From Candidatus Eiseniibacteriota bacterium (lineage in GTDB: Bacteria > Eisenbacteria > RBG-16-71-46 > CAIMUX01 > WJJG01), in NCBI GenBank assembly GCA_023129715.1, contig JAGMBO010000019.1:1-64000 (forward strand): DNA of 64,000 nucleotides, in the 5' to 3' direction. Positions 1-64,000 of this stretch are shown piece after piece (within the stretch, counting starts at the first letter, position 1; each line of letters opens with the position of its first letter). Under the pieces are notes generated by a model. That model was not told where the DNA came from, searched no databases, and worked only from the letters and a program-made list of their open reading frames with translations. A program made the position numbers and the translations under genes.

Positions 1-15
1 TCGCTTCATGAATAG

Positions 16-789
16 TCCGGGCTAGTATGCCGCAAACGCCCGGCCGCCGCGCCAACTGCCACCCGCCGTGAGTTCGTTACCACGCTGAAGACGGAATTGC
101 CCGTGGCGCTTACTCATCTCCAGCGCGGCAACATCGCGCCGGTGGACCTCGCCCAGGCGGCCATCGGCCCGGGCATGGCGGTCTACACCCGCTACGCGAA
201 GGTGCTCGACGCGGAAGGTAAGCCGCTCTCGGTTCGTGAGGCGCTGGCGCTCATCAACCAGACCCTTGACGAGGCACTGGCCGAGCAGGAGGGCGACTCT
301 GACGCCGACAGCCGCTGGGCGCTGGCGTGGTTCGAGCAGCACGGTTTCGCCGAGGGGGAGTTCGGGGTGGCCGAAACGCTCTCCAAGGCGAAGAATACGA
401 GCGTGGCGGGCATGGTAGAAGCCGGATTCCTCGAGTCGAAGCGCGGGAAGGTGCGCCTGCTCCGTCCCAGGGAGCTTTCCGCTAACTGGGACCCGGTTAC
501 CGATACACGCCTCACCGCTTGGGAGATCGTACATCACCTGATACGCGCGCTCGAAGCGGGCGGAGAAAGCGCTGCGGCCGAGTTCGTTGCCAAGCTCGGC
601 ACCAAGGCTGAGGCCGCCCGCGAGTTGGCCTACCGCCTCTATGGTCTGTGCGAACGCAAGAAGCGTGCTCAGGAGGCACTTGCCTACAACGCGCTAGTCC
701 AGAGTTGGCCCGAGATTGTCCGCTTGGCCCGTGAGGGTGTTGGGGCGAAGCAGGTTCAAGCGGCGCTCTTCGAGGAGGAGAAGGAGTAA
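16..789 (+). CDS. C-terminal part of a DUF1156 DNA methyltransferase (5' end outside window or broken)
   Basis: The visible 257 residues match, from memory of the family, the C-terminal part of DUF1156 adenine-specific DNA methylases: a VCRKRP stretch, then GNIAPVDLAQAAIGPGMAV, ALAWFEQHGF and KNTSVAGMVEAG blocks. The N-terminal catalytic domain would lie left of position 1. An in-frame TAG sits at 13-15, directly before the conserved VCRKRP segment, and no good start with a ribosome site follows it; the first permitted start is TTG at 97. The gene is therefore either a nonsense-mutated methylase, a sequencing error, or a C-terminal fragment. It ends 3 bases before the DUF499 gene, so the two form one operon. 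DUF1156 and DUF499 proteins are recognised partners in defence islands. Confidence 0.75.
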   Translation, partial: SGLVCRKRPAAAPTATRREFVTTLKTELPVALTHLQRGNIAPVDLAQAAIGPGMAVYTRYAKVLDAEGKPLSVREALALINQTLDEALAEQEGDSDADSRWALAWFEQHGFAEGEFGVAETLSKAKNTSVAGMVEAGFLESKRGKVRLLRPRELSANWDPVTDTRLTAWEIVHHLIRALEAGGESAAAEFVAKLGTKAEAARELAYRLYGLCERKKRAQEALAYNALVQSWPEIVRLAREGVGAKQVQAALFEEEKE

Positions 790-792
790 GGC

Positions 793-3700
793 ATGGCCAT
801 CACCAATCACGAACGTGTCGGCAAGGCGCTGGAGCTTCTCAAGACCGGCCTAGGGCCGTTCGTTGAGCGGGAATTCAACAGCCACTTCAAGGGCCAGGGA
901 CAGGCAGAAGCGCTGCACTACATGGGCGAAGATCGCCTCCTCCAGGGCAAGCTCATCACGCAGTGGGATGCAATGGCGCTCCTGAAGCTCATGTGGAATT
1001 CCTGGAATGACGTGTTCCGAAACACCTTGGGCCAATCAGAGCGAACGCTGGTGAGCGAACTGCGTGATCATCGGAACAAATGGGCGCATCAGCAGACCTT
1101 CTCAAGCGATGATACCGACCGGGCACTGGATTCAACGGAGAGACTTCTCACAGCTGTTTCCGCCCCGCAGGCTGATGAAGTCCGCAAGATGAAGACCGAA
1201 CTCCGCCGTCTGATTTTTGACGAACAAGTTCGTACCGAGAGGCGAAAGAGCGCGGGCGGGACGATCGAGAGCGCCGCCGTGGGCAATCTCAAGCCCTGGC
1301 GCGAAGTCGTGACACCGCACAAGGATGTTGCCAGCGGCAAGTACCAACAGGCGGAGTTTGCTGCCGATCTCTGGCAAGTTCATCTGGGAGAGGGAACCGA
1401 CGAGTATCGTGATCCCGTGGAGTTCTTTGGCCGGACATTTCTTACTGAGAGCCTGAGACGCCTTTTGGTCGGAGCGGTCAATCGGATCTCCGGCCAGGGG
1501 GGTGACCCGGTCGTCCAGCTTCAGACGAACTTCGGGGGTGGCAAGACACACTCCATGCTCGCGCTCTATCACCTCTTCTCGGGCACGGCGCCAACCGAAC
1601 TGCCGGGGATCGACGGGGTGTTGGCCGAAGCTGGAGCGGAGAAGCTCTCGACCGCCAGGCGTGTGGTCTTGGTGGGCAACAAGATTTCTCCTGGGAATCC
1701 TGTCAAGAAGCCGGATGGCACTGTCGTCCGGACCCTCTGGGGCGAACTCGCGTACCAGCTTGGTGGCAAGAAGGCCTTCGAGCGCCTTCAGGCCGATGAC
1801 GAGAACGCTACGTCTCCAGGAGATGCCCTCCGTGAGCTGCTCAATGACTACGGTCCCTGCCTTGTCCTGATTGACGAATGGGTGGCCTATGCCCGCCAGC
1901 TCCACGAGCAGAGTGACTTGCCCGCGGGCAGTTTTGGGACGCAGTTCACCTTTGCCCAGGCACTCACTGAATCGGCCCGGGCCGCGAAGAAGTGTCTCCT
2001 AGTGATCAGTCTCCCGGCTTCGGATACTTCGGGCTCGCCGCATACGCAAGCAGACGACGTGGAGGTCGGTGGAGAACGCGGGCGCGAGGCTCTCAGCCGG
2101 CTGCGCAATGTCGTCGGGCGCCTGGAGGCATCGTGGCGGCCGGCCACAGCGGAGGAGGGCTTCGAGATTGTGCGGCGGCGGCTGTTTGAGCCGTTGGCCG
2201 GCCAGCAGCAATTCACCGAGCGGGACGTCGTGGCGAAGGCCTTCGGCGATCTCTATCGCACTCAGCATCAGGAGTTTCCGCCCGAGTGCCGCACGGGAGA
2301 CTACGAGAAGCGAATCAAGGCCGCCTATCCGATCCATCCAGAGGTCTTCGATCGGCTGTACTCAGACTGGTCGACGCTGGTGAAGTTCCAGCGCACTCGC
2401 GGGGTCCTGCGCCTGATGGCCTCGGTGATCCACAGTCTGTGGGAGAAGGGGGACAGGAATCCCCTCATCTTGCCCGCGAACATCCCGATCGACGATCAGC
2501 GCGTGCAGTTCGAGTTGACGCGGTATCTGTCGGACAACTGGCTGCCGATCCTCGAGAAGGACATCGATGGCCCGAACTCGCTTCCCCTGCGCCTGGACGG
2601 GGAGGTGCCGAGCCTGGGCAAGTTTGCTGCCTGCCGACGTGTGGCGCGCACGATCTATCTGGGATCTGCCCCGACCGGGGCCGCTGCACATCGCGGCCTT
2701 GAGGACCGGCGCGTCAAGCTTGGGTGTGTCATGCCGGGCGAGTCGCCGGCGGTCTTCGGTGATGCCCTCCGTCGATTGGCGTCGACGGCGACCTATCTCT
2801 ATCAGGATGGCCCCCGCTATTGGTACTCGACGCAACCAACGGTGACCAAGCTCGCAGAGGACCGGGCGGAGCAGCTGAGCCGAGATCCCGACAAGGTGGC
2901 CCAGGAGATCGGTCGGCGATTGCGTGCCGATCTGCGACAGGCTGGGGACTTTGCCAGAATACACCCGCTGCCCAGTTCCAGCGCCGATGTGCCGGACGAT
3001 CTTGATGCGCGTCTCGTTGTCTTGGGTATTGAGCACGCATACAGCAAGGAGCCGGACAGTGCCGCTGAGGCCACGGCCAAGTTGATTCTCGAGACGCGAG
3101 GGAATGCCCCGCGGCTCTACCGAAACACGCTCGTTTTCCTGGCGGTCGACAGGACGCGTCTCCAGGACCTGGATGAGGCGGTTCGTAAGTACCTGGCGTG
3201 GGAATCGATCACTGCCGAGAAGGAAGTGCTGGATCTCTCGCCCCACCAGGTGAAACAGGCTGAGACGCAGAAGACGGCCGCCGACAGTGTGGTGATGGCC
3301 CGGGTGCCCGAGGCGTATCAGTGGCTCCTCATCCCGACGCAAGCGAATCCACAAGCGACGGTCGGGTGGCAAGCGATTCGGCTATCTGGGCAAGATGGAC
3401 TTGCCGCGCGGGCAAGCAAGCGGCTGAAGAGCGAAGAGTTGTTGGTGACGCGATTCGCTCCTTCGCGTCTGCGGATGGAGCTGGATCGAGTGCCGTTATG
3501 GCGCGAGAACCATGTGGCGATCCGACAGCTCGTGGAGGATTTCGCGAAGTATCTGTACCTGCCGAGGTTGAGAGATCCGTCGGTTCTGCTTGGCGCCATC
3601 CAGGATGGTTTCGGTCTGCTGACCTGGGAACAGGACTCGTTCGCGTATGCAGAGGCCCACGACGGGGAGGCGGATCGCTATCGGGGGCTTCGGGCCAAGG

Positions 3701-4107
3701 AGAGCTTCACGGTTGGCGAGGATGATGGGGGGCTGCTTGTGCGTCCGGAGGTTGCAATCCGGCAGCTCGAGGCGGAGGCGCCGCCTCCGGTAGACGCGGG
3801 AGGAGAGAAGGGCAGGGAGGACGAGCGAACACCACCTGTTCCCCCTGTTGTTCCGCCTGTCGAGAAACGAAGGCCTAGGCGCTACTACGGCACAGTGACA
3901 TTAGATCCTGAGCGGACTGGCCGCGATGCGGGCAAGATCGCCGAGGAAGTTGTCGCGCATCTGGTTGGCCTTGTGGGGTCGAAGGTGCGAGTGACCCTGG
4001 AGATCCAAGCGGAGATCCCTGACGGCGTTCCCGAGCACGTTGAGCGGACAGTCACGGAAAACAGCATGGCGCTCAAGTTCGAGAGCCATGGGTTCGAGAT
4101 GGACTGA
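793..4107 (+). CDS. HEPN (Swt1-like) plus DUF499 ATPase, defence-associated
   Basis: This 1104-residue protein has two parts. Residues 1-150 look like the Swt1-type HEPN domain, with the RX4H motif RNKWAH at about 94-99, the signature of metal-independent HEPN RNases. The rest is a DUF499 P-loop ATPase: Walker A NFGGGKTHSM at about 245-254 and Walker B LVLIDEW at about 357-363. A proline and charged linker at about 990-1035 leads to a short C-terminal domain. The start ATG lies 3 bases after the methylase stop. DUF499 proteins occur with DUF1156 methylases in anti-phage loci; the role here, ATP-powered remodelling or sensing with possible RNA cleavage, is inferred. The usual third partner, DUF3780, is not seen downstream. 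Confidence 0.82.
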   Translation: MAITNHERVGKALELLKTGLGPFVEREFNSHFKGQGQAEALHYMGEDRLLQGKLITQWDAMALLKLMWNSWNDVFRNTLGQSERTLVSELRDHRNKWAHQQTFSSDDTDRALDSTERLLTAVSAPQADEVRKMKTELRRLIFDEQVRTERRKSAGGTIESAAVGNLKPWREVVTPHKDVASGKYQQAEFAADLWQVHLGEGTDEYRDPVEFFGRTFLTESLRRLLVGAVNRISGQGGDPVVQLQTNFGGGKTHSMLALYHLFSGTAPTELPGIDGVLAEAGAEKLSTARRVVLVGNKISPGNPVKKPDGTVVRTLWGELAYQLGGKKAFERLQADDENATSPGDALRELLNDYGPCLVLIDEWVAYARQLHEQSDLPAGSFGTQFTFAQALTESARAAKKCLLVISLPASDTSGSPHTQADDVEVGGERGREALSRLRNVVGRLEASWRPATAEEGFEIVRRRLFEPLAGQQQFTERDVVAKAFGDLYRTQHQEFPPECRTGDYEKRIKAAYPIHPEVFDRLYSDWSTLVKFQRTRGVLRLMASVIHSLWEKGDRNPLILPANIPIDDQRVQFELTRYLSDNWLPILEKDIDGPNSLPLRLDGEVPSLGKFAACRRVARTIYLGSAPTGAAAHRGLEDRRVKLGCVMPGESPAVFGDALRRLASTATYLYQDGPRYWYSTQPTVTKLAEDRAEQLSRDPDKVAQEIGRRLRADLRQAGDFARIHPLPSSSADVPDDLDARLVVLGIEHAYSKEPDSAAEATAKLILETRGNAPRLYRNTLVFLAVDRTRLQDLDEAVRKYLAWESITAEKEVLDLSPHQVKQAETQKTAADSVVMARVPEAYQWLLIPTQANPQATVGWQAIRLSGQDGLAARASKRLKSEELLVTRFAPSRLRMELDRVPLWRENHVAIRQLVEDFAKYLYLPRLRDPSVLLGAIQDGFGLLTWEQDSFAYAEAHDGEADRYRGLRAKESFTVGEDDGGLLVRPEVAIRQLEAEAPPPVDAGGEKGREDERTPPVPPVVPPVEKRRPRRYYGTVTLDPERTGRDAGKIAEEVVAHLVGLVGSKVRVTLEIQAEIPDGVPEHVERTVTENSMALKFESHGFEMD

Positions 4108-4434
4108 TCAGGCGGACGCCACACCTCCATAGAAGGTTCTCGCTCGCGCGGGTGCGCTCGCTGTGCAACTCGCGGCGAGCCCGGTCGGATCATTCATTGA
4201 CAATCTCCCGGATTGGTTCCACCGGCGTGTGGAAGGAGGAACCAGAGCTTCTCCTGCCCGGAGAGATCGCAATGCAGGCATGGACTTCACGGGCGCTGCC
4301 CACTATCTGCTTTCTCATTGAGGATTGTGTCTGCGGGAGTGGCGATGCCGAATGCGCTGCGACCTCTGCCAACCAGGGTCTCTGCAGGAGGGGCGGCGTC
4401 GAAGTGTGGGGGGGCTCATTTCTTGGGTTGATGT
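4108..4434 (+). other. non-coding gap between the DUF499 gene and the AbiE pair
   Basis: I see no convincing gene in these 327 bases: short open frames have no family features or ribosome sites. The right end runs into the AbiE operator. Confidence 0.6.
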
Positions 4435-4464
4435 TGTAAGAAATTACACCTATTATTTCTTACA
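4435..4464 (+). promoter_or_regulatory. perfect inverted repeat, likely AbiEi operator
   Basis: The arms TGTAAGAAAT (4435-4444) and ATTTCTTACA (4455-4464) are exact inverted copies separated by 10 bases. The element is AT-rich in a GC-rich window and ends 17 bases before the AbiEi start codon. AbiEi antitoxins are known to bind inverted repeats and repress their own operon, so this is the natural operator, probably overlapping the promoter. A ribosome site AGAGG lies between the repeat and the ATG at 4482. Confidence 0.8.
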
Positions 4465-4481
4465 GCAATAAGAGGTCGCAG

Positions 4482-5093
4482 ATGCCTCAACCAGCTATAA
4501 ATAAATTAGTTAGCCGGATCTATGGGAACGGTAGGGGTTGGGCGTTTTCCCAAAAGGATTTCAGTGGCCTGGGGACCCGCTCGGCAATCGACGTTTCCCT
4601 GCACCGGCTTCATGAGAAGGGGACGATCCGGCGCGTCCTGCGGGGCATCTACGACTATCCCCAGGTGAGCGAGAAACTCGGCCGGCAACTCAGTCCCGAC
4701 ATCGACCAAGTGGCACGGGCCCTGGCACGGAAATCCGGCTGGCGAATCCAACCCACGGGACCGGCGGCGCTGAACCTCCTGGGCCTCTCCACGCAGGTGA
4801 TGGGGCGCTACGCCTACCTCTCCGACGGCCCGGATCGGGTCTACGCGATCGGGAAGCGAACGATCGAGTTCCAGCACACGGCGCTCAAGGAGTCCGGCTT
4901 CAAGTTGCGGGAGAGCTCCCTGGTCGTGCAGGCGCTCCGGTCTCTCGGGGAGGAGCGCATCGACGAGAGTACGATCTCGAAGCTTCGCGACTTCCTCGGG
5001 CCGGACCTGTGCACCAAGGTCCTGAAAGACACGCGAACCGCCAGGGGATGGGTGCACGACACGATTCTGGCGATCTGCCGGGAGGTGCGGTGA
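4482..5093 (+). CDS. AbiEi-type antitoxin / transcriptional repressor (DUF6088-like)
   Basis: This 203-residue protein has an N-terminal winged helix (about 15-60, including RSAIDVSLHRLHEKG and a GIYDYP wing). A middle region follows with the TGPAALNLLGLSTQ motif seen in AbiEi/DUF6088 proteins. It should neutralise the toxin encoded next and repress the operon through the inverted repeat just upstream. The ATG is preceded by AGAGG. Its TGA overlaps the ATG of the next gene (sequence TGATG), so the pair is translationally coupled, as is usual for type IV AbiE systems. Abortive-infection or plasmid-stabilising function is inferred from the family. Confidence 0.85.
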   Translation: MPQPAINKLVSRIYGNGRGWAFSQKDFSGLGTRSAIDVSLHRLHEKGTIRRVLRGIYDYPQVSEKLGRQLSPDIDQVARALARKSGWRIQPTGPAALNLLGLSTQVMGRYAYLSDGPDRVYAIGKRTIEFQHTALKESGFKLRESSLVVQALRSLGEERIDESTISKLRDFLGPDLCTKVLKDTRTARGWVHDTILAICREVR

Positions 5094-6079
5094 TGGACCG
5101 GATCGCCTCCTGGTCCGATACCGACCGCGCCGATCTGGTACGCGAGACGGCGGCAGTCAAGAACATGGCGCCGGCGGTCGTAGAGAAGGATTTCTGGGTC
5201 TGCTGGGTGCTCGATAAGCTGTTCGGCTCGGATCCGATGGGCAGGAAGATCCTCTTCAAGGGTGGGACATCCCTTTCCAAGGTCTTCGGGCTGATCGAAC
5301 GATTCTCCGAGGACATCGACCTGATCCTGGATTGGGATGAGGTCTCGACAGAGGACCCCATGGCGGCCAGATCCGTCTCCAAGCAGGACGCGTTCAACAA
5401 GAAGCTGCTCTGCGATACGCACGACTATCTTGGGAGAATATTCCTCCCCGAGGTGGAAGTCCTGATCGGCGGTACGTGCCGGGCTGCGATCGAGGAGAAC
5501 CCCGAGGTTGTGAAGATCGGATATCCCGCCGCCTTCTCCAGCGACTACCTCAGGCCGGAGATCCAGTTGGAAGTCGGGTGCCTGGCCTCCTGGGTCCCGA
5601 ACGAGGAATATGAGATCACACCCTATGCCGCCGAGGCGCTTCCTCAGGCCTTCGAGCGGTCGGCTGTCCGCGTGAGAGCGATCAAGGCCGAGCGGACCTT
5701 CTGGGAGAAGGTCACGATCCTGCATCATGAGGCCCACCGGCCCCAGGGGAGGTTACAGCCCAAGGGGTATTCGAGGCACTACTACGATGTCTGCCGCATG
5801 AGCCAGTCGCCTGTGAAGGGGGCTGCATTCCTTGATCTTGAGTTGCTGAGGAATGTCGTTGCGTTCAAGGACAAGTTCTATCACCGGGGCTGGGCCCAGT
5901 ATGACCTGGCCGTGCCGGGCAGCATGAGACTCGTTCCTCCGGAGTATGTGAGACGAGCCCTGGAGAGCGACTATGCCGAAATGCGCTTCATGATCTACGG
6001 TGACGTCCCGGCGTTCAGCGACCTGATGGAGTCTATTCAACAGCCGGAGGTTGAAATCAATCAACTGCCCAAGCCATAG
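5093..6079 (+). CDS. AbiEii-type nucleotidyltransferase toxin
   Basis: The 328-residue product belongs to the AbiEii/AbiGii nucleotidyltransferase family. It carries the signatures KGGTSLSK (about 52-59) and SEDIDLILD (about 69-77), which form the nucleotide-binding loop and the catalytic Asp pair, plus the C-terminal ERTFWEK and KGYSRHYYDV segments typical of the family. AbiEii enzymes transfer nucleotides to RNA targets and stop growth. The start was placed at 5093 because that ATG overlaps the antitoxin stop; a longer frame beginning at 5009 lies inside the antitoxin gene. Length and motifs are intact, so the toxin is probably functional. Confidence 0.87.
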   Translation: MDRIASWSDTDRADLVRETAAVKNMAPAVVEKDFWVCWVLDKLFGSDPMGRKILFKGGTSLSKVFGLIERFSEDIDLILDWDEVSTEDPMAARSVSKQDAFNKKLLCDTHDYLGRIFLPEVEVLIGGTCRAAIEENPEVVKIGYPAAFSSDYLRPEIQLEVGCLASWVPNEEYEITPYAAEALPQAFERSAVRVRAIKAERTFWEKVTILHHEAHRPQGRLQPKGYSRHYYDVCRMSQSPVKGAAFLDLELLRNVVAFKDKFYHRGWAQYDLAVPGSMRLVPPEYVRRALESDYAEMRFMIYGDVPAFSDLMESIQQPEVEINQLPKP

Positions 6080-6347
6080 GAACGGCTGGGATGAGGAAGA
6101 GGTGAACGGACGGCCCGCGATCCGGTCGTGACAGTGGTGCCCGCCGATCCCGCAACGTACACAAGTGATGGAAGCCACGATGCTCACACGTCTCGAGTCC
6201 CCGGGCAGATCCGGAGGTGCTACTCGGGGAAACTGCGGTTGGGCGGCGGGCTGGAGTGAGCGTCCTGAGGCGAGTCATACTGGACAGAACGAACGCAATC
6301 CCCGTCCTGTCAGCGGCTTGCCCGCATGACATCATTGGCAGAAACGC

Positions 6348-7112
6348 TCATCGGCCCAGCGCGAACCCGACCCCCCCAGCCAAGTAGAACCCACTGAAAT
6401 CGAAGTCCAGCGCCTGCCCCGCATTGTTCTGGGCTTCCGTGTCCCAGCAACCGACCTGGGGGCTGCAGAACTCGCCATCGAACTCGCCGAGGTTTCGGTG
6501 TCGATAGCCGGCCTTGACGAAAAGCAGGCCGGTTCTACCTATCCGGCCTTGGTACCCGCTGAAGACTCCCAAGGAGAGTCCCTTGCCAGTGAATTCTCCT
6601 TCCACGTCCAGGTCGTAGTCAGAATCGGAGTAGACGCGGAAGCGCGTTTCGGAGTTCGCCTTCCCGAAGGCCACGCCCATTGATGCTCCAAGGAACAATC
6701 CACGAGAAGTCGGCGGCCAGAGAGTCAGGGTTCCGCTGACGTCGATCACTCGCAGGTCGGCCTTGTCGGAGAATGAACCGGAGTAGTCCGAATAGACGTT
6801 GTTGACGCTGCTCTTCTGGATCCCGACGCTTGCTCCCAGCGAGACGGTCTCGGAGACCATGAACTCGAGTCCACCGCCGAATTCGAGAGCGCCGCCGAAC
6901 GTGTCCCAGCTCAAGGGGACACCCAGACTCCGGAAGATCTGCTCATCGTCCTCGATCGCGTCATTGACCTCCCCCAAGGCCTGGGTGGCATAGCCGAGCG
7001 AGAGATGCAGGTAGCCCTTGGGGTGGATCTGCTGTTGCTGGGCACCGGCGGTTGTGCCCGCGACCACCAGAGTGAGCAGGCAGATCGTCAAGTGTAGAGG
7101 TCTTGGGTTCAT
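6348..7112 (-). CDS. exported beta-barrel outer-membrane protein of unknown function
   Basis: The 254-residue protein begins with a clear Sec signal peptide (positively charged start, hydrophobic core ICLLTLVVAG, cleavage near AGA-QQ). It continues as alternating hydrophobic and polar strands rich in Gly and aromatic residues, and ends FYLAGGVGFALGR, as expected of a small OmpA- or OmpW-like barrel. I chose the ATG at 7112, directly before the signal peptide; 24 bases further upstream also stay open. It is divergent from the CARF activator gene and carries an excellent -24/-12 promoter at 7188-7204, so it is probably that activator's target. The transported or bound substrate is unknown. Confidence 0.75.
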   Translation of the reverse strand: MNPRPLHLTICLLTLVVAGTTAGAQQQQIHPKGYLHLSLGYATQALGEVNDAIEDDEQIFRSLGVPLSWDTFGGALEFGGGLEFMVSETVSLGASVGIQKSSVNNVYSDYSGSFSDKADLRVIDVSGTLTLWPPTSRGLFLGASMGVAFGKANSETRFRVYSDSDYDLDVEGEFTGKGLSLGVFSGYQGRIGRTGLLFVKAGYRHRNLGEFDGEFCSPQVGCWDTEAQNNAGQALDFDFSGFYLAGGVGFALGR

Positions 7113-7187
7113 CGGAATCCTCCTGTCCGGAGCCACAGATCAATGGTCCCATCACAGCGAAGAAAACCAGTGGCCCTTGGAGTGAGA

Positions 7188-7204
7188 GGCAAGAACCGAG
7201 CCAA
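7188..7204 (-). promoter_or_regulatory. sigma-54 (-24/-12) promoter of the outer-membrane protein gene
   Basis: Read on the minus strand the 17 bases are TTGGCTCGGTTCTTGCC. Against the sigma-54 consensus (TTGGCACG, four bases, TTGCA) only two defined positions differ, and the GG and GC dinucleotides have the required 10-base spacing. Predicted transcription would start near 7177, giving a 65-base leader before the ATG at 7112. The rest of the 309-base divergent gap (7113-7421) should hold activator-binding sites, but I could not identify them. Confidence 0.75.
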
Positions 7205-7421
7205 TCCAGGCGGGGTGCCAAGTCTTCGCCGGAGCGAGTGTTCCGCGGCAACGCACAAGAGTAGGAATGCCCGCGAGTCCAACCCGAGTTGGCACGTTCT
7301 CAACGACGGTTGCCCTTGATGAACCGGGCCGTGGGCTGCATGATAACCTGCTTGGGGAAGGCTCCCCGTGAGATTGTGATCTACCGAGAAGCGCCATGAG
7401 CTGGTTCGCAGGGATGGAACG

Positions 7422-8975
7422 ATGAAACCGAAGAAGACATTGCTGACCTTCGTCGGGTTCCATGACCCATACTCCATCGGACTTGTGGAGGGAGAAGAAC
7501 AGCCCGGTCCGATCCTCTCGCTGCTCGGGGAACGGGCCTTTGACCGCGTGATCCTCTTCGACACGCCTCAGACGGGATCGCAGACCGCCGCGACACACGA
7601 GGCCATCGGGGCCCGGTTTCCAGATCTCCATGTCGAGGTTCGGGACATCCCCTTGGAAGACCCCATCGACTATCTTGCTATCCTGGGTAACTTGAGAACC
7701 CATCTCCGTGGTTTGTGCAGCGAGGACCCCCAGCCCGACTGCACCATCTCGGTCACCTCCGGGACGCCTCAGATGCATGCCTGCTGGTTCCTGCTGGCGG
7801 CTGCGGGAGAGATCCCTGCCCGGATCGTCAATGTCCGCCCACCGCGCTATGTCACCCAGGAGCGTCCGCTCGTGACCGAAGTTGATGTCGGGCGTCCGGA
7901 GTTCCCCCAAGTGCGGGCCGGGGCCGGATGGCTGGCCGAGGATGTGATGGAGGGGGGACCACACGGCGAGCCAGGCTCAGCAGTTGATGAACTGATCGAT
8001 CCGGTCGAGGCTATCCGCAAGCTCAAGATCGTCGGCGATCATCCCCGCATGCGCCGGGCGCTTGAGATTGCGTCCGCCCTGGCGCCCTCGGGTGCACCGG
8101 TCCTGATCCTCGGACAGACGGGAACCGGCAAGGAGCTCATCGCGCGTCTCGTTCATCTCCTCAGCGGGCGTCCTCACGAGCGGTTCCTGCCGGTCAATTG
8201 CGGGGCGATCCCGAAGGAGTTGGCCGAGAGCCTGCTCTTCGGTCACAAGAAGGGCGCCTTTACCGGCGCTCACCAGGATCAGGTCGGCAAGTTCATCCAG
8301 GCTGATGGCGGCACGCTGTTCCTGGACGACATCGGAGAGCTGCCGGCCTCCACACAGGCGAAGCTGCTGCGCGTCCTGCAGGATGGTCAGGTGGAGCCGA
8401 TCGGCGCCGCACAGAGCCAGCAGGTGGATGTTCGGGTGGTGGCGGCGACGAACCGGGATCTGGGGGTGGCGATCCCCGCCGGCGATTTCCGTGAGGATCT
8501 CTACTACCGCCTGGCGGTCGGGGTGATCGAGCTGCCCGCCTTGCGGGAGCGACCCAGCGACATCCCCAAGCTTGCCCTGCACGTTCTCGATCGGATCAAT
8601 GGAACGCTGCGGTATCCCAAGCGCCTCTCGGTCGAGGCCCTCCAGCGACTGCAGACCCACAGCTGGCCAGGCAATGTGCGGGCGTTGGAGAATGTGTTGG
8701 AACGCTCGGCGAGGCTCTGCCGGAAGGCCGTTCTCGATGCCGATGATCTCCTGATCGACGATCCGGTGTCGCGAGAGGATCCTCTCTCCGGGCTCCCGGC
8801 GCCGTATGAGGGGTTTTCCTTGGAGGACTTCCTCCGGCAAGCCCGCAAGCATCTGTTGCTGGAGGCGCTCGACCAGACCGACGGGAATCAGAGTGCGGCA
8901 GCGCGACTGTTGGGGGTCAGCCCACAGGCGGTTCACAAGTTCCTGAAGACCTCGGAAGCTGAGGGAGCCGACTGA
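7422..8975 (+). CDS. CARF-domain sigma-54-dependent activator (RtcR-like)
   Basis: This 517-residue protein has three modules. Residues about 5-165 resemble the CARF domain of RtcR, with the ligand-loop signature SVTSGTPQMHA near 107-117. Residues about 185-420 are the sigma-54 AAA+ domain: Walker A GQTGTGKE near 230, the sigma-54 contact loop GAFTGA near 279 and Walker B TLFLDDIGEL near 299. A Fis-type helix-turn-helix (GNQSAAARLLGVS) near 487-500 ends the protein. CARF domains bind cyclic or linear oligonucleotides or RNA ends, so ligand-controlled transcription is expected. No rtcA or rtcB RNA-repair genes are nearby; neighbours are a barrel protein and defence-like genes. The ligand is unknown. 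Confidence 0.88.
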   Translation: MKPKKTLLTFVGFHDPYSIGLVEGEEQPGPILSLLGERAFDRVILFDTPQTGSQTAATHEAIGARFPDLHVEVRDIPLEDPIDYLAILGNLRTHLRGLCSEDPQPDCTISVTSGTPQMHACWFLLAAAGEIPARIVNVRPPRYVTQERPLVTEVDVGRPEFPQVRAGAGWLAEDVMEGGPHGEPGSAVDELIDPVEAIRKLKIVGDHPRMRRALEIASALAPSGAPVLILGQTGTGKELIARLVHLLSGRPHERFLPVNCGAIPKELAESLLFGHKKGAFTGAHQDQVGKFIQADGGTLFLDDIGELPASTQAKLLRVLQDGQVEPIGAAQSQQVDVRVVAATNRDLGVAIPAGDFREDLYYRLAVGVIELPALRERPSDIPKLALHVLDRINGTLRYPKRLSVEALQRLQTHSWPGNVRALENVLERSARLCRKAVLDADDLLIDDPVSREDPLSGLPAPYEGFSLEDFLRQARKHLLLEALDQTDGNQSAAARLLGVSPQAVHKFLKTSEAEGAD

Positions 8976-9458
8976 TCAGAGTTCTTCCCGGGTTGTCAGC
9001 CCTGTGGGTGATGACCGCGGTCGCCGAGTTCTTCTCCGCTACAACCATTCCATGGGTTGGATCAACCGAGGTTGAATCCGGCGAGAGTCCTGCAAGCCGT
9101 CCCGAGATCCTAATTGATTGCAGACTAGCCCGTTGCCTCTCTCCCCGCCGCTTGGCATGCCCTCTGCCTATGCATATCAATGTTGCTTGCTGATGCGTCT
9201 TTCCGCCTGAGGTGCTGACGCGGCGAGAGTGCTCCGTGTGACCGTGACCCGCGACCGTTCCCGGTCTCAGCCGTTCCGATGACCCTGACCCGACTGCCTG
9301 CGACGCTCTCGCCCCGGAAGATCCGGTGCTTGGGGAAACGACGCGGAATCGTGGATACCGGCCCATCCCGGCCGGGGACTTCGATGGAGGGGGGCCACGC
9401 GCTCATTGCCAGGTCGACCGCCTGCTCTGGGCTCGGACGGCCGTCGAGGAGGGTGGAA
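8976..9458 (+). other. intergenic region with a possible sigma-54 promoter
   Basis: There is no convincing gene in 483 bases. At 9152-9168 the plus strand reads TTGGCATGCCCTCTGCC, with correctly spaced GG and GC and a moderate match to the -24/-12 consensus. It faces the lipoprotein gene about 290 bases downstream. The match is weaker than the one at 7188-7204. Confidence 0.4.
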
Positions 9459-10139
9459 ATGCAAGGCCATCGCACCAACTTGGTCATGATGCTCGCGGTG
9501 ATGACAATACTCACCGCGATGATCGCGATCGGCGGTTGCGCGACCGCCATCAAGGATAAGTCCGTTGTCCACTATGTCGATCCGGGCTTCAGTGAGGACC
9601 ATCTGAAGACCTTCGGTCTGGCGATGCTGCCCGTTGTCGCTGGTCAGGGGCAGGAGGGATACCGGCGTCCCATCGCCGAATGCCTTTCAGCCGGCGTTCG
9701 CCGGGCGATGGCCGACGGCCGATTCCTCGACTGGCGTGAGACGATGGATGCCCTCAACGAGCAGGATCTCGCCGATGACTACGAGTCCCTGATCGGCACC
9801 TACAGGGAGACCGCCATCCTGCGAGAGGAGATGGTCAGCCAGTTGGGCGAGGCGCTGCGCGTCAGGTACCTGCTCTTCGTGAGCCTGGAGGAGTTCCACA
9901 CCCGGACATCCACCTCCTACAGCGTCTTCACCGGAATCCAGAGCCAGCGCAAGGCCGCCGTCAACGCCTTCTGCCAGGTCTGGGACTGCGCGACCGGTGA
10001 TGTTGTCTGGGAGGGGTCTGCCGCAGCCGAGTCGGTCGGCGGGGAGCTGAGCTACGACAAGCCCTATGAGGAGTACGCGCGAACTGCGGCAGAGGGATTG
10101 GTGGGGAGGCTGTTCGGAGGCGATGAGAAGGCACGGTAG
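9459..10139 (+). CDS. lipoprotein of unknown function, possibly CsgG/LpoB-like
   Basis: The start ATG at 9459 is chosen because it has a GAGGAGGG ribosome site and is followed at once by a lipoprotein signal peptide: long hydrophobic core rich in Met and Leu and a lipobox IGGC. The frame stays open 180 bases upstream, but that stretch does not look coding. The mature 200-residue part contains MLPVVAGQ, RYLLFVSLEEF and NAFCQVWDCATGDVVWEG, the alternating pattern seen in CsgG- and LpoB-like periplasmic domains. That resemblance is only by eye. It lies between the CARF activator and the defence-like trio and could be co-regulated with either. Confidence 0.6.
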   Translation: MQGHRTNLVMMLAVMTILTAMIAIGGCATAIKDKSVVHYVDPGFSEDHLKTFGLAMLPVVAGQGQEGYRRPIAECLSAGVRRAMADGRFLDWRETMDALNEQDLADDYESLIGTYRETAILREEMVSQLGEALRVRYLLFVSLEEFHTRTSTSYSVFTGIQSQRKAAVNAFCQVWDCATGDVVWEGSAAAESVGGELSYDKPYEEYARTAAEGLVGRLFGGDEKAR

Positions 10140-10346
10140 GGGCCGATCAAGCCTCGACGGTGAGGATCTCTGCCCTGCTGTCGGAGCGCCAGAGCCATAT
10201 GTTCCTTTGTGAATCGCTCTCGACTTCTGGACTGTTCCTTTGGTTGGGACCGAAGCCCACCTCACAGTCCAAGTAGCGATGGGTCAAAGAGTGGTGCGAG
10301 CGCCAGGCAAGCCTCCGAACAGAAACACCGTCAACCCACGATCCAC

Positions 10347-10374
10347 TTGCATCTTCCGGTCGATTCGATACAAT
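10347..10374 (+). promoter_or_regulatory. candidate sigma-70 promoter of the PLD/SNF2 trio
   Basis: TTGCAT (10347-10352) and TACAAT (10369-10374) are 16 bases apart; the -10 box matches consensus at 5 of 6 positions, the -35 box poorly. It lies about 90 bases upstream of the first trio gene. The rest of the 323-base gap (10140-10462) shows no gene, and I found no -24/-12 site in it. Confidence 0.4.
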
Positions 10375-10462
10375 TCGATAAGACAAACGTCGCCATATCT
10401 GACTGCTTGAGGTTCTTCCTTCCAGTCCGTCGAGCGATGAGCACGTCCGAGGTTCGCGCACT

Positions 10463-11797
10463 ATGGCCCAATCCACCATCTCCATCCCCTTCCTCACCCT
10501 CGAAGATCCCAATGCCAAGATCAAGGGCTCCCGAGACCCCCTCGGCATCGTACCGATCTGGTCGGCCTTCGGCCGGCATGTCGTCACCAATGTGATCTCG
10601 GTCAGCACCTCGGTTCGGGGCTTCACGGTCCTGCTTCTGGGACGCTACTTCTCCGGCCGGCTGATCGAGGAGAGGATCGTCCCGCGCGAGGAGGCACTGA
10701 ATATCGTCCTTCGGATGGAGCAGGCCGGTGCCTATGCCCGCTACGTCGGCCATCGCGCTGAGCGAGACATCCGGGGGATCGAACGGGTCAAACGCTTCCT
10801 GGATGATGGCAAGGGCAAGGTCCACATCCAATCGGATCCGCGGGGTTTCATCCTGGCCGATCAGAAGGTCTACGGGCTCTGGGGTCTCTATACTGTCGCC
10901 GCCCGGCGCTCCGGATGGCTTCCCGACCTGCCCCTCGGCGTGCTCAGCCCCGCCCGGGAGTTCATCGAGAAGCACTACATTGCCCCGCTGGATGCCGCGG
11001 TCGCCCCGCTGATGCGGCTCCTCGCTCGTGGGGGCGTGCTGGACACGCGCAAGGGGGGTGACGCGGTTTTCAAGGGAGTCGTCCGCATCCTCCCTGAGAC
11101 CTTCTCGCCGGCAGAAGTCGCGTTCTATGGCGGCTATCTGCGCGACAGCCTCGGTAACCACGACGGGACACTGAGCGAGGGCACCGAGGGCAAGCACGGA
11201 CGTCAGGCCCGCTTCCGCCCCCTCTTGGAAGAGCACACCGACCTCGATCAACCCGTGAACCGCGATGAGATCCTGGCGCTGGCCAAGGCGGCCCGGCTGA
11301 CCGACGAGGGCCTCTCACACGCCCTGTGGCGCATCGCGCACTTGGAAGCTCTTCTAGCGCCGGCCACAGCCCTCTTCGACTTCGTCTCCACCCGCAATGG
11401 GCAGACACCGAGCGAGATCGCCGGCGAGATGCGGAAGCGCTGGGGCGAGGCGGTCCCCAATCTGGACGGGGTAGCCTTCCAGGATCTCCTCGCCGAGATT
11501 GCCGAGGTCTCCAATCAGGGCATCGCGACGGTCATGCACCGAACTCACCGGGCGCTGGCCAGCGGAGACTACGAGGAGGCCGTGCGAGCGATCCTCGAGT
11601 GGAACAAGGGAGTCCAAGAGGGTCGCAAGGGAGGTCCCTGGATCGTCCTGACCGACGCAGGACGCACCGATGTGCGCTATCGCGGCATGGATCAGTTTCT
11701 GCCCGAGAAAGAAGAGCTTCCCACGCTCTGGCGGAACTCCTACTTCATCGACGCGATCAAGAGCATCACGAAGCAACTGAGGAGGACCGCGCCGTGA
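10463..11797 (+). CDS. uncharacterised protein, first gene of the PLD/SNF2 trio
   Basis: I do not recognise this 444-residue soluble protein with certainty. The N-terminal stretch RDPLGIVPIW, then AFGRHVV and VRGFTVLLLGRYF, faintly recalls DUF6361-type proteins found beside PLD nucleases and helicases; this is a weak impression. No signal peptide, membrane span or P-loop is seen. The C-terminal region is helical and acidic to mixed. Its TGA overlaps the GTG start of the PLD gene, and that gene overlaps the helicase gene, so all three proteins should be made in fixed proportion and probably act together. The start ATG at 10463 has only a weak upstream purine stretch. Confidence 0.7.
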   Translation: MAQSTISIPFLTLEDPNAKIKGSRDPLGIVPIWSAFGRHVVTNVISVSTSVRGFTVLLLGRYFSGRLIEERIVPREEALNIVLRMEQAGAYARYVGHRAERDIRGIERVKRFLDDGKGKVHIQSDPRGFILADQKVYGLWGLYTVAARRSGWLPDLPLGVLSPAREFIEKHYIAPLDAAVAPLMRLLARGGVLDTRKGGDAVFKGVVRILPETFSPAEVAFYGGYLRDSLGNHDGTLSEGTEGKHGRQARFRPLLEEHTDLDQPVNRDEILALAKAARLTDEGLSHALWRIAHLEALLAPATALFDFVSTRNGQTPSEIAGEMRKRWGEAVPNLDGVAFQDLLAEIAEVSNQGIATVMHRTHRALASGDYEEAVRAILEWNKGVQEGRKGGPWIVLTDAGRTDVRYRGMDQFLPEKEELPTLWRNSYFIDAIKSITKQLRRTAP

Positions 11798-13902
11798 GTT
11801 CACAGGGCCGGGTCCCGGTCGCGGTTCTCTCCCAGAGGCTGAGCGAGGCGATCGCCGGCCGCCGGGTGCGCGTGGCGGCGTTCACGACCTTTACCTTCGA
11901 TCCCGCCTTCTTCGAGCTGCACGTTCTGCCCACGCTCTTCGATCAGAGCTTCAGTCAGATCGACAAGGTCCGCCGCATCCAGCTCGAGGATGCGATGCGG
12001 GCAGTCGATCAGATCGCCGTCTACTACGATCGAAGCGCCCTGTCCCAGGATGGCGAACCCGCGCAGCTCGACTACCGGCGGATCGATGTCCGTCGGGCAA
12101 CCGGCTGCTTTCACCCCAAGCTCGTTCTCCTGCTCGTTGACGATCCGACCGGGGCCGAGGAGGGCGATGATTTCCCGACAAGTTACCCGAGTCTCATCGT
12201 CGGGATCCTCTCAGCCAATCTGACGCGTGCGGGATGGTGGGAGAGCGTCGAATGCGCCCACTTCGAGGAGGTCAAGGATCGAGACTGGCGGGATGTGCGT
12301 CTCGGCGAGCGCTCGCGGCCTCGGCGGTGTCCCTTCCGGCGCGATCTGCTGCATCTGCTCAGGCGCGTCTCTGCAACGGTCGACCCCGGAGAGGATGAGT
12401 CCGCGATCGAGCGCATCCGCGACTTCCTGCGCCGTCGCACCATCCGGCGGCAGTTCAGGCACTCGAGCTCTAGCGGTGTGTTCCACACGCGGATCTTCGG
12501 CGGCGGCGGCAGGGCCCCGCTGGCCCAGTGGCTCGGCAATCTACGGCTGTATCAGGGCTGGAACCTCGAGGTGATCTCGCCCTTCTTCAGCAGCACCGGT
12601 GCGGGTCCCTTGGTTGACCTCAAGGATGTCCTGGAACCGAAGGAGATCCGTGTCTATCTCCCCCGAGATGCCGATGGGTCCGCGCTGGTGACGCCGCAAA
12701 CCTATGATGCGATCGCTGAGCTTGCCAATGTTTCCTGGGGTGAACTGCAGCCGGAGCTCATCGCCCGCGGCCGGGATCAGTCCTCGAAGAAGCTGGCTCC
12801 CCGAGGCGTCCACGCGAAGGTCTACCGGCTCTGGCATCGGGATGGGGGCGATCTGCTCCTGGTCGGTTCGGTCAACTTGACCGAGAGTGCCCACAGTGCC
12901 GCGCATGCGGGCAACCTCGAGGCGGCCTTCCTGGTCGATGTGAGTGAGGCGGGCATCCCGCGGCGCTGGTGGCTCGAGCGGCGTGAGGAGCGGCCGAGTG
13001 AGTTCCTGAAGGAAGAGCGTTCCGAGGAGGATGGGCTCCAGCAAGCCGTTCTGAACTTGGGCCTGCGGTTCGATTGGGCTGCGGGAGAACTTAGCTATCG
13101 CCTGATGGAGAAGGGGAGTCGCGGCTTCCAGGTGCGAGATACAACCGGGGGCCTGCTCTTTGAGATTTCCGATCCCCGGTCAGGGCGGTGGACCCCCTGT
13201 CCCAAAGAGGCGGCGGAGAAGGTGCGGAAGCTCCTGGTCGGAACGAGTTTCGTCCTCATCCAGCACCCCAAGGGCCAGTGGCGGGTGCTGATCCGCGAAG
13301 AGAACATGGCCTATCGGCCGTCTCTGCTCACGCTGCTCACTCCCGAGGAGATCCTCGAGTACTGGTCGTTGCTGACGCCGGATCAGCGGGCAGTCTTTTT
13401 CGAGGAGCACGGGCGTGATGACGGCGTCGGGATCGTTGATCCAGTCATTGGTCCCGAGCCGCCCGACATCGGCGCCAAACGCAACACCATCTTCGACCGC
13501 TTCGGCGGGATCTACCACGCCTTCAACTGCCTCCACCGGCACGTCTGCACGGCGATCGATGAGGGTCGGGAGCGGGATGCGGAGGCGCGACTGCTCGGGG
13601 CCAAGTACGACTCGCTGCCCTCCCTGCTCGAGAAGTCCCTGGCGCGAAAGAAGGAAGACCCGATCATCCGCTACGTGACCTTCCTGTGTGCGAAGCAAAC
13701 CTGGAAGCTGGTTGCAACCGAGCACCGTGAGTTCATGCGTCGGCACAGAAAGCAGGTTCACCGCCTGGAGAGTCTGCTGAGGAAACTGCCTGAGGTCCGA
13801 GGTCGCCTTCCTCATGACTGCATCGAGGGCGGCCAGGATTTCATCGTCTGGTACGAGCGGGCATTCCTGAGACAGGCGGTGCCGGAGGAGACAGACGCGT
13901 GA
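11794..13902 (+). CDS. phospholipase-D-like nuclease/phosphodiesterase with two HKD-type motifs
   Basis: The 702-residue protein has two PLD half-sites. The first is FHPKLVLLLV near residue 105 with SANLTRAGW near 140. The second is VHAKVYRLW near 338 with VGSVNLTESAHS near 355-366. The paired HxK and downstream Asn/Ser/Glu elements are those of PLD-superfamily nucleases. The GTG at 11794 is chosen as start because it overlaps the preceding stop and has GGAGGA 9 bases upstream; the open frame reaches back to 11326 but there lies inside the previous gene. The C-terminal 300 residues have no recognised domain. It overlaps the helicase gene by 4 bases. In defence loci such proteins cut nucleic acid together with a helicase; that role is inferred here. 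Confidence 0.82.
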   Translation: MSSQGRVPVAVLSQRLSEAIAGRRVRVAAFTTFTFDPAFFELHVLPTLFDQSFSQIDKVRRIQLEDAMRAVDQIAVYYDRSALSQDGEPAQLDYRRIDVRRATGCFHPKLVLLLVDDPTGAEEGDDFPTSYPSLIVGILSANLTRAGWWESVECAHFEEVKDRDWRDVRLGERSRPRRCPFRRDLLHLLRRVSATVDPGEDESAIERIRDFLRRRTIRRQFRHSSSSGVFHTRIFGGGGRAPLAQWLGNLRLYQGWNLEVISPFFSSTGAGPLVDLKDVLEPKEIRVYLPRDADGSALVTPQTYDAIAELANVSWGELQPELIARGRDQSSKKLAPRGVHAKVYRLWHRDGGDLLLVGSVNLTESAHSAAHAGNLEAAFLVDVSEAGIPRRWWLERREERPSEFLKEERSEEDGLQQAVLNLGLRFDWAAGELSYRLMEKGSRGFQVRDTTGGLLFEISDPRSGRWTPCPKEAAEKVRKLLVGTSFVLIQHPKGQWRVLIREENMAYRPSLLTLLTPEEILEYWSLLTPDQRAVFFEEHGRDDGVGIVDPVIGPEPPDIGAKRNTIFDRFGGIYHAFNCLHRHVCTAIDEGRERDAEARLLGAKYDSLPSLLEKSLARKKEDPIIRYVTFLCAKQTWKLVATEHREFMRRHRKQVHRLESLLRKLPEVRGRLPHDCIEGGQDFIVWYERAFLRQAVPEETDA

Positions 13903-16900
13903 GATCGGACTCGATGGGCAGCGTGCTCTCGCCAGGTCAGATGGAGAAGCCCATCCAGAGGCGATCGAACGAGAGCCTGGACGGGATGCCTTTCATCATG
14001 TCCGACTTCGTACGCGGCCTGATCGACTTTGCCCCCACGGAGGAGACGAAGCGCCTAGGATTCGCCGAGAATCAACTCGAGGGTACGGTCGCGCTCTTCA
14101 ACATGCTGGCCCGCAACCGGTGTGCCTATCTGGCGGACGAGGTGGGCATGGGCAAGACCTATGTCGCCCTCGCGGTCATGAGCCTCGTCCGCTACTTCAA
14201 ACCCGATGCGCGCATCGTCGTCATTGCGCCGCGCGAGAACATCCAGCGCAAGTGGGTCAAGGAGCTCAGCAACTTCGTCCGCTTGAACTGGACGCTGGTC
14301 GGGAGCCGGGTCAAGTCCCTCCAAGGCGGTCCTGTCTGGGAGCCGGTTCTCTGTCGCTCGCTGCTCGACTTCGCCCACCAGGCGATCCTGAACGACGACC
14401 GGGATTTCTTCCTGCGCATGACGAGCTTCAGTCTCGCCCTGAAGCGAGTCGAGAACCGCCGGCGGCTACGCAGGGAGTTGCGGCGGCTGATTCCCTGGCT
14501 GAGCCGGCATACGGTCTCACCGAAGACGCCCGAGGGGTTCCGCGATGCCTTTGGCTGTGCGCTCAATGCCGCGATTCCCGAGGCGGATCTGGTCGTCGTG
14601 GATGAGGGACACAACCTGAAGCACGGCTTCCGCGAGAAGGGCAGCATTCGCAACCGCATCATGGGTTTTGCGTTTGGTCATCCAGCGGGGGCTTCTCCCG
14701 AGCGTCCTTGGTATGGATCGAGGGTCAAGCGGCTGCTCCTGCTCTCGGCGACCCCGTTCGAGGAAGAGTACGCGGCCATCCACCGGCAGTTCTCCGTTTT
14801 CGGGTTCGGGAATGTTCCCCTGCACGATGCCAAGGGAGGCGCCACCGTCCGCCTGAGTGACCTCGAGGATCGCGAGCTGAGCGATCATGCCAAACGCGAG
14901 ATCGTCGGGCGGCTCATGGTGCGGCGCGTCTCGGGCTTGCGGATCGCAGGGAAGCTGTGGACCAAGAACATGTATCGCCGCGAGTGGCGGATGGGCGGGT
15001 ACCAGGTCCACGACGACCCCATGCGGCTCGATGATCCCAAGCAGCGGCTGATTGTGGCGCTCATGCAGAAGAAGGTCGCCGAGATCCTGCAGAGCGAGAA
15101 GTTCAACAACCACTTCCAGATCGGCATGCTCTCCTCCTTCGAGAGCTTCCTCGAGAGCGTCGAGACGGCGAGGAAGAGCAAGGCAAGGAAGGAGCAAGAG
15201 AAGAAGGAGCAGGAGAAGGCGGCCGGAGCCGCCGGTGAGGTTCCCATCAGCGAGATGGAGAGCAGTGGTAATGGGGCGGGGGATGCTGAGGAAGAAGGTG
15301 CCAGACGAGTCTTCGATGGCCGGCAGAAGGCCAGTGCCCGCGAGCGGAAAGGCATCGACACCGCCGCGATCGCCAGTGTTGTCGAATCCTATCGCCGGCA
15401 GTTCGGCGCGAGCCTTCCGCATCCGAAGCTCGACGCCACCGCGCATGCCCTGGCGAGTGTGTTCGATTCAGGCGAGAAGACGCTCGTTTTCGTTCGGCGC
15501 GTCGCGACTGTCCGTGAGTTAGCCGCAAAGCTCGATGCGGAGTTCGATACTTGGCTCCTGCGCCACATGGAGCGATCCTTGCCTGAGAGGCTGCATCCGG
15601 AGCTGGCCAAGCTATTCGTTGCCTACGAGGGTGAGCGGCGGGCCCGTCCGGAGGAACGCTTCGAACGTCTCAGCCTCGACACACGAGAGCGGGATCCGCA
15701 CGATCTCCAGGATGAACGGCACTTCGTCGAGGAAGAGGATGCGGGGAGCGCGGAGACTTTCTTTGCCTGGTTCTTCCGCGGTACGGGGCCTGAGGATGTC
15801 CTCTCTGGGGCAGCCTTCCAGAAGAACCGCCTCTCGAGCGTCGGGTCGCTGTATTCGACTCTGTTCGAGGACGATCACGTCTCCTGGCTCCTGGGCAGGC
15901 CGGCGGATCCGTTGGCGGCGCTATGCGCTGCGGGTGGCGAGCGTCCCAAGCGGTTCCTTCCCGCCCTGCGTGAGCGGGCTTTCCGGCACTTCCAAGCACG
16001 GAGTCAGCAGCGGGAACGCTATCCGCGGCTCTTTGTCTTCCAGTGCTATCAGGTCGCGGCGCTCGAGATGCTGGCCGCGCGGCACGACGACCTGGGCGAG
16101 AAGGCCCGGATTGTTCTGGAAGAGCGCCATCCGGGCCTTTCCGTGCCCCGCGATCGATCCGAGCTCCCGGCGGGATTCCCCGGGCCGCAGGAGGCGATCG
16201 GGATCACCACGTTCATCACGGAGCTCGCCCGGCGCCCGCGACTTCGCGAAGCCCTGTGGCCTGCGGGGAACGATCCCGACTTCCGCGCGCGCTTCAGGTG
16301 CCGGGAGCAGCGCCGGGAGTTACTGAGCGGAATGGCGCGGCTGGGCTCGGCGTATGTCGATCTCTACTGCACGGCGATGAGTCCGCTGGAATCGTTTGGG
16401 CTGCGCAGTCAGACGGAGACGGCGCGATCAGACACAGACCTAGCCCAACGGTTCGCCGATCTGCTGGAGAAGCAGCAGGACACTCCGGGTTTCCACACGT
16501 TCCGGGAGCTGTCCGAGGCGGCCGCCAACTTCAACCTCCTGATCGGAGTCAACTTCCCCGAGGTGCCGCACGCACGACTCCATGAGCTCGCCGCGATCTA
16601 CGGGGCCACCCTGCAGCGACAATCCCCGGTGGGTCACATGTCGGGTGGGGTCAACAAGCGTCTCGTGCGGCAGTTCAGGATGCCCGGGTTTCCCTTGGCG
16701 CTGATCACGACGGATGTGCTGCAGGAAGGGGAGGATCTCCACACGTTCTGCCGGCGGGTCGTGCACTATGGGATCAGCTGGACGCCCTCGGCCATGGAGC
16801 AGCGCACGGGGCGCGTCGATCGGATCGGCAGTCTTGTGCAGCGCAGGCTGGATGGCAGTCCAATCATCCCTGATCCGGACGAGTGGCTCCAGGTGTTCTA

Positions 16901-18149
16901 CCCGCATCTCCGCGACACAGTAGAGGTCCTGCAGGTCCGGCGAGTTCTGCGACGGCTGAACCGCTTCCTGCGGCTGATCACCAAGACCGTCGGGCAGGAT
17001 GAGGATCGAGACAGCCGAATCGACGTCACCCGGGAGTTCCTCGATGAGCTTGAAGCCGTGGCGCCCGTGAAAGAGCCGCTGGAGTCGGCGTTCCCGGTGG
17101 GAGGGGCGTGGCTTCGTGGGAGGCTCGGGGCTGGTGATGTGCCCCAATCGAGCGAGCCAGTTCTGGAGAGCCACCTCGAGCGGCTGTGGGAAGGGTTGGC
17201 GAAGCGGTATGCCGTCGAGGGGCAGCGGGATGCTCGGCCCTATTCTCATACGGGTCTCGCGTATCTGGCTGATTCCGGGATCGCAAGGCGGGAGGAGTTG
17301 CCCCCGGGTGCGGTGGCATCCGAGGAGGATCGACAGCATTGGAAGCGATTCCGGATCTTCTTGCGCTCTCAGGCTGCCGGAGCTGCCGCGCTTCTGCGAT
17401 GCAAGAGTCATGTCGGCAAGGTGAACTTGCGCGACGACAAGACCCTCGATTGTCTCTATGACCTTCAGCGTGATCTGGGGCAGGTGAAGGTCTGCGCCAA
17501 TCGGAGCGAGCGCGATCGCGAGGACATGATCAGCGTCGAGGGGGACATTCTCTTCGATCCCAAGACGACGGATCCGGAGGAGTTGGAGACGCTCGTCTCC
17601 CGAGTGGCCTATGCGGCCGCGGCCCTGCGCGTGGGGCTCGAGTTCGATGTGGAGCCATCCGGCCGGCGCCTCTCTGCGGTGAAACATGCGTGGGCGCGGG
17701 AATCATCCGAGGTCGGACTGGTCCAGAAGATGGCTGACGATCTGATCGCCCTTGGTGCCGTTCAATGGGAGCGGAAGGGACGCGTGATCCGTGCGCAGAT
17801 CGGGCGCTTCAAGCGGTTCCAACCGACGGGGTCGACCCCGATCGACCGTTGGCAGGATGTCGAGATCGCCCGGCGAGGGGAGATCTGCATCCTCCGGTCG
17901 GTCGTCGTGAGACCGAAGTTCGTGACCCGCAATCATGCCCATTGGCGACGGTTGGCCTATCGCGTGTGGCGCAAGAATGCGGAGAAGGACCTGGTGGCTT
18001 TCGCCTTCGATCGCGGGGATCGGCTTATTGGGCTGATCGAGCAGCCCCTTGCGACGCTGGCGCCCGAGGAGCTGAGCTTCTACGTCGAGACGGTGGCCAA
18101 GGAGTGCGACCGGTTCGAGTATGTGTTGACGGGGGAGGATGTGGGATAG
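13899..18149 (+). CDS. giant SNF2-family helicase/translocase with long insert
   Basis: This 1416-residue protein is an SF2/SNF2 ATPase. Walker A ADEVGMGKT lies near 79-87, the DEGH box VVVDEGHN near 231, motif III LLSATPFEEEY near 280, and motifs V-VI (LQEGEDLHTF, then QRTGRVDRIGS) near 948-972. About 600 residues separate the two RecA lobes; this insert begins with a Lys/Glu-rich coiled segment near 425-470. Helicases of this layout (including DISARM DrmD-like and other defence helicases) pair with PLD nucleases. The start ATG lies within the last codons of the PLD gene, showing tight coupling. About 400 residues after motif VI are unassigned. Translocation on DNA or RNA is expected; the target is unknown. 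Confidence 0.85.
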   Translation: MRSDSMGSVLSPGQMEKPIQRRSNESLDGMPFIMSDFVRGLIDFAPTEETKRLGFAENQLEGTVALFNMLARNRCAYLADEVGMGKTYVALAVMSLVRYFKPDARIVVIAPRENIQRKWVKELSNFVRLNWTLVGSRVKSLQGGPVWEPVLCRSLLDFAHQAILNDDRDFFLRMTSFSLALKRVENRRRLRRELRRLIPWLSRHTVSPKTPEGFRDAFGCALNAAIPEADLVVVDEGHNLKHGFREKGSIRNRIMGFAFGHPAGASPERPWYGSRVKRLLLLSATPFEEEYAAIHRQFSVFGFGNVPLHDAKGGATVRLSDLEDRELSDHAKREIVGRLMVRRVSGLRIAGKLWTKNMYRREWRMGGYQVHDDPMRLDDPKQRLIVALMQKKVAEILQSEKFNNHFQIGMLSSFESFLESVETARKSKARKEQEKKEQEKAAGAAGEVPISEMESSGNGAGDAEEEGARRVFDGRQKASARERKGIDTAAIASVVESYRRQFGASLPHPKLDATAHALASVFDSGEKTLVFVRRVATVRELAAKLDAEFDTWLLRHMERSLPERLHPELAKLFVAYEGERRARPEERFERLSLDTRERDPHDLQDERHFVEEEDAGSAETFFAWFFRGTGPEDVLSGAAFQKNRLSSVGSLYSTLFEDDHVSWLLGRPADPLAALCAAGGERPKRFLPALRERAFRHFQARSQQRERYPRLFVFQCYQVAALEMLAARHDDLGEKARIVLEERHPGLSVPRDRSELPAGFPGPQEAIGITTFITELARRPRLREALWPAGNDPDFRARFRCREQRRELLSGMARLGSAYVDLYCTAMSPLESFGLRSQTETARSDTDLAQRFADLLEKQQDTPGFHTFRELSEAAANFNLLIGVNFPEVPHARLHELAAIYGATLQRQSPVGHMSGGVNKRLVRQFRMPGFPLALITTDVLQEGEDLHTFCRRVVHYGISWTPSAMEQRTGRVDRIGSLVQRRLDGSPIIPDPDEWLQVFYPHLRDTVEVLQVRRVLRRLNRFLRLITKTVGQDEDRDSRIDVTREFLDELEAVAPVKEPLESAFPVGGAWLRGRLGAGDVPQSSEPVLESHLERLWEGLAKRYAVEGQRDARPYSHTGLAYLADSGIARREELPPGAVASEEDRQHWKRFRIFLRSQAAGAAALLRCKSHVGKVNLRDDKTLDCLYDLQRDLGQVKVCANRSERDREDMISVEGDILFDPKTTDPEELETLVSRVAYAAAALRVGLEFDVEPSGRRLSAVKHAWARESSEVGLVQKMADDLIALGAVQWERKGRVIRAQIGRFKRFQPTGSTPIDRWQDVEIARRGEICILRSVVVRPKFVTRNHAHWRRLAYRVWRKNAEKDLVAFAFDRGDRLIGLIEQPLATLAPEELSFYVETVAKECDRFEYVLTGEDVG

Positions 18150-18210
18150 GTATCATGTCGACACCGCATCGCGCGCACGATCGCTAGTTCTGTCGGAAGG
18201 AGGTCGAGAC

Positions 18211-20292
18211 GTGCGTGACGCTACAGTCTCCCCTGAGACGAGACTAGCGTCTGGTCGTTCCATGACGTCCCCAGCGGTCATTCTCAAAGCCGTCTTGCTC
18301 GCGGCAATGCTGCTCCAGTCAGGCTACATGGGCGTGGCCATCGCGGACCACTATGGCAAGTGGCGTCCCTTGCCAGATGATGCCTGGATCATCCCCGCCG
18401 GAGTAGATGACGGTACATGCCACGCCGTGATTCTTCGCAACGACTACATGATTGACGATCGCGACCGGAACTTCCAGAAATGTGAGGTGAGTCGCTACTT
18501 CAGCGTCCGGTGCCTCGATGCCGAGGGTATCGAGGAGTTCGGAACGGTAGAGCTTCCCTTTCATAAGGACGTCCGCATCAAGAAGATCGGGGCACGCACG
18601 ATCAAGCCGGATGGGCGGATCATTGAGATCGGCAAGAAGTCCTTCTACGACAAGACTGTTTTTGAGGTTGGTCGAGAAGCCGCATACCTGCGAGTTTTTG
18701 CCTACGAGGGGCTAGAGGCAGGAGATATCGTCGAGTATTTCTGTGCCTGGGAAGTGCCCTTCGGCGCGGCCCCCATGATCCAACTCCAACATCGATACTA
18801 CACTCGGCGGACGACTTTGCTGTGGCACTTCTGGCGCCTCAACAGGGTCGACGAACGCGCTGCCGCTCGAGCAGGCATCCCGCTTCCCAAGCCCGCGTGG
18901 GTCATCACGAACACTGGGAGCTTGCAGGGTGTGGTTGAGCAGCAGCCGTCTGCAAGCAGGGCGGAGCGTCTCTGGGTTAGCTACGCCGACATTCCGCCAG
19001 TTCCAGCTGAGCCGTACATGCCACCCGAAATGGCGGTTGCTGCTCGCTTCATCCGATACTACTCACAGCCGGGACTAGATAGCAGAGCGGAATTCTGGGA
19101 GCAGGCTGCGGGATTCCTGGGAGGGCTGAGCCGGCAGTTCTTGAAGGACGACGAGCATCTTCGCGACTGGATGTTGCTCTTGCGCAATTGCCCCAGAGAT
19201 CTGGAGAGAGATCTTCAAGCTTGCATGCAGCAACTCCAGAGGTCGATCGAATGCCTCTCCGGCATTGCCGCAATGGAGCGGGCCGAAGAGCTCAAGAAGA
19301 TCAGTGGAGTCAGGGATCTGCTCAAGAAGCGCTTTGGGGACGCCCTGATGATCAGCAGGCTCGCAGCAGGCATGCTGCGCGAGCTTGGCTATGAAACCAC
19401 GTTGTTCTGGACATGCGATCGTTCTAAGACGCTCTTCGTCGATCATTGGCAGTCCACAAGTCAGTTCAACATGGTAGGCGTGGCCGTTCGGGACGCGGAT
19501 TCGTTGCGGTGGTGGTATCCTTCGGTTCACACGGCCGGAACGAGCGAGCTTCCCTGGCAGATACGCGGATGCACTGCGCTTCTTGAGGATTGGTCCGGAG
19601 AGGACCATTCTAATCCTTTCGAGATCTTCTCTGTCATTCCCATGCGGGGTTCAGCTGCCAATTCCTGTTCGCTGCACGCTACGCTGAGCCTTGATTCGAC
19701 CGGAGCTGCGGTCGGTGCGATTCGGAGTCGGATGTCGTGGCCGAACGATCCGATCCTGGCTCAAGAGCTTCTGGCGAAGACTGACAAAGAGGTCGCTTCC
19801 GCGCTGCGCGAGATCGCGCTCCCAGCGCGCCTACCCTTGCGGTCTTGGGCTGAGAGTTGCTCGGTCGAGGGAACCACGTTTCTGTACGCGTGCAGTCTCA
19901 GCTTGAGCGGCATGACAGAGCATGCCGGGGAGCGCCTGCTACTGAGCGTGGGGACTCTGCACGGCGATGATCTCCATCTGCCCCCTGCGGAGCGAGAGAC
20001 TGAGATCTGGCTGCCCTATCAGCGAGCGGACTTTGTCAGACTCTCTATCTGCATGCCGACAGGGTACCAGGCCGCCTCCCTGGCGCCGTATCGCTCTTTC
20101 AAAGAAGCAGTTGGAAGCTACTGGTCTCAATGCAGCCTCCATGGAGACAGCCTCTGCTGGTCTCGTAAGCTGAGCCTCGACTACAACCTGTTCCAGAAGA
20201 GCGCATCGGGAGTCCTTCGGGCATTCTTCGCGAGGGTCAACGAGGCTGATGCACGTCCGATCGTCCTCGAGACACTAGAGCCCGGTCAATAG
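18211..20292 (+). CDS. exported DUF3857/transglutaminase-like protein lacking the catalytic Cys
   Basis: I start this 693-residue protein at the GTG at 18211, 8 bases after a strong GGAAGGAGG site; ATG 18262 is the alternative, immediately before the hydrophobic signal segment VILKAVLLAAMLL. The N-terminal half fits DUF3857 (VRIKKIGARTIKPDGR, YEGLEAGDIVEYFC). The region where transglutaminase-like relatives have a GDCKD active-site loop here reads RFGDALMIS near residues 372-380, so the nucleophile Cys is replaced. The C-terminal third is beta-rich. The next gene is a paralogue that keeps the loop. A structural or binding role outside the inner membrane is inferred. Confidence 0.7.
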   Translation: MRDATVSPETRLASGRSMTSPAVILKAVLLAAMLLQSGYMGVAIADHYGKWRPLPDDAWIIPAGVDDGTCHAVILRNDYMIDDRDRNFQKCEVSRYFSVRCLDAEGIEEFGTVELPFHKDVRIKKIGARTIKPDGRIIEIGKKSFYDKTVFEVGREAAYLRVFAYEGLEAGDIVEYFCAWEVPFGAAPMIQLQHRYYTRRTTLLWHFWRLNRVDERAAARAGIPLPKPAWVITNTGSLQGVVEQQPSASRAERLWVSYADIPPVPAEPYMPPEMAVAARFIRYYSQPGLDSRAEFWEQAAGFLGGLSRQFLKDDEHLRDWMLLLRNCPRDLERDLQACMQQLQRSIECLSGIAAMERAEELKKISGVRDLLKKRFGDALMISRLAAGMLRELGYETTLFWTCDRSKTLFVDHWQSTSQFNMVGVAVRDADSLRWWYPSVHTAGTSELPWQIRGCTALLEDWSGEDHSNPFEIFSVIPMRGSAANSCSLHATLSLDSTGAAVGAIRSRMSWPNDPILAQELLAKTDKEVASALREIALPARLPLRSWAESCSVEGTTFLYACSLSLSGMTEHAGERLLLSVGTLHGDDLHLPPAERETEIWLPYQRADFVRLSICMPTGYQAASLAPYRSFKEAVGSYWSQCSLHGDSLCWSRKLSLDYNLFQKSASGVLRAFFARVNEADARPIVLETLEPGQ

Positions 20293-20321
20293 ACGACTGC
20301 GGGAGCTGTAGCGGAGAGAAA

Positions 20322-22253
20322 ATGCGACTTGTGAGGACTATAGCTGCCCTCTGTCTTGGACTGAGCATATGCGCATCCGGAGTGGCACGGGCCGGCCCTC
20401 CTGACTGGCTACGCGAAGTCTGCGACATGGGAGACGAGGGTCTGTTCCCCGACCAGGCGGTGATCGAAGCCTACCGCTGTGAGAGTGTTGAAGTAGAGCG
20501 GTCAGGCAAACGGCGCGTCACGCAACGACGCGTTCTCTTCGTACGGTCAGGGGATGGCTCCCCGCATGATGTTCAGGTCTTCCACGAGGGATTCGGGCGG
20601 CGGCTCGCGAAGATGGTTGCATGGCGCGGAACATGTGGCGGGGGTTTCGAGAAGACGAAAGACCGGATGAAGACCCAGATCATGGGTGGAGAGCTCTTCA
20701 GCGATCACATGCAATACATCCAGAGGGTCCCGGACGGCCCCGGGACGGTGTTCGCCTTCGAACTCCGCTATGAGGAAAAGATCTCGGGTCTCAATGCGGA
20801 TCGTGCATCCCTGTGCGGGGCGGTCCCACTGGTGCAGTGGGAGTATCATCTCAAAGTGCCGTCGGGTTGGTCCGTGGAATCTCAGCTGACGTGTGGCGAA
20901 AAGCTAGAGGACTTCGCACCTTCCACGGTGGTTTCCGATCGGGAGTACGTGTGGACCGCGCGGGATGTGGTTGCGCCAGCGCACGAGGAGAGTTGGGCCC
21001 CTCCGCCGCAGGCATCCACTCCTGTCATCCATGTGCGCTGGTTCGATCCGCAGCGACAGGATGATTCTCGCGCGGATTGGAATCATGTTGGTGGATGGTA
21101 TCTTGACTTCGGTGAAGACGCTCTTGTGGCAACTGAAGGCATCGCGGAGTTGGCCGGGGGATTCGTGACCGAGTGTGAGTCGCTGGCATGTCGAGCGAAA
21201 CACGTGGCCGATCTAGTGCAGCAACAGATCCACTATGTCCAAGTCTATCGCGAGGACGGAGCTTGGAGGCCCCATCGACCCGCTGAGGTCTATGCGTCTC
21301 GCTACGGAGACTGCAAGGACATGAGCTACCTGATGGTGGTCCTACTGCGCGAAGCGGGGCTCGATGCCTATCCCGTGTTGACGAGCGCCGGGCCATTCGA
21401 TCCCGTCCACCCCGAGTGCCCGATTCCGAGCTTCAATCATTGCATCGTAGGTGTGTCATCACTAGGAGGGCCGAGCGGCTGTCTCTTCTTCGATCCGACG
21501 TGCAAACACGTTCCTCTCGGGAGGCTGGCGGCGCAGCTTGAGGGGAGGTGGTCGTTGCCCCTTGAGGAGAACGCAATCAGGCTCCAGCGACTACCCGAAA
21601 GCTGTTCTGAATCCAATCAGCATCGGATCGTGGTGAATCTGCACTTGGATAAGGATATGGGGGGCGTGGCCGAGTGTCAGGAAGTGATGACCGGCCATCC
21701 TGCCTACTTCACGCGCTCGCGGGTCTCCGGTGAGGGGACTGCGGCCTTTCGCGAGACTATCCAAAGGCGACTTGCGCTCTCCGCTCCGCGGGCGCAACTC
21801 TCCGAATTCACGATCGATTACAGCGATGCCGCCTGCGAGAGCCTGAGAGTGGCTTATGCTGTGCGATACCGACAAGTGGGAACACGCATTGGCGAGGAGG
21901 CCTTCATTCCTGTCTCCCCACATCCTCGGGAGCCTCTGCCGCCGCTGCCGCCTGGCGAGCGCCTCAACGATGTCGTGTTTCCCTATGCGCGAGTTGTTGT
22001 GACCGATGTGCTCGTCACCTGGCCGGAGGAGTGGGAAGTGGTGGAGATCCCGCAGGATACCGTCTTCTCAAGTGACGATCTGGTCTTCTCCTTGAGTTAC
22101 CGGAAAACACAGAACGGAGTGCATCGCAGTGCACGGGAGGAGATCAGGAAGAGGCGGATTCCGGTGGCGCGCTATGATGACGTCGTCCAATGGAGCCACC
22201 TCATAGACGGATGCGACCGCCAGCGGATTGTGCTCAAGATGCGGGAGAGATGA
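20322..22253 (+). CDS. exported DUF3857/transglutaminase-like protein with intact triad
   Basis: The 643-residue product begins with a classical signal peptide (LVRTIAALCLGLSICASG, cleavage near ARA-GP). DUF3857 covers about residues 40-290, followed by a transglutaminase core: YGDCKDMSYLM near 328 supplies Cys, PSFNHCIVGV near 367 His, and FFDPTCKHVP near 390 Asp. Such proteins are periplasmic or surface proteins common in Bacteroidota and related phyla; enzyme activity has rarely been shown. It follows its inactive paralogue by 29 bases, so they are one operon and may form a pair. The C-terminal 200 residues form a beta-rich domain of unknown role. Confidence 0.8.
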   Translation: MRLVRTIAALCLGLSICASGVARAGPPDWLREVCDMGDEGLFPDQAVIEAYRCESVEVERSGKRRVTQRRVLFVRSGDGSPHDVQVFHEGFGRRLAKMVAWRGTCGGGFEKTKDRMKTQIMGGELFSDHMQYIQRVPDGPGTVFAFELRYEEKISGLNADRASLCGAVPLVQWEYHLKVPSGWSVESQLTCGEKLEDFAPSTVVSDREYVWTARDVVAPAHEESWAPPPQASTPVIHVRWFDPQRQDDSRADWNHVGGWYLDFGEDALVATEGIAELAGGFVTECESLACRAKHVADLVQQQIHYVQVYREDGAWRPHRPAEVYASRYGDCKDMSYLMVVLLREAGLDAYPVLTSAGPFDPVHPECPIPSFNHCIVGVSSLGGPSGCLFFDPTCKHVPLGRLAAQLEGRWSLPLEENAIRLQRLPESCSESNQHRIVVNLHLDKDMGGVAECQEVMTGHPAYFTRSRVSGEGTAAFRETIQRRLALSAPRAQLSEFTIDYSDAACESLRVAYAVRYRQVGTRIGEEAFIPVSPHPREPLPPLPPGERLNDVVFPYARVVVTDVLVTWPEEWEVVEIPQDTVFSSDDLVFSLSYRKTQNGVHRSAREEIRKRRIPVARYDDVVQWSHLIDGCDRQRIVLKMRER

Positions 22254-22479
22254 CGTTGGTCGGGGAAGCGTGTGTGTAAGTGCGCGGAAGGCGTACTACT
22301 GTTGATAATGAGCAGCGAACGGCGCGAGATATTATTCATGGCACAGAGCGCTCGAATACCACGGCGCTGACGAGACGGGTAGGATGTGGCCTCTATCGTG
22401 CTGCTGGATGTCTCGCACATGCTACTCGCGTTGATCGCTGAGACATGACGCTACATGGGTGCAGGAAGGGGGAGTTGTC

Positions 22480-23104
22480 TTGGGTGCCATGCGTCCGATG
22501 ACGAACCCATGGTTCAGCATGTGGATCCATCCGCGGGAGACAATGCGATGGATCCTGAGCCATGACGCTGATCGTGACATCACTTTGCTCATCGTGATTA
22601 TGGGGGTGGCTCGGGCGCTCGACCGCGCGGTTCTGAAGTCGACGGGTGACTACATGTCGGTGGGTGTGATCCTCGCCATGTCCGTCCTTTTGGGCGATTG
22701 GGGGATTCGTTTCTCTATACGTGGGGGCAGCACTCCTGCACTGGACAGGGAAGTGGCTTGGGGGGAAGGCCGATTCTCATGATATCCGGTCTGCAATCGC
22801 GTGGTCTAACGTGCTTACAGTTTGGATCTTGGCGCTGTGGATTCCTCAGCTGCTGATCTATGGCCGGGAGCTGTTCACCTCCTCCACACCGAGGATAGAT
22901 TCCAGTCTGCCGCTGACCTTAGGACTACTAGGATTCGGGCTCCTGGAGGTCGGGATCTCTGTGTGGTACACCGTGGTGCTGCTGAAGTGCTTGGGTGAAG
23001 TCCAGGGCTTTTCGGCGTGGAGGGCCCTCGGGAATCTGTTTCTGGCAGGCATGGTCATGGCCGTGCTGATTGCGATCGTAGCTCTCATCATCTCGATTCT
23101 GTGA
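22480..23104 (+). pseudogene. Yip1-family membrane protein, interrupted by a frameshift
   Basis: Two overlapping frames together give a complete Yip1-like membrane protein. The first (start TTG 22480 after GGGGGAG, or ATG 22489) encodes NPWFSMWIHPRETMRWIL and a hydrophobic segment. The second, entered near 22690-22705, encodes YVGAALLHWTGKWLGGKA and three further membrane spans, ending at 23104. Removing one G from the GGG at about 22692-22694 restores a smooth reading through VLLAIGGFVSLYVG. The change may be a real one-base insertion or an assembly error in a G-rich run. The codons on both sides look under selection, which favours a recent event or error. Confidence 0.75.
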
Positions 23105-23158
23105 GTCGGGGCAGGAGCCGGGTCACACGGGGCCAGTGCGGCCAGGATGGAGAACGCA

Positions 23159-24469
23159 TCACTTCCCAAACCCAATCCGCAACGACTCCCGCAACTCCTC
23201 GGCCACCCGATTGAGCTTCGCATCCGTCCGGAAACCCACCGTCTGCGCTGCCCCGATCATAGTAGCATAGGCCGTCTTCTGCGGGACGTCCAGCCACTCG
23301 GCGACCTGCAGAATCGTGCCCCCTTCGGGATCGAGCAGGGCGCCATCGGCGAGAGCGATATCGGCCAGTCGCGAGAGAATGAAGATCTTGTTCTGATTGG
23401 TCCCATCCTGCTTGACCGTGGCAATCTCGGCGGGCAGCCGCTCCAGTATTTCCTTCTTGCTGGTGACGATCTCACGCTCTGGCTCGTCGGTGAACCATTT
23501 CTGGAGGATCTGGATCAGGATCTTGACCTCATCGTCGTTGATATCCTTGTCGGCTCCCAGGAGTAGTGCCCCGGAGAGCGCGATCGTCCGCATGACGGCC
23601 TCGGCCGAGCGCTTGAAGGGATAGCGGCGACTTAGCTGGACGAGGTCGTCAATGGCGCCCTCGAGATCATCGTCCGCTAGCTTCCCGGTGGATTGCGCGA
23701 AGCCGTTTCGTTTGGCCCTCTCCGACTGAGAGAAGAGATCCAGGGCCTTGAGACGCACGGGGAGCAGGGGGTGCGAGGCGAAGGTCTGTTCCATCAGCTC
23801 CGGCCGCCCCTTGATCTCGTCGACCTGGGAGATCAGGGCCTCGATGTCGAGATTCAGATTCTTCTCGCTGAGCCCGAAGGTGGCCTTCATCAGGGAACGG
23901 GCCGAGGCATGTAGACTCTGGCTGGCGAGGAGGCCCACCCGGTCGGCGCTGATCTCCGCCTTCTTGCGCCAGCGAAGGAAAAGGCTCTCCCCGAACGGAG
24001 GCAGCACCGTAGCCGCGGGGTTGTTCCTATCGGTCGAGATCAGGGCATTCATGCGGTTGTTGCGGAAGAGGAAATGGCCCACCTCGTGCCCGAGAATCGA
24101 CTTCAGCTCGGCATCCTCGAGCCGCTCGAGGGCTCCCGAAGAGATACCGATCAGTGAGTAGGTGCCCGATTCCTGGATGTCGAGCATCGCGAATGCATTG
24201 ACGTTGTAGTTGGGCACGCAGAAGACCTCGGCCGCGGAGTCGAGGCCCAAGGTCTCAGAGACTTCGTGGAACAGGTGGTAAATCCGCGGTGATATCCGCT
24301 CGGAGAGGCGAATGCCCTCCTTCAGCAGCGTATCCCGCATCCCCTGGTCGCGGTGCCGTCTCTCTTCCTCCGTGGCATCGAGGTAGTCGCCGATGCGGTA
24401 GACCTCGAAGAGCTCATCGACATCGGCCTTGTCTCCACGGTAGCGAACGTCATCCCAGTTGATGGACAT
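23159..24469 (-). CDS. M48-family metallopeptidase with C-terminal TerB-like domain
   Basis: This 436-residue protein carries the zinc site HEVGH at 128-132 and a downstream Glu in KKAEISADRVGL near 165, as in M48 (Ste24/HtpX/BepA-like) peptidases, but it lacks membrane spans or a signal peptide. Residues about 280-430 are helical and acidic (DINDDEVKILIQILQKW, LADIALADGALLDPEGG), the repeating pattern of TerB/tellurite-resistance domains, which bind metal. ATG 24469 is used because GGAGGGG lies 8 bases before it; a GTG at 24484 falls inside that ribosome site. Proteases of this layout probably degrade damaged cytosolic proteins; the substrate is unknown. Confidence 0.82.
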   Translation of the reverse strand: MSINWDDVRYRGDKADVDELFEVYRIGDYLDATEEERRHRDQGMRDTLLKEGIRLSERISPRIYHLFHEVSETLGLDSAAEVFCVPNYNVNAFAMLDIQESGTYSLIGISSGALERLEDAELKSILGHEVGHFLFRNNRMNALISTDRNNPAATVLPPFGESLFLRWRKKAEISADRVGLLASQSLHASARSLMKATFGLSEKNLNLDIEALISQVDEIKGRPELMEQTFASHPLLPVRLKALDLFSQSERAKRNGFAQSTGKLADDDLEGAIDDLVQLSRRYPFKRSAEAVMRTIALSGALLLGADKDINDDEVKILIQILQKWFTDEPEREIVTSKKEILERLPAEIATVKQDGTNQNKIFILSRLADIALADGALLDPEGGTILQVAEWLDVPQKTAYATMIGAAQTVGFRTDAKLNRVAEELRESLRIGFGK

Positions 24470-24657
24470 CGAAAACCCCTCCACTTGGCTGGTCCGGGTG
24501 CTGCCGGCTAGCTGCCTTCTCTATGTTCTCCCTGGAACTCCGAGAATACGACTGCCGCAGCTCCTCATCCCTGGCAATGGATCAGTCGGGTAAGACCGCT
24601 ATCACGCATCGATTATCGCAGCTGGCGGGTCATTGTCGCAACTCGAGCCTCACCTGC

Positions 24658-24955
24658 CATGAGTGGCCCGCTCGTGAGCGATCTGCTGCGGCACGGTGAT
24701 CAGTGACAGGGCAATGCCGGGACTGCCGGCTTCCTGCTCGACCACGGAGCGGATGTGAATGCCCCGGATGACAATGGATTCACTGCTCTGCACAAGGCCC
24801 CTGAGCTTGGAAGAGCCGAGGTCGTCGAGGTCCTGCTGAAACGAGGTGCACACCCGGACATTGAGGCGATGGGGCAGACGCCCGCCTCTCTGGCTCGCAA
24901 GCGCGGGCAGGAGGCTGTTGCCGAGCTGCTCGACGCCGGGGCCGACGACAGATAG
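24658..24955 (+). pseudogene. ankyrin-repeat remnant
   Basis: From 24707 to 24955 one frame reads [22 protein letters not shown] and then [32 protein letters not shown]: two to three ankyrin repeats ending in a normal stop. A stop at 24704-24706 interrupts it upstream, and the beginning of another repeat (LVSDLLRHGD) lies in a different frame from 24658. No start with a ribosome site is seen. It looks like the 3' end of a decayed ankyrin protein. Confidence 0.65.
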
Positions 24956-25141
24956 AAGTGGATCGCCCGGCGCTCCCAACTCCGCACCGGGTCCCGTCGA
25001 TTCGCTCTGATGCGCATGAGTGGAAAACCCTCTGGCCCGCCACGAAGACTCTATTGCCTTGTCAGTACTGCTGTTACCCGAATGCCCCTTGCTTGCTATG
25101 CTAGACTGCGGCAGGCGCCAACATCAACAGGGAGGTACTCC

Positions 25142-25810
25142 ATGACTGTCATCAGTGGCATGCCGATCGAAACCATCAGGGACGGCTTCACCACGGAGAT
25201 CAAGGCTCAGGGAGGTGAAGTCCGCGAGTGCGTCGAGGACGGCGGCCGGTTCTTCGGCCGGTCTGTCCTCCCGATTGTCGAGGAGATCCACACCGGCGAC
25301 CGCCTGCAGGGCGGGGTCGCCATTACGGCTAGCCGGGGCAGCGTGCACGTCCATCCGTACCTGTTCCGCCTGACCTGTAAGAACGGCGCCGTCCTTCCGA
25401 TTGTCTGCGATGCTGACATCGTGGTCTTGACCGAGATGCTCACGCCTGATCAGCTCCATGCGGAAGTGCGTTCTGCGGTCGCGCGCTGCTGCTGCCGTCG
25501 TGACGTCTTCAGTCTCCCGGTCGAGGCCTTTCGCACAGCAATTCATAGAAAGGCAAATCGCGCAATCAGACTGACCTCTCTGCTTCACGCGGTTCCGGAG
25601 GCTCAGCGCACGCAGGTGATCGGCTGGATCTTCCGGCGCTTCGAGGTCGATGAAGACCAGTCCCAGTACGGGTTGCTGAACGCCATTACCTCCGTCGCCC
25701 GGGACGTTCGCAACCCCCGCCTGCGCTGGGCAATCGAAGAGGGCGCCGGGCTGCTGGTGCTCGAAGGGGTGCGTGAGGGGGGAAAGGCGATGGAACTCGT
25801 CAGCGCGTAG
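25142..25810 (+). CDS. uncharacterised 222-residue cytoplasmic protein
   Basis: The ATG at 25142 has a GGGAGG site 7 bases upstream, and codon use fits the neighbours, so the gene is real. The protein has a beta-rich first half (FFGRSVLPIVEEIHTGDRLQGGVAI) and a helical second half. The pattern, a domain with IHTGDRLQGG and SVHVHPYLFRLTC followed by a cluster of Cys (RCCCRRD), loosely recalls DUF932-type phage or plasmid proteins, but I cannot assign it. It stands alone between an ankyrin remnant and a convergent DUF4846 gene. Confidence 0.6.
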   Translation: MTVISGMPIETIRDGFTTEIKAQGGEVRECVEDGGRFFGRSVLPIVEEIHTGDRLQGGVAITASRGSVHVHPYLFRLTCKNGAVLPIVCDADIVVLTEMLTPDQLHAEVRSAVARCCCRRDVFSLPVEAFRTAIHRKANRAIRLTSLLHAVPEAQRTQVIGWIFRRFEVDEDQSQYGLLNAITSVARDVRNPRLRWAIEEGAGLLVLEGVREGGKAMELVSA

Positions 25811-25851
25811 CAATCGCGGGGTTCGTCACATCGCACTCAGACATGTCGCGG

Positions 25852-26718
25852 TCAGGGAGTGGCAGGAAACCGCCGCAGGTCGGAGAACTCGAACCGCCAC
25901 CCAGCCGGATGGATCATTCCCTCCCGGCGTGCCTCGAACCAGGGGCTCTGGCGCAGAGGGCCACCGCCGCGCACGATGTGGATCTCCCGGGCTGGCAGCA
26001 GGCTCTGGGCCAGCATGAAGACGCGATCGCCGTCATTGCTGTCGGCCACGTCGATTACGATCAAGGCATGCCCCGGGAATCCTCCGATAATGAAGACATC
26101 CCCTGGCACGACTGCGGTGGCATCCTCGACGGGCTCGAGTTCGCGGATCAGCGAGGCTGTGCCCGCGTAGATGAAGACCGTATCGAGGTAGTCGCGAAAC
26201 GCCGCGTAGGTGCTGTCCGGCTCCGCCGATCGAGTCCAGGTGACCCGGTTCTCCGAGACCCCCGGACGCATCCCCGCCCGCCAGTCGGTCCAGGATGCTA
26301 AGTCGCCGCTGGTGAAGCGGAAGGCGATCTCGTCCTCCCGCCCGACCTCCCTCAAGTATTCGGCTCGGAGCCTGATGATCGCATCGGCACACTGCTGTAA
26401 GTCGCGCGACCCGATGTCGACGGCAAGGACGGCGACGTGGTTTTCCTGGTCACGCGCCGCGGAGCCGTCGTAGAGATGGACCGTGCCGCGTCCGGGCTTG
26501 AGCGGGAGACCGCGCAGCCAGCGACTGAAACTCTCGGGGCCCTCGTCTGTCCGGTGGTATCCGTCGGGTGGTTGGAAGCGTTCCGCGACTGTCCCGGTCA
26601 TCTCGTCCGCAAGCCAGGGGTAGTCGTGGATGCTGCGCGGATGCTGCGAGTGCGCGTCGGTTCCCAGGAGCAAGACTCCCGCGAGCACTACAGTCCCCAC
26701 GTTGCGGAGAAATCCCAT
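25852..26718 (-). CDS. exported DUF4846 protein
   Basis: The 288-residue protein has a signal peptide (FLRNVGTVVLAGVLLLG) and matches DUF4846: YPWLADEM, the segment GYHRTDEGPESFSRWLRGLPLKPG, then LYDGS, WTDWRAGMRP and PGDVFIIGGFPGHALIVIDVA. The final HPAGWRFEFSDLRRFP is also typical of the family. DUF4846 proteins are secreted or lipid-anchored and have a papain-like fold by prediction, with the conserved GHA resembling an active-site His; their role is unknown. The start may be ATG 26718 or TTG 26721; a GGAG lies upstream with spacing that suits the TTG slightly better. Confidence 0.8.
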   Translation of the reverse strand: MGFLRNVGTVVLAGVLLLGTDAHSQHPRSIHDYPWLADEMTGTVAERFQPPDGYHRTDEGPESFSRWLRGLPLKPGRGTVHLYDGSAARDQENHVAVLAVDIGSRDLQQCADAIIRLRAEYLREVGREDEIAFRFTSGDLASWTDWRAGMRPGVSENRVTWTRSAEPDSTYAAFRDYLDTVFIYAGTASLIRELEPVEDATAVVPGDVFIIGGFPGHALIVIDVADSNDGDRVFMLAQSLLPAREIHIVRGGGPLRQSPWFEARREGMIHPAGWRFEFSDLRRFPATP

Positions 26719-26801
26719 CAAGCGATGCGTCTCCTCTCAGGATCTGCAGGGTTGACTGCACGCGCGCGAGCGCATCCTGGCCCAACTCGCAGAATAGGCA
26801 C

Positions 26802-29800
26802 TCATGACGGCACTCCGGCCAGGGCCGCGCGGTCCCGTGCGCTTCCTTCCGCCGAGGGCCGCGCACCCCTGAGGCCTGCGGCGTGTTCGAGTAGCCCTCT
26901 GGCGTCTTCGAGCACCGCCTCGACGGTTCCCGGGGGCACCGGTTGTGTGGCCTCGCTGTACGCCCGAGCCAAACCGTCCGCCCGCGACACCAGCGCCGCC
27001 TGCTCGAGGCTCAGCAGACCTTGGGGAACCAGCCTCTCATACAGGAGTCGGGCCGAGGGAAGATCCTCCGTTTCCGTAGCGTCTGCCGTCATCGCCTGCA
27101 GGGCCGCGGTCATGCAGGCATGCCCCTGCGCAATCGCTTCGGCGCCGAGGCCGGCTGCTGCGAGCGTCCGCGCTGCTTCGAGCTTGCGTGCTGCCACGGC
27201 CAACCGCCGCCGCCGCTCGGCTTGCAGATCCGGTCGGCCCGCGGGTCGGTCCAGGAGCACGCGCGCCGAGGCAAAGGGAGACTCCTCGCCGAGCAAGGCC
27301 AGGCTCTCTACGGCCTGGGCCTCGACCACCACAATCCCGAGGCCGGCGGCCGCCTCGCGGGTTGTACGATCCACACGATCCACGAGCGCCACCGTCCGTC
27401 CCGAAGAGAGCGCCACCACCCGTCTCAGTCGAGGCCCTAGAAGATCGCCGATCTTGCGGACCGGGTCTGTTCCCTCTACCGGTGTGTCTGCCGGCCCGGA
27501 CGCCGGCGCGGAGTCGCCTCCCTCGGTCGCGGTCGCCGCCTTGCCGGCGGTCTGCGGGTCCCTCTCCTCGATCGGGGGCTTGCCGGGGACGGCCCCCGCA
27601 ACACCGGCATCGACTATGATCGGTTCTTCGCCCGGCTCCTCCTCGGACTCGAGCGCGAGCAGCGCGGCCCGCACGATCGCGAGACAGCTCGAAGGTGCCT
27701 CCACGGCGCTCTCCCGCGCGGACTGATCGAGCGCCGCGCTGAAGAGGGCGCGCTTCGACTGGAGGGTCGCTTCCAGTCCGCTCTCGAAAGAATCCTCCGA
27801 AACCAGCAACAGGACATTGACCGGCTCGGTCTGGCCATGTCGGTGGATCCGTCCGATGCGTTGATCCAAGACAGCGGGGTTCCAGGGGAGCTCGAGAATG
27901 ATCATCGTACTCACGAACTGGAGGTTGAGTCCCAGGCCGCCCGCGTCGGTGGAGAAGAAGATCTTGCACTCCGGGTCGTCCCGGAAGCGCTCGATCAAAG
28001 CCCCGCGCTTCGCCGAAGGCACACCGCCATGGAGCCGCACGAAGGGGATTCCCAGTCGTTCGGCCCTCTGAGCCGCGAGGCGGCAGAACTTCTCCCACTC
28101 GCTGAAGACGATGACCTTGCGCCCGCGATCGAGACACAGGTCACGGATGAGTTGCTCAAACTCGTCGAGCTTGGGAGACCCGACCGTCTCCTTGTCGACC
28201 AACCCAGCCGCGTTGCAGGCCATCCGTGCGTTCTGCATGGCCATGAAGAGCCGCTTCTCCTCCACCGGCGACAGCGGCCGTTTCTCCGCGAGGGCCGCAT
28301 AGCGCGCCGCGGTCGCGACCGCCTCCTGCATGAGGTCCATCTGTTTTGCTGTCAGCTCCACGCTGATCCGCGAGTCGATCCGGTCCGGAAGCTGGAGCCT
28401 GACCTCCTCCTTGGTTCGGCGGAGGAGGGTCGGCGCGATCCGCCGCCGCAGCTCATCGAGGTTCTTGTAGCCCCGGATCCGACTCTTTCCCTCATCCCGG
28501 ACGACGAAACTCTCGTTGTACGCCCACAAGGGCCCCATGATCCTCCGGTCGACGATCTGCATCACGCTGTAGAGGTCATCGAGTCGATTTTGCAGAGGGG
28601 TTCCGGTCAACACGAACGCGTAGGGAATCTCGATGCTCTTGATCGCCTCGGCGGTCTTCGTCCGCCAGTTGCGGATTCGTTGGGCCTCGTCGAGGATGAG
28701 CAGGTCTGGCGCGAGGTCGCGAATGCCCTTCCGGTCCCTCAAGACCAGCTCGTAGTTGGCGATCGTGAAGGGCGCCTGACGCCGGTATTGGGCGAGCCGG
28801 TGGGCAACTCCGCCGCCGACGATCTGACAATCGATTCCCGTGAAGCGCTTGATCTCGGAGGCCCACTGCGCCTTGAGCGACGCCGGGCAGACCACCAGTG
28901 CCCGGTGGATCTCACCGCGGTCCCAGAGCACTCGTGCGGCGGCGATCGCCTGCACGGTTTTGCCGAGTCCCATGTCGTCGCCCAGGAGGGCGCGACCGCT
29001 GGCGGCGAGAAAGGCGGTACCTTCCACTTGGAACGGGTAGAGGTCGACCTGCATGCCGGGGATGCTCCCTCCGGCGGTCAGCAGCTGGCGACTGACCTCC
29101 TCCTTGCGGCGCGCTGCCCTGCGCTCTGCCGCTACGCGACCGGAGAACTCCACGACGTCGCGGTAGATGACCGCCTTCCTCAAGCGTCGCGCGCTGGCCA
29201 GCAGCTCCGGCAGGTCCTCGACCGGATCACCGCGGAAGTACCCTTCCGAGTCGAAATGCTCGTGGGCCAGCTTGGCGAGAGCCGGGGTCGGTCGCGGGGG
29301 TAGCCTCAATCGAATGCGGGGGACATCCCTTCGATCGACGAGGATCTGTCCAACTGCGGGAGGTTGCGCAGCGGCCTTCGCGAACTTCCGCCTGCTCCGT
29401 CTCCGCAGCGCGGTCAGGACGGCTTCGACGTGTTTGCAGGTCCCGAGCGTACAAGTGGCGAAGTCGAGGCAGGTACACTGGTTCACCGGCGTGGAAAGCG
29501 ATCGGATCTCGACCTCGTAGGCCTTCTCGGACGGGGAGCGGACCTCGAAGGTCCCGAAGAAGTCGTGAGCGTCGCGCCGGATGACCTTGAAACCTCCCTT
29601 GGCGCCGCGCCTCCGCCGAACCTCGACCTCCTCCTGCTCCAGGGACGCCAGGCGGCCCTTCCGTTGCGCAGGGGAGTCGGGCCGGTCTGCGGCGAAGTCG
29701 GATCGCTCAACACGTGAGCCCGGCCGCCCGGCAACCGGGTCGACCCACCCCAAGTGCACCGCCAACGTGGCAATGGCGTGCTTGCAGAAGGGCTCCCAGT

Positions 29801-30047
29801 CGAAGGGGCAGGTGCAGGAGGGGAGGATCTCGTCGCCGTCGTACTCCAGATTGACCAGGTACGGTTCGCGGCGGGTTCCCTCGACGCGCGCCTCGAGCCG
29901 GCCATCTGTCTCGACGAGATCGGTCACCCGGCCCGCGCGAGCATAGACCAGACCGCGGCGGACAATCCGCTCGCTGGCCAGGTCGAAGAGATCGTGCTCG
30001 TCGAAATGAGTGCCATCCGGGATGAACTGTGGGGTAGCGGTTGCCAT
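26802..30047 (-). CDS. SWIM-zinc-finger SNF2-family helicase
   Basis: The 1081-residue protein has two SWIM-type zinc motifs, SCTCPFDWEPFCKHA near 77-91 and CTCLDFATCTLGTCKHVE near 190-207. A full SNF2 engine follows: Walker A DDMGLGKTVQ near 355, LDEAQRIRN near 452, VLTGTPLQNRLDDL near 478, STDAGGLGLNL near 700, and GRIHRHGQ near 736. The C-terminal 300 residues are rich in Ala, Glu and Pro and have no known fold. Such SWIM/SNF2 proteins are widespread in bacteria and are probably DNA translocases; a direct defence role is not established. It stands alone, and three 13-base repeats lie just upstream of its start. Confidence 0.88.
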   Translation of the reverse strand: MATATPQFIPDGTHFDEHDLFDLASERIVRRGLVYARAGRVTDLVETDGRLEARVEGTRREPYLVNLEYDGDEILPSCTCPFDWEPFCKHAIATLAVHLGWVDPVAGRPGSRVERSDFAADRPDSPAQRKGRLASLEQEEVEVRRRRGAKGGFKVIRRDAHDFFGTFEVRSPSEKAYEVEIRSLSTPVNQCTCLDFATCTLGTCKHVEAVLTALRRRSRRKFAKAAAQPPAVGQILVDRRDVPRIRLRLPPRPTPALAKLAHEHFDSEGYFRGDPVEDLPELLASARRLRKAVIYRDVVEFSGRVAAERRAARRKEEVSRQLLTAGGSIPGMQVDLYPFQVEGTAFLAASGRALLGDDMGLGKTVQAIAAARVLWDRGEIHRALVVCPASLKAQWASEIKRFTGIDCQIVGGGVAHRLAQYRRQAPFTIANYELVLRDRKGIRDLAPDLLILDEAQRIRNWRTKTAEAIKSIEIPYAFVLTGTPLQNRLDDLYSVMQIVDRRIMGPLWAYNESFVVRDEGKSRIRGYKNLDELRRRIAPTLLRRTKEEVRLQLPDRIDSRISVELTAKQMDLMQEAVATAARYAALAEKRPLSPVEEKRLFMAMQNARMACNAAGLVDKETVGSPKLDEFEQLIRDLCLDRGRKVIVFSEWEKFCRLAAQRAERLGIPFVRLHGGVPSAKRGALIERFRDDPECKIFFSTDAGGLGLNLQFVSTMIILELPWNPAVLDQRIGRIHRHGQTEPVNVLLLVSEDSFESGLEATLQSKRALFSAALDQSARESAVEAPSSCLAIVRAALLALESEEEPGEEPIIVDAGVAGAVPGKPPIEERDPQTAGKAATATEGGDSAPASGPADTPVEGTDPVRKIGDLLGPRLRRVVALSSGRTVALVDRVDRTTREAAAGLGIVVVEAQAVESLALLGEESPFASARVLLDRPAGRPDLQAERRRRLAVAARKLEAARTLAAAGLGAEAIAQGHACMTAALQAMTADATETEDLPSARLLYERLVPQGLLSLEQAALVSRADGLARAYSEATQPVPPGTVEAVLEDARGLLEHAAGLRGARPSAEGSARDRAALAGVPS

Positions 30048-30066
30048 TGTGCCTCCGATTCAAGCC

Positions 30067-30105
30067 GGTAATGCGTTGGGGTAATGCGTCAGAGTAATGC
30101 GGCCG
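30067..30105. repeat. three 13-base direct repeats upstream of the SWIM/SNF2 gene
   Basis: The motif GTAATGCG recurs with a 13-base period: GTAATGCGTTGGG, GTAATGCGTCAGA, GTAATGCGGCCGA. The array starts about 20 bases upstream of the ATG of the minus-strand helicase gene, so it lies in its leader or promoter. Regularly spaced repeats suggest cooperative binding of a regulator, but could be a simple slippage product. Confidence 0.6.
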
Positions 30106-30192
30106 ATTGATGCCACGCAATGCGCAACTTCCCTCGCTTGCGCCCGGCAGAGCGCCAACCTGAGCGCATTCCGCAGCCGGAACCAACGGGCC

Positions 30193-30300
30193 ATGCAGCC
30201 AGCACGGTCGCACGTCTCAGTGGGAGGGTCGGCACAACCGACGGCAGGCCGGAAGGTCACCTTGTTCATGAAGCTGTTCTGGGGCCGCATCGATATCGAC
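30193..30300 (+). pseudogene. fragment of a TOTE-type primase-helicase gene
   Basis: Thirty-six codons here (QPARSHVSVGG, then GRKVTLFMKLFWGRIDI) align with residues near 55-90 of the intact protein encoded at 32355-34883 (QPVQRATVSAR, then EQKVALFMELFRGRTDV), with roughly half the positions identical. The match stops sharply at about 30297-30300, where an attC-like element begins. Upstream codons show no clear match. This is debris of a second gene copy cut at the cassette boundary. Confidence 0.7.
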
Positions 30301-30418
30301 AGGCATGACCTGTGGGCGTGGCCGGCGCGGCCCTGGCCCGGCAGGGCGGTGCCGGAGGCGCCCGAGCATCAGTAGCCAGGGGCGTGACGGACCGCCCGTC
30401 AGGTCAATGCCCTTAGCA
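30297..30418 (-). repeat. attC-like recombination site A
   Basis: Its ends pair as an imperfect hairpin: GGCATGACCTGTGGGCG at 30302-30318 faces CGCCCGTCAGGTCAATGCC at 30393-30411, with an inner GCCCTGGC/GCCAGGGGC pair. It shares long blocks with site B (GCGGCCCTGGCCCGGCAGG, and CCGCCCGTC near the other end). On the minus strand it begins TGCTAAG, 18 bases after the stop of the 70-residue gene. The outer box at the far end (GTCGATA) departs from the GTTRRRY consensus and coincides with the TOTE fragment junction. Confidence 0.65.
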
Positions 30419-30436
30419 CGATTCTGGCACGGGCGG

Positions 30437-30649
30437 TCAGTCTTTGGTGCGGCGAGATTGCTTGCGGGCGAGCTCGGCCAGAAGTCGCAGGGCATTGTTG
30501 ACGGACTCGGAGTCCTTATACAGCTGTGCGACATCCGGATCCAATAGGACGAGGTTGGTGCCCTTGGCGTAGGCCTTAGCATACTTGCCTCGGACTCCCT
30601 TGGAGAAGTCGTACTCCGCACGCATCTCGTCGTCATTCACCTTCTTCAT
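30437..30649 (-). CDS. small conserved protein, antitoxin-like
   Basis: The 70-residue product begins MKKVNDDEMRAEYDFSKGVR and continues GKYAKAYAKGTNLVLLDPDVA, DSESVNNALRLLAEL. This pattern is conserved in many bacteria as a short orphan or antitoxin-like protein; I recall the family but no proven function. The gene forms a cassette: 86 bases separate its start from the end of attC-like site B, and its stop lies 18 bases before attC-like site A. No toxin gene accompanies it inside the cassette. Confidence 0.75.
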   Translation of the reverse strand: MKKVNDDEMRAEYDFSKGVRGKYAKAYAKGTNLVLLDPDVAQLYKDSESVNNALRLLAELARKQSRRTKD

Positions 30650-30734
30650 AGCGCTTCTTCTCTCGCCTGGTTGCAGGGCGAGCGCTGATAATCCGAATCC
30701 GCTTGCCGTAAGAGGCTCGAGCCTTCGGTATGCG

Positions 30735-30865
30735 TGCTAACGAGCATTACCAGCGGGGGGTCATGACGCGGCCCTGGCCCGGCAGGACCGTACGGGGGAC
30801 ATCCGAGCTCCGCAGCCAGGGCGGACGTGACAGGGCCGCCCGTCTGGTGCATGCCCTGGCTGGAC
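30735..30865 (-). repeat. attC-like recombination site B
   Basis: Read on the minus strand, this 131-base element begins GTCCAGC and ends GTTAGCA, close to the RYYYAAC and GTTRRRY boxes of integron attC sites. Inside, GGGCATGCACCAGACGGGCG at the start pairs with CCCCCGCTGGTAATGCTC at the end, with the offset typical of attC L boxes. It follows the higA stop by 23 bases. Confidence 0.7.
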
Positions 30866-30888
30866 GATTCCCCTCCAGGTAATCAGGA

Positions 30889-31188
30889 CTAGCCCGCCTT
30901 GCGATACTGCCCAACTTCCTTCTTGAGACGGTCACCCAAACGGTCCGTTTCGACATCCAGTTCATAGTCCATTTGGAGCCCAAGCCAGAACTGGGGAGAC
31001 ATCCTGAAGTAACGAGCCAAACGAAGGGCCGTATCCGCGGTGAGGGCACGCTTGCCGAGTACAATCTCGTTGACGCGACGAGGGGAGACGCCAACATCGC
31101 GTGCCAGCTGATTCTGACTCAGCTCCATCGGCTTGAGGAACTCCTCAAGGAGGATCTCGCCAGGATGGACGGGATCTAGCTTTCTCAT
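30889..31188 (-). CDS. higA: HigA-family antitoxin
   Basis: The 99-residue protein is a HigA/VapI-type XRE helix-turn-helix antitoxin: RKLDPVHPGEILLEEFLKP, then LSQNQLARDVGVS as the first helices and RVNEIVLGKRALTADTALRLARYF as recognition region, ending MSPQFWLGLQMDYELD. It neutralises HigB and represses the operon. ATG 31188 is preferred because it has AGGTGG 4 bases upstream; a GTG two codons earlier lies inside that site. It follows higB by 11 bases, the toxin-first order typical of higBA. Both genes make up one cassette between attC-like sites C and B. Confidence 0.9.
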   Translation of the reverse strand: MRKLDPVHPGEILLEEFLKPMELSQNQLARDVGVSPRRVNEIVLGKRALTADTALRLARYFRMSPQFWLGLQMDYELDVETDRLGDRLKKEVGQYRKAG

Positions 31189-31199
31189 TGCCACCTAAA

Positions 31200-31487
31200 T
31201 CACCCCTTATGATAGTCGACGATCTCTACGTCGTGGGCGTCACCTCGTTCCCACCGGAAACAGATGCGCCATTGGTTGTTGATCCGGATACTGTGCTGAC
31301 CTTGGCGGTCGCCCTTCAGAGCCTCCAGGCGATTTGCCGGAGGCACGCGTAAGTCCTGTAATGTCTCGGCCCTATTGAGCATCCGGAGCTTTCTCAGGGC
31401 ACCGCGTTGGATCTCTGGCGGCATTCGTCGAATAGGCTGCCGATTGAAGAGCGCTCCAGCGTCCCGTGACCGAAAAGATCGGATCAT
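31200..31487 (-). CDS. higB: HigB-family toxin (RelE/ParE fold, ribosome-dependent mRNA endonuclease)
   Basis: The 95-residue protein starts MIRSFRSRDAGALF and has the HigB signatures ALRKLRMLNRAETLQDLRVPP, NRLEALKGDRQGQHSIRIN and NQWRICFRW. HigB toxins cut mRNA on the ribosome. The family's conserved C-terminal DVEIVDYH is present, so the toxin looks intact. The AT-rich stretch at 31488-31520 (with TTATTCGTTATAGGAT on the minus strand) is the likely promoter and HigA-binding region. The gene lies 78 bases after the boundary of attC-like site C. Confidence 0.9.
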   Translation of the reverse strand: MIRSFRSRDAGALFNRQPIRRMPPEIQRGALRKLRMLNRAETLQDLRVPPANRLEALKGDRQGQHSIRINNQWRICFRWERGDAHDVEIVDYHKG

Positions 31488-31564
31488 AAGCTCATCCTAT
31501 AACGAATAACGTCATAAGTCAAGCCCGGGTTCCTCAGAAATCGTGCACGGCCATCCTTGATATC

Positions 31565-31676
31565 GTCCAACGTGATGTTCAGCAACCGGGGCAGGCCGAG
31601 CGAAGCCCGGCCACGGCGCGCGCTTGGCGCAAGCCAGATGCGTGCCGGCCGACCCCGGCTGCTGCAACGCTTAGCT
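31565..31676 (-). repeat. attC-like recombination site C
   Basis: The two ends form a long hairpin: on the plus strand GTTCAGCAACCGGGG (31577 on) faces CCCCGGCTGCTGCAAC (to 31668). On the minus strand the element begins AGCTAAG and ends GTTGGAC, an exact GTTRRRY box. It overlaps the stop codon of the ribbon-helix-helix antitoxin, as attC sites of compact cassettes often do. Length is 112 bases. Confidence 0.68.
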
Positions 31677-31856
31677 ATGCCTGCGCTTCCGGGCACTTGC
31701 CTTCCGCAGTTCATGCTCTATTCGCTCGGCCAAGAACATCCTTAGCAGGGATTGATACGGAACATCCCGCTTGTTGGCAAGTAGCTTCAGCTCTCTGAGC
31801 ATCGGTTCTGGAAGGCGCAGGGAGATTGTCTTGAGCGTCGGCTTGAGCTGTGGCAT
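31671..31856 (-). CDS. ribbon-helix-helix (CopG/BrnA-like) antitoxin, start uncertain
   Basis: The 61 codons from ATG 31856 encode LKTISLRLPEPMLRELKLLA, then KRDVPYQSLLRMFLAERIEHEL: a ribbon-helix-helix DNA-binding antitoxin. The same frame runs on upstream to about 31946 and encodes KFASEDAEREFWARTDATDF and IDWSQA, which is the conserved N-terminal half of this antitoxin family. No ATG, GTG or TTG precedes that half in frame, so either the original start has been lost or an unusual codon is used. No toxin gene is adjacent. The stop lies within attC-like site C. Confidence 0.7.
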   Translation of the reverse strand: MPQLKPTLKTISLRLPEPMLRELKLLANKRDVPYQSLLRMFLAERIEHELRKASARKRRHS

Positions 31857-31946
31857 TGGCGGGGTCCGTGCCTGGCTCCAGTCAATGAAGTCAGTCGCGT
31901 CCGTTCTTGCCCAGAACTCGCGCTCGGCATCTTCAGAGGCAAACTT

Positions 31947-32354
31947 GGGTGTCTGGCCAAACCAGAGGGTTTGCCTAGACAGCTGGCCTTGTCCCAGGAT
32001 GTCTGAAACGGGGGTCTCTACACGATAGGCACAACTGCCCGAAGCACTGGGTCAAGGAGGCGCCCGGGCCCCAGGCGCCAGCATGGAGATGAGCGCTCAA
32101 CTCCAAAATCTGATCTTGGAATTGACATGGCAAGGCCTAATCCCCATATTGCAAGCATGTTCCAGATACTCCTGACTCCCGCGCCGTAGACCGCCGCACC
32201 ATCCTCGCGTGGTTCCTGACATAGGAATCGGGAAGCCTGGTTCCGGGCGCGACGAGTGGATCCCGCGCCGAGGAGAGTCAGGGTTGAGCTCCAACGCAGA
32301 GCACAGGTTCAAGCCCACCCCTGCGGAGAGGTTCCGCAAGGCCAAGCTCACCGG
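31947..32354. other. gap before the TOTE gene
   Basis: No gene is visible in 408 bases. It holds the upstream side of the antitoxin cassette, possible outer boxes of a further degenerate cassette site (GCTCAAC at 32095-32101 and GTTGAGC near 32283) and the leader of the TOTE gene. I could not draw a convincing hairpin between those boxes. Confidence 0.4.
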
Positions 32355-34883
32355 ATGACGACGATGGCCTGCCGCGACGCGAAAGCCCTACGAGCGGAGC
32401 TTGCCCGCGCTGAAGAGCAGCTGGCCGTAATCGACGGCGAGCGTGAGCAGGTCGTACAACACATCTCCGAGCTGAAGGCCCGGCTGGCCGCCATTCAGCA
32501 TGCTGAACGGACGCAGCAGCCAGTACAGCGGGCCACCGTGTCGGCAAGGTCAGTCCGCTCAACGTCGGAGCAGAAGGTCGCCCTGTTCATGGAGCTGTTC
32601 CGAGGCCGCACCGACGTCTACCCGAAGCGCTGGGTCAACACCAAGAAGGGCACGAAGGGCTACTCACCTGCCTGCGCCAATGAGTGGGTACGTGGCGTGT
32701 GCGACAAGCCGCGCGTCAAATGCGGCGACTGCCCGAACCAGGCGTTTCTCCCGGTCACCAGGAAGACCATCTACGATCATCTCTGCGGGCGCCACGTCAT
32801 GGGCGTCTACCCGATGCTGAAGGACGAGACCTGCTGGTTCCTTGCCGCGGACTTCGATGGGGGCCACTGGCGCGATGACGTGGCCGCCTTCGTCGAAACC
32901 TGTCGGTGCAGGGACATACCGGCCGCAGTCGAACGTTCTCGTTCCGGGGACGGCGCTCACGTCTGGTTTTTCTTCCAGTCTCCGGTACCGGCGAGCACTG
33001 CACGCAAGATGGGCTGCTTTCTCATCACCGAGACAATGGCCGGACGGCACGAGCTGCCCATGTCCTCCTACGACCGCCTCTTTCCCAACCAGGACACCAT
33101 GCCGCGCGGGGGGTTCGGCAACCTGATCGCGCTCCCGTTTCAAGACGGTCCTCGCCGGCAGGGCAACTCGGTGTTCGTCGACGAGGCCTGGACACCGTAC
33201 CCGGACCAGTGGGCCTTTCTGGCCGCGGTGCACCGCCTGTCGCCCGGCGAAGTTGCGGCGCTCGCGGGCGCGGCCGCGGAGGAGGGACAGGTCATCGGCG
33301 TGCGGATGGGTGACCCCGCAGACGACGAGGAAAGCACCGCTCCGTGGATGCGCCCGCCGTCGCGGAGGAAACCCAGGCCCGCCATCACCGGGCCTTTCCC
33401 GGCTCGCATCCAGTGTGTCCTGTCCCAGCTCCTGTTCGTGGAGAAGGCGGGCCTGCCGTCGCCGCTCATCAACCAGATCAAGCGGCTGGCGGCCTTCCAG
33501 AACCCCGAGTTCTACAAGAGGCAGGCGATGCGCCTGTCCACCGCGCTCACCCCTCGTGTGATCAGCTGTGCCCATGATCACGCACAGCACGTCGGGCTTC
33601 CGCGCGGATGCGTTGCTGAACTTGGTAAGTTGCTCGGCGAGCTCGGCGTCGATCTCGCCGTCGATGACAAGCGCACGGACGGGGAGGCTCTGGATGTCCG
33701 CTTCCATGGGGAACTGACGCCAATCCAGGAACAGGCCGCCCAGGCCCTTCTCGAGCACGACATCGGGGTGTTCGTGGCCCCGCCGGGGTTCGGCAAGACC
33801 GTCGTGGGCGCGAACCTGGTTGCGCGTCGCGGTCGCAGCGCACTCGTGCTCGTCCATCGAACCCAGCTGCTTGAGCAGTGGATCACCCAGCTCGCGACCT
33901 TCCTGGACCTCGCCCCCAAGGAGATCGGCAGGATCGGGGCCGGCAGCCGCAAGCCGAACGGCCACCTCGACGTGGCCATGATCCAGAGCCTTGTTCGCAA
34001 GGGCCAGGTGGATGACATCGTGGCCAACTACGGCCACGTGATCGTGGACGAGTGCCATCACGTGCCCGCGGTCTCGTTCGAGCGGGTCATGCGCGAGGTG
34101 AGAGCCCGGCACATCGCGGGCCTGACCGCGACCCCGCTCCGGCGCGACGGTCACCACCCGATCCTGCGGCTGCAACTCGGGCCCGTGCGGTTCACGATCG
34201 ATGCCAGGCACCAGGCAGCCGTGCGGTCCTTCGCGCACAAGCTGATCGTGCGGGATACTGACTTCCGGCCGGCGGGTGACACGACGGATGCCGGAATCCA
34301 GGAGATCTACCGCCAGCTCGCCTGCGACGAGCGTCGGAATGGGATCATCCTCGATGACGTCATCCAGGCGCTGGAGGAGCGGCGCTCGCCCATCCTGCTC
34401 ACAGAACGGCGGGATCACCTGGAGTACTTCGCGGAGCGTCTCCGTGGCCTGACCCGAAACCTGATCATTCTCCTGGGTGGCATGAAGTCCAAGGAACGTC
34501 GCGCGGCGATCGAACGGCTCGCGAGCATTCCGGAGTCCGAGGAGCGCCTCATTCTAGCGACGGGCAGGTTCATCGGCGAGGGCTTCGACGACGCCCGCCT
34601 CGACACGCTCTTTCTCGCGCTGCCGGTTTCTTGGAAGGGCACGTTGGTGCAGTACGCGGGGCGTTTGCACCGCAAGCACCACGCCAAGACCGAGGTCCGG
34701 ATCATGGACTATGTGGACCGCAGGGTTCCCATGCTCGCCAGGATGTTCGCGAAGCGGATGAGAGGCTACCGGGCCATGGGCTATGCGGTGAGCGATTACG
34801 TTGCCCCGGAGCCGGTGGAAGACGACTACGTGCTCGAGTACGACGAAGATGCGCTGAGGGATCTGGACAGCGACTTCTCGTGA
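32355..34883 (+). CDS. TOTE-type archaeo-eukaryotic primase plus SF2 helicase
   Basis: This 842-residue protein has a coiled-coil start (about 5-55). An archaeo-eukaryotic primase domain follows: EQKVALFMELFRGRTDVYPK, ADFDGGHW near 163 with the metal-binding Asp pair, RSRSGDGAHVWFFF near 195 and SYDRLFPNQD near 237. An SF2 helicase comes next: Walker A PPGFGKTVV near 475, VDECHHVP near 563, GLTATPLRRDGHHP near 588, and GRFIGEGFDDARLDTLFL near 737. The architecture matches the primase-helicase of TOTE (transposon-encoded) conflict systems. ATG 32355 is the likely start; no strong ribosome site is seen. No nuclease partner is adjacent, but a cassette array and a broken copy lie directly upstream. 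Confidence 0.87.
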   Translation: MTTMACRDAKALRAELARAEEQLAVIDGEREQVVQHISELKARLAAIQHAERTQQPVQRATVSARSVRSTSEQKVALFMELFRGRTDVYPKRWVNTKKGTKGYSPACANEWVRGVCDKPRVKCGDCPNQAFLPVTRKTIYDHLCGRHVMGVYPMLKDETCWFLAADFDGGHWRDDVAAFVETCRCRDIPAAVERSRSGDGAHVWFFFQSPVPASTARKMGCFLITETMAGRHELPMSSYDRLFPNQDTMPRGGFGNLIALPFQDGPRRQGNSVFVDEAWTPYPDQWAFLAAVHRLSPGEVAALAGAAAEEGQVIGVRMGDPADDEESTAPWMRPPSRRKPRPAITGPFPARIQCVLSQLLFVEKAGLPSPLINQIKRLAAFQNPEFYKRQAMRLSTALTPRVISCAHDHAQHVGLPRGCVAELGKLLGELGVDLAVDDKRTDGEALDVRFHGELTPIQEQAAQALLEHDIGVFVAPPGFGKTVVGANLVARRGRSALVLVHRTQLLEQWITQLATFLDLAPKEIGRIGAGSRKPNGHLDVAMIQSLVRKGQVDDIVANYGHVIVDECHHVPAVSFERVMREVRARHIAGLTATPLRRDGHHPILRLQLGPVRFTIDARHQAAVRSFAHKLIVRDTDFRPAGDTTDAGIQEIYRQLACDERRNGIILDDVIQALEERRSPILLTERRDHLEYFAERLRGLTRNLIILLGGMKSKERRAAIERLASIPESEERLILATGRFIGEGFDDARLDTLFLALPVSWKGTLVQYAGRLHRKHHAKTEVRIMDYVDRRVPMLARMFAKRMRGYRAMGYAVSDYVAPEPVEDDYVLEYDEDALRDLDSDFS

Positions 34884-35069
34884 ACATGTCGCGCTGGTTC
34901 ATGCGTTCCGGTGCTAGCCAGGCGAGCAGCTCGGACATTAGAGGATTGGGACAGCATCGAGCGAAGGGAATGACGGCCAAGGCCTTGCCATGCTCACCTC
35001 GTCGGCGCTATCGTTGAGCCTGGATCCGAAGCCAAGCCGATGCGATCGTGAGCGACGGAGGGCAAGTCA

Positions 35070-35750
35070 ATGACCGACCGGACCGACCGGATCGACCGAA
35101 CCGAACGACCGGAGGCTGTGGGCGAGAGTGGATCTGCGGGGGGACCGGTCGCACCGACAGGCGAGGGGACCGCGGATTCCCCCTCCACCGAGGTCACCTG
35201 CGCACAGTGCGGCCGCCTGATCCCGCCCGGGGAATGGGTCCGCACCGAGAGCAAGACCTTCTGCTCCTCCTGCTACGCCCGACTGCGCGCCACGGTGGAG
35301 GCGGTCGTAGCCCAGCAGTCGCAAGACATCAACTACGGCGGCGCCGTGGTCGGCGGGCTCTTGGGCGGTCTGCTGGGCGCCCTCATCTGGTGGGGCTTCA
35401 CGGTGCTCACCCACGTCTCCTTCGGGTTGGTGGCCATCGTCATCGGCATCGGCGTGGGCAAGGGTGTCGTGATGCTCTCCGGGGGCAAGCACGCCCGCTC
35501 GCTGCAGGCGATCTCGGTTGTCATCGCGATCGCAAGCTTCATCATGGCGACCTACTGGGTGAATCGGACGTTCATCCTGCAGGCGGCCGCTGGGCAGGGG
35601 ATCGAGGGCACCCTGCCGTTCATTCCGGACGTGCGGTTGCTCATCGACATCGTGACTCTTGATCTTGGCATCTTCGATGCTGTCTTCCTCGGCATCGCCG
35701 TCTGGCAGAGCTGGAAGATCCCGATGCCGGTTCGTCTGGGGCCCCGATGA
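35070..35750 (+). CDS. membrane protein with N-terminal zinc-finger (LIM/TFIIB-like)
   Basis: The 226-residue protein starts with an Asp/Arg/Thr-rich stretch encoded by repeated ACCG and GACCG words. A four-Cys finger CAQCGRLIPPGE...FCSSCYARL (about 47-75) follows, then four to five membrane spans including GGLLGGLLGALIWWG and AIVIGIGVGKGVVML. The ATG follows GGAGGG by 6 bases. Proteins with a short zinc finger and such spans are usually annotated as hypothetical. It lies upstream of the site-2 protease gene in the same direction and may share its operon. Function unknown. Confidence 0.7.
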   Translation: MTDRTDRIDRTERPEAVGESGSAGGPVAPTGEGTADSPSTEVTCAQCGRLIPPGEWVRTESKTFCSSCYARLRATVEAVVAQQSQDINYGGAVVGGLLGGLLGALIWWGFTVLTHVSFGLVAIVIGIGVGKGVVMLSGGKHARSLQAISVVIAIASFIMATYWVNRTFILQAAAGQGIEGTLPFIPDVRLLIDIVTLDLGIFDAVFLGIAVWQSWKIPMPVRLGPR

Positions 35751-35849
35751 CCGGGCGAACAACTCATGGATCTGCTAATCACGCGGGCCAGGTATGGATG
35801 AGATGACCGGCCGAGCCGGCCATGAATGACATGACCGCGCGAGTTGCCC

Positions 35850-36797
35850 ATGGATGAACGGGAACGCACACTCGAGAACTTGCGCGAGGTTGCCCGCTCA
35901 CTACCAGGGATGGGCCCACCCGCGCCCAGCGGTCCGACAGTGAGGCCGGGGGAGGAGACCCACCCGCGCCGGCAGAAACACCGGGCCGCGCGCTGGGCCC
36001 GCTGGGGCGGCCTGGGACTGCTGCTCTTCGCCCTGCTCAACAAGCTGAAGTTCCTGTTGATTGGTCTCAAGTTCCTGAAATTCGGGACCGTGCTGACGAT
36101 GTTCGTCAGCGTCTACGCCTACTCCCTCTTCTGGGGCTGGCCTTTCGCGGCTGGCTTCGTCTTCCTGATCCTGATCCACGAGCTGGGTCATCTGATCGTC
36201 ATGCGCTGGTATGGGATCCCCGCGGGTGCGCCGACGTTCATTCCCTTTGTCGGTGCCGTAATCGTGATGAAGGGACGGCCGCGCAATGTCTGGGTGGAGG
36301 CGATGGTCGCCTTTGGCGGGCCCGTGCTGGGATCACTGGCCGCACTGGCTTGCTTGGGCGTCGGCTTGGCCGTCGGCTCGCGCTTCTGGCAGTCGCTCGC
36401 TTTCAGCGGTTTCCTGATCAACCTCTTCAACCTGCTGCCGGTCAACCCGCTCGATGGCGGGCGGATCACCGCCGCGATCAGCCGCTGGATGTGGTTGATC
36501 GGGCTGGCGATCGGCGTGCCGGTCTTTCTGGCCACCCGCTCTCCGATTCTCCTGATTGTGCTGATCCTGGGGGTGGTGAGCCTGTTGAGCCGCAGCAAGG
36601 AGCCGCCCGGGTACTTCGCGATCACGCCGGGCCAGCGTAGCCGGGTGGCGGTGGCCTACTTCGCCCTCGCCGCACTGCTCGCGGTGGGGGCATCCCTGAC
36701 GCATGTGGAGCCGCGGGCTTTCGAGGCGCCCGCGCTGCCGCCGGGGGCGCACAGCGAGATCCAGAGCTATGTGCAGGAGGAAGTCTGGAGGCTCTGA
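35850..36797 (+). CDS. site-2 protease family (M50) membrane metallopeptidase
   Basis: The 315-residue protein carries HELGH in LILIHELGHLIVMRWYG near 109-113 and the second zinc-binding element NPLDGGRI near 201, both within hydrophobic segments, the defining features of S2P/M50 intramembrane peptidases. The N-terminal 50 residues are polar, with a His/Arg-rich stretch before the first span, and there is no PDZ domain. The start is ATG 35850; a TTG two codons upstream is less likely. Its stop overlaps the start of the next gene by one base. Membrane-protein or anti-sigma-factor cleavage is the usual role of the family; the substrate is unknown. Confidence 0.88.
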   Translation: MDERERTLENLREVARSLPGMGPPAPSGPTVRPGEETHPRRQKHRAARWARWGGLGLLLFALLNKLKFLLIGLKFLKFGTVLTMFVSVYAYSLFWGWPFAAGFVFLILIHELGHLIVMRWYGIPAGAPTFIPFVGAVIVMKGRPRNVWVEAMVAFGGPVLGSLAALACLGVGLAVGSRFWQSLAFSGFLINLFNLLPVNPLDGGRITAAISRWMWLIGLAIGVPVFLATRSPILLIVLILGVVSLLSRSKEPPGYFAITPGQRSRVAVAYFALAALLAVGASLTHVEPRAFEAPALPPGAHSEIQSYVQEEVWRL

Positions 36798-38005
36798 TGC
36801 CCGCACCCCCCAAACACCGCTGGATCTTCGCCCCGCGCTTCCGGGCCCGTTCCTTCGGCTGGCGCTCCCAGCCGGCCGTCCAGCGCGTCAAGGAAGCGGT
36901 CGCCGAGATCAAGAAGGTCGCTCGCAAGGATCCCGTTCTCGGTGCCGAGGGCGCGATTCGCTTCCTCGAGAAGGTCTCACCCGCCCTCGAGCAGGTCGAC
37001 AGTTCCTCAGGCGCCATCGGGACCGCCGTCAATCGTGCGATCGAGGCGTTTGTCCCCATCATTGCCGCCGCCCCGGTGGATCGGAAAACGCGCGCGCGTT
37101 GGCTCGAACGCCTCTGGCAGGCCCACCAAGACGACAAAATCCCCTACATCGAGACGCTCGGCGACTACTGGGGCGAGTTGTGCACCTCACCCGAACTCGC
37201 CTCCCAGTGGGCCGATCAGACCAAGTCGATTGTCGAGCGCATCTGGGGACCGCTGCATAGGCCCGGGGATTTCTTCCATGGAACCTCGGCGTGCCTCTCG
37301 GCGCTGCTGGCTGCCGGCCGGCATGAGGAGTTGCTCGAGCTGATCGAGAAGGCACCGCATCGCTGGTGGCATGATCGGAAGTTCGGCGTGCAAGCACTGG
37401 CCGCGATGGGTCGAGCGGACGAGGCCCTGGCCTACGCCGAGGAGACCTCGATCGACGAGCTCCGACCCTTTGCGATCTCCGGTCTGTGCGAGACGATCCT
37501 CCTCGATGCCGGGCGGGCTGACGAAGCCTACGAGCGCCACGCGATCGCCGCCAATCAGAAGACGACGCGGTTGGCGACCTTCCGTGCGATCGCGAGGAAG
37601 TATCCGCACAAGGAAAGAGCGGCGATCCTGGCCGATCTGATCCGCTCGACGCCGGGTGACGAGGGCAAGTGGTTCGCGACGGCGAAGGAACTCGGGCTCT
37701 ACGATCTGGCCGTTCAGCTCGCCCAGGCCTCGCCCTGCGACCCACACACACTCAATCGCGCCGCGCGCGACCACCTGGAGCGAGATCCCGACTTCGCTCT
37801 GGAAGTTGCCTTAGCCTCGCTCCATTGGCTCGTTGCCGGCTATGGGTATGAGATCACTAGCGTCGATGTGCTTCAGGCGCACGATTCCGCCATCAAGGCG
37901 GCCCAGGCCCTCGGCCGGGAAGCGGAGATCCGCACCCGCATTCGCGAACTGGTCGCGCACGACTGCTCGGTCGGAGGATTCGTCGGGCGGGTGCTGGGGG
38001 GTTGA
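36797..38005 (+). CDS. uncharacterised helical-repeat protein
   Basis: This 402-residue soluble protein begins APPKHRWIFAPRFRARSFGW and continues as paired helices (LLAAGRHEELLELIEKAP, ALAAMGRADEALAYAEE, LLDAGRADEAYERHAI) that resemble TPR/HEAT-like repeats. Similar proteins occur in many environmental bacteria without assigned function. Its ATG shares a base with the stop of the M50 gene (TGATG), so the two are translationally coupled, which suggests a joint task at the membrane or co-regulation. No catalytic motif is visible. Confidence 0.7.
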   Translation: MPAPPKHRWIFAPRFRARSFGWRSQPAVQRVKEAVAEIKKVARKDPVLGAEGAIRFLEKVSPALEQVDSSSGAIGTAVNRAIEAFVPIIAAAPVDRKTRARWLERLWQAHQDDKIPYIETLGDYWGELCTSPELASQWADQTKSIVERIWGPLHRPGDFFHGTSACLSALLAAGRHEELLELIEKAPHRWWHDRKFGVQALAAMGRADEALAYAEETSIDELRPFAISGLCETILLDAGRADEAYERHAIAANQKTTRLATFRAIARKYPHKERAAILADLIRSTPGDEGKWFATAKELGLYDLAVQLAQASPCDPHTLNRAARDHLERDPDFALEVALASLHWLVAGYGYEITSVDVLQAHDSAIKAAQALGREAEIRTRIRELVAHDCSVGGFVGRVLGG

Positions 38006-38054
38006 GGCGCCGGTAGGTGCAACCACCGGCGGACTGGTTGGCATCGAGGTCAAC

Positions 38055-38198
38055 TCATCGACTGCCATCAACGGAAAGCTCTTCAATGGCCGAGTCAGCG
38101 ATGAACCGGCGTGCAAGGTCACTGAGTGCTTGGATCTCATCGCGATCGGTTGGCTCGGCGGCCACTCTCCTCTGGGCGAGAAGCTCTGCGAAGGTCAT
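38055..38198 (-). pseudogene. truncated HEPN-domain partner of the MNT gene
   Basis: The 47 codons read TFAELLAQRRVAAEPTDRDE, IQALSDLARRFIADSAIEEL, SVDGSR, stop. This is the normal start of the small HEPN protein that accompanies MNT genes (family members continue with an RX4-6H-bearing helix pair). Here the frame stops just before the region expected to hold the core helices, and no continuation is found in any frame downstream. The start lies inside the end of the MNT gene (62-base overlap). The protein is thus probably inactive. Confidence 0.65.
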
Positions 38199-38769
38199 CG
38201 TCTGTACCGATCACGAAGAGCTTCGGCTTCTCCAAGACCGAGTGCAAGAAGCGGTCTTTCGAACGAAACCTCTTGGTGAACTCGACTAGGCTGTATGTCG
38301 TGGGGTTCACCTCCCGGCCGAGCCGCATGGCCGCTTGCCGAAGGCGGGGGGCTAGGTCGGAGAGCCCCGCCTCCCCCAAGACGAAGAGGTCCACGTCGCT
38401 CGCGGATGTCTCCTCGCCCGCAGCAATAGAGCCATAGACGAAGGCCACGGTGATCCGGGCGGCGAGTTCGTCGAGCGCTTCCTTCATGACCCATGCAAGT
38501 CCCGAAGTCTTGGCGAGCACCGCGCGGAGGTCCTGGAAGACGGGACTCCGAGTGTTTGCGCGGTAGTAGATCCGGTTTCCGGAGCGGCGATCGGCAAGCA
38601 CATCGGCTTCTCTCAGTCGCGAAAGCGGGCGCTGAAGACTGGATGGGGGGATTCCGAGCTGGCGGGCAAGCTCGCTGCGGTACCATTCCCTCTCGGGTCG
38701 GAAGAGCATCAGGCTCAAGATCCGCTCGTCGAGTGGGGCGAATAGGCGTCCGCGAGTTTGACGGCTCAT
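38137..38769 (-). CDS. winged-helix plus MNT nucleotidyltransferase (antitoxin/regulator)
   Basis: The 210-residue protein joins an N-terminal winged helix (about 10-75, with YRSELARQLGIPPSSLQRPL and YYRANTRSPVF) to a minimal nucleotidyltransferase with the motif GSIAAGEETSASDVDLFVLG near 113-132. The GS and DxD residues needed for catalysis are present. MNT proteins adenylylate or otherwise silence HEPN toxins; the winged helix suggests it also regulates its own operon, and an 18-base perfect palindrome overlaps its start. Its HEPN partner is truncated, so it is now effectively an orphan. Confidence 0.85.
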   Translation of the reverse strand: MSRQTRGRLFAPLDERILSLMLFRPEREWYRSELARQLGIPPSSLQRPLSRLREADVLADRRSGNRIYYRANTRSPVFQDLRAVLAKTSGLAWVMKEALDELAARITVAFVYGSIAAGEETSASDVDLFVLGEAGLSDLAPRLRQAAMRLGREVNPTTYSLVEFTKRFRSKDRFLHSVLEKPKLFVIGTDDDLRRASRPEESGRRANRSR

Positions 38770-38786
38770 GCGTCAATATTGACGCA
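38769..38786. promoter_or_regulatory. perfect 18-base palindrome, likely operator of the MNT/HEPN operon
   Basis: TGCGTCAATATTGACGCA is its own reverse complement and begins at the first base of the MNT gene. Its position and symmetry fit binding of a dimeric winged-helix repressor, most simply the MNT fusion protein itself. The remaining gap to 39048 shows no gene. Confidence 0.75.
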
Positions 38787-39048
38787 TGGCGCGTTAGGGA
38801 ACAACTCCTCTTTCTGCAAGGCGTAGTCTGAATCATGGCAGCAGCTTAGAGTGGTGGGCCCCAGGGTGTCTGACGCGATAACCCGCTGATCGAATGACTG
38901 GAGGCGTAATCGCAGCTAGAGTTGTAACCGATTATCTAGCAATAAGTAATGGCATTCGCCCTCCTGCCTTCTGGTCGCGACCCATACTGCGAAAGGTAAG
39001 GCATTGACGGGCGATAATGGGTGAGTGTAAGGTGTTTTGGCCATTCCG

Positions 39049-39075
39049 ATTCCATATTGAGGCGCAAAATGGAAT
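39049..39075 (+). repeat. 27-base hairpin motif, copy 1
   Basis: Arms ATTCCAT (39049-39055) and ATGGAAT (39069-39075) enclose a 13-base loop containing TTGAGGCGCA. The ATG of the right arm is the start codon of the DUF4143 ATPase gene. A second copy at 41110-41136 keeps the loop and changes one stem pair in a complementary way. Confidence 0.6.
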
Positions 39076-40223
39076 TAGTGAGTAGATTTTTCAATCCCCC
39101 GGATAGCAGCTTCTTCCTCTTCGGACCGCGTGGTACGGGGAAGTCCACGCTGGTCAGGCAGCAGTTCCCGCGCGCCCTCTACCTGGATCTCCTTGAGCCT
39201 GAGACCTATCGGGGGTTCTCCGCAGCCCCGGAGCGCCTTCGGCAGGTCCTCCTGGGCAGTCCAGAGACGACAACCGTCGTGATCGATGAGATCCAGAAGC
39301 TGCCCCAGTTGCTCGATCTAGTCCACAGTCTCATCGAGGAGCGGCGCGGGTGGAGATTCGTGCTCACCGGTTCGAGCTCCCGGAAACTCAAGCGCGCCGG
39401 GATTGATCTCCTCGCTGGCCGGGCTCTCCTCTGCACCCTGCATCCGTTCATGGCAGCGGAATTGGGGAATCGGTTCGATCTCGACGATGCCCTCCGGATA
39501 GGCATGCTCCCGATCGTGCTCGACTCCCCCGACCCGACGCGGGTGCTGCGAAGCTACGCTGCGCTCTACCTCCGAGAGGAGGTCCAGTTCGAGGGGCTGG
39601 TACGCAAGATTGGCAACTTCTCCCGGTTTCTCGAGGCGATCAGTTTCTCACACGCCTCCGTTCTCAACGTCAGCAATGTGGCTCGTGAGTGCCAGGTGAA
39701 GCGCAAGACGGTGGATGCCTATATCGGCATTCTGGAAGATCTTCTGCTGGCCTACCGGCTGGATGTCTTCAGCAGGCGTGCTCAGCGGGCTCTCATCTCC
39801 CATCCCAAGTTCTATTTCTTCGATGCGGGCGTCTTCCGGTCGCTGCGCCCGCAAGGTCCGCTCGACCGCCCAGAGGAGATCGGTGGCCATGCGCTTGAGG
39901 GACTCGTGGGGCAACATCTCCGTGCGTGGATCGCCTACTCGCCCGAGGAATGGTCTCTGCACTACTGGCGCACGCGGGCCGGAGTGGAGGTCGACTTCGT
40001 TCTTTGCGGTCCCGATCGAATCCTGGCCATCGAGGTCAAGAACTCAGCGCAGATTCACCCACGTGACCTAGGGCCGCTGCGGGCCTTCATGCAGGATTAC
40101 CCCGAGAGTCAGGCCTATCTCCTCTACAGGGGCAAGGATCGCCTTCTCAATGGAGGTGTTCTCTGTCTGCCGTGCGGAGAATTCCTGCGCGAATTGACTC
40201 CGGGCCGCTGGCTTGACGCTTGA
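39069..40223 (+). CDS. AAA-type ATPase with DUF4143 C-terminal domain
   Basis: The 384-residue protein has a P-loop (FGPRGTGKST, near 18-27), Walker B VVIDEIQKLP near 71-80 and the sensor-like VLTGSSSRKLK near 98-108. The C-terminal DUF4143 region has VEVDFVLCG and AIEVKNS, a pattern shared with PD-(D/E)XK-type folds. Such ATPases are common, often mobile and tied to toxin-antitoxin or restriction-like loci, but their function is not known. Start ATG 39069 lies inside a conserved hairpin motif and has no ordinary ribosome site, so translation may depend on that structure. Confidence 0.82.
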   Translation: MELVSRFFNPPDSSFFLFGPRGTGKSTLVRQQFPRALYLDLLEPETYRGFSAAPERLRQVLLGSPETTTVVIDEIQKLPQLLDLVHSLIEERRGWRFVLTGSSSRKLKRAGIDLLAGRALLCTLHPFMAAELGNRFDLDDALRIGMLPIVLDSPDPTRVLRSYAALYLREEVQFEGLVRKIGNFSRFLEAISFSHASVLNVSNVARECQVKRKTVDAYIGILEDLLLAYRLDVFSRRAQRALISHPKFYFFDAGVFRSLRPQGPLDRPEEIGGHALEGLVGQHLRAWIAYSPEEWSLHYWRTRAGVEVDFVLCGPDRILAIEVKNSAQIHPRDLGPLRAFMQDYPESQAYLLYRGKDRLLNGGVLCLPCGEFLRELTPGRWLDA

Positions 40224-40326
40224 TCGCGCGGGGCGCTCGTCAGGGCGCGCGCCAGGCGAGCCGCGGGTGCCGCGCAGTACGCGCAGACGAATCGCCGGAC
40301 GGTCAGCGGGGGAGTGACTCTCCTGC

Positions 40327-40794
40327 CTACCCGCTCCTCTCTCGGACGACCAGCTCGACCTCGCAATCGAGCACGCTGAGCAAGCGAAGCATCTGATCGA
40401 TCGACTTGCGGTAGTTGGTTGGATCCAGCAGCCGGTAGAACTGGGTTGCTGATGTGCCCAGGCGACGGATGATCTCCCGCTTCGAGAGCCACGTTTTCTC
40501 CACTCGCCGGATCGCCTCGATGGTCAACTTGTGCAGAAGCAGATCGCGCATGTAGCGGGGATCCTGGTTGTACTCCAGGACCTGGTCGATGTGGATCGTT
40601 CCCTCGCGCCCGGATTGCAGGACGTAGGTGAATCCCTCCCTGCCGAGCTCCGGATCGACCCATACGCGGATGAGGGCGTCCTTGACAGAGGGCTGCGGCG
40701 AGGCCTTGGCAAAGGGGAACGCAAGAACCCGGGCCGAGGTCCGGACCTCGAAGGCCTTGCGGTGGTTGTTGCTCTTAACCGAACGGATCTTCAT
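40327..40794 (-). CDS. helix-turn-helix antitoxin-like protein
   Basis: The 155-residue protein begins MKIRSVKSNNHRKAFEVRTS, a beta-rich domain, and ends with a helix-turn-helix (LSKREIIRRLGTSATQFYRLL) and VELVVRERSG. The family regularly sits next to a DUF4160-like small protein, as here, and is usually considered an antitoxin or regulator. Its ATG overlaps the stop of the upstream gene by four bases (ATGA), so the pair is coupled. Activity of the pair has not been shown as far as I know. Confidence 0.75.
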   Translation of the reverse strand: MKIRSVKSNNHRKAFEVRTSARVLAFPFAKASPQPSVKDALIRVWVDPELGREGFTYVLQSGREGTIHIDQVLEYNQDPRYMRDLLLHKLTIEAIRRVEKTWLSKREIIRRLGTSATQFYRLLDPTNYRKSIDQMLRLLSVLDCEVELVVRERSG

Positions 40795-40985
40795 AGGCGT
40801 CCTCTTGAGTCAAGTTCCCCGATTAGCCTGCGGACCTTCCTGGAGGCATGTCCCTTCATCGGCTTTCCGGCCTCCAGATTCCATTTCACGACGAGGCGAC
40901 CTTCGCGAAAGACATGTACGTGCCGGGGCGCACGGTCTCCCTTCCAGGATAGGAAGACGTATCCCTTGTATCGGATCTTTCCCAA
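40791..40985 (-). CDS. DUF4160-like small protein, putative toxin-side partner
   Basis: The 64-residue protein (IRYKGYVFLSWKGDRAPRHV, HVFREGRLVVKWNLEAGKPM, KGHASRKVRRLI) resembles DUF4160 proteins with a conserved PRHVHV stretch. The likely start is TTG 40985; there is no better ATG. It is first in a two-gene unit with a helix-turn-helix protein, an arrangement that suggests a toxin-antitoxin-type module. Toxicity is an inference. Confidence 0.65.
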   Translation of the reverse strand: MGKIRYKGYVFLSWKGDRAPRHVHVFREGRLVVKWNLEAGKPMKGHASRKVRRLIGELDSRGRL

Positions 40986-41109
40986 GAAATGTTACCCCGA
41001 GAGGTATCAGTTGATCAATGGGTCGGCAGAGCTTCGCCCAGGGGAGCGAGCGGCGGATCCAAGCTCATGCGTAGCGAGTGCGGGACCAGCCGGCATTCTG
41101 GACAGTGCG

Positions 41110-41136
41110 ATTCCGAATTGAGGCGCAGAACGGAAT
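41110..41136 (+). repeat. 27-base hairpin motif, copy 2
   Basis: Same layout as the copy at 39049: ATTCCG and CGGAAT as arms with loop AATTGAGGCGCAGAA. It lies about 85 bases upstream of the mazF start. The A:T stem pair of copy 1 is G:C here. Confidence 0.6.
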
Positions 41137-41219
41137 CGGGAAGTCTACTTGGCGAGCGCTGCGGTGATCTGACCCAATCTTGGCTGCGCAGAAGAGGGCA
41201 TGTCGGAGAATCTCTCGGA

Positions 41220-41558
41220 ATGGCCCGAATACTGAGAGGCGATATCCGCTGGGCGGACCTCAGCCCCGTGCGAGGACACGAGCGAGCTGGACTCCGCCCG
41301 GTTCTCATCTTGAGCCACGATGTCTTCAATGAACGATCGGGTACCGTCGTCGCAATGGCCTTGACCAGTCAACCGCCACATGCCGGCTTTCCTTTGACGC
41401 TCGAACTCACGACCCGCCGACTTCCGAAGCGCTCCTGGGTCAAGATCAGCCAGGTCCGGACGCTCTCCAGCGAGCGGATCGGCAAGCGCCTGGGGCGGGC
41501 GACCCCGGAGGAACTCGCGCAAGTCACCGAGGGATTCAACGAGATCGTCGGGGCATGA
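41220..41558 (+). CDS. mazF: MazF/PemK-family mRNA interferase toxin
   Basis: The 112-residue protein has the MazF core: RGDIRWADLSPVRGHERAGLRPVLILS, then GTVVAMALTSQPPHAGFPLTLEL, and RSWVKISQVRTLSSERIGKRL. The Arg and Thr/Ser residues of the MazF active site (GLRPVLILS and LTSQ) are present. ATG 41220 is the only sensible start; the frame runs open to 40989 but that part is not protein-like. I find no mazE antitoxin gene in the 230 bases upstream, so the toxin is an orphan, or its antitoxin has been lost or lies elsewhere. Confidence 0.85.
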   Translation: MARILRGDIRWADLSPVRGHERAGLRPVLILSHDVFNERSGTVVAMALTSQPPHAGFPLTLELTTRRLPKRSWVKISQVRTLSSERIGKRLGRATPEELAQVTEGFNEIVGA

Positions 41559-41785
41559 CCCTCCATCCGCAACTCCCCAAGAGGGCAGCCGTAGCTCTCG
41601 GCCTCCTCGATGTTTCCGGCCGGCGCGTCCTGACGCTGCTCGCGGGAGAACTTCTCCCGGATCGGGGTTCATATGAATGGGATGGAACCGACGACGTGGG
41701 GCTGGGCCTCCCGCAAGGCGTCTATCTCTGCCGGCTGAATGCGGGCCGGGGTTCGGTGACGACGAAACTCATGTTGCTGAAGTAG
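41555..41785 (+). pseudogene. remnant of a secreted protein: FlgD-like C-terminal sorting domain
   Basis: Seventy-six codons encode LLDVSGRRVLTLLAGELLPD, a YEWDGTDDVG turn, LPQGVYLCRLNAGRG and TTKLMLLK. This is the standard FlgD/type-IX-like C-terminal domain that ends long secreted proteins in FCB bacteria. Here it stands alone without signal peptide or main domain, overlapping the mazF stop. It is the last piece of a deleted gene, the mazF sequence having replaced the rest. Confidence 0.7.
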
Positions 41786-41842
41786 TGTGTGCGCGACCGA
41801 CCTGTCTGGGACGTCGAGGCAGGTGGAACAAGGAGGTCGGTG

Positions 41843-42889
41843 ATGGACGGCAGTCGTGCCTTTGCTAAGAGATCCGGAATCCTCGTGGGAGGCGCCTTTT
41901 TCCTGTTCCTGCTCTTCCTTGCCGGTGCACCGCCATGCTCTGCCTCCGACTCCACGCCCACGGTCGTGCTGCCGCTGCGCTCGCTGGGGGTGAGCGACAC
42001 CACGGTGAGCGTTGCCGGCAATTTGCTCGAGGGGGCGCTGGAGATCCGCGGCGTGCCGATCATCAGAACGCGTGACCGGCAGGGCGAGCTCCCTTCAGGA
42101 TCTGCGGGGTGCGACGAACCCGGCTGCGCGCGGCATTGGGGGGCGCAGCTCGGCGCTGAGCAAGTCGTCTATGGCTCGCTCAGTCGTCTCGGAGAGAGGA
42201 TCATCACGCGAATAGGAGTGCTGCGGCTTGCGGAGAACGAGCCCTTCTATCGTGACCAGTTTCCCGGGACGTCGGAGGGAGACCTCGAGCGCGTCATGAT
42301 CCGGGTTGCGGAGGCGATCGCGGCCGGCCGGCCGAACTCCGGTCAGGCGACGATCGAATCGGTAATCGAGCCCGAGGAGCGTCCGGTGCGTCTGCGGGCG
42401 AGCCGGAGAGGCATCGGTGTCCGGGCAGGATTTCTCTTCCCGACCGGTGACAGCTACGGGGGGACCGACCGGCTGACGAGCTTGAGTCTCCCTTACAAGT
42501 ACGAGAGCCGGAACTATCTGGTCGAGACGACCACCGTGCTCGGTCTCGCCTTCAATGACGAGGTGGTGGATTGGACAATCTTCGATCTCTACGGGGCCCG
42601 GATCTTCGGTGTGGGAGACATGGCGGTTTATCTCGGGGGTGGGGTCGGCATTCATTCGGTCCACGATCGCACGGAGCTGCCTCCCACAGAGGAGCGGCCC
42701 TATGCGATGGAGCGTAGCCAGACGGCCACGACCCTAACCGCCGACCTCGGCGGCGGGGCGCTACTCTTTCGGACCTATGACTTCCAGATCTTTCTCGATG
42801 TGCGCTACCACTACGTCTTCGAGGACTTCGACGAGGTCGACGGCAACGGAGCCCAGGGAATCCGGGTGACTTTCGGGACGCATCGCTAG
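41843..42889 (+). CDS. exported protein with CsgG-like start and outer-membrane barrel
   Basis: The 348-residue protein starts at ATG 41843 behind AAGGAGG. It has a signal peptide (VGGAFFLFLLFLAGAPPCSA), a periplasmic-type alpha/beta stretch with PTVVLPLRSLGVSDTTV, GAQLGAEQVVYGSLSRLGE, and then (from about 185) beta-strands typical of a small outer-membrane barrel, ending QGIRVTFGTHR. The first half resembles CsgG- or TolB-like N-terminal folds by pattern only. It is convergent with the repeat-bearing lipoprotein gene 47 bases away. Function unknown. Confidence 0.68.
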   Translation: MDGSRAFAKRSGILVGGAFFLFLLFLAGAPPCSASDSTPTVVLPLRSLGVSDTTVSVAGNLLEGALEIRGVPIIRTRDRQGELPSGSAGCDEPGCARHWGAQLGAEQVVYGSLSRLGERIITRIGVLRLAENEPFYRDQFPGTSEGDLERVMIRVAEAIAAGRPNSGQATIESVIEPEERPVRLRASRRGIGVRAGFLFPTGDSYGGTDRLTSLSLPYKYESRNYLVETTTVLGLAFNDEVVDWTIFDLYGARIFGVGDMAVYLGGGVGIHSVHDRTELPPTEERPYAMERSQTATTLTADLGGGALLFRTYDFQIFLDVRYHYVFEDFDEVDGNGAQGIRVTFGTHR

Positions 42890-42936
42890 GACGGCGATGC
42901 CCCTCGGGCTTCGTCTTCCTTCCACCTCGCGCCGCT

Positions 42937-44355
42937 CTACGGCGCGTACTCTACCGGGTGAGTCTCTCCATGCCAGTCGACGAACTGCAGGATCACGATC
43001 CCGGGCTCGCCATACGCTTCCGCGTAGGCTTCCTGGATCGGCAGGAGATCGTAGATCAGCGTCCTCTCGAAGTAGGCGTCACACATCTCGCCCAGGTCGT
43101 TGTGCACGAGGATCAGCCGGGCCTGGACGGGGGTCGATTCCATGAATCCCCCGACCATGAAGAGCTGGAAGGGATGTTCGGGCTGACAACCGCTGTAGCC
43201 TACATGCAGGCACAGCAGGTTGCCCTCGAGAGAGAGCCTCGCGAGGTTGTAGGGAGCCGAGCACAGCGAGTCGGACGGCTCGTCGATCAGGATCACTGGG
43301 GGGAAATCTCCAGGAGGCAGGTCGGTGACCAGCCCGAAGTCCGCCTCCAAGTAGCTCTGGGGCAAGCCGCCCGGCCCAGGGAGAATCACGACTTCGAGTG
43401 GATTGGGTGTGGTGAATCGCACCGGCGCGATGCTCGCCGTCGGCGGGGGATGGCCGGTCAAGGTGTAGAGGCCCGTCTCGTGGGTCGGGAAGGCGTAACG
43501 TCCATCGGGTCCGACGCGGACCCGCAGTTCGTGCACGCCGGGGCCGGTCACCTCGACCCAGCCGCCGGGGAAGGGCCCCTCGCCGCGGTCGTGGTAGCCG
43601 TTCTCGTTGCGATCGTCGAAGAAGAGTCCGGCGATGCGGGGCCGCTCCGCGACAAACGAGAAGTGCACGTGCGCCCCAAAGGAAAACCCGCCCAGATCAG
43701 GCGCGTGGAACACCCACAGCCGGAACTCGGAGGTCTCACCGGAGAGCAGTGCCGCATCCCCTCCCAGTGCGTCTGAGTAATCGAATCCGTAGGCGCACTC
43801 GCCCGGCCGCCCGGCGCGGTTCGTGCTATCCCCGCAGTCGGTCCAGTCGGCGTTGACCGCGGTGACGACCGGAGGCTCGAGATCGAAGATCACGACCTCG
43901 GCCGGTCCATAGAGCGGCCTGCGGTCGACATTCCTGATCGCGACTTCGAGCGAGATCTCTTCCGATGAGGGCTCGATCGTCAGCAGGCGGCCGATCAGCT
44001 CGACCCGCAGCGGCTCCTCGCCCGGCACGGGCGTCTCGAGCGAACGCAGGACGAAGCTGTTCTCGACGGGATCGATGTTGCCCTCGAACTGCCCGGCGGC
44101 ATCGGTGGCGGTGGGTTCGGGCTGCGTCGAGTCCGAGCAGCTTCCCAGGCCTAAGCCGAGAGCGAGAAGCGCCACGAGAGCCACAAGGGTTGTCGGGGAT
44201 GGGAAGCGCCGGCTGGAGGACCGGATGGTGGGCCGGATCGCGCACCGGACGGAGGGCCGGATGGTGGGCCGGATCGCGCACCGGACGGAGGACCGGATCG
44301 AGGGCCGGATCGCGCACCGAATGGAGGACCGAATGGCGGAGAAGTGGGCAACCAT
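42937..44355 (-). CDS. lipoprotein with Arg-rich repeated N-terminus and SdrD/carboxypeptidase-like domain
   Basis: The start ATG 44355 has a strong GGGAGGTG site 5 bases upstream, so translation should run through a 50-residue stretch made of a 12-residue repeat (core IRPSVRCAIRPT). Then come a hydrophobic segment (LVALVALLALGLGLGSC) and lipobox Cys at residue 73. The mature part has beta-rich domains, among them FFDDRNENGYHDRGEGPFPG GW, the pattern of SdrD B-like or carboxypeptidase-regulatory folds. The n-region is extraordinarily long and basic for a lipoprotein signal. A stretch SSRRF before the hydrophobic core hints weakly at Tat export. Function unknown. Confidence 0.65.
   Translation of the reverse strand: MVAHFSAIRSSIRCAIRPSIRSSVRCAIRPTIRPSVRCAIRPTIRSSSRRFPSPTTLVALVALLALGLGLGSCSDSTQPEPTATDAAGQFEGNIDPVENSFVLRSLETPVPGEEPLRVELIGRLLTIEPSSEEISLEVAIRNVDRRPLYGPAEVVIFDLEPPVVTAVNADWTDCGDSTNRAGRPGECAYGFDYSDALGGDAALLSGETSEFRLWVFHAPDLGGFSFGAHVHFSFVAERPRIAGLFFDDRNENGYHDRGEGPFPGGWVEVTGPGVHELRVRVGPDGRYAFPTHETGLYTLTGHPPPTASIAPVRFTTPNPLEVVILPGPGGLPQSYLEADFGLVTDLPPGDFPPVILIDEPSDSLCSAPYNLARLSLEGNLLCLHVGYSGCQPEHPFQLFMVGGFMESTPVQARLILVHNDLGEMCDAYFERTLIYDLLPIQEAYAEAYGEPGIVILQFVDWHGETHPVEYAP
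44223..44330. repeat. three 36-base tandem repeats
   Basis: Units at 44223-44258, 44259-44294 and 44295-44330 are near-identical, sharing GGATCGCGCACCGGACGGAG or a close variant; partial units flank both ends. They keep the reading frame (12 codons per unit) and fall inside the coding start of the lipoprotein gene. Confidence 0.85.
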
Positions 44356-44543
44356 GAATCACCTCCCGAATGGAGCACTCTGCTCGGTCACAGGGGGGAT
44401 GGTCCGTCTCTCAGGCCTTCGAGGCCGTCGCACTCCAGTGTACCGCACGGGGATATGGGGGTTCCATAGGAGTCTGATTCCGCCGGTTCCGATCTTGCAC
44501 AGCGACGCCGGCGCCGAGGCCCTCGTCGGCTCACCAGGGAAGG

Positions 44544-44765
44544 TCAATCCGCCGCAGCCGCGCCGAGTCCTCGGTGCGCGGGCTCGGCTACGACGGTGCA
44601 GACACCGCCGATCTGAAGAGACTCCTTGTCCACGGTGATCGTGCGCACCAGGATGCCCACACGAGACACCAGCTCTTCATCCAAGAACCCGAGGACATAC
44701 CACCGCGGATCGGCGGAGACCATTGGGTCGGCGCCGAGCCCCAGTTCCGCGATGCAGAGGACCAC
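44544..44765 (-). pseudogene. GNAT acetyltransferase N-terminal fragment
   Basis: The frame encodes DPRWYVLGFLDEELVSRVGI, LVRTITVDKESLQIGGVCTV, VAEPAHRGLGAAAAD and then stops. The GGVCTVVAEPAHRGLG portion is the acetyl-CoA-binding core of GNAT enzymes, but the following two-thirds of the domain is absent and the start is unclear. The flanks (44356-44543 and 44766-45174) hold no gene that I can support. Confidence 0.6.
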
Positions 44766-45174
44766 TCCGGCAGTCGGCGATGAGCGCGTGCCCGAGGGCG
44801 CTGAGGTTGCCTAGAGCAGGGGCGGTAGGTGCACATCGGCCGCGATCGAGCAGAGGCGGTGGGCGCTATTGCCCTCCATCGATCAGGCTAGGTTTCCTAA
44901 CATCACATTCCCCATTCCGGCTGACCACCGGGGTGGGCTGACCAGCGCCCGGCTGATGTGGTGCCCGGCCGAAGTGCAGGGCGCGGGGCGCGCATTTGGG
45001 ATTTGGGGTATCCCCACGCCCTGGGCGTATGGCAGTATGGCCGCGGTTGCGTGAGCGATGATGCCTCGCAGATCGGTTCGGCCAGGGCCTCCCGGTACCG
45101 CCACCGTGGGGATGGCTCCCGAGCGAACCAATTCAGGACTTCCCCGAAGACCTCAGGCATGGAGGGGCCGGCTG
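44766..45174. other. leader region of the catabolic operon
   Basis: No gene is seen. The promoter of the 19-kb operon should lie here; I found no clear -35/-10 or -24/-12 pair. The only firm signal is the GGAGGGG ribosome site before the thiolase ATG at 45175. Confidence 0.4.
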
Positions 45175-46371
45175 ATGAAGGAAGCCGAATTCATGTTCCC
45201 TGGAGCCCGCATCCCCTATGGCACGTGGGGGAGCAGCTACTTCCCCGCCTGGCAGATGTCCGCGCTGGCCGAAGTGAACATCGGGCAGTTCGCCGGAGAA
45301 GCGATGGGCCGGATTCTGGCCAAACGCAACGTGCCCAAGAATCGGCTGGACTACCTTGTGATCGGATCGACCGTGCCCTGGCACTGGAAGTTCTGGAACG
45401 CACCGCTCGTGTCTAGCTGTCTGGGGCGGCGGCTTCCCGGATTCCACGTGGAGTGTGCGTGCGCGACGGGACTGCAGGCGACGCTGGCAGCCGCAGCGGA
45501 AGTCGAGGCGCGGGCCGCCGAAGTCGTTGGCGTGCTGACCTTTGACCGCACCAGCGATTCGCCGGTGGGCGTCTTCCCGGAACGCCGTGCCTACCAGAGA
45601 ACCGTGCCCCTCGCGGATGTGTGGGACAACTTCGGTTTCGACCCGGCCACGAGCGGGGCCATGATTGCCACCGCCGGCAGGGCCGCCCGCAAGTACAAGG
45701 CCGATCGTCGTGAAGTCGACGAACTGGCCTGCTATCGCAATCAGCAGTACTTCGAAGCCCGTGCTTCCGGGATCCTGGACAAGGTGCTTGTGCCCCTTGA
45801 CCTCCTGAGCGTCCAAGGGCGCCCCCTCGGCCGCATCGATGATGACCTCGGTGTGGGCCGGCTCAGTCTCAGTGAGGTGCGCGCGATGCGCGAGTTGGAC
45901 ACCTGTATAACCGGGGGGACGCAGACGCACGCCTCTGATGGAATGGCAACGCTTCTGGTGACCAGCCGAGAGAAAGCCAAGGAGATCAGCACGCGACCCG
46001 AGATCGATATCCGTTTCGTCGCCAAGTGCGAGCTGCGAACCGATCCCGGCATGATGCCCGAGGCTCCGGCGCTGGCGGTGCAGAAGTTGCTGGAGCGCTG
46101 CGGTCTGACGATGAAGGATGTCGCGGTGGTCAAGAACCACAATCCCTTTGCGGTCAATGATGTCATCTTCGGCAAGATCCTGAACTATGACTGGCGGCAG
46201 ATGAACAAGACCGGTTGCTCCCTGGTCTGGGGCCACCCCCAGGGACCGACGCTGACCCGAACGATGATCGAGGCCTTCGAGGAGGCCGTCTCGCTGGGCG
46301 GTGGCTATGTGTTGGTTTTCGGCTGCGCAGCTGGGGATATAGGGACCAGCGCGCTATTCAGGGTTTCGTAG
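45175..46371 (+). CDS. thiolase (acetyl-CoA acyltransferase family)
   Basis: The 398-residue protein has the thiolase layout: nucleophile Cys in VECACATGLQA near 99-105, the KNHNPFAVND stretch near 320, CSLVWGHPQGPTLTR near 345 with the catalytic His, and a second Cys in FGCAAGDIG near 382. It would split 3-oxoacyl-CoA into acetyl-CoA and a shortened acyl-CoA. ATG 45175 follows GGAGGGG by 7 bases. The active-site environment (CACATG instead of the usual CSSG or CASG) and WGHPQG are divergent, so the substrate may be unusual. It is the first gene of the long plus-strand cluster. Confidence 0.85.
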   Translation: MKEAEFMFPGARIPYGTWGSSYFPAWQMSALAEVNIGQFAGEAMGRILAKRNVPKNRLDYLVIGSTVPWHWKFWNAPLVSSCLGRRLPGFHVECACATGLQATLAAAAEVEARAAEVVGVLTFDRTSDSPVGVFPERRAYQRTVPLADVWDNFGFDPATSGAMIATAGRAARKYKADRREVDELACYRNQQYFEARASGILDKVLVPLDLLSVQGRPLGRIDDDLGVGRLSLSEVRAMRELDTCITGGTQTHASDGMATLLVTSREKAKEISTRPEIDIRFVAKCELRTDPGMMPEAPALAVQKLLERCGLTMKDVAVVKNHNPFAVNDVIFGKILNYDWRQMNKTGCSLVWGHPQGPTLTRTMIEAFEEAVSLGGGYVLVFGCAAGDIGTSALFRVS

Positions 46372-46386
46372 GGAGGCTTGGCGGAC

Positions 46387-48477
46387 ATGACGAAGGCGAT
46401 GCGGGAGCCGGGTTTGCGGACGCTCGGGCTGGGCAGCGTGCTGGATGTTTTTTCGCGGGGGCGGTTGCCGATCAAGTCCGAGGAGCTGATCGATCGGATC
46501 TTCGGCAAGGACGCCGCGCGGCGTTCGCTGGTGATCTCGGGCGCGAACGGCATGGTCGGGGCGGGTAAGGCGATGCAGTTCGGCTCGCGACTCCTGCCCT
46601 TCGGGGTGCGGGTGGTCGCCCTCGATTTCCCGGGCGCTCCCGATGGAATCGGCCAGCAGTATCCGGGCTTGGTCGGCACCTTCGGCCGCAAGACCGCGGA
46701 TCAAGTCATGGCCAACATCATCCGTCTCACTTACGACGGCGCGCACTTGCCGGCCGAGCTGAGGGAGCTGAATCCGGCATTCCTGCTCGAGGCAATCCCT
46801 GAGATCCTCGAAGTCAAACGGAGCCATTACCAGATCTTCCGCGACGCCTTTCCGAAGATCGAGATCCGTTCGGTCACCTCCGGCTTCCCCAGTTCCGAAT
46901 TGGGTGTTGGCATCGCTCACCCCGCGTTTCCGCACCAGATCAACAAGGTCTGGGAGATCGTCGAGCCGGAGCCTTCGGCGATCACGCACCTTCTGTGGGC
47001 GCTGGGTTTGATCCCGATCCCGGTGGGTGACCACTGGTCCTTTGTGCTCGATGTCCTCTTCTGCGGTCTATTGCACGCCGGGGTGAGTTACCACGAGACG
47101 AGCAACATGCCCTACTGGAAGATCGACAAGTGGGTGCGCCGCATCCTCGGGCCGAATCCTTTCCGGGCGCATGATGTGATTGGAGCCAAGGGGGCGAACT
47201 TCCTGACCTGGTCCTGCCTGCATCACCTGGGACAAGCGTACGGCGAGTTGTTCACCCCGACCTGCGAGCTGGTGGCGCACAAGGACGCCGGCACCGACTG
47301 GTACCCACCGAATCACTTCCGTCCGGTCGTCGACTGGAAGCTGGACAGTGAGGAAGAGGAAGACCTGCGCTGTCGGATCCTCGGGCCTCTGTTCCAGATG
47401 ACGAGCCTGATGCTCCAAGAGGGCCGCGCCACCCTACCGCACATGAATGCCGTCGGAGAGCTGTGCGCTCAGTTCCGTAGCGGGATCCTGGCCGTGGCGC
47501 GCGACATGGGACCGGATGCAGTGCGCCGGCAGGTCTTGGCTTATCACGCCCGGCATCCTGCGGCGGCGCGCTCGGCATGGTATCCGGCGGTCTTCGATGG
47601 AATGGACCACCCCGAGTGGCAACAGCTCTACGTCAATGCCGAGCACGACGGAACGGTGGGCGTGATTACACTTGGCCGCGAGAGCTATAACAGCGATGTG
47701 GATGCAGAGCTCAATCGCGCCATCGACTGGTTGAAAAAAGAGAGCATCGAGCGGGTGATTGTGACCGGGGACTTTCATCTGTCCACCCAGATGATCGGCG
47801 CCGACACAACTGAGTTCTATGCTGCCCTGGAGCGTGCGGAAGAGGGCCTGCGTGTGTCTCGGACTTGGTCGCAGACGGCGCGGCGGCTGGCGACAGAGTT
47901 CGAAGTGTCGGTCGGGTTCGTCAATGGCAAGCGCTGCCTGGGGGGCTTCCTGGAACTCCTCCTGCACTGCCGCTATTTGATCGCCGTTGAGAGCGCCGAT
48001 CTCGGCATGCCGGAGGTCACCCTGCCGGTTGTGCCCGGGATGGAGGGTTGTCATTGGCCGTTCCGGAAGGCGCCCGCGCAGCACTGGCCGAAGCTGCTCC
48101 ACTTGCTGCTGGGGGGCGCGTCGCTCAAGGCGCGTGAGACGATAGGTTGGCTGGTCGATGCTACCGCGCCGCTTGACGAGGCGATCCCGCTGGTCTGGGC
48201 GGTCGCCAGCGGAGGTGCGCACAGCTTGACGGAGCGCAAGGTCATCGCGCGGCCGCTCGAGGGACTTCCCAGCGAGGTGAGCGGCCTGCCGGCACCGGAC
48301 AACCCGGCCGCGGAGGCTGCCCGCCGGGCGATCATGGAGAACATCCGCGGCTCCTGCGGGGTGACCCTGGCCGAGGCGCTGGACCGGCAGGCGAAGCAGT
48401 CGGCCGACTTCATGCTCTCGGAGCCCTGCCGGAAGGGCCGGATCGGCAGCGAATACAGCAAGACGATGCTCATCTGA
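46387..48477 (+). CDS. 3-hydroxyacyl-CoA dehydrogenase/enoyl-CoA hydratase fusion in reversed domain order
   Basis: The 696-residue protein begins with a Rossmann fold (LVISGANGMVGAGKAMQFGS near 51-70) followed by the 3-hydroxyacyl-CoA dehydrogenase features LLEAIPEILEVK near 135 and VGIAHPAFPHQ near 175. From about 430 a crotonase domain follows (VGVITLGRESYNSDVDAELN, GKRCLGGFLELLLHC, ADLGMPEVTLPVVPG). In FadB/FadJ the hydratase comes first; here the order is the opposite. ATG 46387 is 10 bases after GGGAGG; a TTG three codons earlier touches that site. It would oxidise and hydrate CoA esters in the same pathway as the neighbouring thiolase. Confidence 0.78.
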   Translation: MTKAMREPGLRTLGLGSVLDVFSRGRLPIKSEELIDRIFGKDAARRSLVISGANGMVGAGKAMQFGSRLLPFGVRVVALDFPGAPDGIGQQYPGLVGTFGRKTADQVMANIIRLTYDGAHLPAELRELNPAFLLEAIPEILEVKRSHYQIFRDAFPKIEIRSVTSGFPSSELGVGIAHPAFPHQINKVWEIVEPEPSAITHLLWALGLIPIPVGDHWSFVLDVLFCGLLHAGVSYHETSNMPYWKIDKWVRRILGPNPFRAHDVIGAKGANFLTWSCLHHLGQAYGELFTPTCELVAHKDAGTDWYPPNHFRPVVDWKLDSEEEEDLRCRILGPLFQMTSLMLQEGRATLPHMNAVGELCAQFRSGILAVARDMGPDAVRRQVLAYHARHPAAARSAWYPAVFDGMDHPEWQQLYVNAEHDGTVGVITLGRESYNSDVDAELNRAIDWLKKESIERVIVTGDFHLSTQMIGADTTEFYAALERAEEGLRVSRTWSQTARRLATEFEVSVGFVNGKRCLGGFLELLLHCRYLIAVESADLGMPEVTLPVVPGMEGCHWPFRKAPAQHWPKLLHLLLGGASLKARETIGWLVDATAPLDEAIPLVWAVASGGAHSLTERKVIARPLEGLPSEVSGLPAPDNPAAEAARRAIMENIRGSCGVTLAEALDRQAKQSADFMLSEPCRKGRIGSEYSKTMLI

Positions 48478-48981
48478 GGATGCTCCCCTGAGGATGCGAG
48501 GCGCCGGAATGCCCCCCCGGATCCGCCGGGAATGGAGCCCTCGGCACGGCTCCCGAGTGCGCCTCGAGCGAGGGGTGCACCTGCCGTAAGCGACTTCTCA
48601 GTATCCACTTGGGCCGACCGACAGGGTCTCAATCAACCTTGACGTCGACCCTTCGGCCTGCTACGTTGACGTGGATGATGTCCCGGAATGTCAAGCGGCC
48701 ACCCGCGCCATTGCCCGACACCCAAACACATCCCGGGACACGAACTCCGCAGGCCGGCTCGCGATAGCCAGCCTCCCTCTATGTTCCCGAAGGCGGCAGT
48801 CCTTCGCCGGGTGCTCTGCCACAACTGTCACCGCAGGCAGCCGTTGCTGGGACGAGCCTGGACTGGCCGGGTGGGCCCCAGGGCGCCCTCGGACGGCCGG
48901 TCCCGCGCCGCGGAGCGCGCCGCCTGCGGCGGGGATCCTCCGGCGGGTCCTCGGAGTCGCATTGGGCAGAGAAGGCATGAC
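48478..48981 (+). other. 504-base gap with a possible internal promoter
   Basis: TTGACG (48639-48644) and TACGTT (48662-48667) are 17 bases apart, a plausible sigma-70 promoter inside the cluster. The remainder has open frames that encode low-complexity basic peptides without family features; I see no gene. This gap may split the cluster into two transcription units. Confidence 0.4.
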
Positions 48982-50706
48982 GTGATTCTAGGCCGGTATG
49001 GAAACTCGCCCAGACGCCTGGGTAGGCTCGTCTCCAGCATCGGAGCGCTGCTTACCCAGAGGGCGCAACGCTGGCCCGATCATCCGGTCATCGCCTTCCG
49101 CGACGCTCAGGGCACCTACGCTCCGGTTTCCTGGCGCGCCTTTCTCGACGATGTGGCCGCGCTCGCGACCTTCCTGCACGCGCAGGGGATCCGCAAGGGT
49201 GACCGGGCGGCTGTGTTCAGCCCCAACAGCTATCCGATGCTTCTGTGGGAGATGGCGGTCACCTCGATGGGGGCCATCTCGGTTCCGATCTTCGCCGGCT
49301 ACGACGCCCGCAACGTGGACAGTATCCTCGGGCACGCCGAGCCGAAGGCGATCTACATCGATGGCGACGAACGGCTCGCCAAGGCCAGATCGTCGGCTGC
49401 CTTTGGGTCCATTTCCATCATCGCAACTCGTCAGCCATCCGACTACGCGCCTTTCGACGATTGCCTCCGGGGCGGATCGCGAGAGCTATTTGGCGAGTTG
49501 GTCAAGGGCGTTCGGGCCAGCGATGTCTGCTTCCTGCAGTACACCTCCGGCACAACCGGCGCACCCAAGGGCGTCATGCTCACGCACCGCAACATCATGT
49601 CCCAGCGCAAAGGCATGTCACAGGTGTGGGAGATTCATCCCGGATCCCGATTCCTCTCTTATCTTCCCTGGCATCACTCCTTCGGGGGGCTCTTCGAGAG
49701 GTTCGCTGCGCTCTATCACGGAGCCACCATTTTCATGGAGGATTCCTTCGGCAAGGACATCCGCCGCCTGATCGAGAACTGGGGGGTGGCCCGGCCGACG
49801 CAGTTCTTCAGCGTGCCCAAGGTCTATGTCGCCCTGGTGAGCGAGGCCCGGGCGGACCCCGAGATCCACAAGACGATCTTCCATCCCGAGCTCAAGTTCG
49901 TCTTCACTGCCGCCGCGCCGCTGCCACAGGACTGCGCGGAGTACTTCCGCGCCCAGGACATACCGGTCGTCGAGGGCTGGGGTCTGACCGAAACATCCCC
50001 GCTGGTGACGTTCACGTCCTTTGGGGGACCGCGGGTGCCGGGCTGCGTGGGTGAGCCGATCGCGGGTTGCGAGATTCTCATCGACCCGGACGATGAGATC
50101 CTCGTCCGCGGGCCCAATCTGATGAAGGGCTACTTCCGCGATCCGGAGCGAACGGCGCAGGTGATCGATGAGCTTGGCTGGCTTCATACCGGAGATCTCG
50201 GTGAGCTGTGCGATGCCGGCCTTCGAATGACCTGTCGCAAGGATGGACTCTTCAAGCTGAGCAATGGCGAGAAGGTCTCCTGCATGCTGGTCGAGAACGC
50301 GGTGACCATTTCGTCCCAATGGATCCAGTTCGCGCTGGCCGTCGGCGCGGGGGAGGACTTCGTCGGCGCCCTGGTCTTTCCCAACTTTCCCAACTTGGAG
50401 CGGTGGGCGCAGAGCAACGGTTGCCGGCTGCCCGAGGGCCGCGCACTTTCCCGGGACCGCGCGGTTCAAGAACTGGTGGCCACTGAGATGAGCGGCAGCA
50501 TGAGTGACTTCCAGCCGAAGTACATGCGGGTCAAGGCCTTCACGATCATCCCCAAGGAACTCTCGATCGAAGACGGCGAGATCACCCCTTCGATGAAGGT
50601 CATCCGCCACCATGTGGTGGCCAAGTACAGAGAATGGTGGGAGCGGATCTACTGCCCCGTGCAGGATCCCGAACGACAGGCAGACGTAGTAACCCTACAA
50701 GTGTGA
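48982..50706 (+). CDS. AMP-forming acyl-CoA synthetase
   Basis: The 574-residue enzyme has the ANL-family motifs YTSGTTGAPKGVMLTHRN near 180-197, YLPWHHSFG near 225, GWGLTETSP near 333 and HTGDLGELC near 404. It would activate a free carboxylic acid with ATP and CoA. I place the start at GTG 48982, which has AGAAGG 8 bases upstream and is followed by protein-like sequence; the same frame is open to 48688, but that part is basic and compositionally non-coding. The C-terminus lacks the usual Lys-containing PKT-type motif in clear form (it has PKELSIEDGEITPSMKV). Substrate likely a longer or cyclic acid. Confidence 0.82.
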   Translation: MILGRYGNSPRRLGRLVSSIGALLTQRAQRWPDHPVIAFRDAQGTYAPVSWRAFLDDVAALATFLHAQGIRKGDRAAVFSPNSYPMLLWEMAVTSMGAISVPIFAGYDARNVDSILGHAEPKAIYIDGDERLAKARSSAAFGSISIIATRQPSDYAPFDDCLRGGSRELFGELVKGVRASDVCFLQYTSGTTGAPKGVMLTHRNIMSQRKGMSQVWEIHPGSRFLSYLPWHHSFGGLFERFAALYHGATIFMEDSFGKDIRRLIENWGVARPTQFFSVPKVYVALVSEARADPEIHKTIFHPELKFVFTAAAPLPQDCAEYFRAQDIPVVEGWGLTETSPLVTFTSFGGPRVPGCVGEPIAGCEILIDPDDEILVRGPNLMKGYFRDPERTAQVIDELGWLHTGDLGELCDAGLRMTCRKDGLFKLSNGEKVSCMLVENAVTISSQWIQFALAVGAGEDFVGALVFPNFPNLERWAQSNGCRLPEGRALSRDRAVQELVATEMSGSMSDFQPKYMRVKAFTIIPKELSIEDGEITPSMKVIRHHVVAKYREWWERIYCPVQDPERQADVVTLQV

Positions 50707-50715
50707 GGACCCGCC

Positions 50716-51996
50716 ATGTGCGCGACAACCCCGCAAGCCCAGGCAGGCGCATCCGGGAAGCCGGCCGGGCACGAGACGCCCGTCAGGAAGATCGAATCCT
50801 CCAAGCTCATGCGTCGCATCATGGGGGAATACTTCAGCGAACTCTTCGAGGCGGCCCGGACAGGGTCCCCGAAGCTCGCCTGGTGTACGAGCGTGGGTCC
50901 CGCGGAAATCCTCGTGGCCTGCGGATTCCGCGTCTACTTCCCAGAGAACCATGGCGCGATGCTGGGCGTCACTCGCACGGCAACCGGCTTGATCCCGCAC
51001 GCCAATGCCATCGGCTATTCGCCGGAGATCTGCTCGTACTTGACCAGCGACATCGGCTCGCATCTGAAGGGCGAGTCCCCGATGGCGAAGATGCCGGACT
51101 ACGAGTTTCCCAAGCCGGATGTGCTGGTCTATAACACCAACCAGTGCCGGGAGGTGCAGGATTGGCTGGCCTACTACCAGAGAGAGTTCGACGTCCCGCT
51201 GCTTGGGATCAATACGCCGCAGGGCCTGGGCGAAGTGACCGATGTGCACATTGAGGCGGTTGCCAAGCAGATGGAGGAGCTGGTTGCTCCCCTGACTGGC
51301 ATCACGGGGGAGAAGTTCGACTACGACAGGTTTGCGGAGGTTGTCGGGCTTTCGAAGACGCTGACTGACAGGTGGAAGGCGGTATTGCAGTGCGGTGCGG
51401 CGCGTCCGTCGCCGCTCAACTTCTTCGACGGGACGATCCACATGGGGCCGGCGGTCGTTATGCGGGGCGATCCGCGAGCGATCGAGTACTACGACGCCCT
51501 CCTGAATGAACTCAACGAGTGCATCGCGCAGCATGTCGGCAGCCTGCCGGAGGAACGCTTCCGGCTCTATTGGGACGGCATGCCGATCTGGGGCAAGCTG
51601 CGGGATCACTCGACGCTGCTGGCTTCGCTGAAAGCCTGTGTGGTTGCGTCGACATACTGCAATAGCTGGATCTTCGACGCCTTTGATGCAGAGGATCCTT
51701 TCCGCAGCCTGGCCCGGGCCTACACTGAGCTGTTCATCGTGCGTTCCGATGCATGGAAGGAAGGCTACATGCAGCGGATGATCGATCTCTTCGGGATCGA
51801 TGGGCTGATCTACCATGATGCAAAGACCTGCCCAAGCAACTCCAATAATCGCTACGGATTGCCGGACCGCCTGGAGCGCAGGACGGGTGTTCCCTATATC
51901 GTCATCCCCGGGGATCTCAACGACCTGCGGTGCTTTTCCGAGGAGCAGGCGCGCACCAACATAGAGGCCTTCATCGAGCAGTTGGCGGAGGCCTGA
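50716..51996 (+). CDS. 2-hydroxyacyl-CoA dehydratase / benzoyl-CoA reductase subunit (HgdB/BcrC/DCCP family)
   Basis: The 426-residue protein belongs to the HgdB family: KLAWCTSVGPAEILVACGFR near 53-72, YSPEICSYLTSDIG near 101, LVYNTNQCREVQDW near 137, and DAKTCPSNSNN near 367. The Cys residues at about 57, 106, 144 and 371 are those expected to hold Fe-S clusters. Family enzymes perform difficult reductions or dehydrations of CoA esters using an electron from an ATP-hydrolysing activator, encoded next. Normally two such subunits form the enzyme; only one is present here, as in double-cubane-cluster (DCCP/YjiM-like) proteins. Oxygen-sensitive chemistry is implied. Confidence 0.83.
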   Translation: MCATTPQAQAGASGKPAGHETPVRKIESSKLMRRIMGEYFSELFEAARTGSPKLAWCTSVGPAEILVACGFRVYFPENHGAMLGVTRTATGLIPHANAIGYSPEICSYLTSDIGSHLKGESPMAKMPDYEFPKPDVLVYNTNQCREVQDWLAYYQREFDVPLLGINTPQGLGEVTDVHIEAVAKQMEELVAPLTGITGEKFDYDRFAEVVGLSKTLTDRWKAVLQCGAARPSPLNFFDGTIHMGPAVVMRGDPRAIEYYDALLNELNECIAQHVGSLPEERFRLYWDGMPIWGKLRDHSTLLASLKACVVASTYCNSWIFDAFDAEDPFRSLARAYTELFIVRSDAWKEGYMQRMIDLFGIDGLIYHDAKTCPSNSNNRYGLPDRLERRTGVPYIVIPGDLNDLRCFSEEQARTNIEAFIEQLAEA

Positions 51997-52175
51997 TTGG
52001 TGACCGGGACAGCCGCTGCGGACGGCGGATCCCGGATGCCGGATGCGGGAAGCCCAACACCGGGCGCAGGAGGCCGCACGCCGGTTGAGGCAAGCCGGAT
52101 GCCGGCGGCGGGCAGCTGGGTGTCGCGGAATGGAGTCGGGAGGCCGGGCGTCGGACGTCAGAGGCTGGGAGGAAG

Positions 52176-52967
52176 ATGGGGCGAGCGGCTCTGTACTGCG
52201 GAATCGATGTAGGCGCGGCGGCGACGAAGGTGATCGTCATTGATCGGGCGGGCGAGATCCGCGCCCGAAGAGTCGGTCGCACTGGCGCGGGGCCAGCGCG
52301 GATCGCTCAGCGCTACCGGGATGAGATTCTCACCGAGCTGGATCTCGAGCTTGCCGACATATCGCGCACCTGCGCCACGGGATACGCCCGCCGGGATGTG
52401 GCCTTCGCCGACTGTTCGCGCACCGAGATCTCCTGTCACAGCCGGGGTTGCCTGCACTTCTTCTCCGGTCCGCTGACGGTCGTCGACATTGGTGGGCAGG
52501 ACAACAAGATCATCCGGTTGGACGAGCACGGAAAGCGAGTCGGCTTCAAGCTCAATCGCAAGTGCGCCGCCGGTACCGGCGCCTTCCTTGAGGAGATTGC
52601 GACGCTGCTCGAGGTGCCGCTGGAGGAGATGAACGGCGTGGCACAGCAGGCCGTGGCCCCGGTTGTCCTGGGCAGCTTCTGCACCGTGTTCACCAAGACC
52701 GAGATCCTGACCAACTTCAGGCGTGGTGATCGGATCCCGGATATCGCTGCGGGAGCGTTCGAGTCGGTCGTGCGTCGGATCACCGAGATGGATCCACTGG
52801 AGGGAGAGATCCTGCTCACGGGTGGGGTGGTGGCGCACAACCCCGTCATTGTAAGCATCTTCGAACGTCGGCTGGCTAGGCCAGTCAAGGTTCCGCCAGA
52901 GCCTCAGTTCACCGGCGCGCTTGGCGCGGCGCTGGTGGCCCAGAGCGAGGACGAGCAGGAGGCGTGA
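52176..52967 (+). CDS. ATP-dependent activator (HgdC/BadF/BadG family)
   Basis: The 263-residue ASKHA-fold ATPase starts YCGIDVGAAATKVIVID and contains VVDIGGQDNKIIRL near 103, KCAAGTGAFLEE near 128 and GSFCTVFTKTE near 166; the two Cys bind the [4Fe-4S] cluster shared between subunits in the family. ILLTGGVVAHNP near 213 completes the nucleotide site. It hydrolyses ATP to push electrons to the HgdB-like protein. ATG 52176 follows GGGAGGA by 5 bases. The 179-base gap before it holds repeated GCCGGATGC and GGATGCC words but no gene. Confidence 0.88.
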   Translation: MGRAALYCGIDVGAAATKVIVIDRAGEIRARRVGRTGAGPARIAQRYRDEILTELDLELADISRTCATGYARRDVAFADCSRTEISCHSRGCLHFFSGPLTVVDIGGQDNKIIRLDEHGKRVGFKLNRKCAAGTGAFLEEIATLLEVPLEEMNGVAQQAVAPVVLGSFCTVFTKTEILTNFRRGDRIPDIAAGAFESVVRRITEMDPLEGEILLTGGVVAHNPVIVSIFERRLARPVKVPPEPQFTGALGAALVAQSEDEQEA

Positions 52968-53018
52968 TCGGCGGCATGCCCGGGCTGCAGAATCAGCCCG
53001 GGGGGGAAGGATCCTGGC

Positions 53019-55100
53019 ATGCTTGATCGGCTCTTCAATCCCAGAGCGGTGGCGGTCATTGGGGCCTCCAATAATCCGCTGAGCATTGGGCACATCGTCT
53101 TGAAGAACCTCCTTGAGCAAGGCTACACGGGCCCCGTCTACCCGGTGAACCCTAAGTCTCCGGAAGTGCTCTCGCTCAAGGCCTACAAATCGGTACTGGA
53201 GATCCCCGGCGAAGTCGACCTGGTGAACATCTCGATCAAGAACACCTTTGTGCCGATGGCGCTGGAGGAGTGCGGCCAGAAGGGCGTCAAGTACGCGATC
53301 ATCCACACGGCGGGTTTCAAGGAGACCGGCGTGCAGGGTGCCGCCCTGGAGAACCAGATCGTCAGTATCGCGCAACGCTACGGCCTGCGTCTGTATGGCC
53401 CCAACTCCCAAGGGGTCGAGAACTCCGCGGAGGGCGTCCGCCTTTACGCCAACTTCACCTTCACGCCGTTCACGCCGGGCAACATCTCGATTCTCGCCCA
53501 GAGTGGCGGGGTCGGAGAAGTGCTGCAGCTCCAGCTAGGCAAGCTCGGCGCCGGCTTCCACATGTACGCGAGCTACGGCAACGAGTGTGATGTCTCGATG
53601 AACGAGATCCTCGAGCACTTCGGTCAGGATGAGGGGACCAGAGTCATCCTGCTCCACGTCGAAACCCTGCGGGATCCGAACTCCTTCCTGGAGGTCGCGC
53701 GAAGAATCACGCGAGCCAAGCCGATCCTGGCGGTCAAGTCGGGCAGGACGAAGGCAGGTCTGAAAGCGGTCTCCTCGCATACGGGCGCCCTGATGGAGAG
53801 GGATATCACGACGGACGTCATCTTCAAGAAGGCGGGGATCATTCGCTTCGACACGCAGGAGGAGATGCTCCAGAGCGCGATCGCGCTGTCGACGCAGCCG
53901 GTGCCGCGTGGCAATCGAGTGGCGCTGATCACCAATACGGGGGGGCCGGCGATCCTGGCGGTCGACCATGCGGTGCTGGCCGGCCTGGAAGTGACGGACC
54001 TGGAGCCCAAGACGAGCAGCCTGCTGCGGGAGAGGCTCTACCCGGAGGCGGCGGTGAGGAATCCAGTGGACGTCCTGGCGACGGCCACACCCGAGCACTA
54101 CGACGTGGCCATCGAGGCCTTGATGAAGGATCCCAACGTGGATTCGATCCTAATCAGCTTCATTACCGCGCAGTTCGTAGACCTGGAGGGCATCGCGGCC
54201 AAGGTGGCCGCCTGGGGCCGCAAGGCGGTCAAGCCTCTGGTCTGTGTTCTGATGACGATTGCCAAGTGGGAACACCTGGTCACGGCGATCCGTGGCGGTG
54301 GTGTACCAGTGTATGAGTATCCCGAGACCGGCGCCCGCGCGCTCGTCAACATGACGCGCTACGGAAGGGTGAAGTACAGGCCCGAGTCCACCTATCCGGA
54401 GCTGGACCCGGACCGGACCGCGGTGGAGCGGATCCTTGCCGCATGCCCCGGGGGGCATCTTTCCCAGGCGGAGGCCTTCGCGGTCTTGAGGGCTTATGGC
54501 ATTCGGGCGGCCGAGACCAGGCGCGTCGGGGACGCCGAGCAGCTCAAGACAGCCGCTGCCGAGCTGCGCTTCCCAATGGTCCTCAAGGTGGACACGCCAG
54601 CCGCAGTGCACAAGACCGAGGCGGGTGGCGTGGTGCTGGGTATCGGGAGCGAAGCCGAGTTGATCAGGGCCTTTGCCGAGATGGAGGCAAGCTTTCGGGA
54701 GCACGCGGCGGCCTTCATTCTTCAGGAGCAGCTCGGTGATGCTGTCGAGACGATTGTCGGAGTCAATAACACGGAGGCGGTGGGTCCCATCCTCATGTTT
54801 GGTCTGGGAGGCGTTCTGGTAGAGGCGATCAAGGATGTTCAGTTCCGTCTCGCGCCCCTCTCCCGCCAGGATGCGCAAGAGATGATCCGCTCGATCAAGG
54901 CGCATACCATCCTGGAAGGCGTGCGCGGCGCGGCGGGGGCCGACATCGACAGCCTGATCGACATCCTCCTCAGGGTCTCACGCCTGGCGGTGGATTTTCC
55001 CCGCATTGTCGAGCTGGACCTGAATCCGGTCTTCAGCTTTCCTCCCGGAGAAGGATCGCGGGCCGTAGATGTGAGGGTCAGGCTGGCGGACGATACGTAG
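53019..55100 (+). CDS. ADP-forming acyl-CoA synthetase (fused alpha-beta)
   Basis: The 693-residue enzyme has a CoA-binding Rossmann domain (RAVAVIGASNNPLSIGHI near 8), flavodoxin-like ligase domains with the phospho-His region SSHTGALMERD near 250, and an ATP-grasp module from about 475 (LSQAEAFAVLRAYGIRAAET, PMVLKVDTPAAVHKTEAGGV). Such NDP-forming acetyl-CoA synthetases run mostly in the ATP-making direction in anaerobes, recovering energy from acyl-CoA products. Within this cluster it could harvest ATP from the end product or, less likely, activate the substrate. Start ATG 53019 follows GGAAGGA. Confidence 0.87.
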   Translation: MLDRLFNPRAVAVIGASNNPLSIGHIVLKNLLEQGYTGPVYPVNPKSPEVLSLKAYKSVLEIPGEVDLVNISIKNTFVPMALEECGQKGVKYAIIHTAGFKETGVQGAALENQIVSIAQRYGLRLYGPNSQGVENSAEGVRLYANFTFTPFTPGNISILAQSGGVGEVLQLQLGKLGAGFHMYASYGNECDVSMNEILEHFGQDEGTRVILLHVETLRDPNSFLEVARRITRAKPILAVKSGRTKAGLKAVSSHTGALMERDITTDVIFKKAGIIRFDTQEEMLQSAIALSTQPVPRGNRVALITNTGGPAILAVDHAVLAGLEVTDLEPKTSSLLRERLYPEAAVRNPVDVLATATPEHYDVAIEALMKDPNVDSILISFITAQFVDLEGIAAKVAAWGRKAVKPLVCVLMTIAKWEHLVTAIRGGGVPVYEYPETGARALVNMTRYGRVKYRPESTYPELDPDRTAVERILAACPGGHLSQAEAFAVLRAYGIRAAETRRVGDAEQLKTAAAELRFPMVLKVDTPAAVHKTEAGGVVLGIGSEAELIRAFAEMEASFREHAAAFILQEQLGDAVETIVGVNNTEAVGPILMFGLGGVLVEAIKDVQFRLAPLSRQDAQEMIRSIKAHTILEGVRGAAGADIDSLIDILLRVSRLAVDFPRIVELDLNPVFSFPPGEGSRAVDVRVRLADDT

Positions 55101-55141
55101 ACGCTGAGAGAACTTCGTTGGGCGAAGCACGGCGGAGACCG

Positions 55142-56515
55142 ATGGCTGGACCGATCAAGACACGCTATACGATAGTCGGCGCCGGGATCGCCGGCATCGC
55201 GGCGGCGGAGGCCATCCGCGAACTCGATCGTTCAGGCCCGCTGCTGGTCGTCAATGGTGAGGGTGTGGCGCCCTACTGCCGGCCGCTGACGGTCGAGGTC
55301 CTGACGGATGAGAAGACCCCGGAGGAGATCTGCCTGCGCGAGGCGCAGTGGTTCTCGGAGCGGAAGATCACCATCGTGACCGGGGATCCGGTGGCGGAGT
55401 TGCGTGCTCCCACCAAGCAGCTTCTGCTCGCAACGGGGCAGGTGGTCGCATGGGAGAAGCTGCTTGTTGCGGTCGGTTCCCAGCCGGCCGGCGTGCGGAT
55501 TGCCGGCCTCGAGCAGGTTCCCTGCTTCACTCTTTTCACTCAGGCAGATGCCGCCCGCTTGAAGCCGCTCTGCAAGCCCGGCGCGCAGGCCCTGGTCGTG
55601 GGGATCGGCCTGATCGGCCTGCAGGCCCTAACGGCACTGCGACGGCGGGGGGTCAGCGTCGTTGCCGTCGAGGTGGCCCCCAAGGTGCTTCCGATGATCC
55701 TGGACGCAGAGGCCGCAGGCTATGCGCAGCGCAGGCTCGAGCAGCACGGAATCGATGTCCGCGTCGGCACATCCGTCCAGGAACTCAGACCCGTTGCCGG
55801 CGGCAGGCGGCCCTACCAGGCGCTGACCTCCACGGGCGAGGTGCTCGATTTCGACTTCCTGGTCATGGCCGTGGGGATGCAGCCGAACCTGATCCTCGCT
55901 GACCGTGCCGGGATCGCCCGCGGGCGTGGAATCCGGGTCTCTCCCACAATGCAGACGAGCATACCTGACATCTATGCCGCGGGTGACGTAACGGAGTACC
56001 CGGATTGGATCGAGGGCGGCGAGGAGGTCCACGCTCACTGGGTCAATGCCTATCGCCAGGGACGCATTGCCGGGCGGCACATGGCCGGCGGCGACCCACC
56101 ACCCTGTGAGCCGGTCTTCCTCAATTCGCTGCGGGTGTTCGACCTGCCCATCATCACGATGGGCGCCAGCCGACGCGACGCGCTGGAGGGGGCGGAGGCC
56201 TTTGTTGCGGCTGCGCCGGCACGGCCGGCGTACAGGCGCTTGCTCGTGAGGGACGGCCGCCTAATCGGCGCGACGTTCGTCAACGACGTGGGGGAGGCCG
56301 GTGTCTTTCAGTATCTGATGCAGAACAGGATCAACATCGGAGAAGTTGCCGAAGAGCTTGTCAACCGAGGACGAAAGGCATTCGAGTTTCTCGACGAACT
56401 CCACCGGCAGGTAGTCCGGGGCGATCTGGAGTGGGCGCCGTCGATGGACTTGATCAGCGAGTACCGCAAGAACCACCGGCACACACGCTGGGGGCACAAC
56501 GAGCCTGAGAAGTGA
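55142..56515 (+). CDS. FAD/NAD(P)-dependent oxidoreductase, AorC-like subunit
   Basis: The 457-residue flavoprotein has an FAD-binding dinucleotide motif (IVGAGIAGIAAAEAI near 12), an NAD-binding motif (ALVVGIGLIGLQAL near 147) and the second FAD element IYAAGDVTE near 280. Its GTG/TGA junction overlaps the aldehyde oxidoreductase gene, and an Fe-S subunit follows. In Aromatoleum the tungsten enzyme AorABC consists of exactly these three parts, with the FAD subunit exchanging electrons with NAD(H); I infer the same here. ATG 55142 follows a GGCGGAGA stretch. Confidence 0.8.
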   Translation: MAGPIKTRYTIVGAGIAGIAAAEAIRELDRSGPLLVVNGEGVAPYCRPLTVEVLTDEKTPEEICLREAQWFSERKITIVTGDPVAELRAPTKQLLLATGQVVAWEKLLVAVGSQPAGVRIAGLEQVPCFTLFTQADAARLKPLCKPGAQALVVGIGLIGLQALTALRRRGVSVVAVEVAPKVLPMILDAEAAGYAQRRLEQHGIDVRVGTSVQELRPVAGGRRPYQALTSTGEVLDFDFLVMAVGMQPNLILADRAGIARGRGIRVSPTMQTSIPDIYAAGDVTEYPDWIEGGEEVHAHWVNAYRQGRIAGRHMAGGDPPPCEPVFLNSLRVFDLPIITMGASRRDALEGAEAFVAAAPARPAYRRLLVRDGRLIGATFVNDVGEAGVFQYLMQNRINIGEVAEELVNRGRKAFEFLDELHRQVVRGDLEWAPSMDLISEYRKNHRHTRWGHNEPEK

Positions 56516-58386
56516 CGACCATGCAAGATGCCATCGGTAACATGCGGTCCCGCCTGGCGGAGATCGATCTCACCGCGGGGACGGTCCACTATGAGGACAC
56601 GCCGCCGGCGGTCGTCAGGGAGTTCCTGGGCGGGCGGGGGCTGAATGTCGCCTATCTGCATCGCCTGCTGCCCGCCGGCGTCGATGCGCTTTCGCCGGAG
56701 AACGTGCTGATCATTGGGGCCGGGGCACTCACCGGTACGGGCTGTCCGAACTCTAGCCGATTCAACATCACGACCAAGTCCCCAGAGTCCAACATCCTTG
56801 GCGACGCCAACTGCGGGGGGTTCTTTGGACCGAAACTGCGCTATTCGGGTATCGATCGGCTGATCATCCGCGGCCGTGCCCGGCAGCCGGTCCTGCTGCG
56901 GCTAGGGGATGGCCGCGTCGAGATCCTCGACGCGCGGGCCTACTGGGGCCTCGATGTGAACGATACGCAGGCGGCCATGCGGCGTGACTTCGGCCCCACC
57001 TGCGAGAGCATCTGTATCGGCCCCGCCGGGGAAGTCCTCGTCCGGTTCGCCTGCGTGATGACCGGGGTCAAGAACGCCGCCGCCCGGGGCGGCATGGGCG
57101 CGGTGATGGGCAGCAAGCGGGTCAAGGCGATTGTGGCCACGGGTGGCGTGGGGCTCGAGATCGCGGACCCCGACGGACTGCTCGCCCTCAACGAGCAGAT
57201 CAAGGACTACCTGCTCGACTCATCGATCGTCAAGGTTCTCGGGCGCGTGGGGACCCCGCTGCTCTACGAGGTCAGCAACCACCTGGGAACGATTCGCACG
57301 CGCAACAGCCAGGACAGCTCCTTCGTCAGCACCCTTGATGCCGAGGTGATTCACGAACACGTGACGAAGATGATTTCCTGTCACTCATGCGTAGTGCACT
57401 GTCGGCATCGCAACATCCACCAGGGTGAGGGGCCGGAGTACACCACGATCGGCCTGCTGGGGGCCAATCTTGGGATCGGCGACACGGAAGAGGTCATCCG
57501 ACTCAATGATCTCGTCAATCGACTGGGTCTCGATGTCTCGTCGACGGGGGGGATCCTCTCCTGGGCCATGGAACTCTACCAGCGGGGCATCATCGATGCA
57601 TCCCTCACGGGTGAGCCGCTCCAATTCGGCGACTATGAACTTGTCGTGCGTCTGATCCACTCGGTTGCCCGGCGGGAGGGTTTCGGAGACGTCTTGGCAG
57701 AGAGCTCCCACGCTGCGGCACGGCTGAATGACCCGGAGCGGAAGTACTTGATCGCGATCAAGGGCCTGCCGCAGTCTGACCCCCACGACTGCCGCTACAT
57801 CAAGGCGTTCGCGCTGGGGATCGCCACCGCCTCCCGCGGTGCGGACCACCTGCGCAGCCGGCCCACCCTGGAGGTCTTCAATCTGCCCAAGGACTTGCTG
57901 CGGGAGATCTACGGCACGGACATCGATGATGACCCGACCTCCTACAATACCAAGGAGATTGTGGTCGCCACCCATGAGAGCATCTATGCGGTCATCGACT
58001 CCGTAGGCATCTGCAAGTTCATCTGCCACGGATTCAACAGCCCCAAGCTCCTCAAGTATGAGCACTTCTCCCAACTCCTGGAGCGGGCTTTCCGGGCGAG
58101 CTTCAGCGTGGCTGATCTCCAGGCTGTCGCGCACCGCATCATCGATCTCGAACGGGCATTCCTCAATCGCGAAGGGATCCGTAGACCGGATGACACCCTG
58201 CCATGGCGCTATTTCGAGGAGCCGCTGCCCAACGGGGTCGCCAAGGGCCACCGGATCGATCGGGCCAAGTTTCAGGAGATGCTGAGTCGGTACTACCGCC
58301 TTAGGCGTTGGGATGCGGACGGCGTCGTTCCGCAAGAGAGGGTCCGGGAGCTGCTGGCAGCCTGGGACGACGGGTCAGGAGCATGA
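56512..58386 (+). CDS. tungsten-containing aldehyde:ferredoxin oxidoreductase, large subunit (AorB-like)
   Basis: The 624-residue protein is an AOR-family tungstopterin enzyme: LTAGTVHYEDTPPAVVREFL, FLGGRGLNVAYL, NAAARGGMGAVMGSKRVKAI near 186 and the cluster ligands CHSCVVHC near 290 with a distal Cys in DSVGICKF near 500. It interconverts aldehydes and carboxylic acids at very low potential; BamB of class II benzoyl-CoA reductase belongs to the same superfamily but ours looks closer to AorB by motif layout (CHSCVVHC, SRGADHL). Start is GTG 56512, overlapping the previous stop, or ATG 56521. The gene is coupled to both neighbours. Confidence 0.85.
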   Translation: MTTMQDAIGNMRSRLAEIDLTAGTVHYEDTPPAVVREFLGGRGLNVAYLHRLLPAGVDALSPENVLIIGAGALTGTGCPNSSRFNITTKSPESNILGDANCGGFFGPKLRYSGIDRLIIRGRARQPVLLRLGDGRVEILDARAYWGLDVNDTQAAMRRDFGPTCESICIGPAGEVLVRFACVMTGVKNAAARGGMGAVMGSKRVKAIVATGGVGLEIADPDGLLALNEQIKDYLLDSSIVKVLGRVGTPLLYEVSNHLGTIRTRNSQDSSFVSTLDAEVIHEHVTKMISCHSCVVHCRHRNIHQGEGPEYTTIGLLGANLGIGDTEEVIRLNDLVNRLGLDVSSTGGILSWAMELYQRGIIDASLTGEPLQFGDYELVVRLIHSVARREGFGDVLAESSHAAARLNDPERKYLIAIKGLPQSDPHDCRYIKAFALGIATASRGADHLRSRPTLEVFNLPKDLLREIYGTDIDDDPTSYNTKEIVVATHESIYAVIDSVGICKFICHGFNSPKLLKYEHFSQLLERAFRASFSVADLQAVAHRIIDLERAFLNREGIRRPDDTLPWRYFEEPLPNGVAKGHRIDRAKFQEMLSRYYRLRRWDADGVVPQERVRELLAAWDDGSGA

Positions 58387-58823
58387 TGAGAAAAGTATAC
58401 ACAAATCCTGCCCTCTGTTCCGGATGCCGTGCGTGCAGCGTGGCCTGCGCCCTGGTGCACTTCGGCATTGCCGACGACGCCCTTGGGGCGATCCAAGTCG
58501 TCAGAGATCCCCTACAGCGCTATGAGTATCAGACCGTTTGCCGGATGTGCGAAGACCCGGAGTGCGTGGCGGCCTGCATGGCGGCGGCTTTGGCACGCGA
58601 TCCGGAGACGGGCCGCATCATCGTCGATCGAGATCGGTGTATCGGCTGCTGGATGTGCGTTATGGTGTGTCCGTACGGGGCCGTAGTCGCCAGCGAGAGA
58701 CTGGGGAAGGCGATCATCTGCGATCAGTGCTTCGAACGAGAGCAAGCCGCGTGCGTGGCGGCCTGTTCGACGGGCGCGATTCAGATGGCCGAAGCGGAGG
58801 ATACCGCTGGCATTGCCGAGTAA
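58383..58823 (+). CDS. polyferredoxin-like Fe-S subunit (AorA-like)
   Basis: This 146-residue protein has four Cys groups for [4Fe-4S] clusters: CSGCRACSVAC (12-22), CRMCEDPECVAAC (about 52), CIGCWMCVMVC (about 83) and CDQCFEREQAACVAAC (about 113). It is the HycB/AorA-type electron-transfer subunit that links the tungsten enzyme to the flavoprotein or ferredoxin. Its ATG overlaps the stop of the preceding gene (ATGA). The C-terminus, coding GIAE and stop, falls in the first unit of a 39-base tandem repeat. Confidence 0.88.
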   Translation: MMRKVYTNPALCSGCRACSVACALVHFGIADDALGAIQVVRDPLQRYEYQTVCRMCEDPECVAACMAAALARDPETGRIIVDRDRCIGCWMCVMVCPYGAVVASERLGKAIICDQCFEREQAACVAACSTGAIQMAEAEDTAGIAE

Positions 58824-58925
58824 GGTGGAAGGATCATGCCTGCTTCTGGCATGATCGAGTAAGGCGGAAGGGGTATACCTGCTCCTGGCATTACTGAGTA
58901 AGGCAGAGGAAGCAGATCTGCTTCG
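58809..58925. repeat. three degenerate 39-base tandem repeats with a hairpin
   Basis: Units at 58809-58847, 58848-58886 and 58887-58925 share the layout GGCAT, GAGTAAGG, GGAAGG or GAGGAAG, CTGCT. The first contains the stop codon of the Fe-S gene. GATCATGCC (58832-58840) and GGCATGATC (58848-58856) form a perfect 9-base-pair hairpin with a 7-base loop and no following T run, so it is not a standard terminator. Confidence 0.8.
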
Positions 58926-58964
58926 CAGGTGACAGCGAGATGCGCCGTGGCGATGGAGGTTGCG

Positions 58965-59993
58965 ATGCCTGAAGAGAAACTCACTGTGGGCGTGGTCGGC
59001 GTTGGGGCGATCGGCACGGTGCTGGCGGCCTGTCTGAGCAAAGCGGGTGCGAATGTCGTTGTAACAGATCTCCCGCCTCGCATTGCGCAGGTCAAGCAGG
59101 ACGGGCTACGCGTGCACTGGCAGAATCAAGATCTCTGCTACCGAGTCGCGGCGGTCGACTCGATTGGCGAGCTCGGCGCGATTGATCCAGAGTGCATCCT
59201 GGTCGCGACCAAGGCCTATATCCTGCCGAAAATCGCCCCCGCGGTCGCGGCGGCGGCGGGGGCGCGCTGTCTCGTGATCAGCGCGGAGAACGGCATTGAC
59301 ACAGAGGCCGAGCTGGCACGTCACGTTCCGGAGGAGAACGTGGGGCGGATGGTCATCAATCTGGCGGCAGGGTGCAACGCGGAGGGCGCGGCCCACATCA
59401 TCTGGTTCAATCCGCCCAACGCATTTGGACTACTGGCGGACGGCAGACGTGGCCCGATCGAACGCCTGGTGGAGCTGTTCAACGCGACCGGCTTGACGTC
59501 GGAGCTTGTGGATCCGGTCACGATCAAGAAGAAGGTCTTTCTCAAGACGGTGCTCACCGCCGCACTGATGCCAATGTGCGCGGTGATGGAGCTCACCATG
59601 AAGGAGGCGATGACCTGCCAAGCGACGCGGAGGTTGGCGGGGGACGTCGTCAGCGAGGGCCTGGCGGTGGGCAGGCGGTTGGGCTACGAATACGGAGAGG
59701 GCATCTGGGAGGAGTGTATGGGGTATCTCGACAAAGGCGGCAGCCACCACCCCTCGATGTCCATTGACATCCGCAACCGGCAACCGACGGAGATCGAATT
59801 CATCAATGGCAAGCTGCTGGAGATCGGCAGCAGGTTCGGCGACCTGCGGTTGGAGGTCAACCGCGTCCTGGTATCGCTGTTGATGGCACTGGAACTCAGG
59901 AACGGCACGCGCGGGCCGGGCGAGTTCCCCAGCTACATCCAGACTGCTGGCCGGACGGCGGATGGGGCGCGGCCTTTCAAGAGGAACCGGTAG
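58965..59993 (+). CDS. ketopantoate-reductase-family NAD(P) dehydrogenase (PanE/ApbA-like)
   Basis: The 342-residue protein starts with GVVGVGAIGTVLAACLSKAG, the GxGxxG motif, followed by the ILVATKAY and LVISAENGID elements of ApbA/PanE, and KKKVFLKTVLTAALMPMC with the conserved Lys near 186. ATG 58965 follows GGAGG by 5 bases. Within a catabolic cluster it more likely reduces or oxidises a 2-oxo/2-hydroxy acid (PanE-family D-2-hydroxyacid dehydrogenases are known) than makes pantoate. A 2-hydroxyacyl-CoA would be a natural substrate of the HgdB-type protein in the same cluster. Its precise substrate is unknown. Confidence 0.8.
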   Translation: MPEEKLTVGVVGVGAIGTVLAACLSKAGANVVVTDLPPRIAQVKQDGLRVHWQNQDLCYRVAAVDSIGELGAIDPECILVATKAYILPKIAPAVAAAAGARCLVISAENGIDTEAELARHVPEENVGRMVINLAAGCNAEGAAHIIWFNPPNAFGLLADGRRGPIERLVELFNATGLTSELVDPVTIKKKVFLKTVLTAALMPMCAVMELTMKEAMTCQATRRLAGDVVSEGLAVGRRLGYEYGEGIWEECMGYLDKGGSHHPSMSIDIRNRQPTEIEFINGKLLEIGSRFGDLRLEVNRVLVSLLMALELRNGTRGPGEFPSYIQTAGRTADGARPFKRNR

Positions 59994-60064
59994 TCACCCC
60001 GGCCGGCCGCCCGCCCGGACGGACAGCCACGATCGACGAGGCAACTTCGTAGGAGGAGATGGAA

Positions 60065-61123
60065 ATGACGCCAGACAGAAAGACCATGCAGTGCCCCATG
60101 CCAAAGCACGCGGTCCCCACCCTCTTTCAGAGGCGGGACCCGGCCGAGTTCGGGTTCAAGTTCATCAAGTACGCCAAGGAGGAGGGCATTGCGCGGGTCA
60201 CGATCAACCGGCCGGAGGTCTACAACTCCTACAACCTGCAGACACTCAAGGAGATGACCGAGGCCTTCGACGACGTCGCCGTGGACGACCGCATCGGGGT
60301 CGTCATTCTGCGCGGTGAGGGTGACAAGGCCTTCTGCACCGGGGGAGACGTCAAGGAGTATGCCGAGAGCATCGTTCAGGGCAAATCGCAGGACATGTGG
60401 GGCTGGATGAACTACTTCGTCCGTGCTCACGACGCCCTGCGCAACTGCGGCAAGACCACCATTGCCGCCCTGAATGGAATCGTCGTCGGCGGGGGCAACG
60501 AGTGGAACCTGAGCTGTGATGTCGCGATCATGGCCGATACGGACTTCATCGAAAAGAAGGGTCGCAAGATCCCCACCCGCTATATCAAGCAGGTCGGGGC
60601 AACGGTCGGGAGCGTTGCCGCCGGCGGTGCGACCCAGTATCTCCCGCTGGTGGTCGGGCTGCGGCGCGCCAAGGAAATCCTGCTCTTCAATCGCCCCATG
60701 CTCCCGCAGCAGTGCAAGGAGTGGGGCTTGGTGAACGAAGTCGTCCCCTACGACGAACTCGACGACGTCGTCAGCAAGTGGGCGCATGATGCCCTCAATC
60801 ATTTTCCGGGCTCGATCCGCTCCACGAGGGAGCAGCTCAACTTCCTGGGCAATTTCGTCTGGGGTGCGACCATGGGATTTGCCAAGGACACACTGACGCG
60901 CAACATGGGTGGAATCGAATCCTACCTGGGGATGGTCGGTTTCACCGGCAAGCGTCCGGTTGACTATGATTCCATCCGGCGGGCGATGGCCGCGGGAGCC
61001 GATGGCGAGAGCCTCTTCGGACCGTACACGAACAAGTGCCCGGCCTGCGGACTCGAGGGACTGCCGTTGGAATTCGAGTACTGCGGCGCCTGTGCCGCCA
61101 AGATCGACGCGTCGGGCAGCTAA
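60065..61123 (+). CDS. crotonase-family hydrolase (BamA/BadI/MenB-like) with C-terminal zinc ribbon
   Basis: The 352-residue protein has a crotonase core resembling the ring-cleaving or ring-closing members: RVTINRPEVYNSYNLQTL, RGEGDKAFCTGGDVKEYAES near 82-101, IVVGGGNEWNLSCDVAIM near 139, VGSVAAGGATQYLPLVVG near 180. YNSY and AFCTGG recall BamA/Oah and BadI, which open cyclic CoA esters. After the core a CPACG...YCGAC pair (about 325-345) forms a likely zinc ribbon, which I do not recall in these families. ATG 60065 is 8 bases after AGGAGG; ATG 60059 is too close to it. A ring-opening hydrolase role is the leading inference. Confidence 0.78.
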   Translation: MTPDRKTMQCPMPKHAVPTLFQRRDPAEFGFKFIKYAKEEGIARVTINRPEVYNSYNLQTLKEMTEAFDDVAVDDRIGVVILRGEGDKAFCTGGDVKEYAESIVQGKSQDMWGWMNYFVRAHDALRNCGKTTIAALNGIVVGGGNEWNLSCDVAIMADTDFIEKKGRKIPTRYIKQVGATVGSVAAGGATQYLPLVVGLRRAKEILLFNRPMLPQQCKEWGLVNEVVPYDELDDVVSKWAHDALNHFPGSIRSTREQLNFLGNFVWGATMGFAKDTLTRNMGGIESYLGMVGFTGKRPVDYDSIRRAMAAGADGESLFGPYTNKCPACGLEGLPLEFEYCGACAAKIDASGS

Positions 61124-61138
61124 CCGGGGGAGGAAGAA

Positions 61139-62188
61139 GTGGTGATTCCCGAGAAGATGACTGCTGCGGTCCTCCATGGGCCGAAGGAGCTCAAGATCGA
61201 GGAGATCGAGTGCCCGCGGCCGGGGCCCGGAGAAGTCCTCGTCGAGGTCGCGGCCAATGGCCTCTGTCACACGGATGTGACCTACTATGCCGCCCAGATC
61301 CCCGAGAAGATGCGCATCTACCCGCTCGTGCTGGGGCATGAGGCCGCGGGGCGCGTGGTTGCACTGGGTGAGGGGGCGGCCGGGCTGGCAGAGGGCGACA
61401 GCGTCCTGTTGCCGCCCGTCTACGGCTGCGGCGAGTGTGATCAATGCCGGGCCGGCCTCGACAATCTTTGCCGGCGATCGAACATGCTCGGGGGCACGCG
61501 CCAGGGCGCCTACGCCCAATACGTTGCGTTGCCGGCCAGGTACGCCTTCAAGATGAACCCCACGGTCGAGCTCGAACGGGCCTGTGTCGCGGCCGACGCG
61601 GTCGCTACCGTCTACTACGCACTGAAGGAGCGCGTGCAGATCAAGGCGGGAGATGCGGTCGTCGTGTTTGGCGCCGGGGGACTCGGCCTGGCGGCGTTGA
61701 ATGTCGCCCGGGAACTCGGGGCCGCCAAACTCTATGCCGTCGATGTTCGGGAGGACAGCCTTGCCGCGGCGCGCAGGCTGGGCGCCGAGGTGATCAATGC
61801 CGAGGGCAAGGAGAAGGTCTTCAAGGAGCTCAAGTCGCTCTCCAACGACGGCATTCGCGTCGCCCTCGACTGTGTCGGCCTGGGGGCGACGATCGCCGAG
61901 GCGTTTGGGACCGTCTGCAAGGGGGGCGAGGTCGCGGTGATCGGATTCACGCTTGAGAAAGTGACGCTCAGCGCCGGTACCTTCATGGGGCTCCAGAAAC
62001 GCATCGGCGGTTCCTGGGGTTGCCCGACGCGCCTCTTCCCTGAGGTTGTCCGCCTCCTCGAGGGCGGGAGAATCGACTTCGATGTCCTGGTGAGCCGGTT
62101 CTACTCGCTGGCCGATGTCGAACAGGCCTTCGCGGACCTCGAGGCGGGCAAGATCGTCGGGCGTGCGGTAGTGCGGATTCCACATTGA
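61139..62188 (+). CDS. zinc-dependent alcohol dehydrogenase (Had-like)
   Basis: The 349-residue protein is a medium-chain dehydrogenase: NGLCHTDVTYY near 39 and LVLGHEAAGRVV near 65 bind the catalytic zinc, CGECDQCRAGLDNLC near 98-112 the structural zinc, and VVFGAGGLGLAALNVAREL near 177 the coenzyme. In benzoyl-CoA pathways such an enzyme (Had/BamQ) oxidises a cyclic 6-hydroxy-enoyl-CoA before the ring hydrolase acts, and the gene lies directly after such a hydrolase here. The start GTG 61139 follows GGGGGAGGAAG. The assignment to Had is by context, not by a diagnostic residue. Confidence 0.83.
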   Translation: MVIPEKMTAAVLHGPKELKIEEIECPRPGPGEVLVEVAANGLCHTDVTYYAAQIPEKMRIYPLVLGHEAAGRVVALGEGAAGLAEGDSVLLPPVYGCGECDQCRAGLDNLCRRSNMLGGTRQGAYAQYVALPARYAFKMNPTVELERACVAADAVATVYYALKERVQIKAGDAVVVFGAGGLGLAALNVARELGAAKLYAVDVREDSLAAARRLGAEVINAEGKEKVFKELKSLSNDGIRVALDCVGLGATIAEAFGTVCKGGEVAVIGFTLEKVTLSAGTFMGLQKRIGGSWGCPTRLFPEVVRLLEGGRIDFDVLVSRFYSLADVEQAFADLEAGKIVGRAVVRIPH

Positions 62189-62271
62189 GCCGGGCTGCCG
62201 TCCGTCGCGGCGGCCGGCCGGGAGAAGGGGACGGTCCGGCCTGCCCACTATGGGCCAGAGGGAGTTTCGCC

Positions 62272-63015
62272 ATGAACCTGGAAGGCAAGAATGCCATCGT
62301 GACCGGGGGCAGCATTGGGATCGGGACGTCGATCGTCCTGCATCTCGCCAGGGCGGGGGCCAACGTGGCCCTCAACTACCGGCGTCACGCGGATGAGGCC
62401 CAGGCCGTGATCGCCGAGGTCGAAAAGCTGGGCCGCAAGGGGCTCGCGGTCCAGGCCGATGTCGGCTCGGCGGATGCAGCCGCGCGCATGGTCGCGGAAG
62501 TCGTGGCGGAGTTCGGCTCGCTGGACATCCTCGTGTGCAACGCCGGGATCAACCGCGACGCCGTGATCTGGAAGATGACGGAGGAACAGTGGGATCAGGT
62601 GATCACCACCAACCTCAAGGGGTACTTCAACTACATCCATGCCGCGGCGCCCCACTTCCGCGAGCAGAAACGTGGGTGCATCATCAACATTACGTCGATC
62701 AATGGCCTGCGCGGGAAGTTCGGCCAGGCCAACTACGCCGCGTCAAAGGCCGGCATTATCGGCCTCACCAAGACCGTGGCCCGTGAACTGGGACGCTCCG
62801 GGGTCACCGCCAACGCGATCGCCCCAGGAATGATTCTGACCGACATGGCCCGAAAGCTGGATCAGAAGTGGCTCGATGCTGCCCGTGAGGAAACCGTCCT
62901 CGGCAAGCTGGGCGAACTGGAAGATGTGGCCCACCTGGTCGTTTTCCTGGCCTCCGACCTAGCGGGACACATCACGGGTCAAGTCATTTCCGTCGATGGC
63001 GGTCAGTACATCTAG
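62272..63015 (+). CDS. short-chain dehydrogenase/reductase (FabG/PhaB/BadH-like)
   Basis: The 247-residue SDR has TGGSIGIGTSIVLHLA near 11 (TGxxxGIG), NAGINRD near 87, the catalytic Ser in INITSINGL and YAASK near 152-156, and ends GQVISVDGGQYI. It interconverts 3-hydroxyacyl- and 3-oxoacyl-CoA or a ring-hydroxyl, with NAD(P). ATG 62272 is taken because it directly starts the Rossmann fold after a GAGGGAG site; upstream codons are non-protein-like. In the alicyclic pathway BadH is an SDR of this type. Confidence 0.85.
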   Translation: MNLEGKNAIVTGGSIGIGTSIVLHLARAGANVALNYRRHADEAQAVIAEVEKLGRKGLAVQADVGSADAAARMVAEVVAEFGSLDILVCNAGINRDAVIWKMTEEQWDQVITTNLKGYFNYIHAAAPHFREQKRGCIINITSINGLRGKFGQANYAASKAGIIGLTKTVARELGRSGVTANAIAPGMILTDMARKLDQKWLDAAREETVLGKLGELEDVAHLVVFLASDLAGHITGQVISVDGGQYI

Positions 63016-63029
63016 CGGAGGGGACGCAT

Positions 63030-63866
63030 ATGGCTGAGGAAGTCGTTCTGCTTGAGAGCGCCGCCGATAACCGGCACATCGCCGTCTTGACCCTGAACCG
63101 GCCGGAGGCGGGCAACGCGCTCAACACGCCGATGCTGGAGGCCATGGCGGACCGATTCGACGAGGTGGAGGCCGATACTACATTCCGAGTCATGATCATG
63201 AGATCGGCCGGCAAGCACGCCAGCTTCGGCGCCGATCTGAATGAGCTGGTGGTCAAGGCCCCGGACGGCTATGCAAACATGTCACGCAGCGACGCCCAGA
63301 AGCACGTTGCTGACGGCCGCGCTGCGGCGCAGAAGCTGTTCGATCTGCGCGTTCCCACCATCGGCATCATGCATAGCTTCTGTCTTGGGGGGGGCGCCGA
63401 GTTCTACACGCTCTGCGATGTTCTCTACGGTGCATCCGGCGGCAAGGAAGAAGGTGGGCTGGTCTATGGCTTCCCCGAGCCGACGATCGGCGTGATGGCC
63501 GGGTGGATGGGGCCGGAGGTCCTGACCCGGCGGATTGGAGCTGGATTCGCGAAGGACCTGCTCTGCAGCGGGCGCATGATCGGCGCGGCGGATGCGCTCG
63601 CGATGGGTGTTGTGCAGGCTCTCTATCCCAAGGAGGAGTTGTTTGACCGCGCGTTGAAGTGGGCCGGGAAGGTCGCGGCGAATGCTCCGCTGGCCATCGA
63701 GTCGACGCGCCGCACGCTGAACCGCGTGCTCTTCCCCGCATTCCGCGAGGTGCTTGGTTCCACGGGTGCTGAGACGGTCGAGAACCTGATGACGGCTGAC
63801 TTCATCAAGGGCGCGACCAAGATCTTGACCAAGTCAAAGGACCATCCCGCGTACGACAGACGTTGA
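63030..63866 (+). CDS. enoyl-CoA hydratase/isomerase family protein
   Basis: The 278-residue crotonase has AVLTLNRPEAGNALNTPMLE near 11, HASFGADLNEL near 63 (oxyanion-hole region), GIMHSFCLGGGAEFYTLCD near 108 and YGFPEPTIGVMAGWMGPEVL near 145. It would hydrate a (possibly cyclic) enoyl- or dienoyl-CoA. The usual catalytic Glu following LGGG is replaced by the GGGAEF context, where E is present. ATG 63030 has GGAGGGG 7 bases upstream. It forms the step before the dehydrogenase/hydrolase pair if the pathway is of the benzoyl-CoA kind. Confidence 0.8.
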   Translation: MAEEVVLLESAADNRHIAVLTLNRPEAGNALNTPMLEAMADRFDEVEADTTFRVMIMRSAGKHASFGADLNELVVKAPDGYANMSRSDAQKHVADGRAAAQKLFDLRVPTIGIMHSFCLGGGAEFYTLCDVLYGASGGKEEGGLVYGFPEPTIGVMAGWMGPEVLTRRIGAGFAKDLLCSGRMIGAADALAMGVVQALYPKEELFDRALKWAGKVAANAPLAIESTRRTLNRVLFPAFREVLGSTGAETVENLMTADFIKGATKILTKSKDHPAYDRR

Positions 63867-63940
63867 CCAGAGACGCATCCAGGCAGGGGGCACGTTTGGG
63901 GCCCGGAGTTCCACCTGCTGGGAACCGAGGGAGGAGCAAG

Positions 63941-64000
63941 ATGGCATTCCCGCTCGACCCACCGATCATGATCCTTGCGGGAGCACGGACGCCCTGGGGA
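63941..64000 (+). CDS. second thiolase, 5' end only
   Basis: The first 20 codons read MAFPLDPPIMILAGARTPWG after a GGAGGAG site; ILAGARTPWG is the N-terminal strand of thiolases (commonly SAARTPFG). The gene runs out of the window. It continues the catabolic cluster. Confidence 0.75.
   Translation, partial: MAFPLDPPIMILAGARTPWG

Follow-up and report, generated by a model that had tools for sequence, protein, structure and literature searches.

An operon encoding a PLD nuclease and an SNF2 helicase in Candidatus Eiseniibacteriota: a probable divergent member of PDC-M27 and distant relative of Azaca

The operon and its products

Three genes on the plus strand lie head to tail in the window, by which we mean the whole 64,000-nucleotide stretch of contig JAGMBO010000019.1 that was analysed. 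Gene A (10463..11797) starts with ATG and encodes 444 amino acids; gene B (11794..13902) encodes a PLD nuclease of 702 amino acids with two half-sites, belonging to the ZacB / PDC-M27B family; gene C (13899..18149) starts with GTG and encodes an SNF2-type helicase or translocase of 1416 amino acids, with a long insert and a YbjN-like C-terminal region. Neighbouring genes overlap by 4 nt (gtga) at both junctions, A/B at 11794-11797 and B/C at 13899-13902. A check of the open reading frames thus upheld the trio with four-base overlaps described in the earlier note on this DNA. The start of gene B was most likely the GTG at 11794, because homologues begin there, despite the reading frame being open upstream to 11326. 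Homologous operons from two further species in the family had the same coding frames, at 60-69% identity.

The protein encoded by gene A was modelled with high confidence by AlphaFold2 (AF2) as a nearly all-helical structure (pLDDT 92.8, pTM 0.89). It had no match in the Pfam profile search and no PHROG match to phage proteins, and a fold search of the model gave no significant match among PDB or viral structures. A sequence match to PDB 9hnh (4.6e-4) was set aside, as the fold search did not support it. The most conserved residues of A were D15, SRDPLG 23-28, W33, E86, G105, G138, R388, W393, and W423. Because they form no recognised catalytic motif, A is likely an adaptor or sensor and probably non-enzymatic, a role already suggested for the first protein of the trio.

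Two PLD half-sites had been noticed in B, and both were borne out: the first (plus strand, 12112..12252) comprises H107, K109, S140, N142, and E153, and the second (plus strand, 12811..12921) comprises H340, K342, G358-S359, N361, N374, and E376. The pattern HxK...N...E thus occurs twice. The H, K, S, N, and E positions did not vary across a diverse set of 37 homologues, unlike the aspartate of the classical HKD motif. The best solved relatives of B in profile matches were the restriction endonucleases BfiI (2c1l, 4.3e-8) and SauUSI (7clg, 2.6e-4). Intact half-sites and kinship with BfiI and SauUSI support reading B as a phosphodiesterase whose two halves share a single chain.

Protein C contains the Pfam domains SNF2-rel_dom and Helicase_C, and all six helicase motifs (I, II, III, IV, V, and VI) are intact, with catalytic residues nearly invariant among 69 homologues. 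In motif I (Walker A, DEVGMGKT; plus strand, 14136..14159), the residues D, E, V, G, G, K, and T were identical in 69/69; in motif II (Walker B, DEGH; plus strand, 14601..14612), D and E were present in 69/69; and the core residues of motifs V (TTDVLQEGEDLH) and VI (EQRTGRVDR), at 16707..16823 on the plus strand, were likewise invariant. Motif III (residue 283) and motif V (residue 937) are separated by about 650 residues, with motif IV at 529. The same spacing measured 446-661 residues (median 596) across the 69 homologues and about 570-615 residues in the Azaca helicase ZacC, so that the long insert is a feature of the family, common to ZacC. The helicase insert of some 600 residues in the earlier note was therefore broadly right, as measured from III to V, but the length of C owes something as well to a C-terminal fusion that had been missed.

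The fusion concerns a fourth component, here called D. The final ~145 residues of C (plus strand, 17706..18146) correspond to a small protein of relatives, as indicated by a census of fused and separate copies, the Pfam YbjN family, and Foldseek; the earlier note had overlooked this YbjN-like component. In the census, D was its own gene immediately downstream of C, often overlapping it, at 39 loci, and was fused to C at 19, making 58/81 loci examined with D beside or within C. It was undetected at 16 loci, mostly from divergent branches, and the remaining loci were cut. Since one divergent clade carries no detectable D, the component appears to be dispensable in some branches. Fusion of C and D was observed on several unrelated branches of the C tree (L023, L024, L030, the window, and a gammaproteobacterial clade), and such repeated fusion points to a joint function of C and D. 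Three loci of the fused gammaproteobacterial clade in which D scored as separate (L057, L063, and L080) were discounted, since draft-genome frameshifts may account for them.

The assignment of D to the YbjN/type III chaperone fold, new relative to both the catalogue entry for PDC-M27 and Azaca, draws on profile and structural evidence. Separate D proteins from two relatives matched Pfam YbjN (PF10722) above the gathering score of 22 bits (L040, 29.3 bits; L044, 23.6 bits); the D domain of the window scored 13 bits, below that cut-off. No PADLOC model matched D. An AF2 model of C residues 983-1416 had a mean pLDDT of 77, with the chaperone-like parts mostly above 80, and its Foldseek matches were CesT, ExsC, SycH, YbjN, and AmyR (probability ~1.0, E 0.002-0.05), a match to the chaperone fold that may lie in either of two C-terminal copies. 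The copy preceding D, domain 1 of C (plus strand, 17145..17699), is probably the first YbjN/T3SS-chaperone-like unit, judging from the topology of the AF2 model. Because the succession of helices and strands in domain 1 is that of D, to which it also has a weak profile match (E 0.0016), the two probably form a pseudo-dimer.

Affinity with PDC-M27 and Azaca

Assignment of the operon was made gene by gene, by matches to the HMMs of PADLOC-DB 2.0.0 (2023). The profile search proposed in the earlier note was run, and all three proteins matched the models of PDC-M27, a multi-gene phage defence candidate of PADLOC with the same gene set. Protein A matched PDC-M27A at 4.9e-20 (69.7 bits), through residues 256-439 plus an N-terminal stretch; the match was good only over the C-terminal half and a short N-terminal part, the copy in the window being divergent. 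The same model was matched by 41/41 A homologues tested. Protein B matched ZacB (2e-18, query residues 19-379) and PDC-M27B (2.9e-17), and C matched PDC-M27C (2.7e-70) far better than ZacC (1.8e-22). We therefore consider, with a probability of roughly 0.7, that the operon belongs to PDC-M27 as a divergent representative and is a distant cousin of Azaca, encoding a DNA-targeting complex of translocase and nuclease. The catalogue entry for PDC-M27 is without D, whereas the copy in the window and most of its relatives have D beside or fused to C.

This assignment overturned two statements made from the letters alone, that the first protein could not be assigned and that the system was a distinct one: A is PDC-M27A, and the trio was already catalogued as a candidate with a distant relative in Azaca. 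The trio is accordingly a named system, as a candidate, but not one with known activity, both of which had been raised together. PDC systems are candidates obtained by guilt-by-embedding and, according to PMC10855318 and PMC12988326, lack experimental validation. Neither PDC-M27 nor DUF6361 was mentioned by name in the accessible literature, which reported no activity of PDC-M27.

Published accounts count Azaca among the antiphage systems and give it a PLD-like domain and the helicase ZacC (PMC10952713; PMC12278908); according to PMC10952713, Azaca (ZacABC) was reported by Millman et al. 2022. Azaca loci recovered for comparison (L104-L107 and L122-L124) have the gene order ZacA-ZacB-ZacC, coupled as in the trio and with similar gene sizes. 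ZacB and ZacC are homologous to B and C, and the helicases share a similarly long insert. The systems differ in that ZacC ends soon after motif VI, without the YbjN-like region or D, and ZacA is DUF6361 (PF19888), whereas A has no Pfam match and only an indirect link to ZacA. The PADLOC ZacA model matched neither the A of the window nor 40 further A homologues, and direct homology between A and ZacA, at a non-significant hhalign E of 0.05, was replaced by an argument from an intermediate family. The intermediates, A-like proteins of ~520 aa (L108, L109, and L118-L121), have a PLD partner and apparently no helicase gene of their own. As a family they aligned with A at 5.6e-8 and with ZacA at 3.6e-5 (hhalign), both mainly via the N-terminal part, and two of them were matched by the PADLOC ZacA model (3e-5 and 6.6e-4). 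These matches on both sides link A to ZacA. We conclude that PDC-M27, Azaca, and the two-gene pairs have a common ancestor; for the A component our confidence in this is moderate. Azaca, proven but of obscure mechanism, and the PDC-M27 candidate would then be joined in a superfamily of adaptor, PLD nuclease, and SNF2 motor.

Four of the two-gene pairs were plasmid-borne, each consisting of the ~520-aa A-like protein and a ZacB-like PLD protein of ~800 aa (L118 6980-11040, L119 6971-11034, L120 6992-10878, and L121 6932-11049). No PADLOC system name fits them, and their neighbours included genes for type I restriction, Zorya, or AbiEii.

Among other known systems, DISARM likewise combines an SNF2 helicase (DrmD) with a PLD protein (DrmC). 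Protein C matched DrmD models at 1e-16, and the DrmC match of the trio was weak (0.024-0.055). Membership in DISARM was rejected: DrmA, DrmB, and the methyltransferase are absent, and scores fell far below the NCBIfam cut-offs (13 against 133 bits for DrmC; 60.8 against 610 bits for DrmD). The trio is flanked by a FlgT_M-like protein and a DUF3857/transglutaminase pair, with neither DrmA nor DrmB. Together with the defence-island context, the missing DrmA and DrmB and the low scores favour the view, already taken in the earlier note, of a nuclease-helicase defence module distinct from DISARM. The PLD active site of B is of the type found in the restriction endonucleases SauUSI and BfiI, and SauUSI resembles the trio further in pairing PLD with a helicase; B differs in holding both half-sites in one chain and in having, besides a separate SNF2 protein, two other partners. 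Hachiman (HamAB) follows a similar logic of nuclease plus helicase, but with other nuclease and helicase families and in two genes.

Predicted mode of action

The operon is likely a phage-defence system that would destroy invading DNA. In the sequence, the motor and the nuclease are intact, the linkage with A is fixed, and a chaperone-fold subunit is tied to the motor; the trigger, the formation of a complex, and the role of D we infer. In the scheme we propose, C would load on invading DNA, probably at an end, a fork, or an intermediate containing single-stranded DNA, and would use ATP to move or remodel the bound DNA. Protein A would bridge B and C and recognise the target or trigger. The YbjN-like pair, formed by domain 1 of C and D, may bind an extended peptide, either from a DNA-handling protein of phage or host or from A or B, and this binding would keep the nuclease off or license it; B would then cut the DNA. 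Because no methyltransferase was consistently linked to the operon, the host's own DNA is probably spared by a conditional trigger and not by base modification.

The nature of the peptide is suggested by precedents. In Deinococcus, the SSB-like protein DdrB is bound by DR1245, a member of the YbjN family (PMC3575483), and related chaperone domains are predicted in other conflict systems (PMC9503650), which makes SSB or another replication protein a reasonable candidate partner. In its most specific form, the proposal is that PDC-M27 is a four-subunit machine in which the YbjN/T3SS-chaperone-like pseudo-dimer traps a peptide of a phage replication protein (e.g. SSB), unlocking the PLD nuclease driven by the SNF2 motor; in that detail we hold it to be doubtful. 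Were it true, the DNA restriction engine would have a protein-sensing front end, and A would represent a new fold. Independently of that detail, D offers a concrete, testable idea of how such modification-free restriction systems could switch on, and cloning just the three catalogued genes from a genome with a separate D would omit the fourth.

The same parts list of sensor helicase, nuclease, and regulator, again with no consistently linked methyltransferase, would also serve abortive infection of the Hachiman kind, in which C would sense damaged DNA or ends, B would destroy all DNA of the cell, and the infected cell would die. There is precedent in the Hachiman helicase-nuclease complex, which destroys both host and phage DNA on sensing DNA damage (PMC12278908), and the peptide-binding YbjN pair could act as the lock. 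Protein B is of the BfiI/SauUSI restriction type, however, and not a HamA-type nuclease. We view abortive infection as a tentative alternative, somewhat unlikely on balance; conditional restriction and suicide are not separated by the sequence. An action against plasmids or conjugation instead of phages would draw on the same chemistry, and a paper cited in PMC12839542 has a title that calls SauUSI a barrier to horizontal gene transfer. No specific evidence pointed to such a target, and Azaca is catalogued as an antiphage system (PMC10952713; PMC10855318), so that we find this reading improbable.

Distribution and genomic neighbourhood

A scan of 84,980 genomes with the helicase profile yielded 78 loci, in Pseudomonadota, Planctomycetota, Acidobacteriota, Actinomycetota, Bacteroidota, Bacillota, Spirochaetota, Myxococcota, Chlorobiota, Gemmatimonadota, Campylobacterota, and others (>10 phyla in total). 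Order and strand were A-B-C in 71/71 loci where all three genes were found, an arrangement well beyond chance. Incomplete loci were mostly cut by contig ends; of the others, L070 carries a C gene that is broken, and in L082 a C gene begins but neither A nor B precedes it. A search anchored on A in 399 Pseudomonadota gave one strong match, with B and C adjacent there too, so that the scattering of single genes which the earlier note had thought might speak against a system was not what we found.

Within its own phylum, the trio was present in 3/47 searched genomes, all of one family. Phyla were intermixed in the C tree, and a homologous trio is carried by a Rhodoferax plasmid, as expected of a mobile defence module. 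A housekeeping or DNA-repair operon of the host, for which one could cite the cellular roles of RapA-like SNF2 proteins and the partnership of a YbjN protein with a DNA-repair SSB (PMC3575483), is very improbable given this patchiness (3/47, and 1/399 in Pseudomonadota), a tree of the kind produced by horizontal transfer, the plasmid-borne trio, and the defence-island context.

No neighbouring gene cluster, methyltransferases included, recurred in more than 8 of the trio loci. A UvrD-type helicase, often with a PD-(D/E)XK nuclease, adjoins eight of them (L030, L055, L057, L059, L061, L078, L080, and L019). The UvrD and PD-(D/E)XK pair also lies upstream of two Azaca plasmid loci (L122 and L124), and may be an accessory module shared by some loci of both systems.

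By its predicted gene content, the window is a defence island, with HmaC, AbiE, a CARF-type RtcR, a further SNF2 helicase, a TOTE primase-helicase, and PDC-S01. The HmaC-type protein (793-4107, 1155 bits), with an N-terminal Swt1-like HEPN domain and a DUF499 ATPase, is encoded at the very start of the contig, where partner genes would fall off. It is followed by an AbiE toxin-antitoxin pair (4482-6079; AbiEi/DUF6088 and AbiEii) and by an RtcR-like sigma-54 activator with a CARF domain (7422-8975; PADLOC RtcR_PspF2, 1.8e-133) that has no obvious target. Regulation of the trio by this activator was considered and found unsupported: no sigma-54 site near the trio scored above chance, a lipoprotein gene lies between, and the other loci gave no sign that linkage to RtcR is conserved. 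Directly after the trio is the DUF3857 and transglutaminase-like pair (18139-22253), the first gene of which overlaps the end of C; the pair is not defence-like. Further along are a large SNF2 helicase with a SWIM zinc finger (26802-30047, minus strand), relatives of which adjoin four other trio loci (L027, L028, L046, and L060), and a primase-helicase of the TOTE conflict systems (32256-34883; AEP-TOTE, 2e-99), with homologues near four other trio loci. An ATPase of the PDC-S01 family (AAA_14/DUF4143), another defence candidate, is encoded at 39021-40223.
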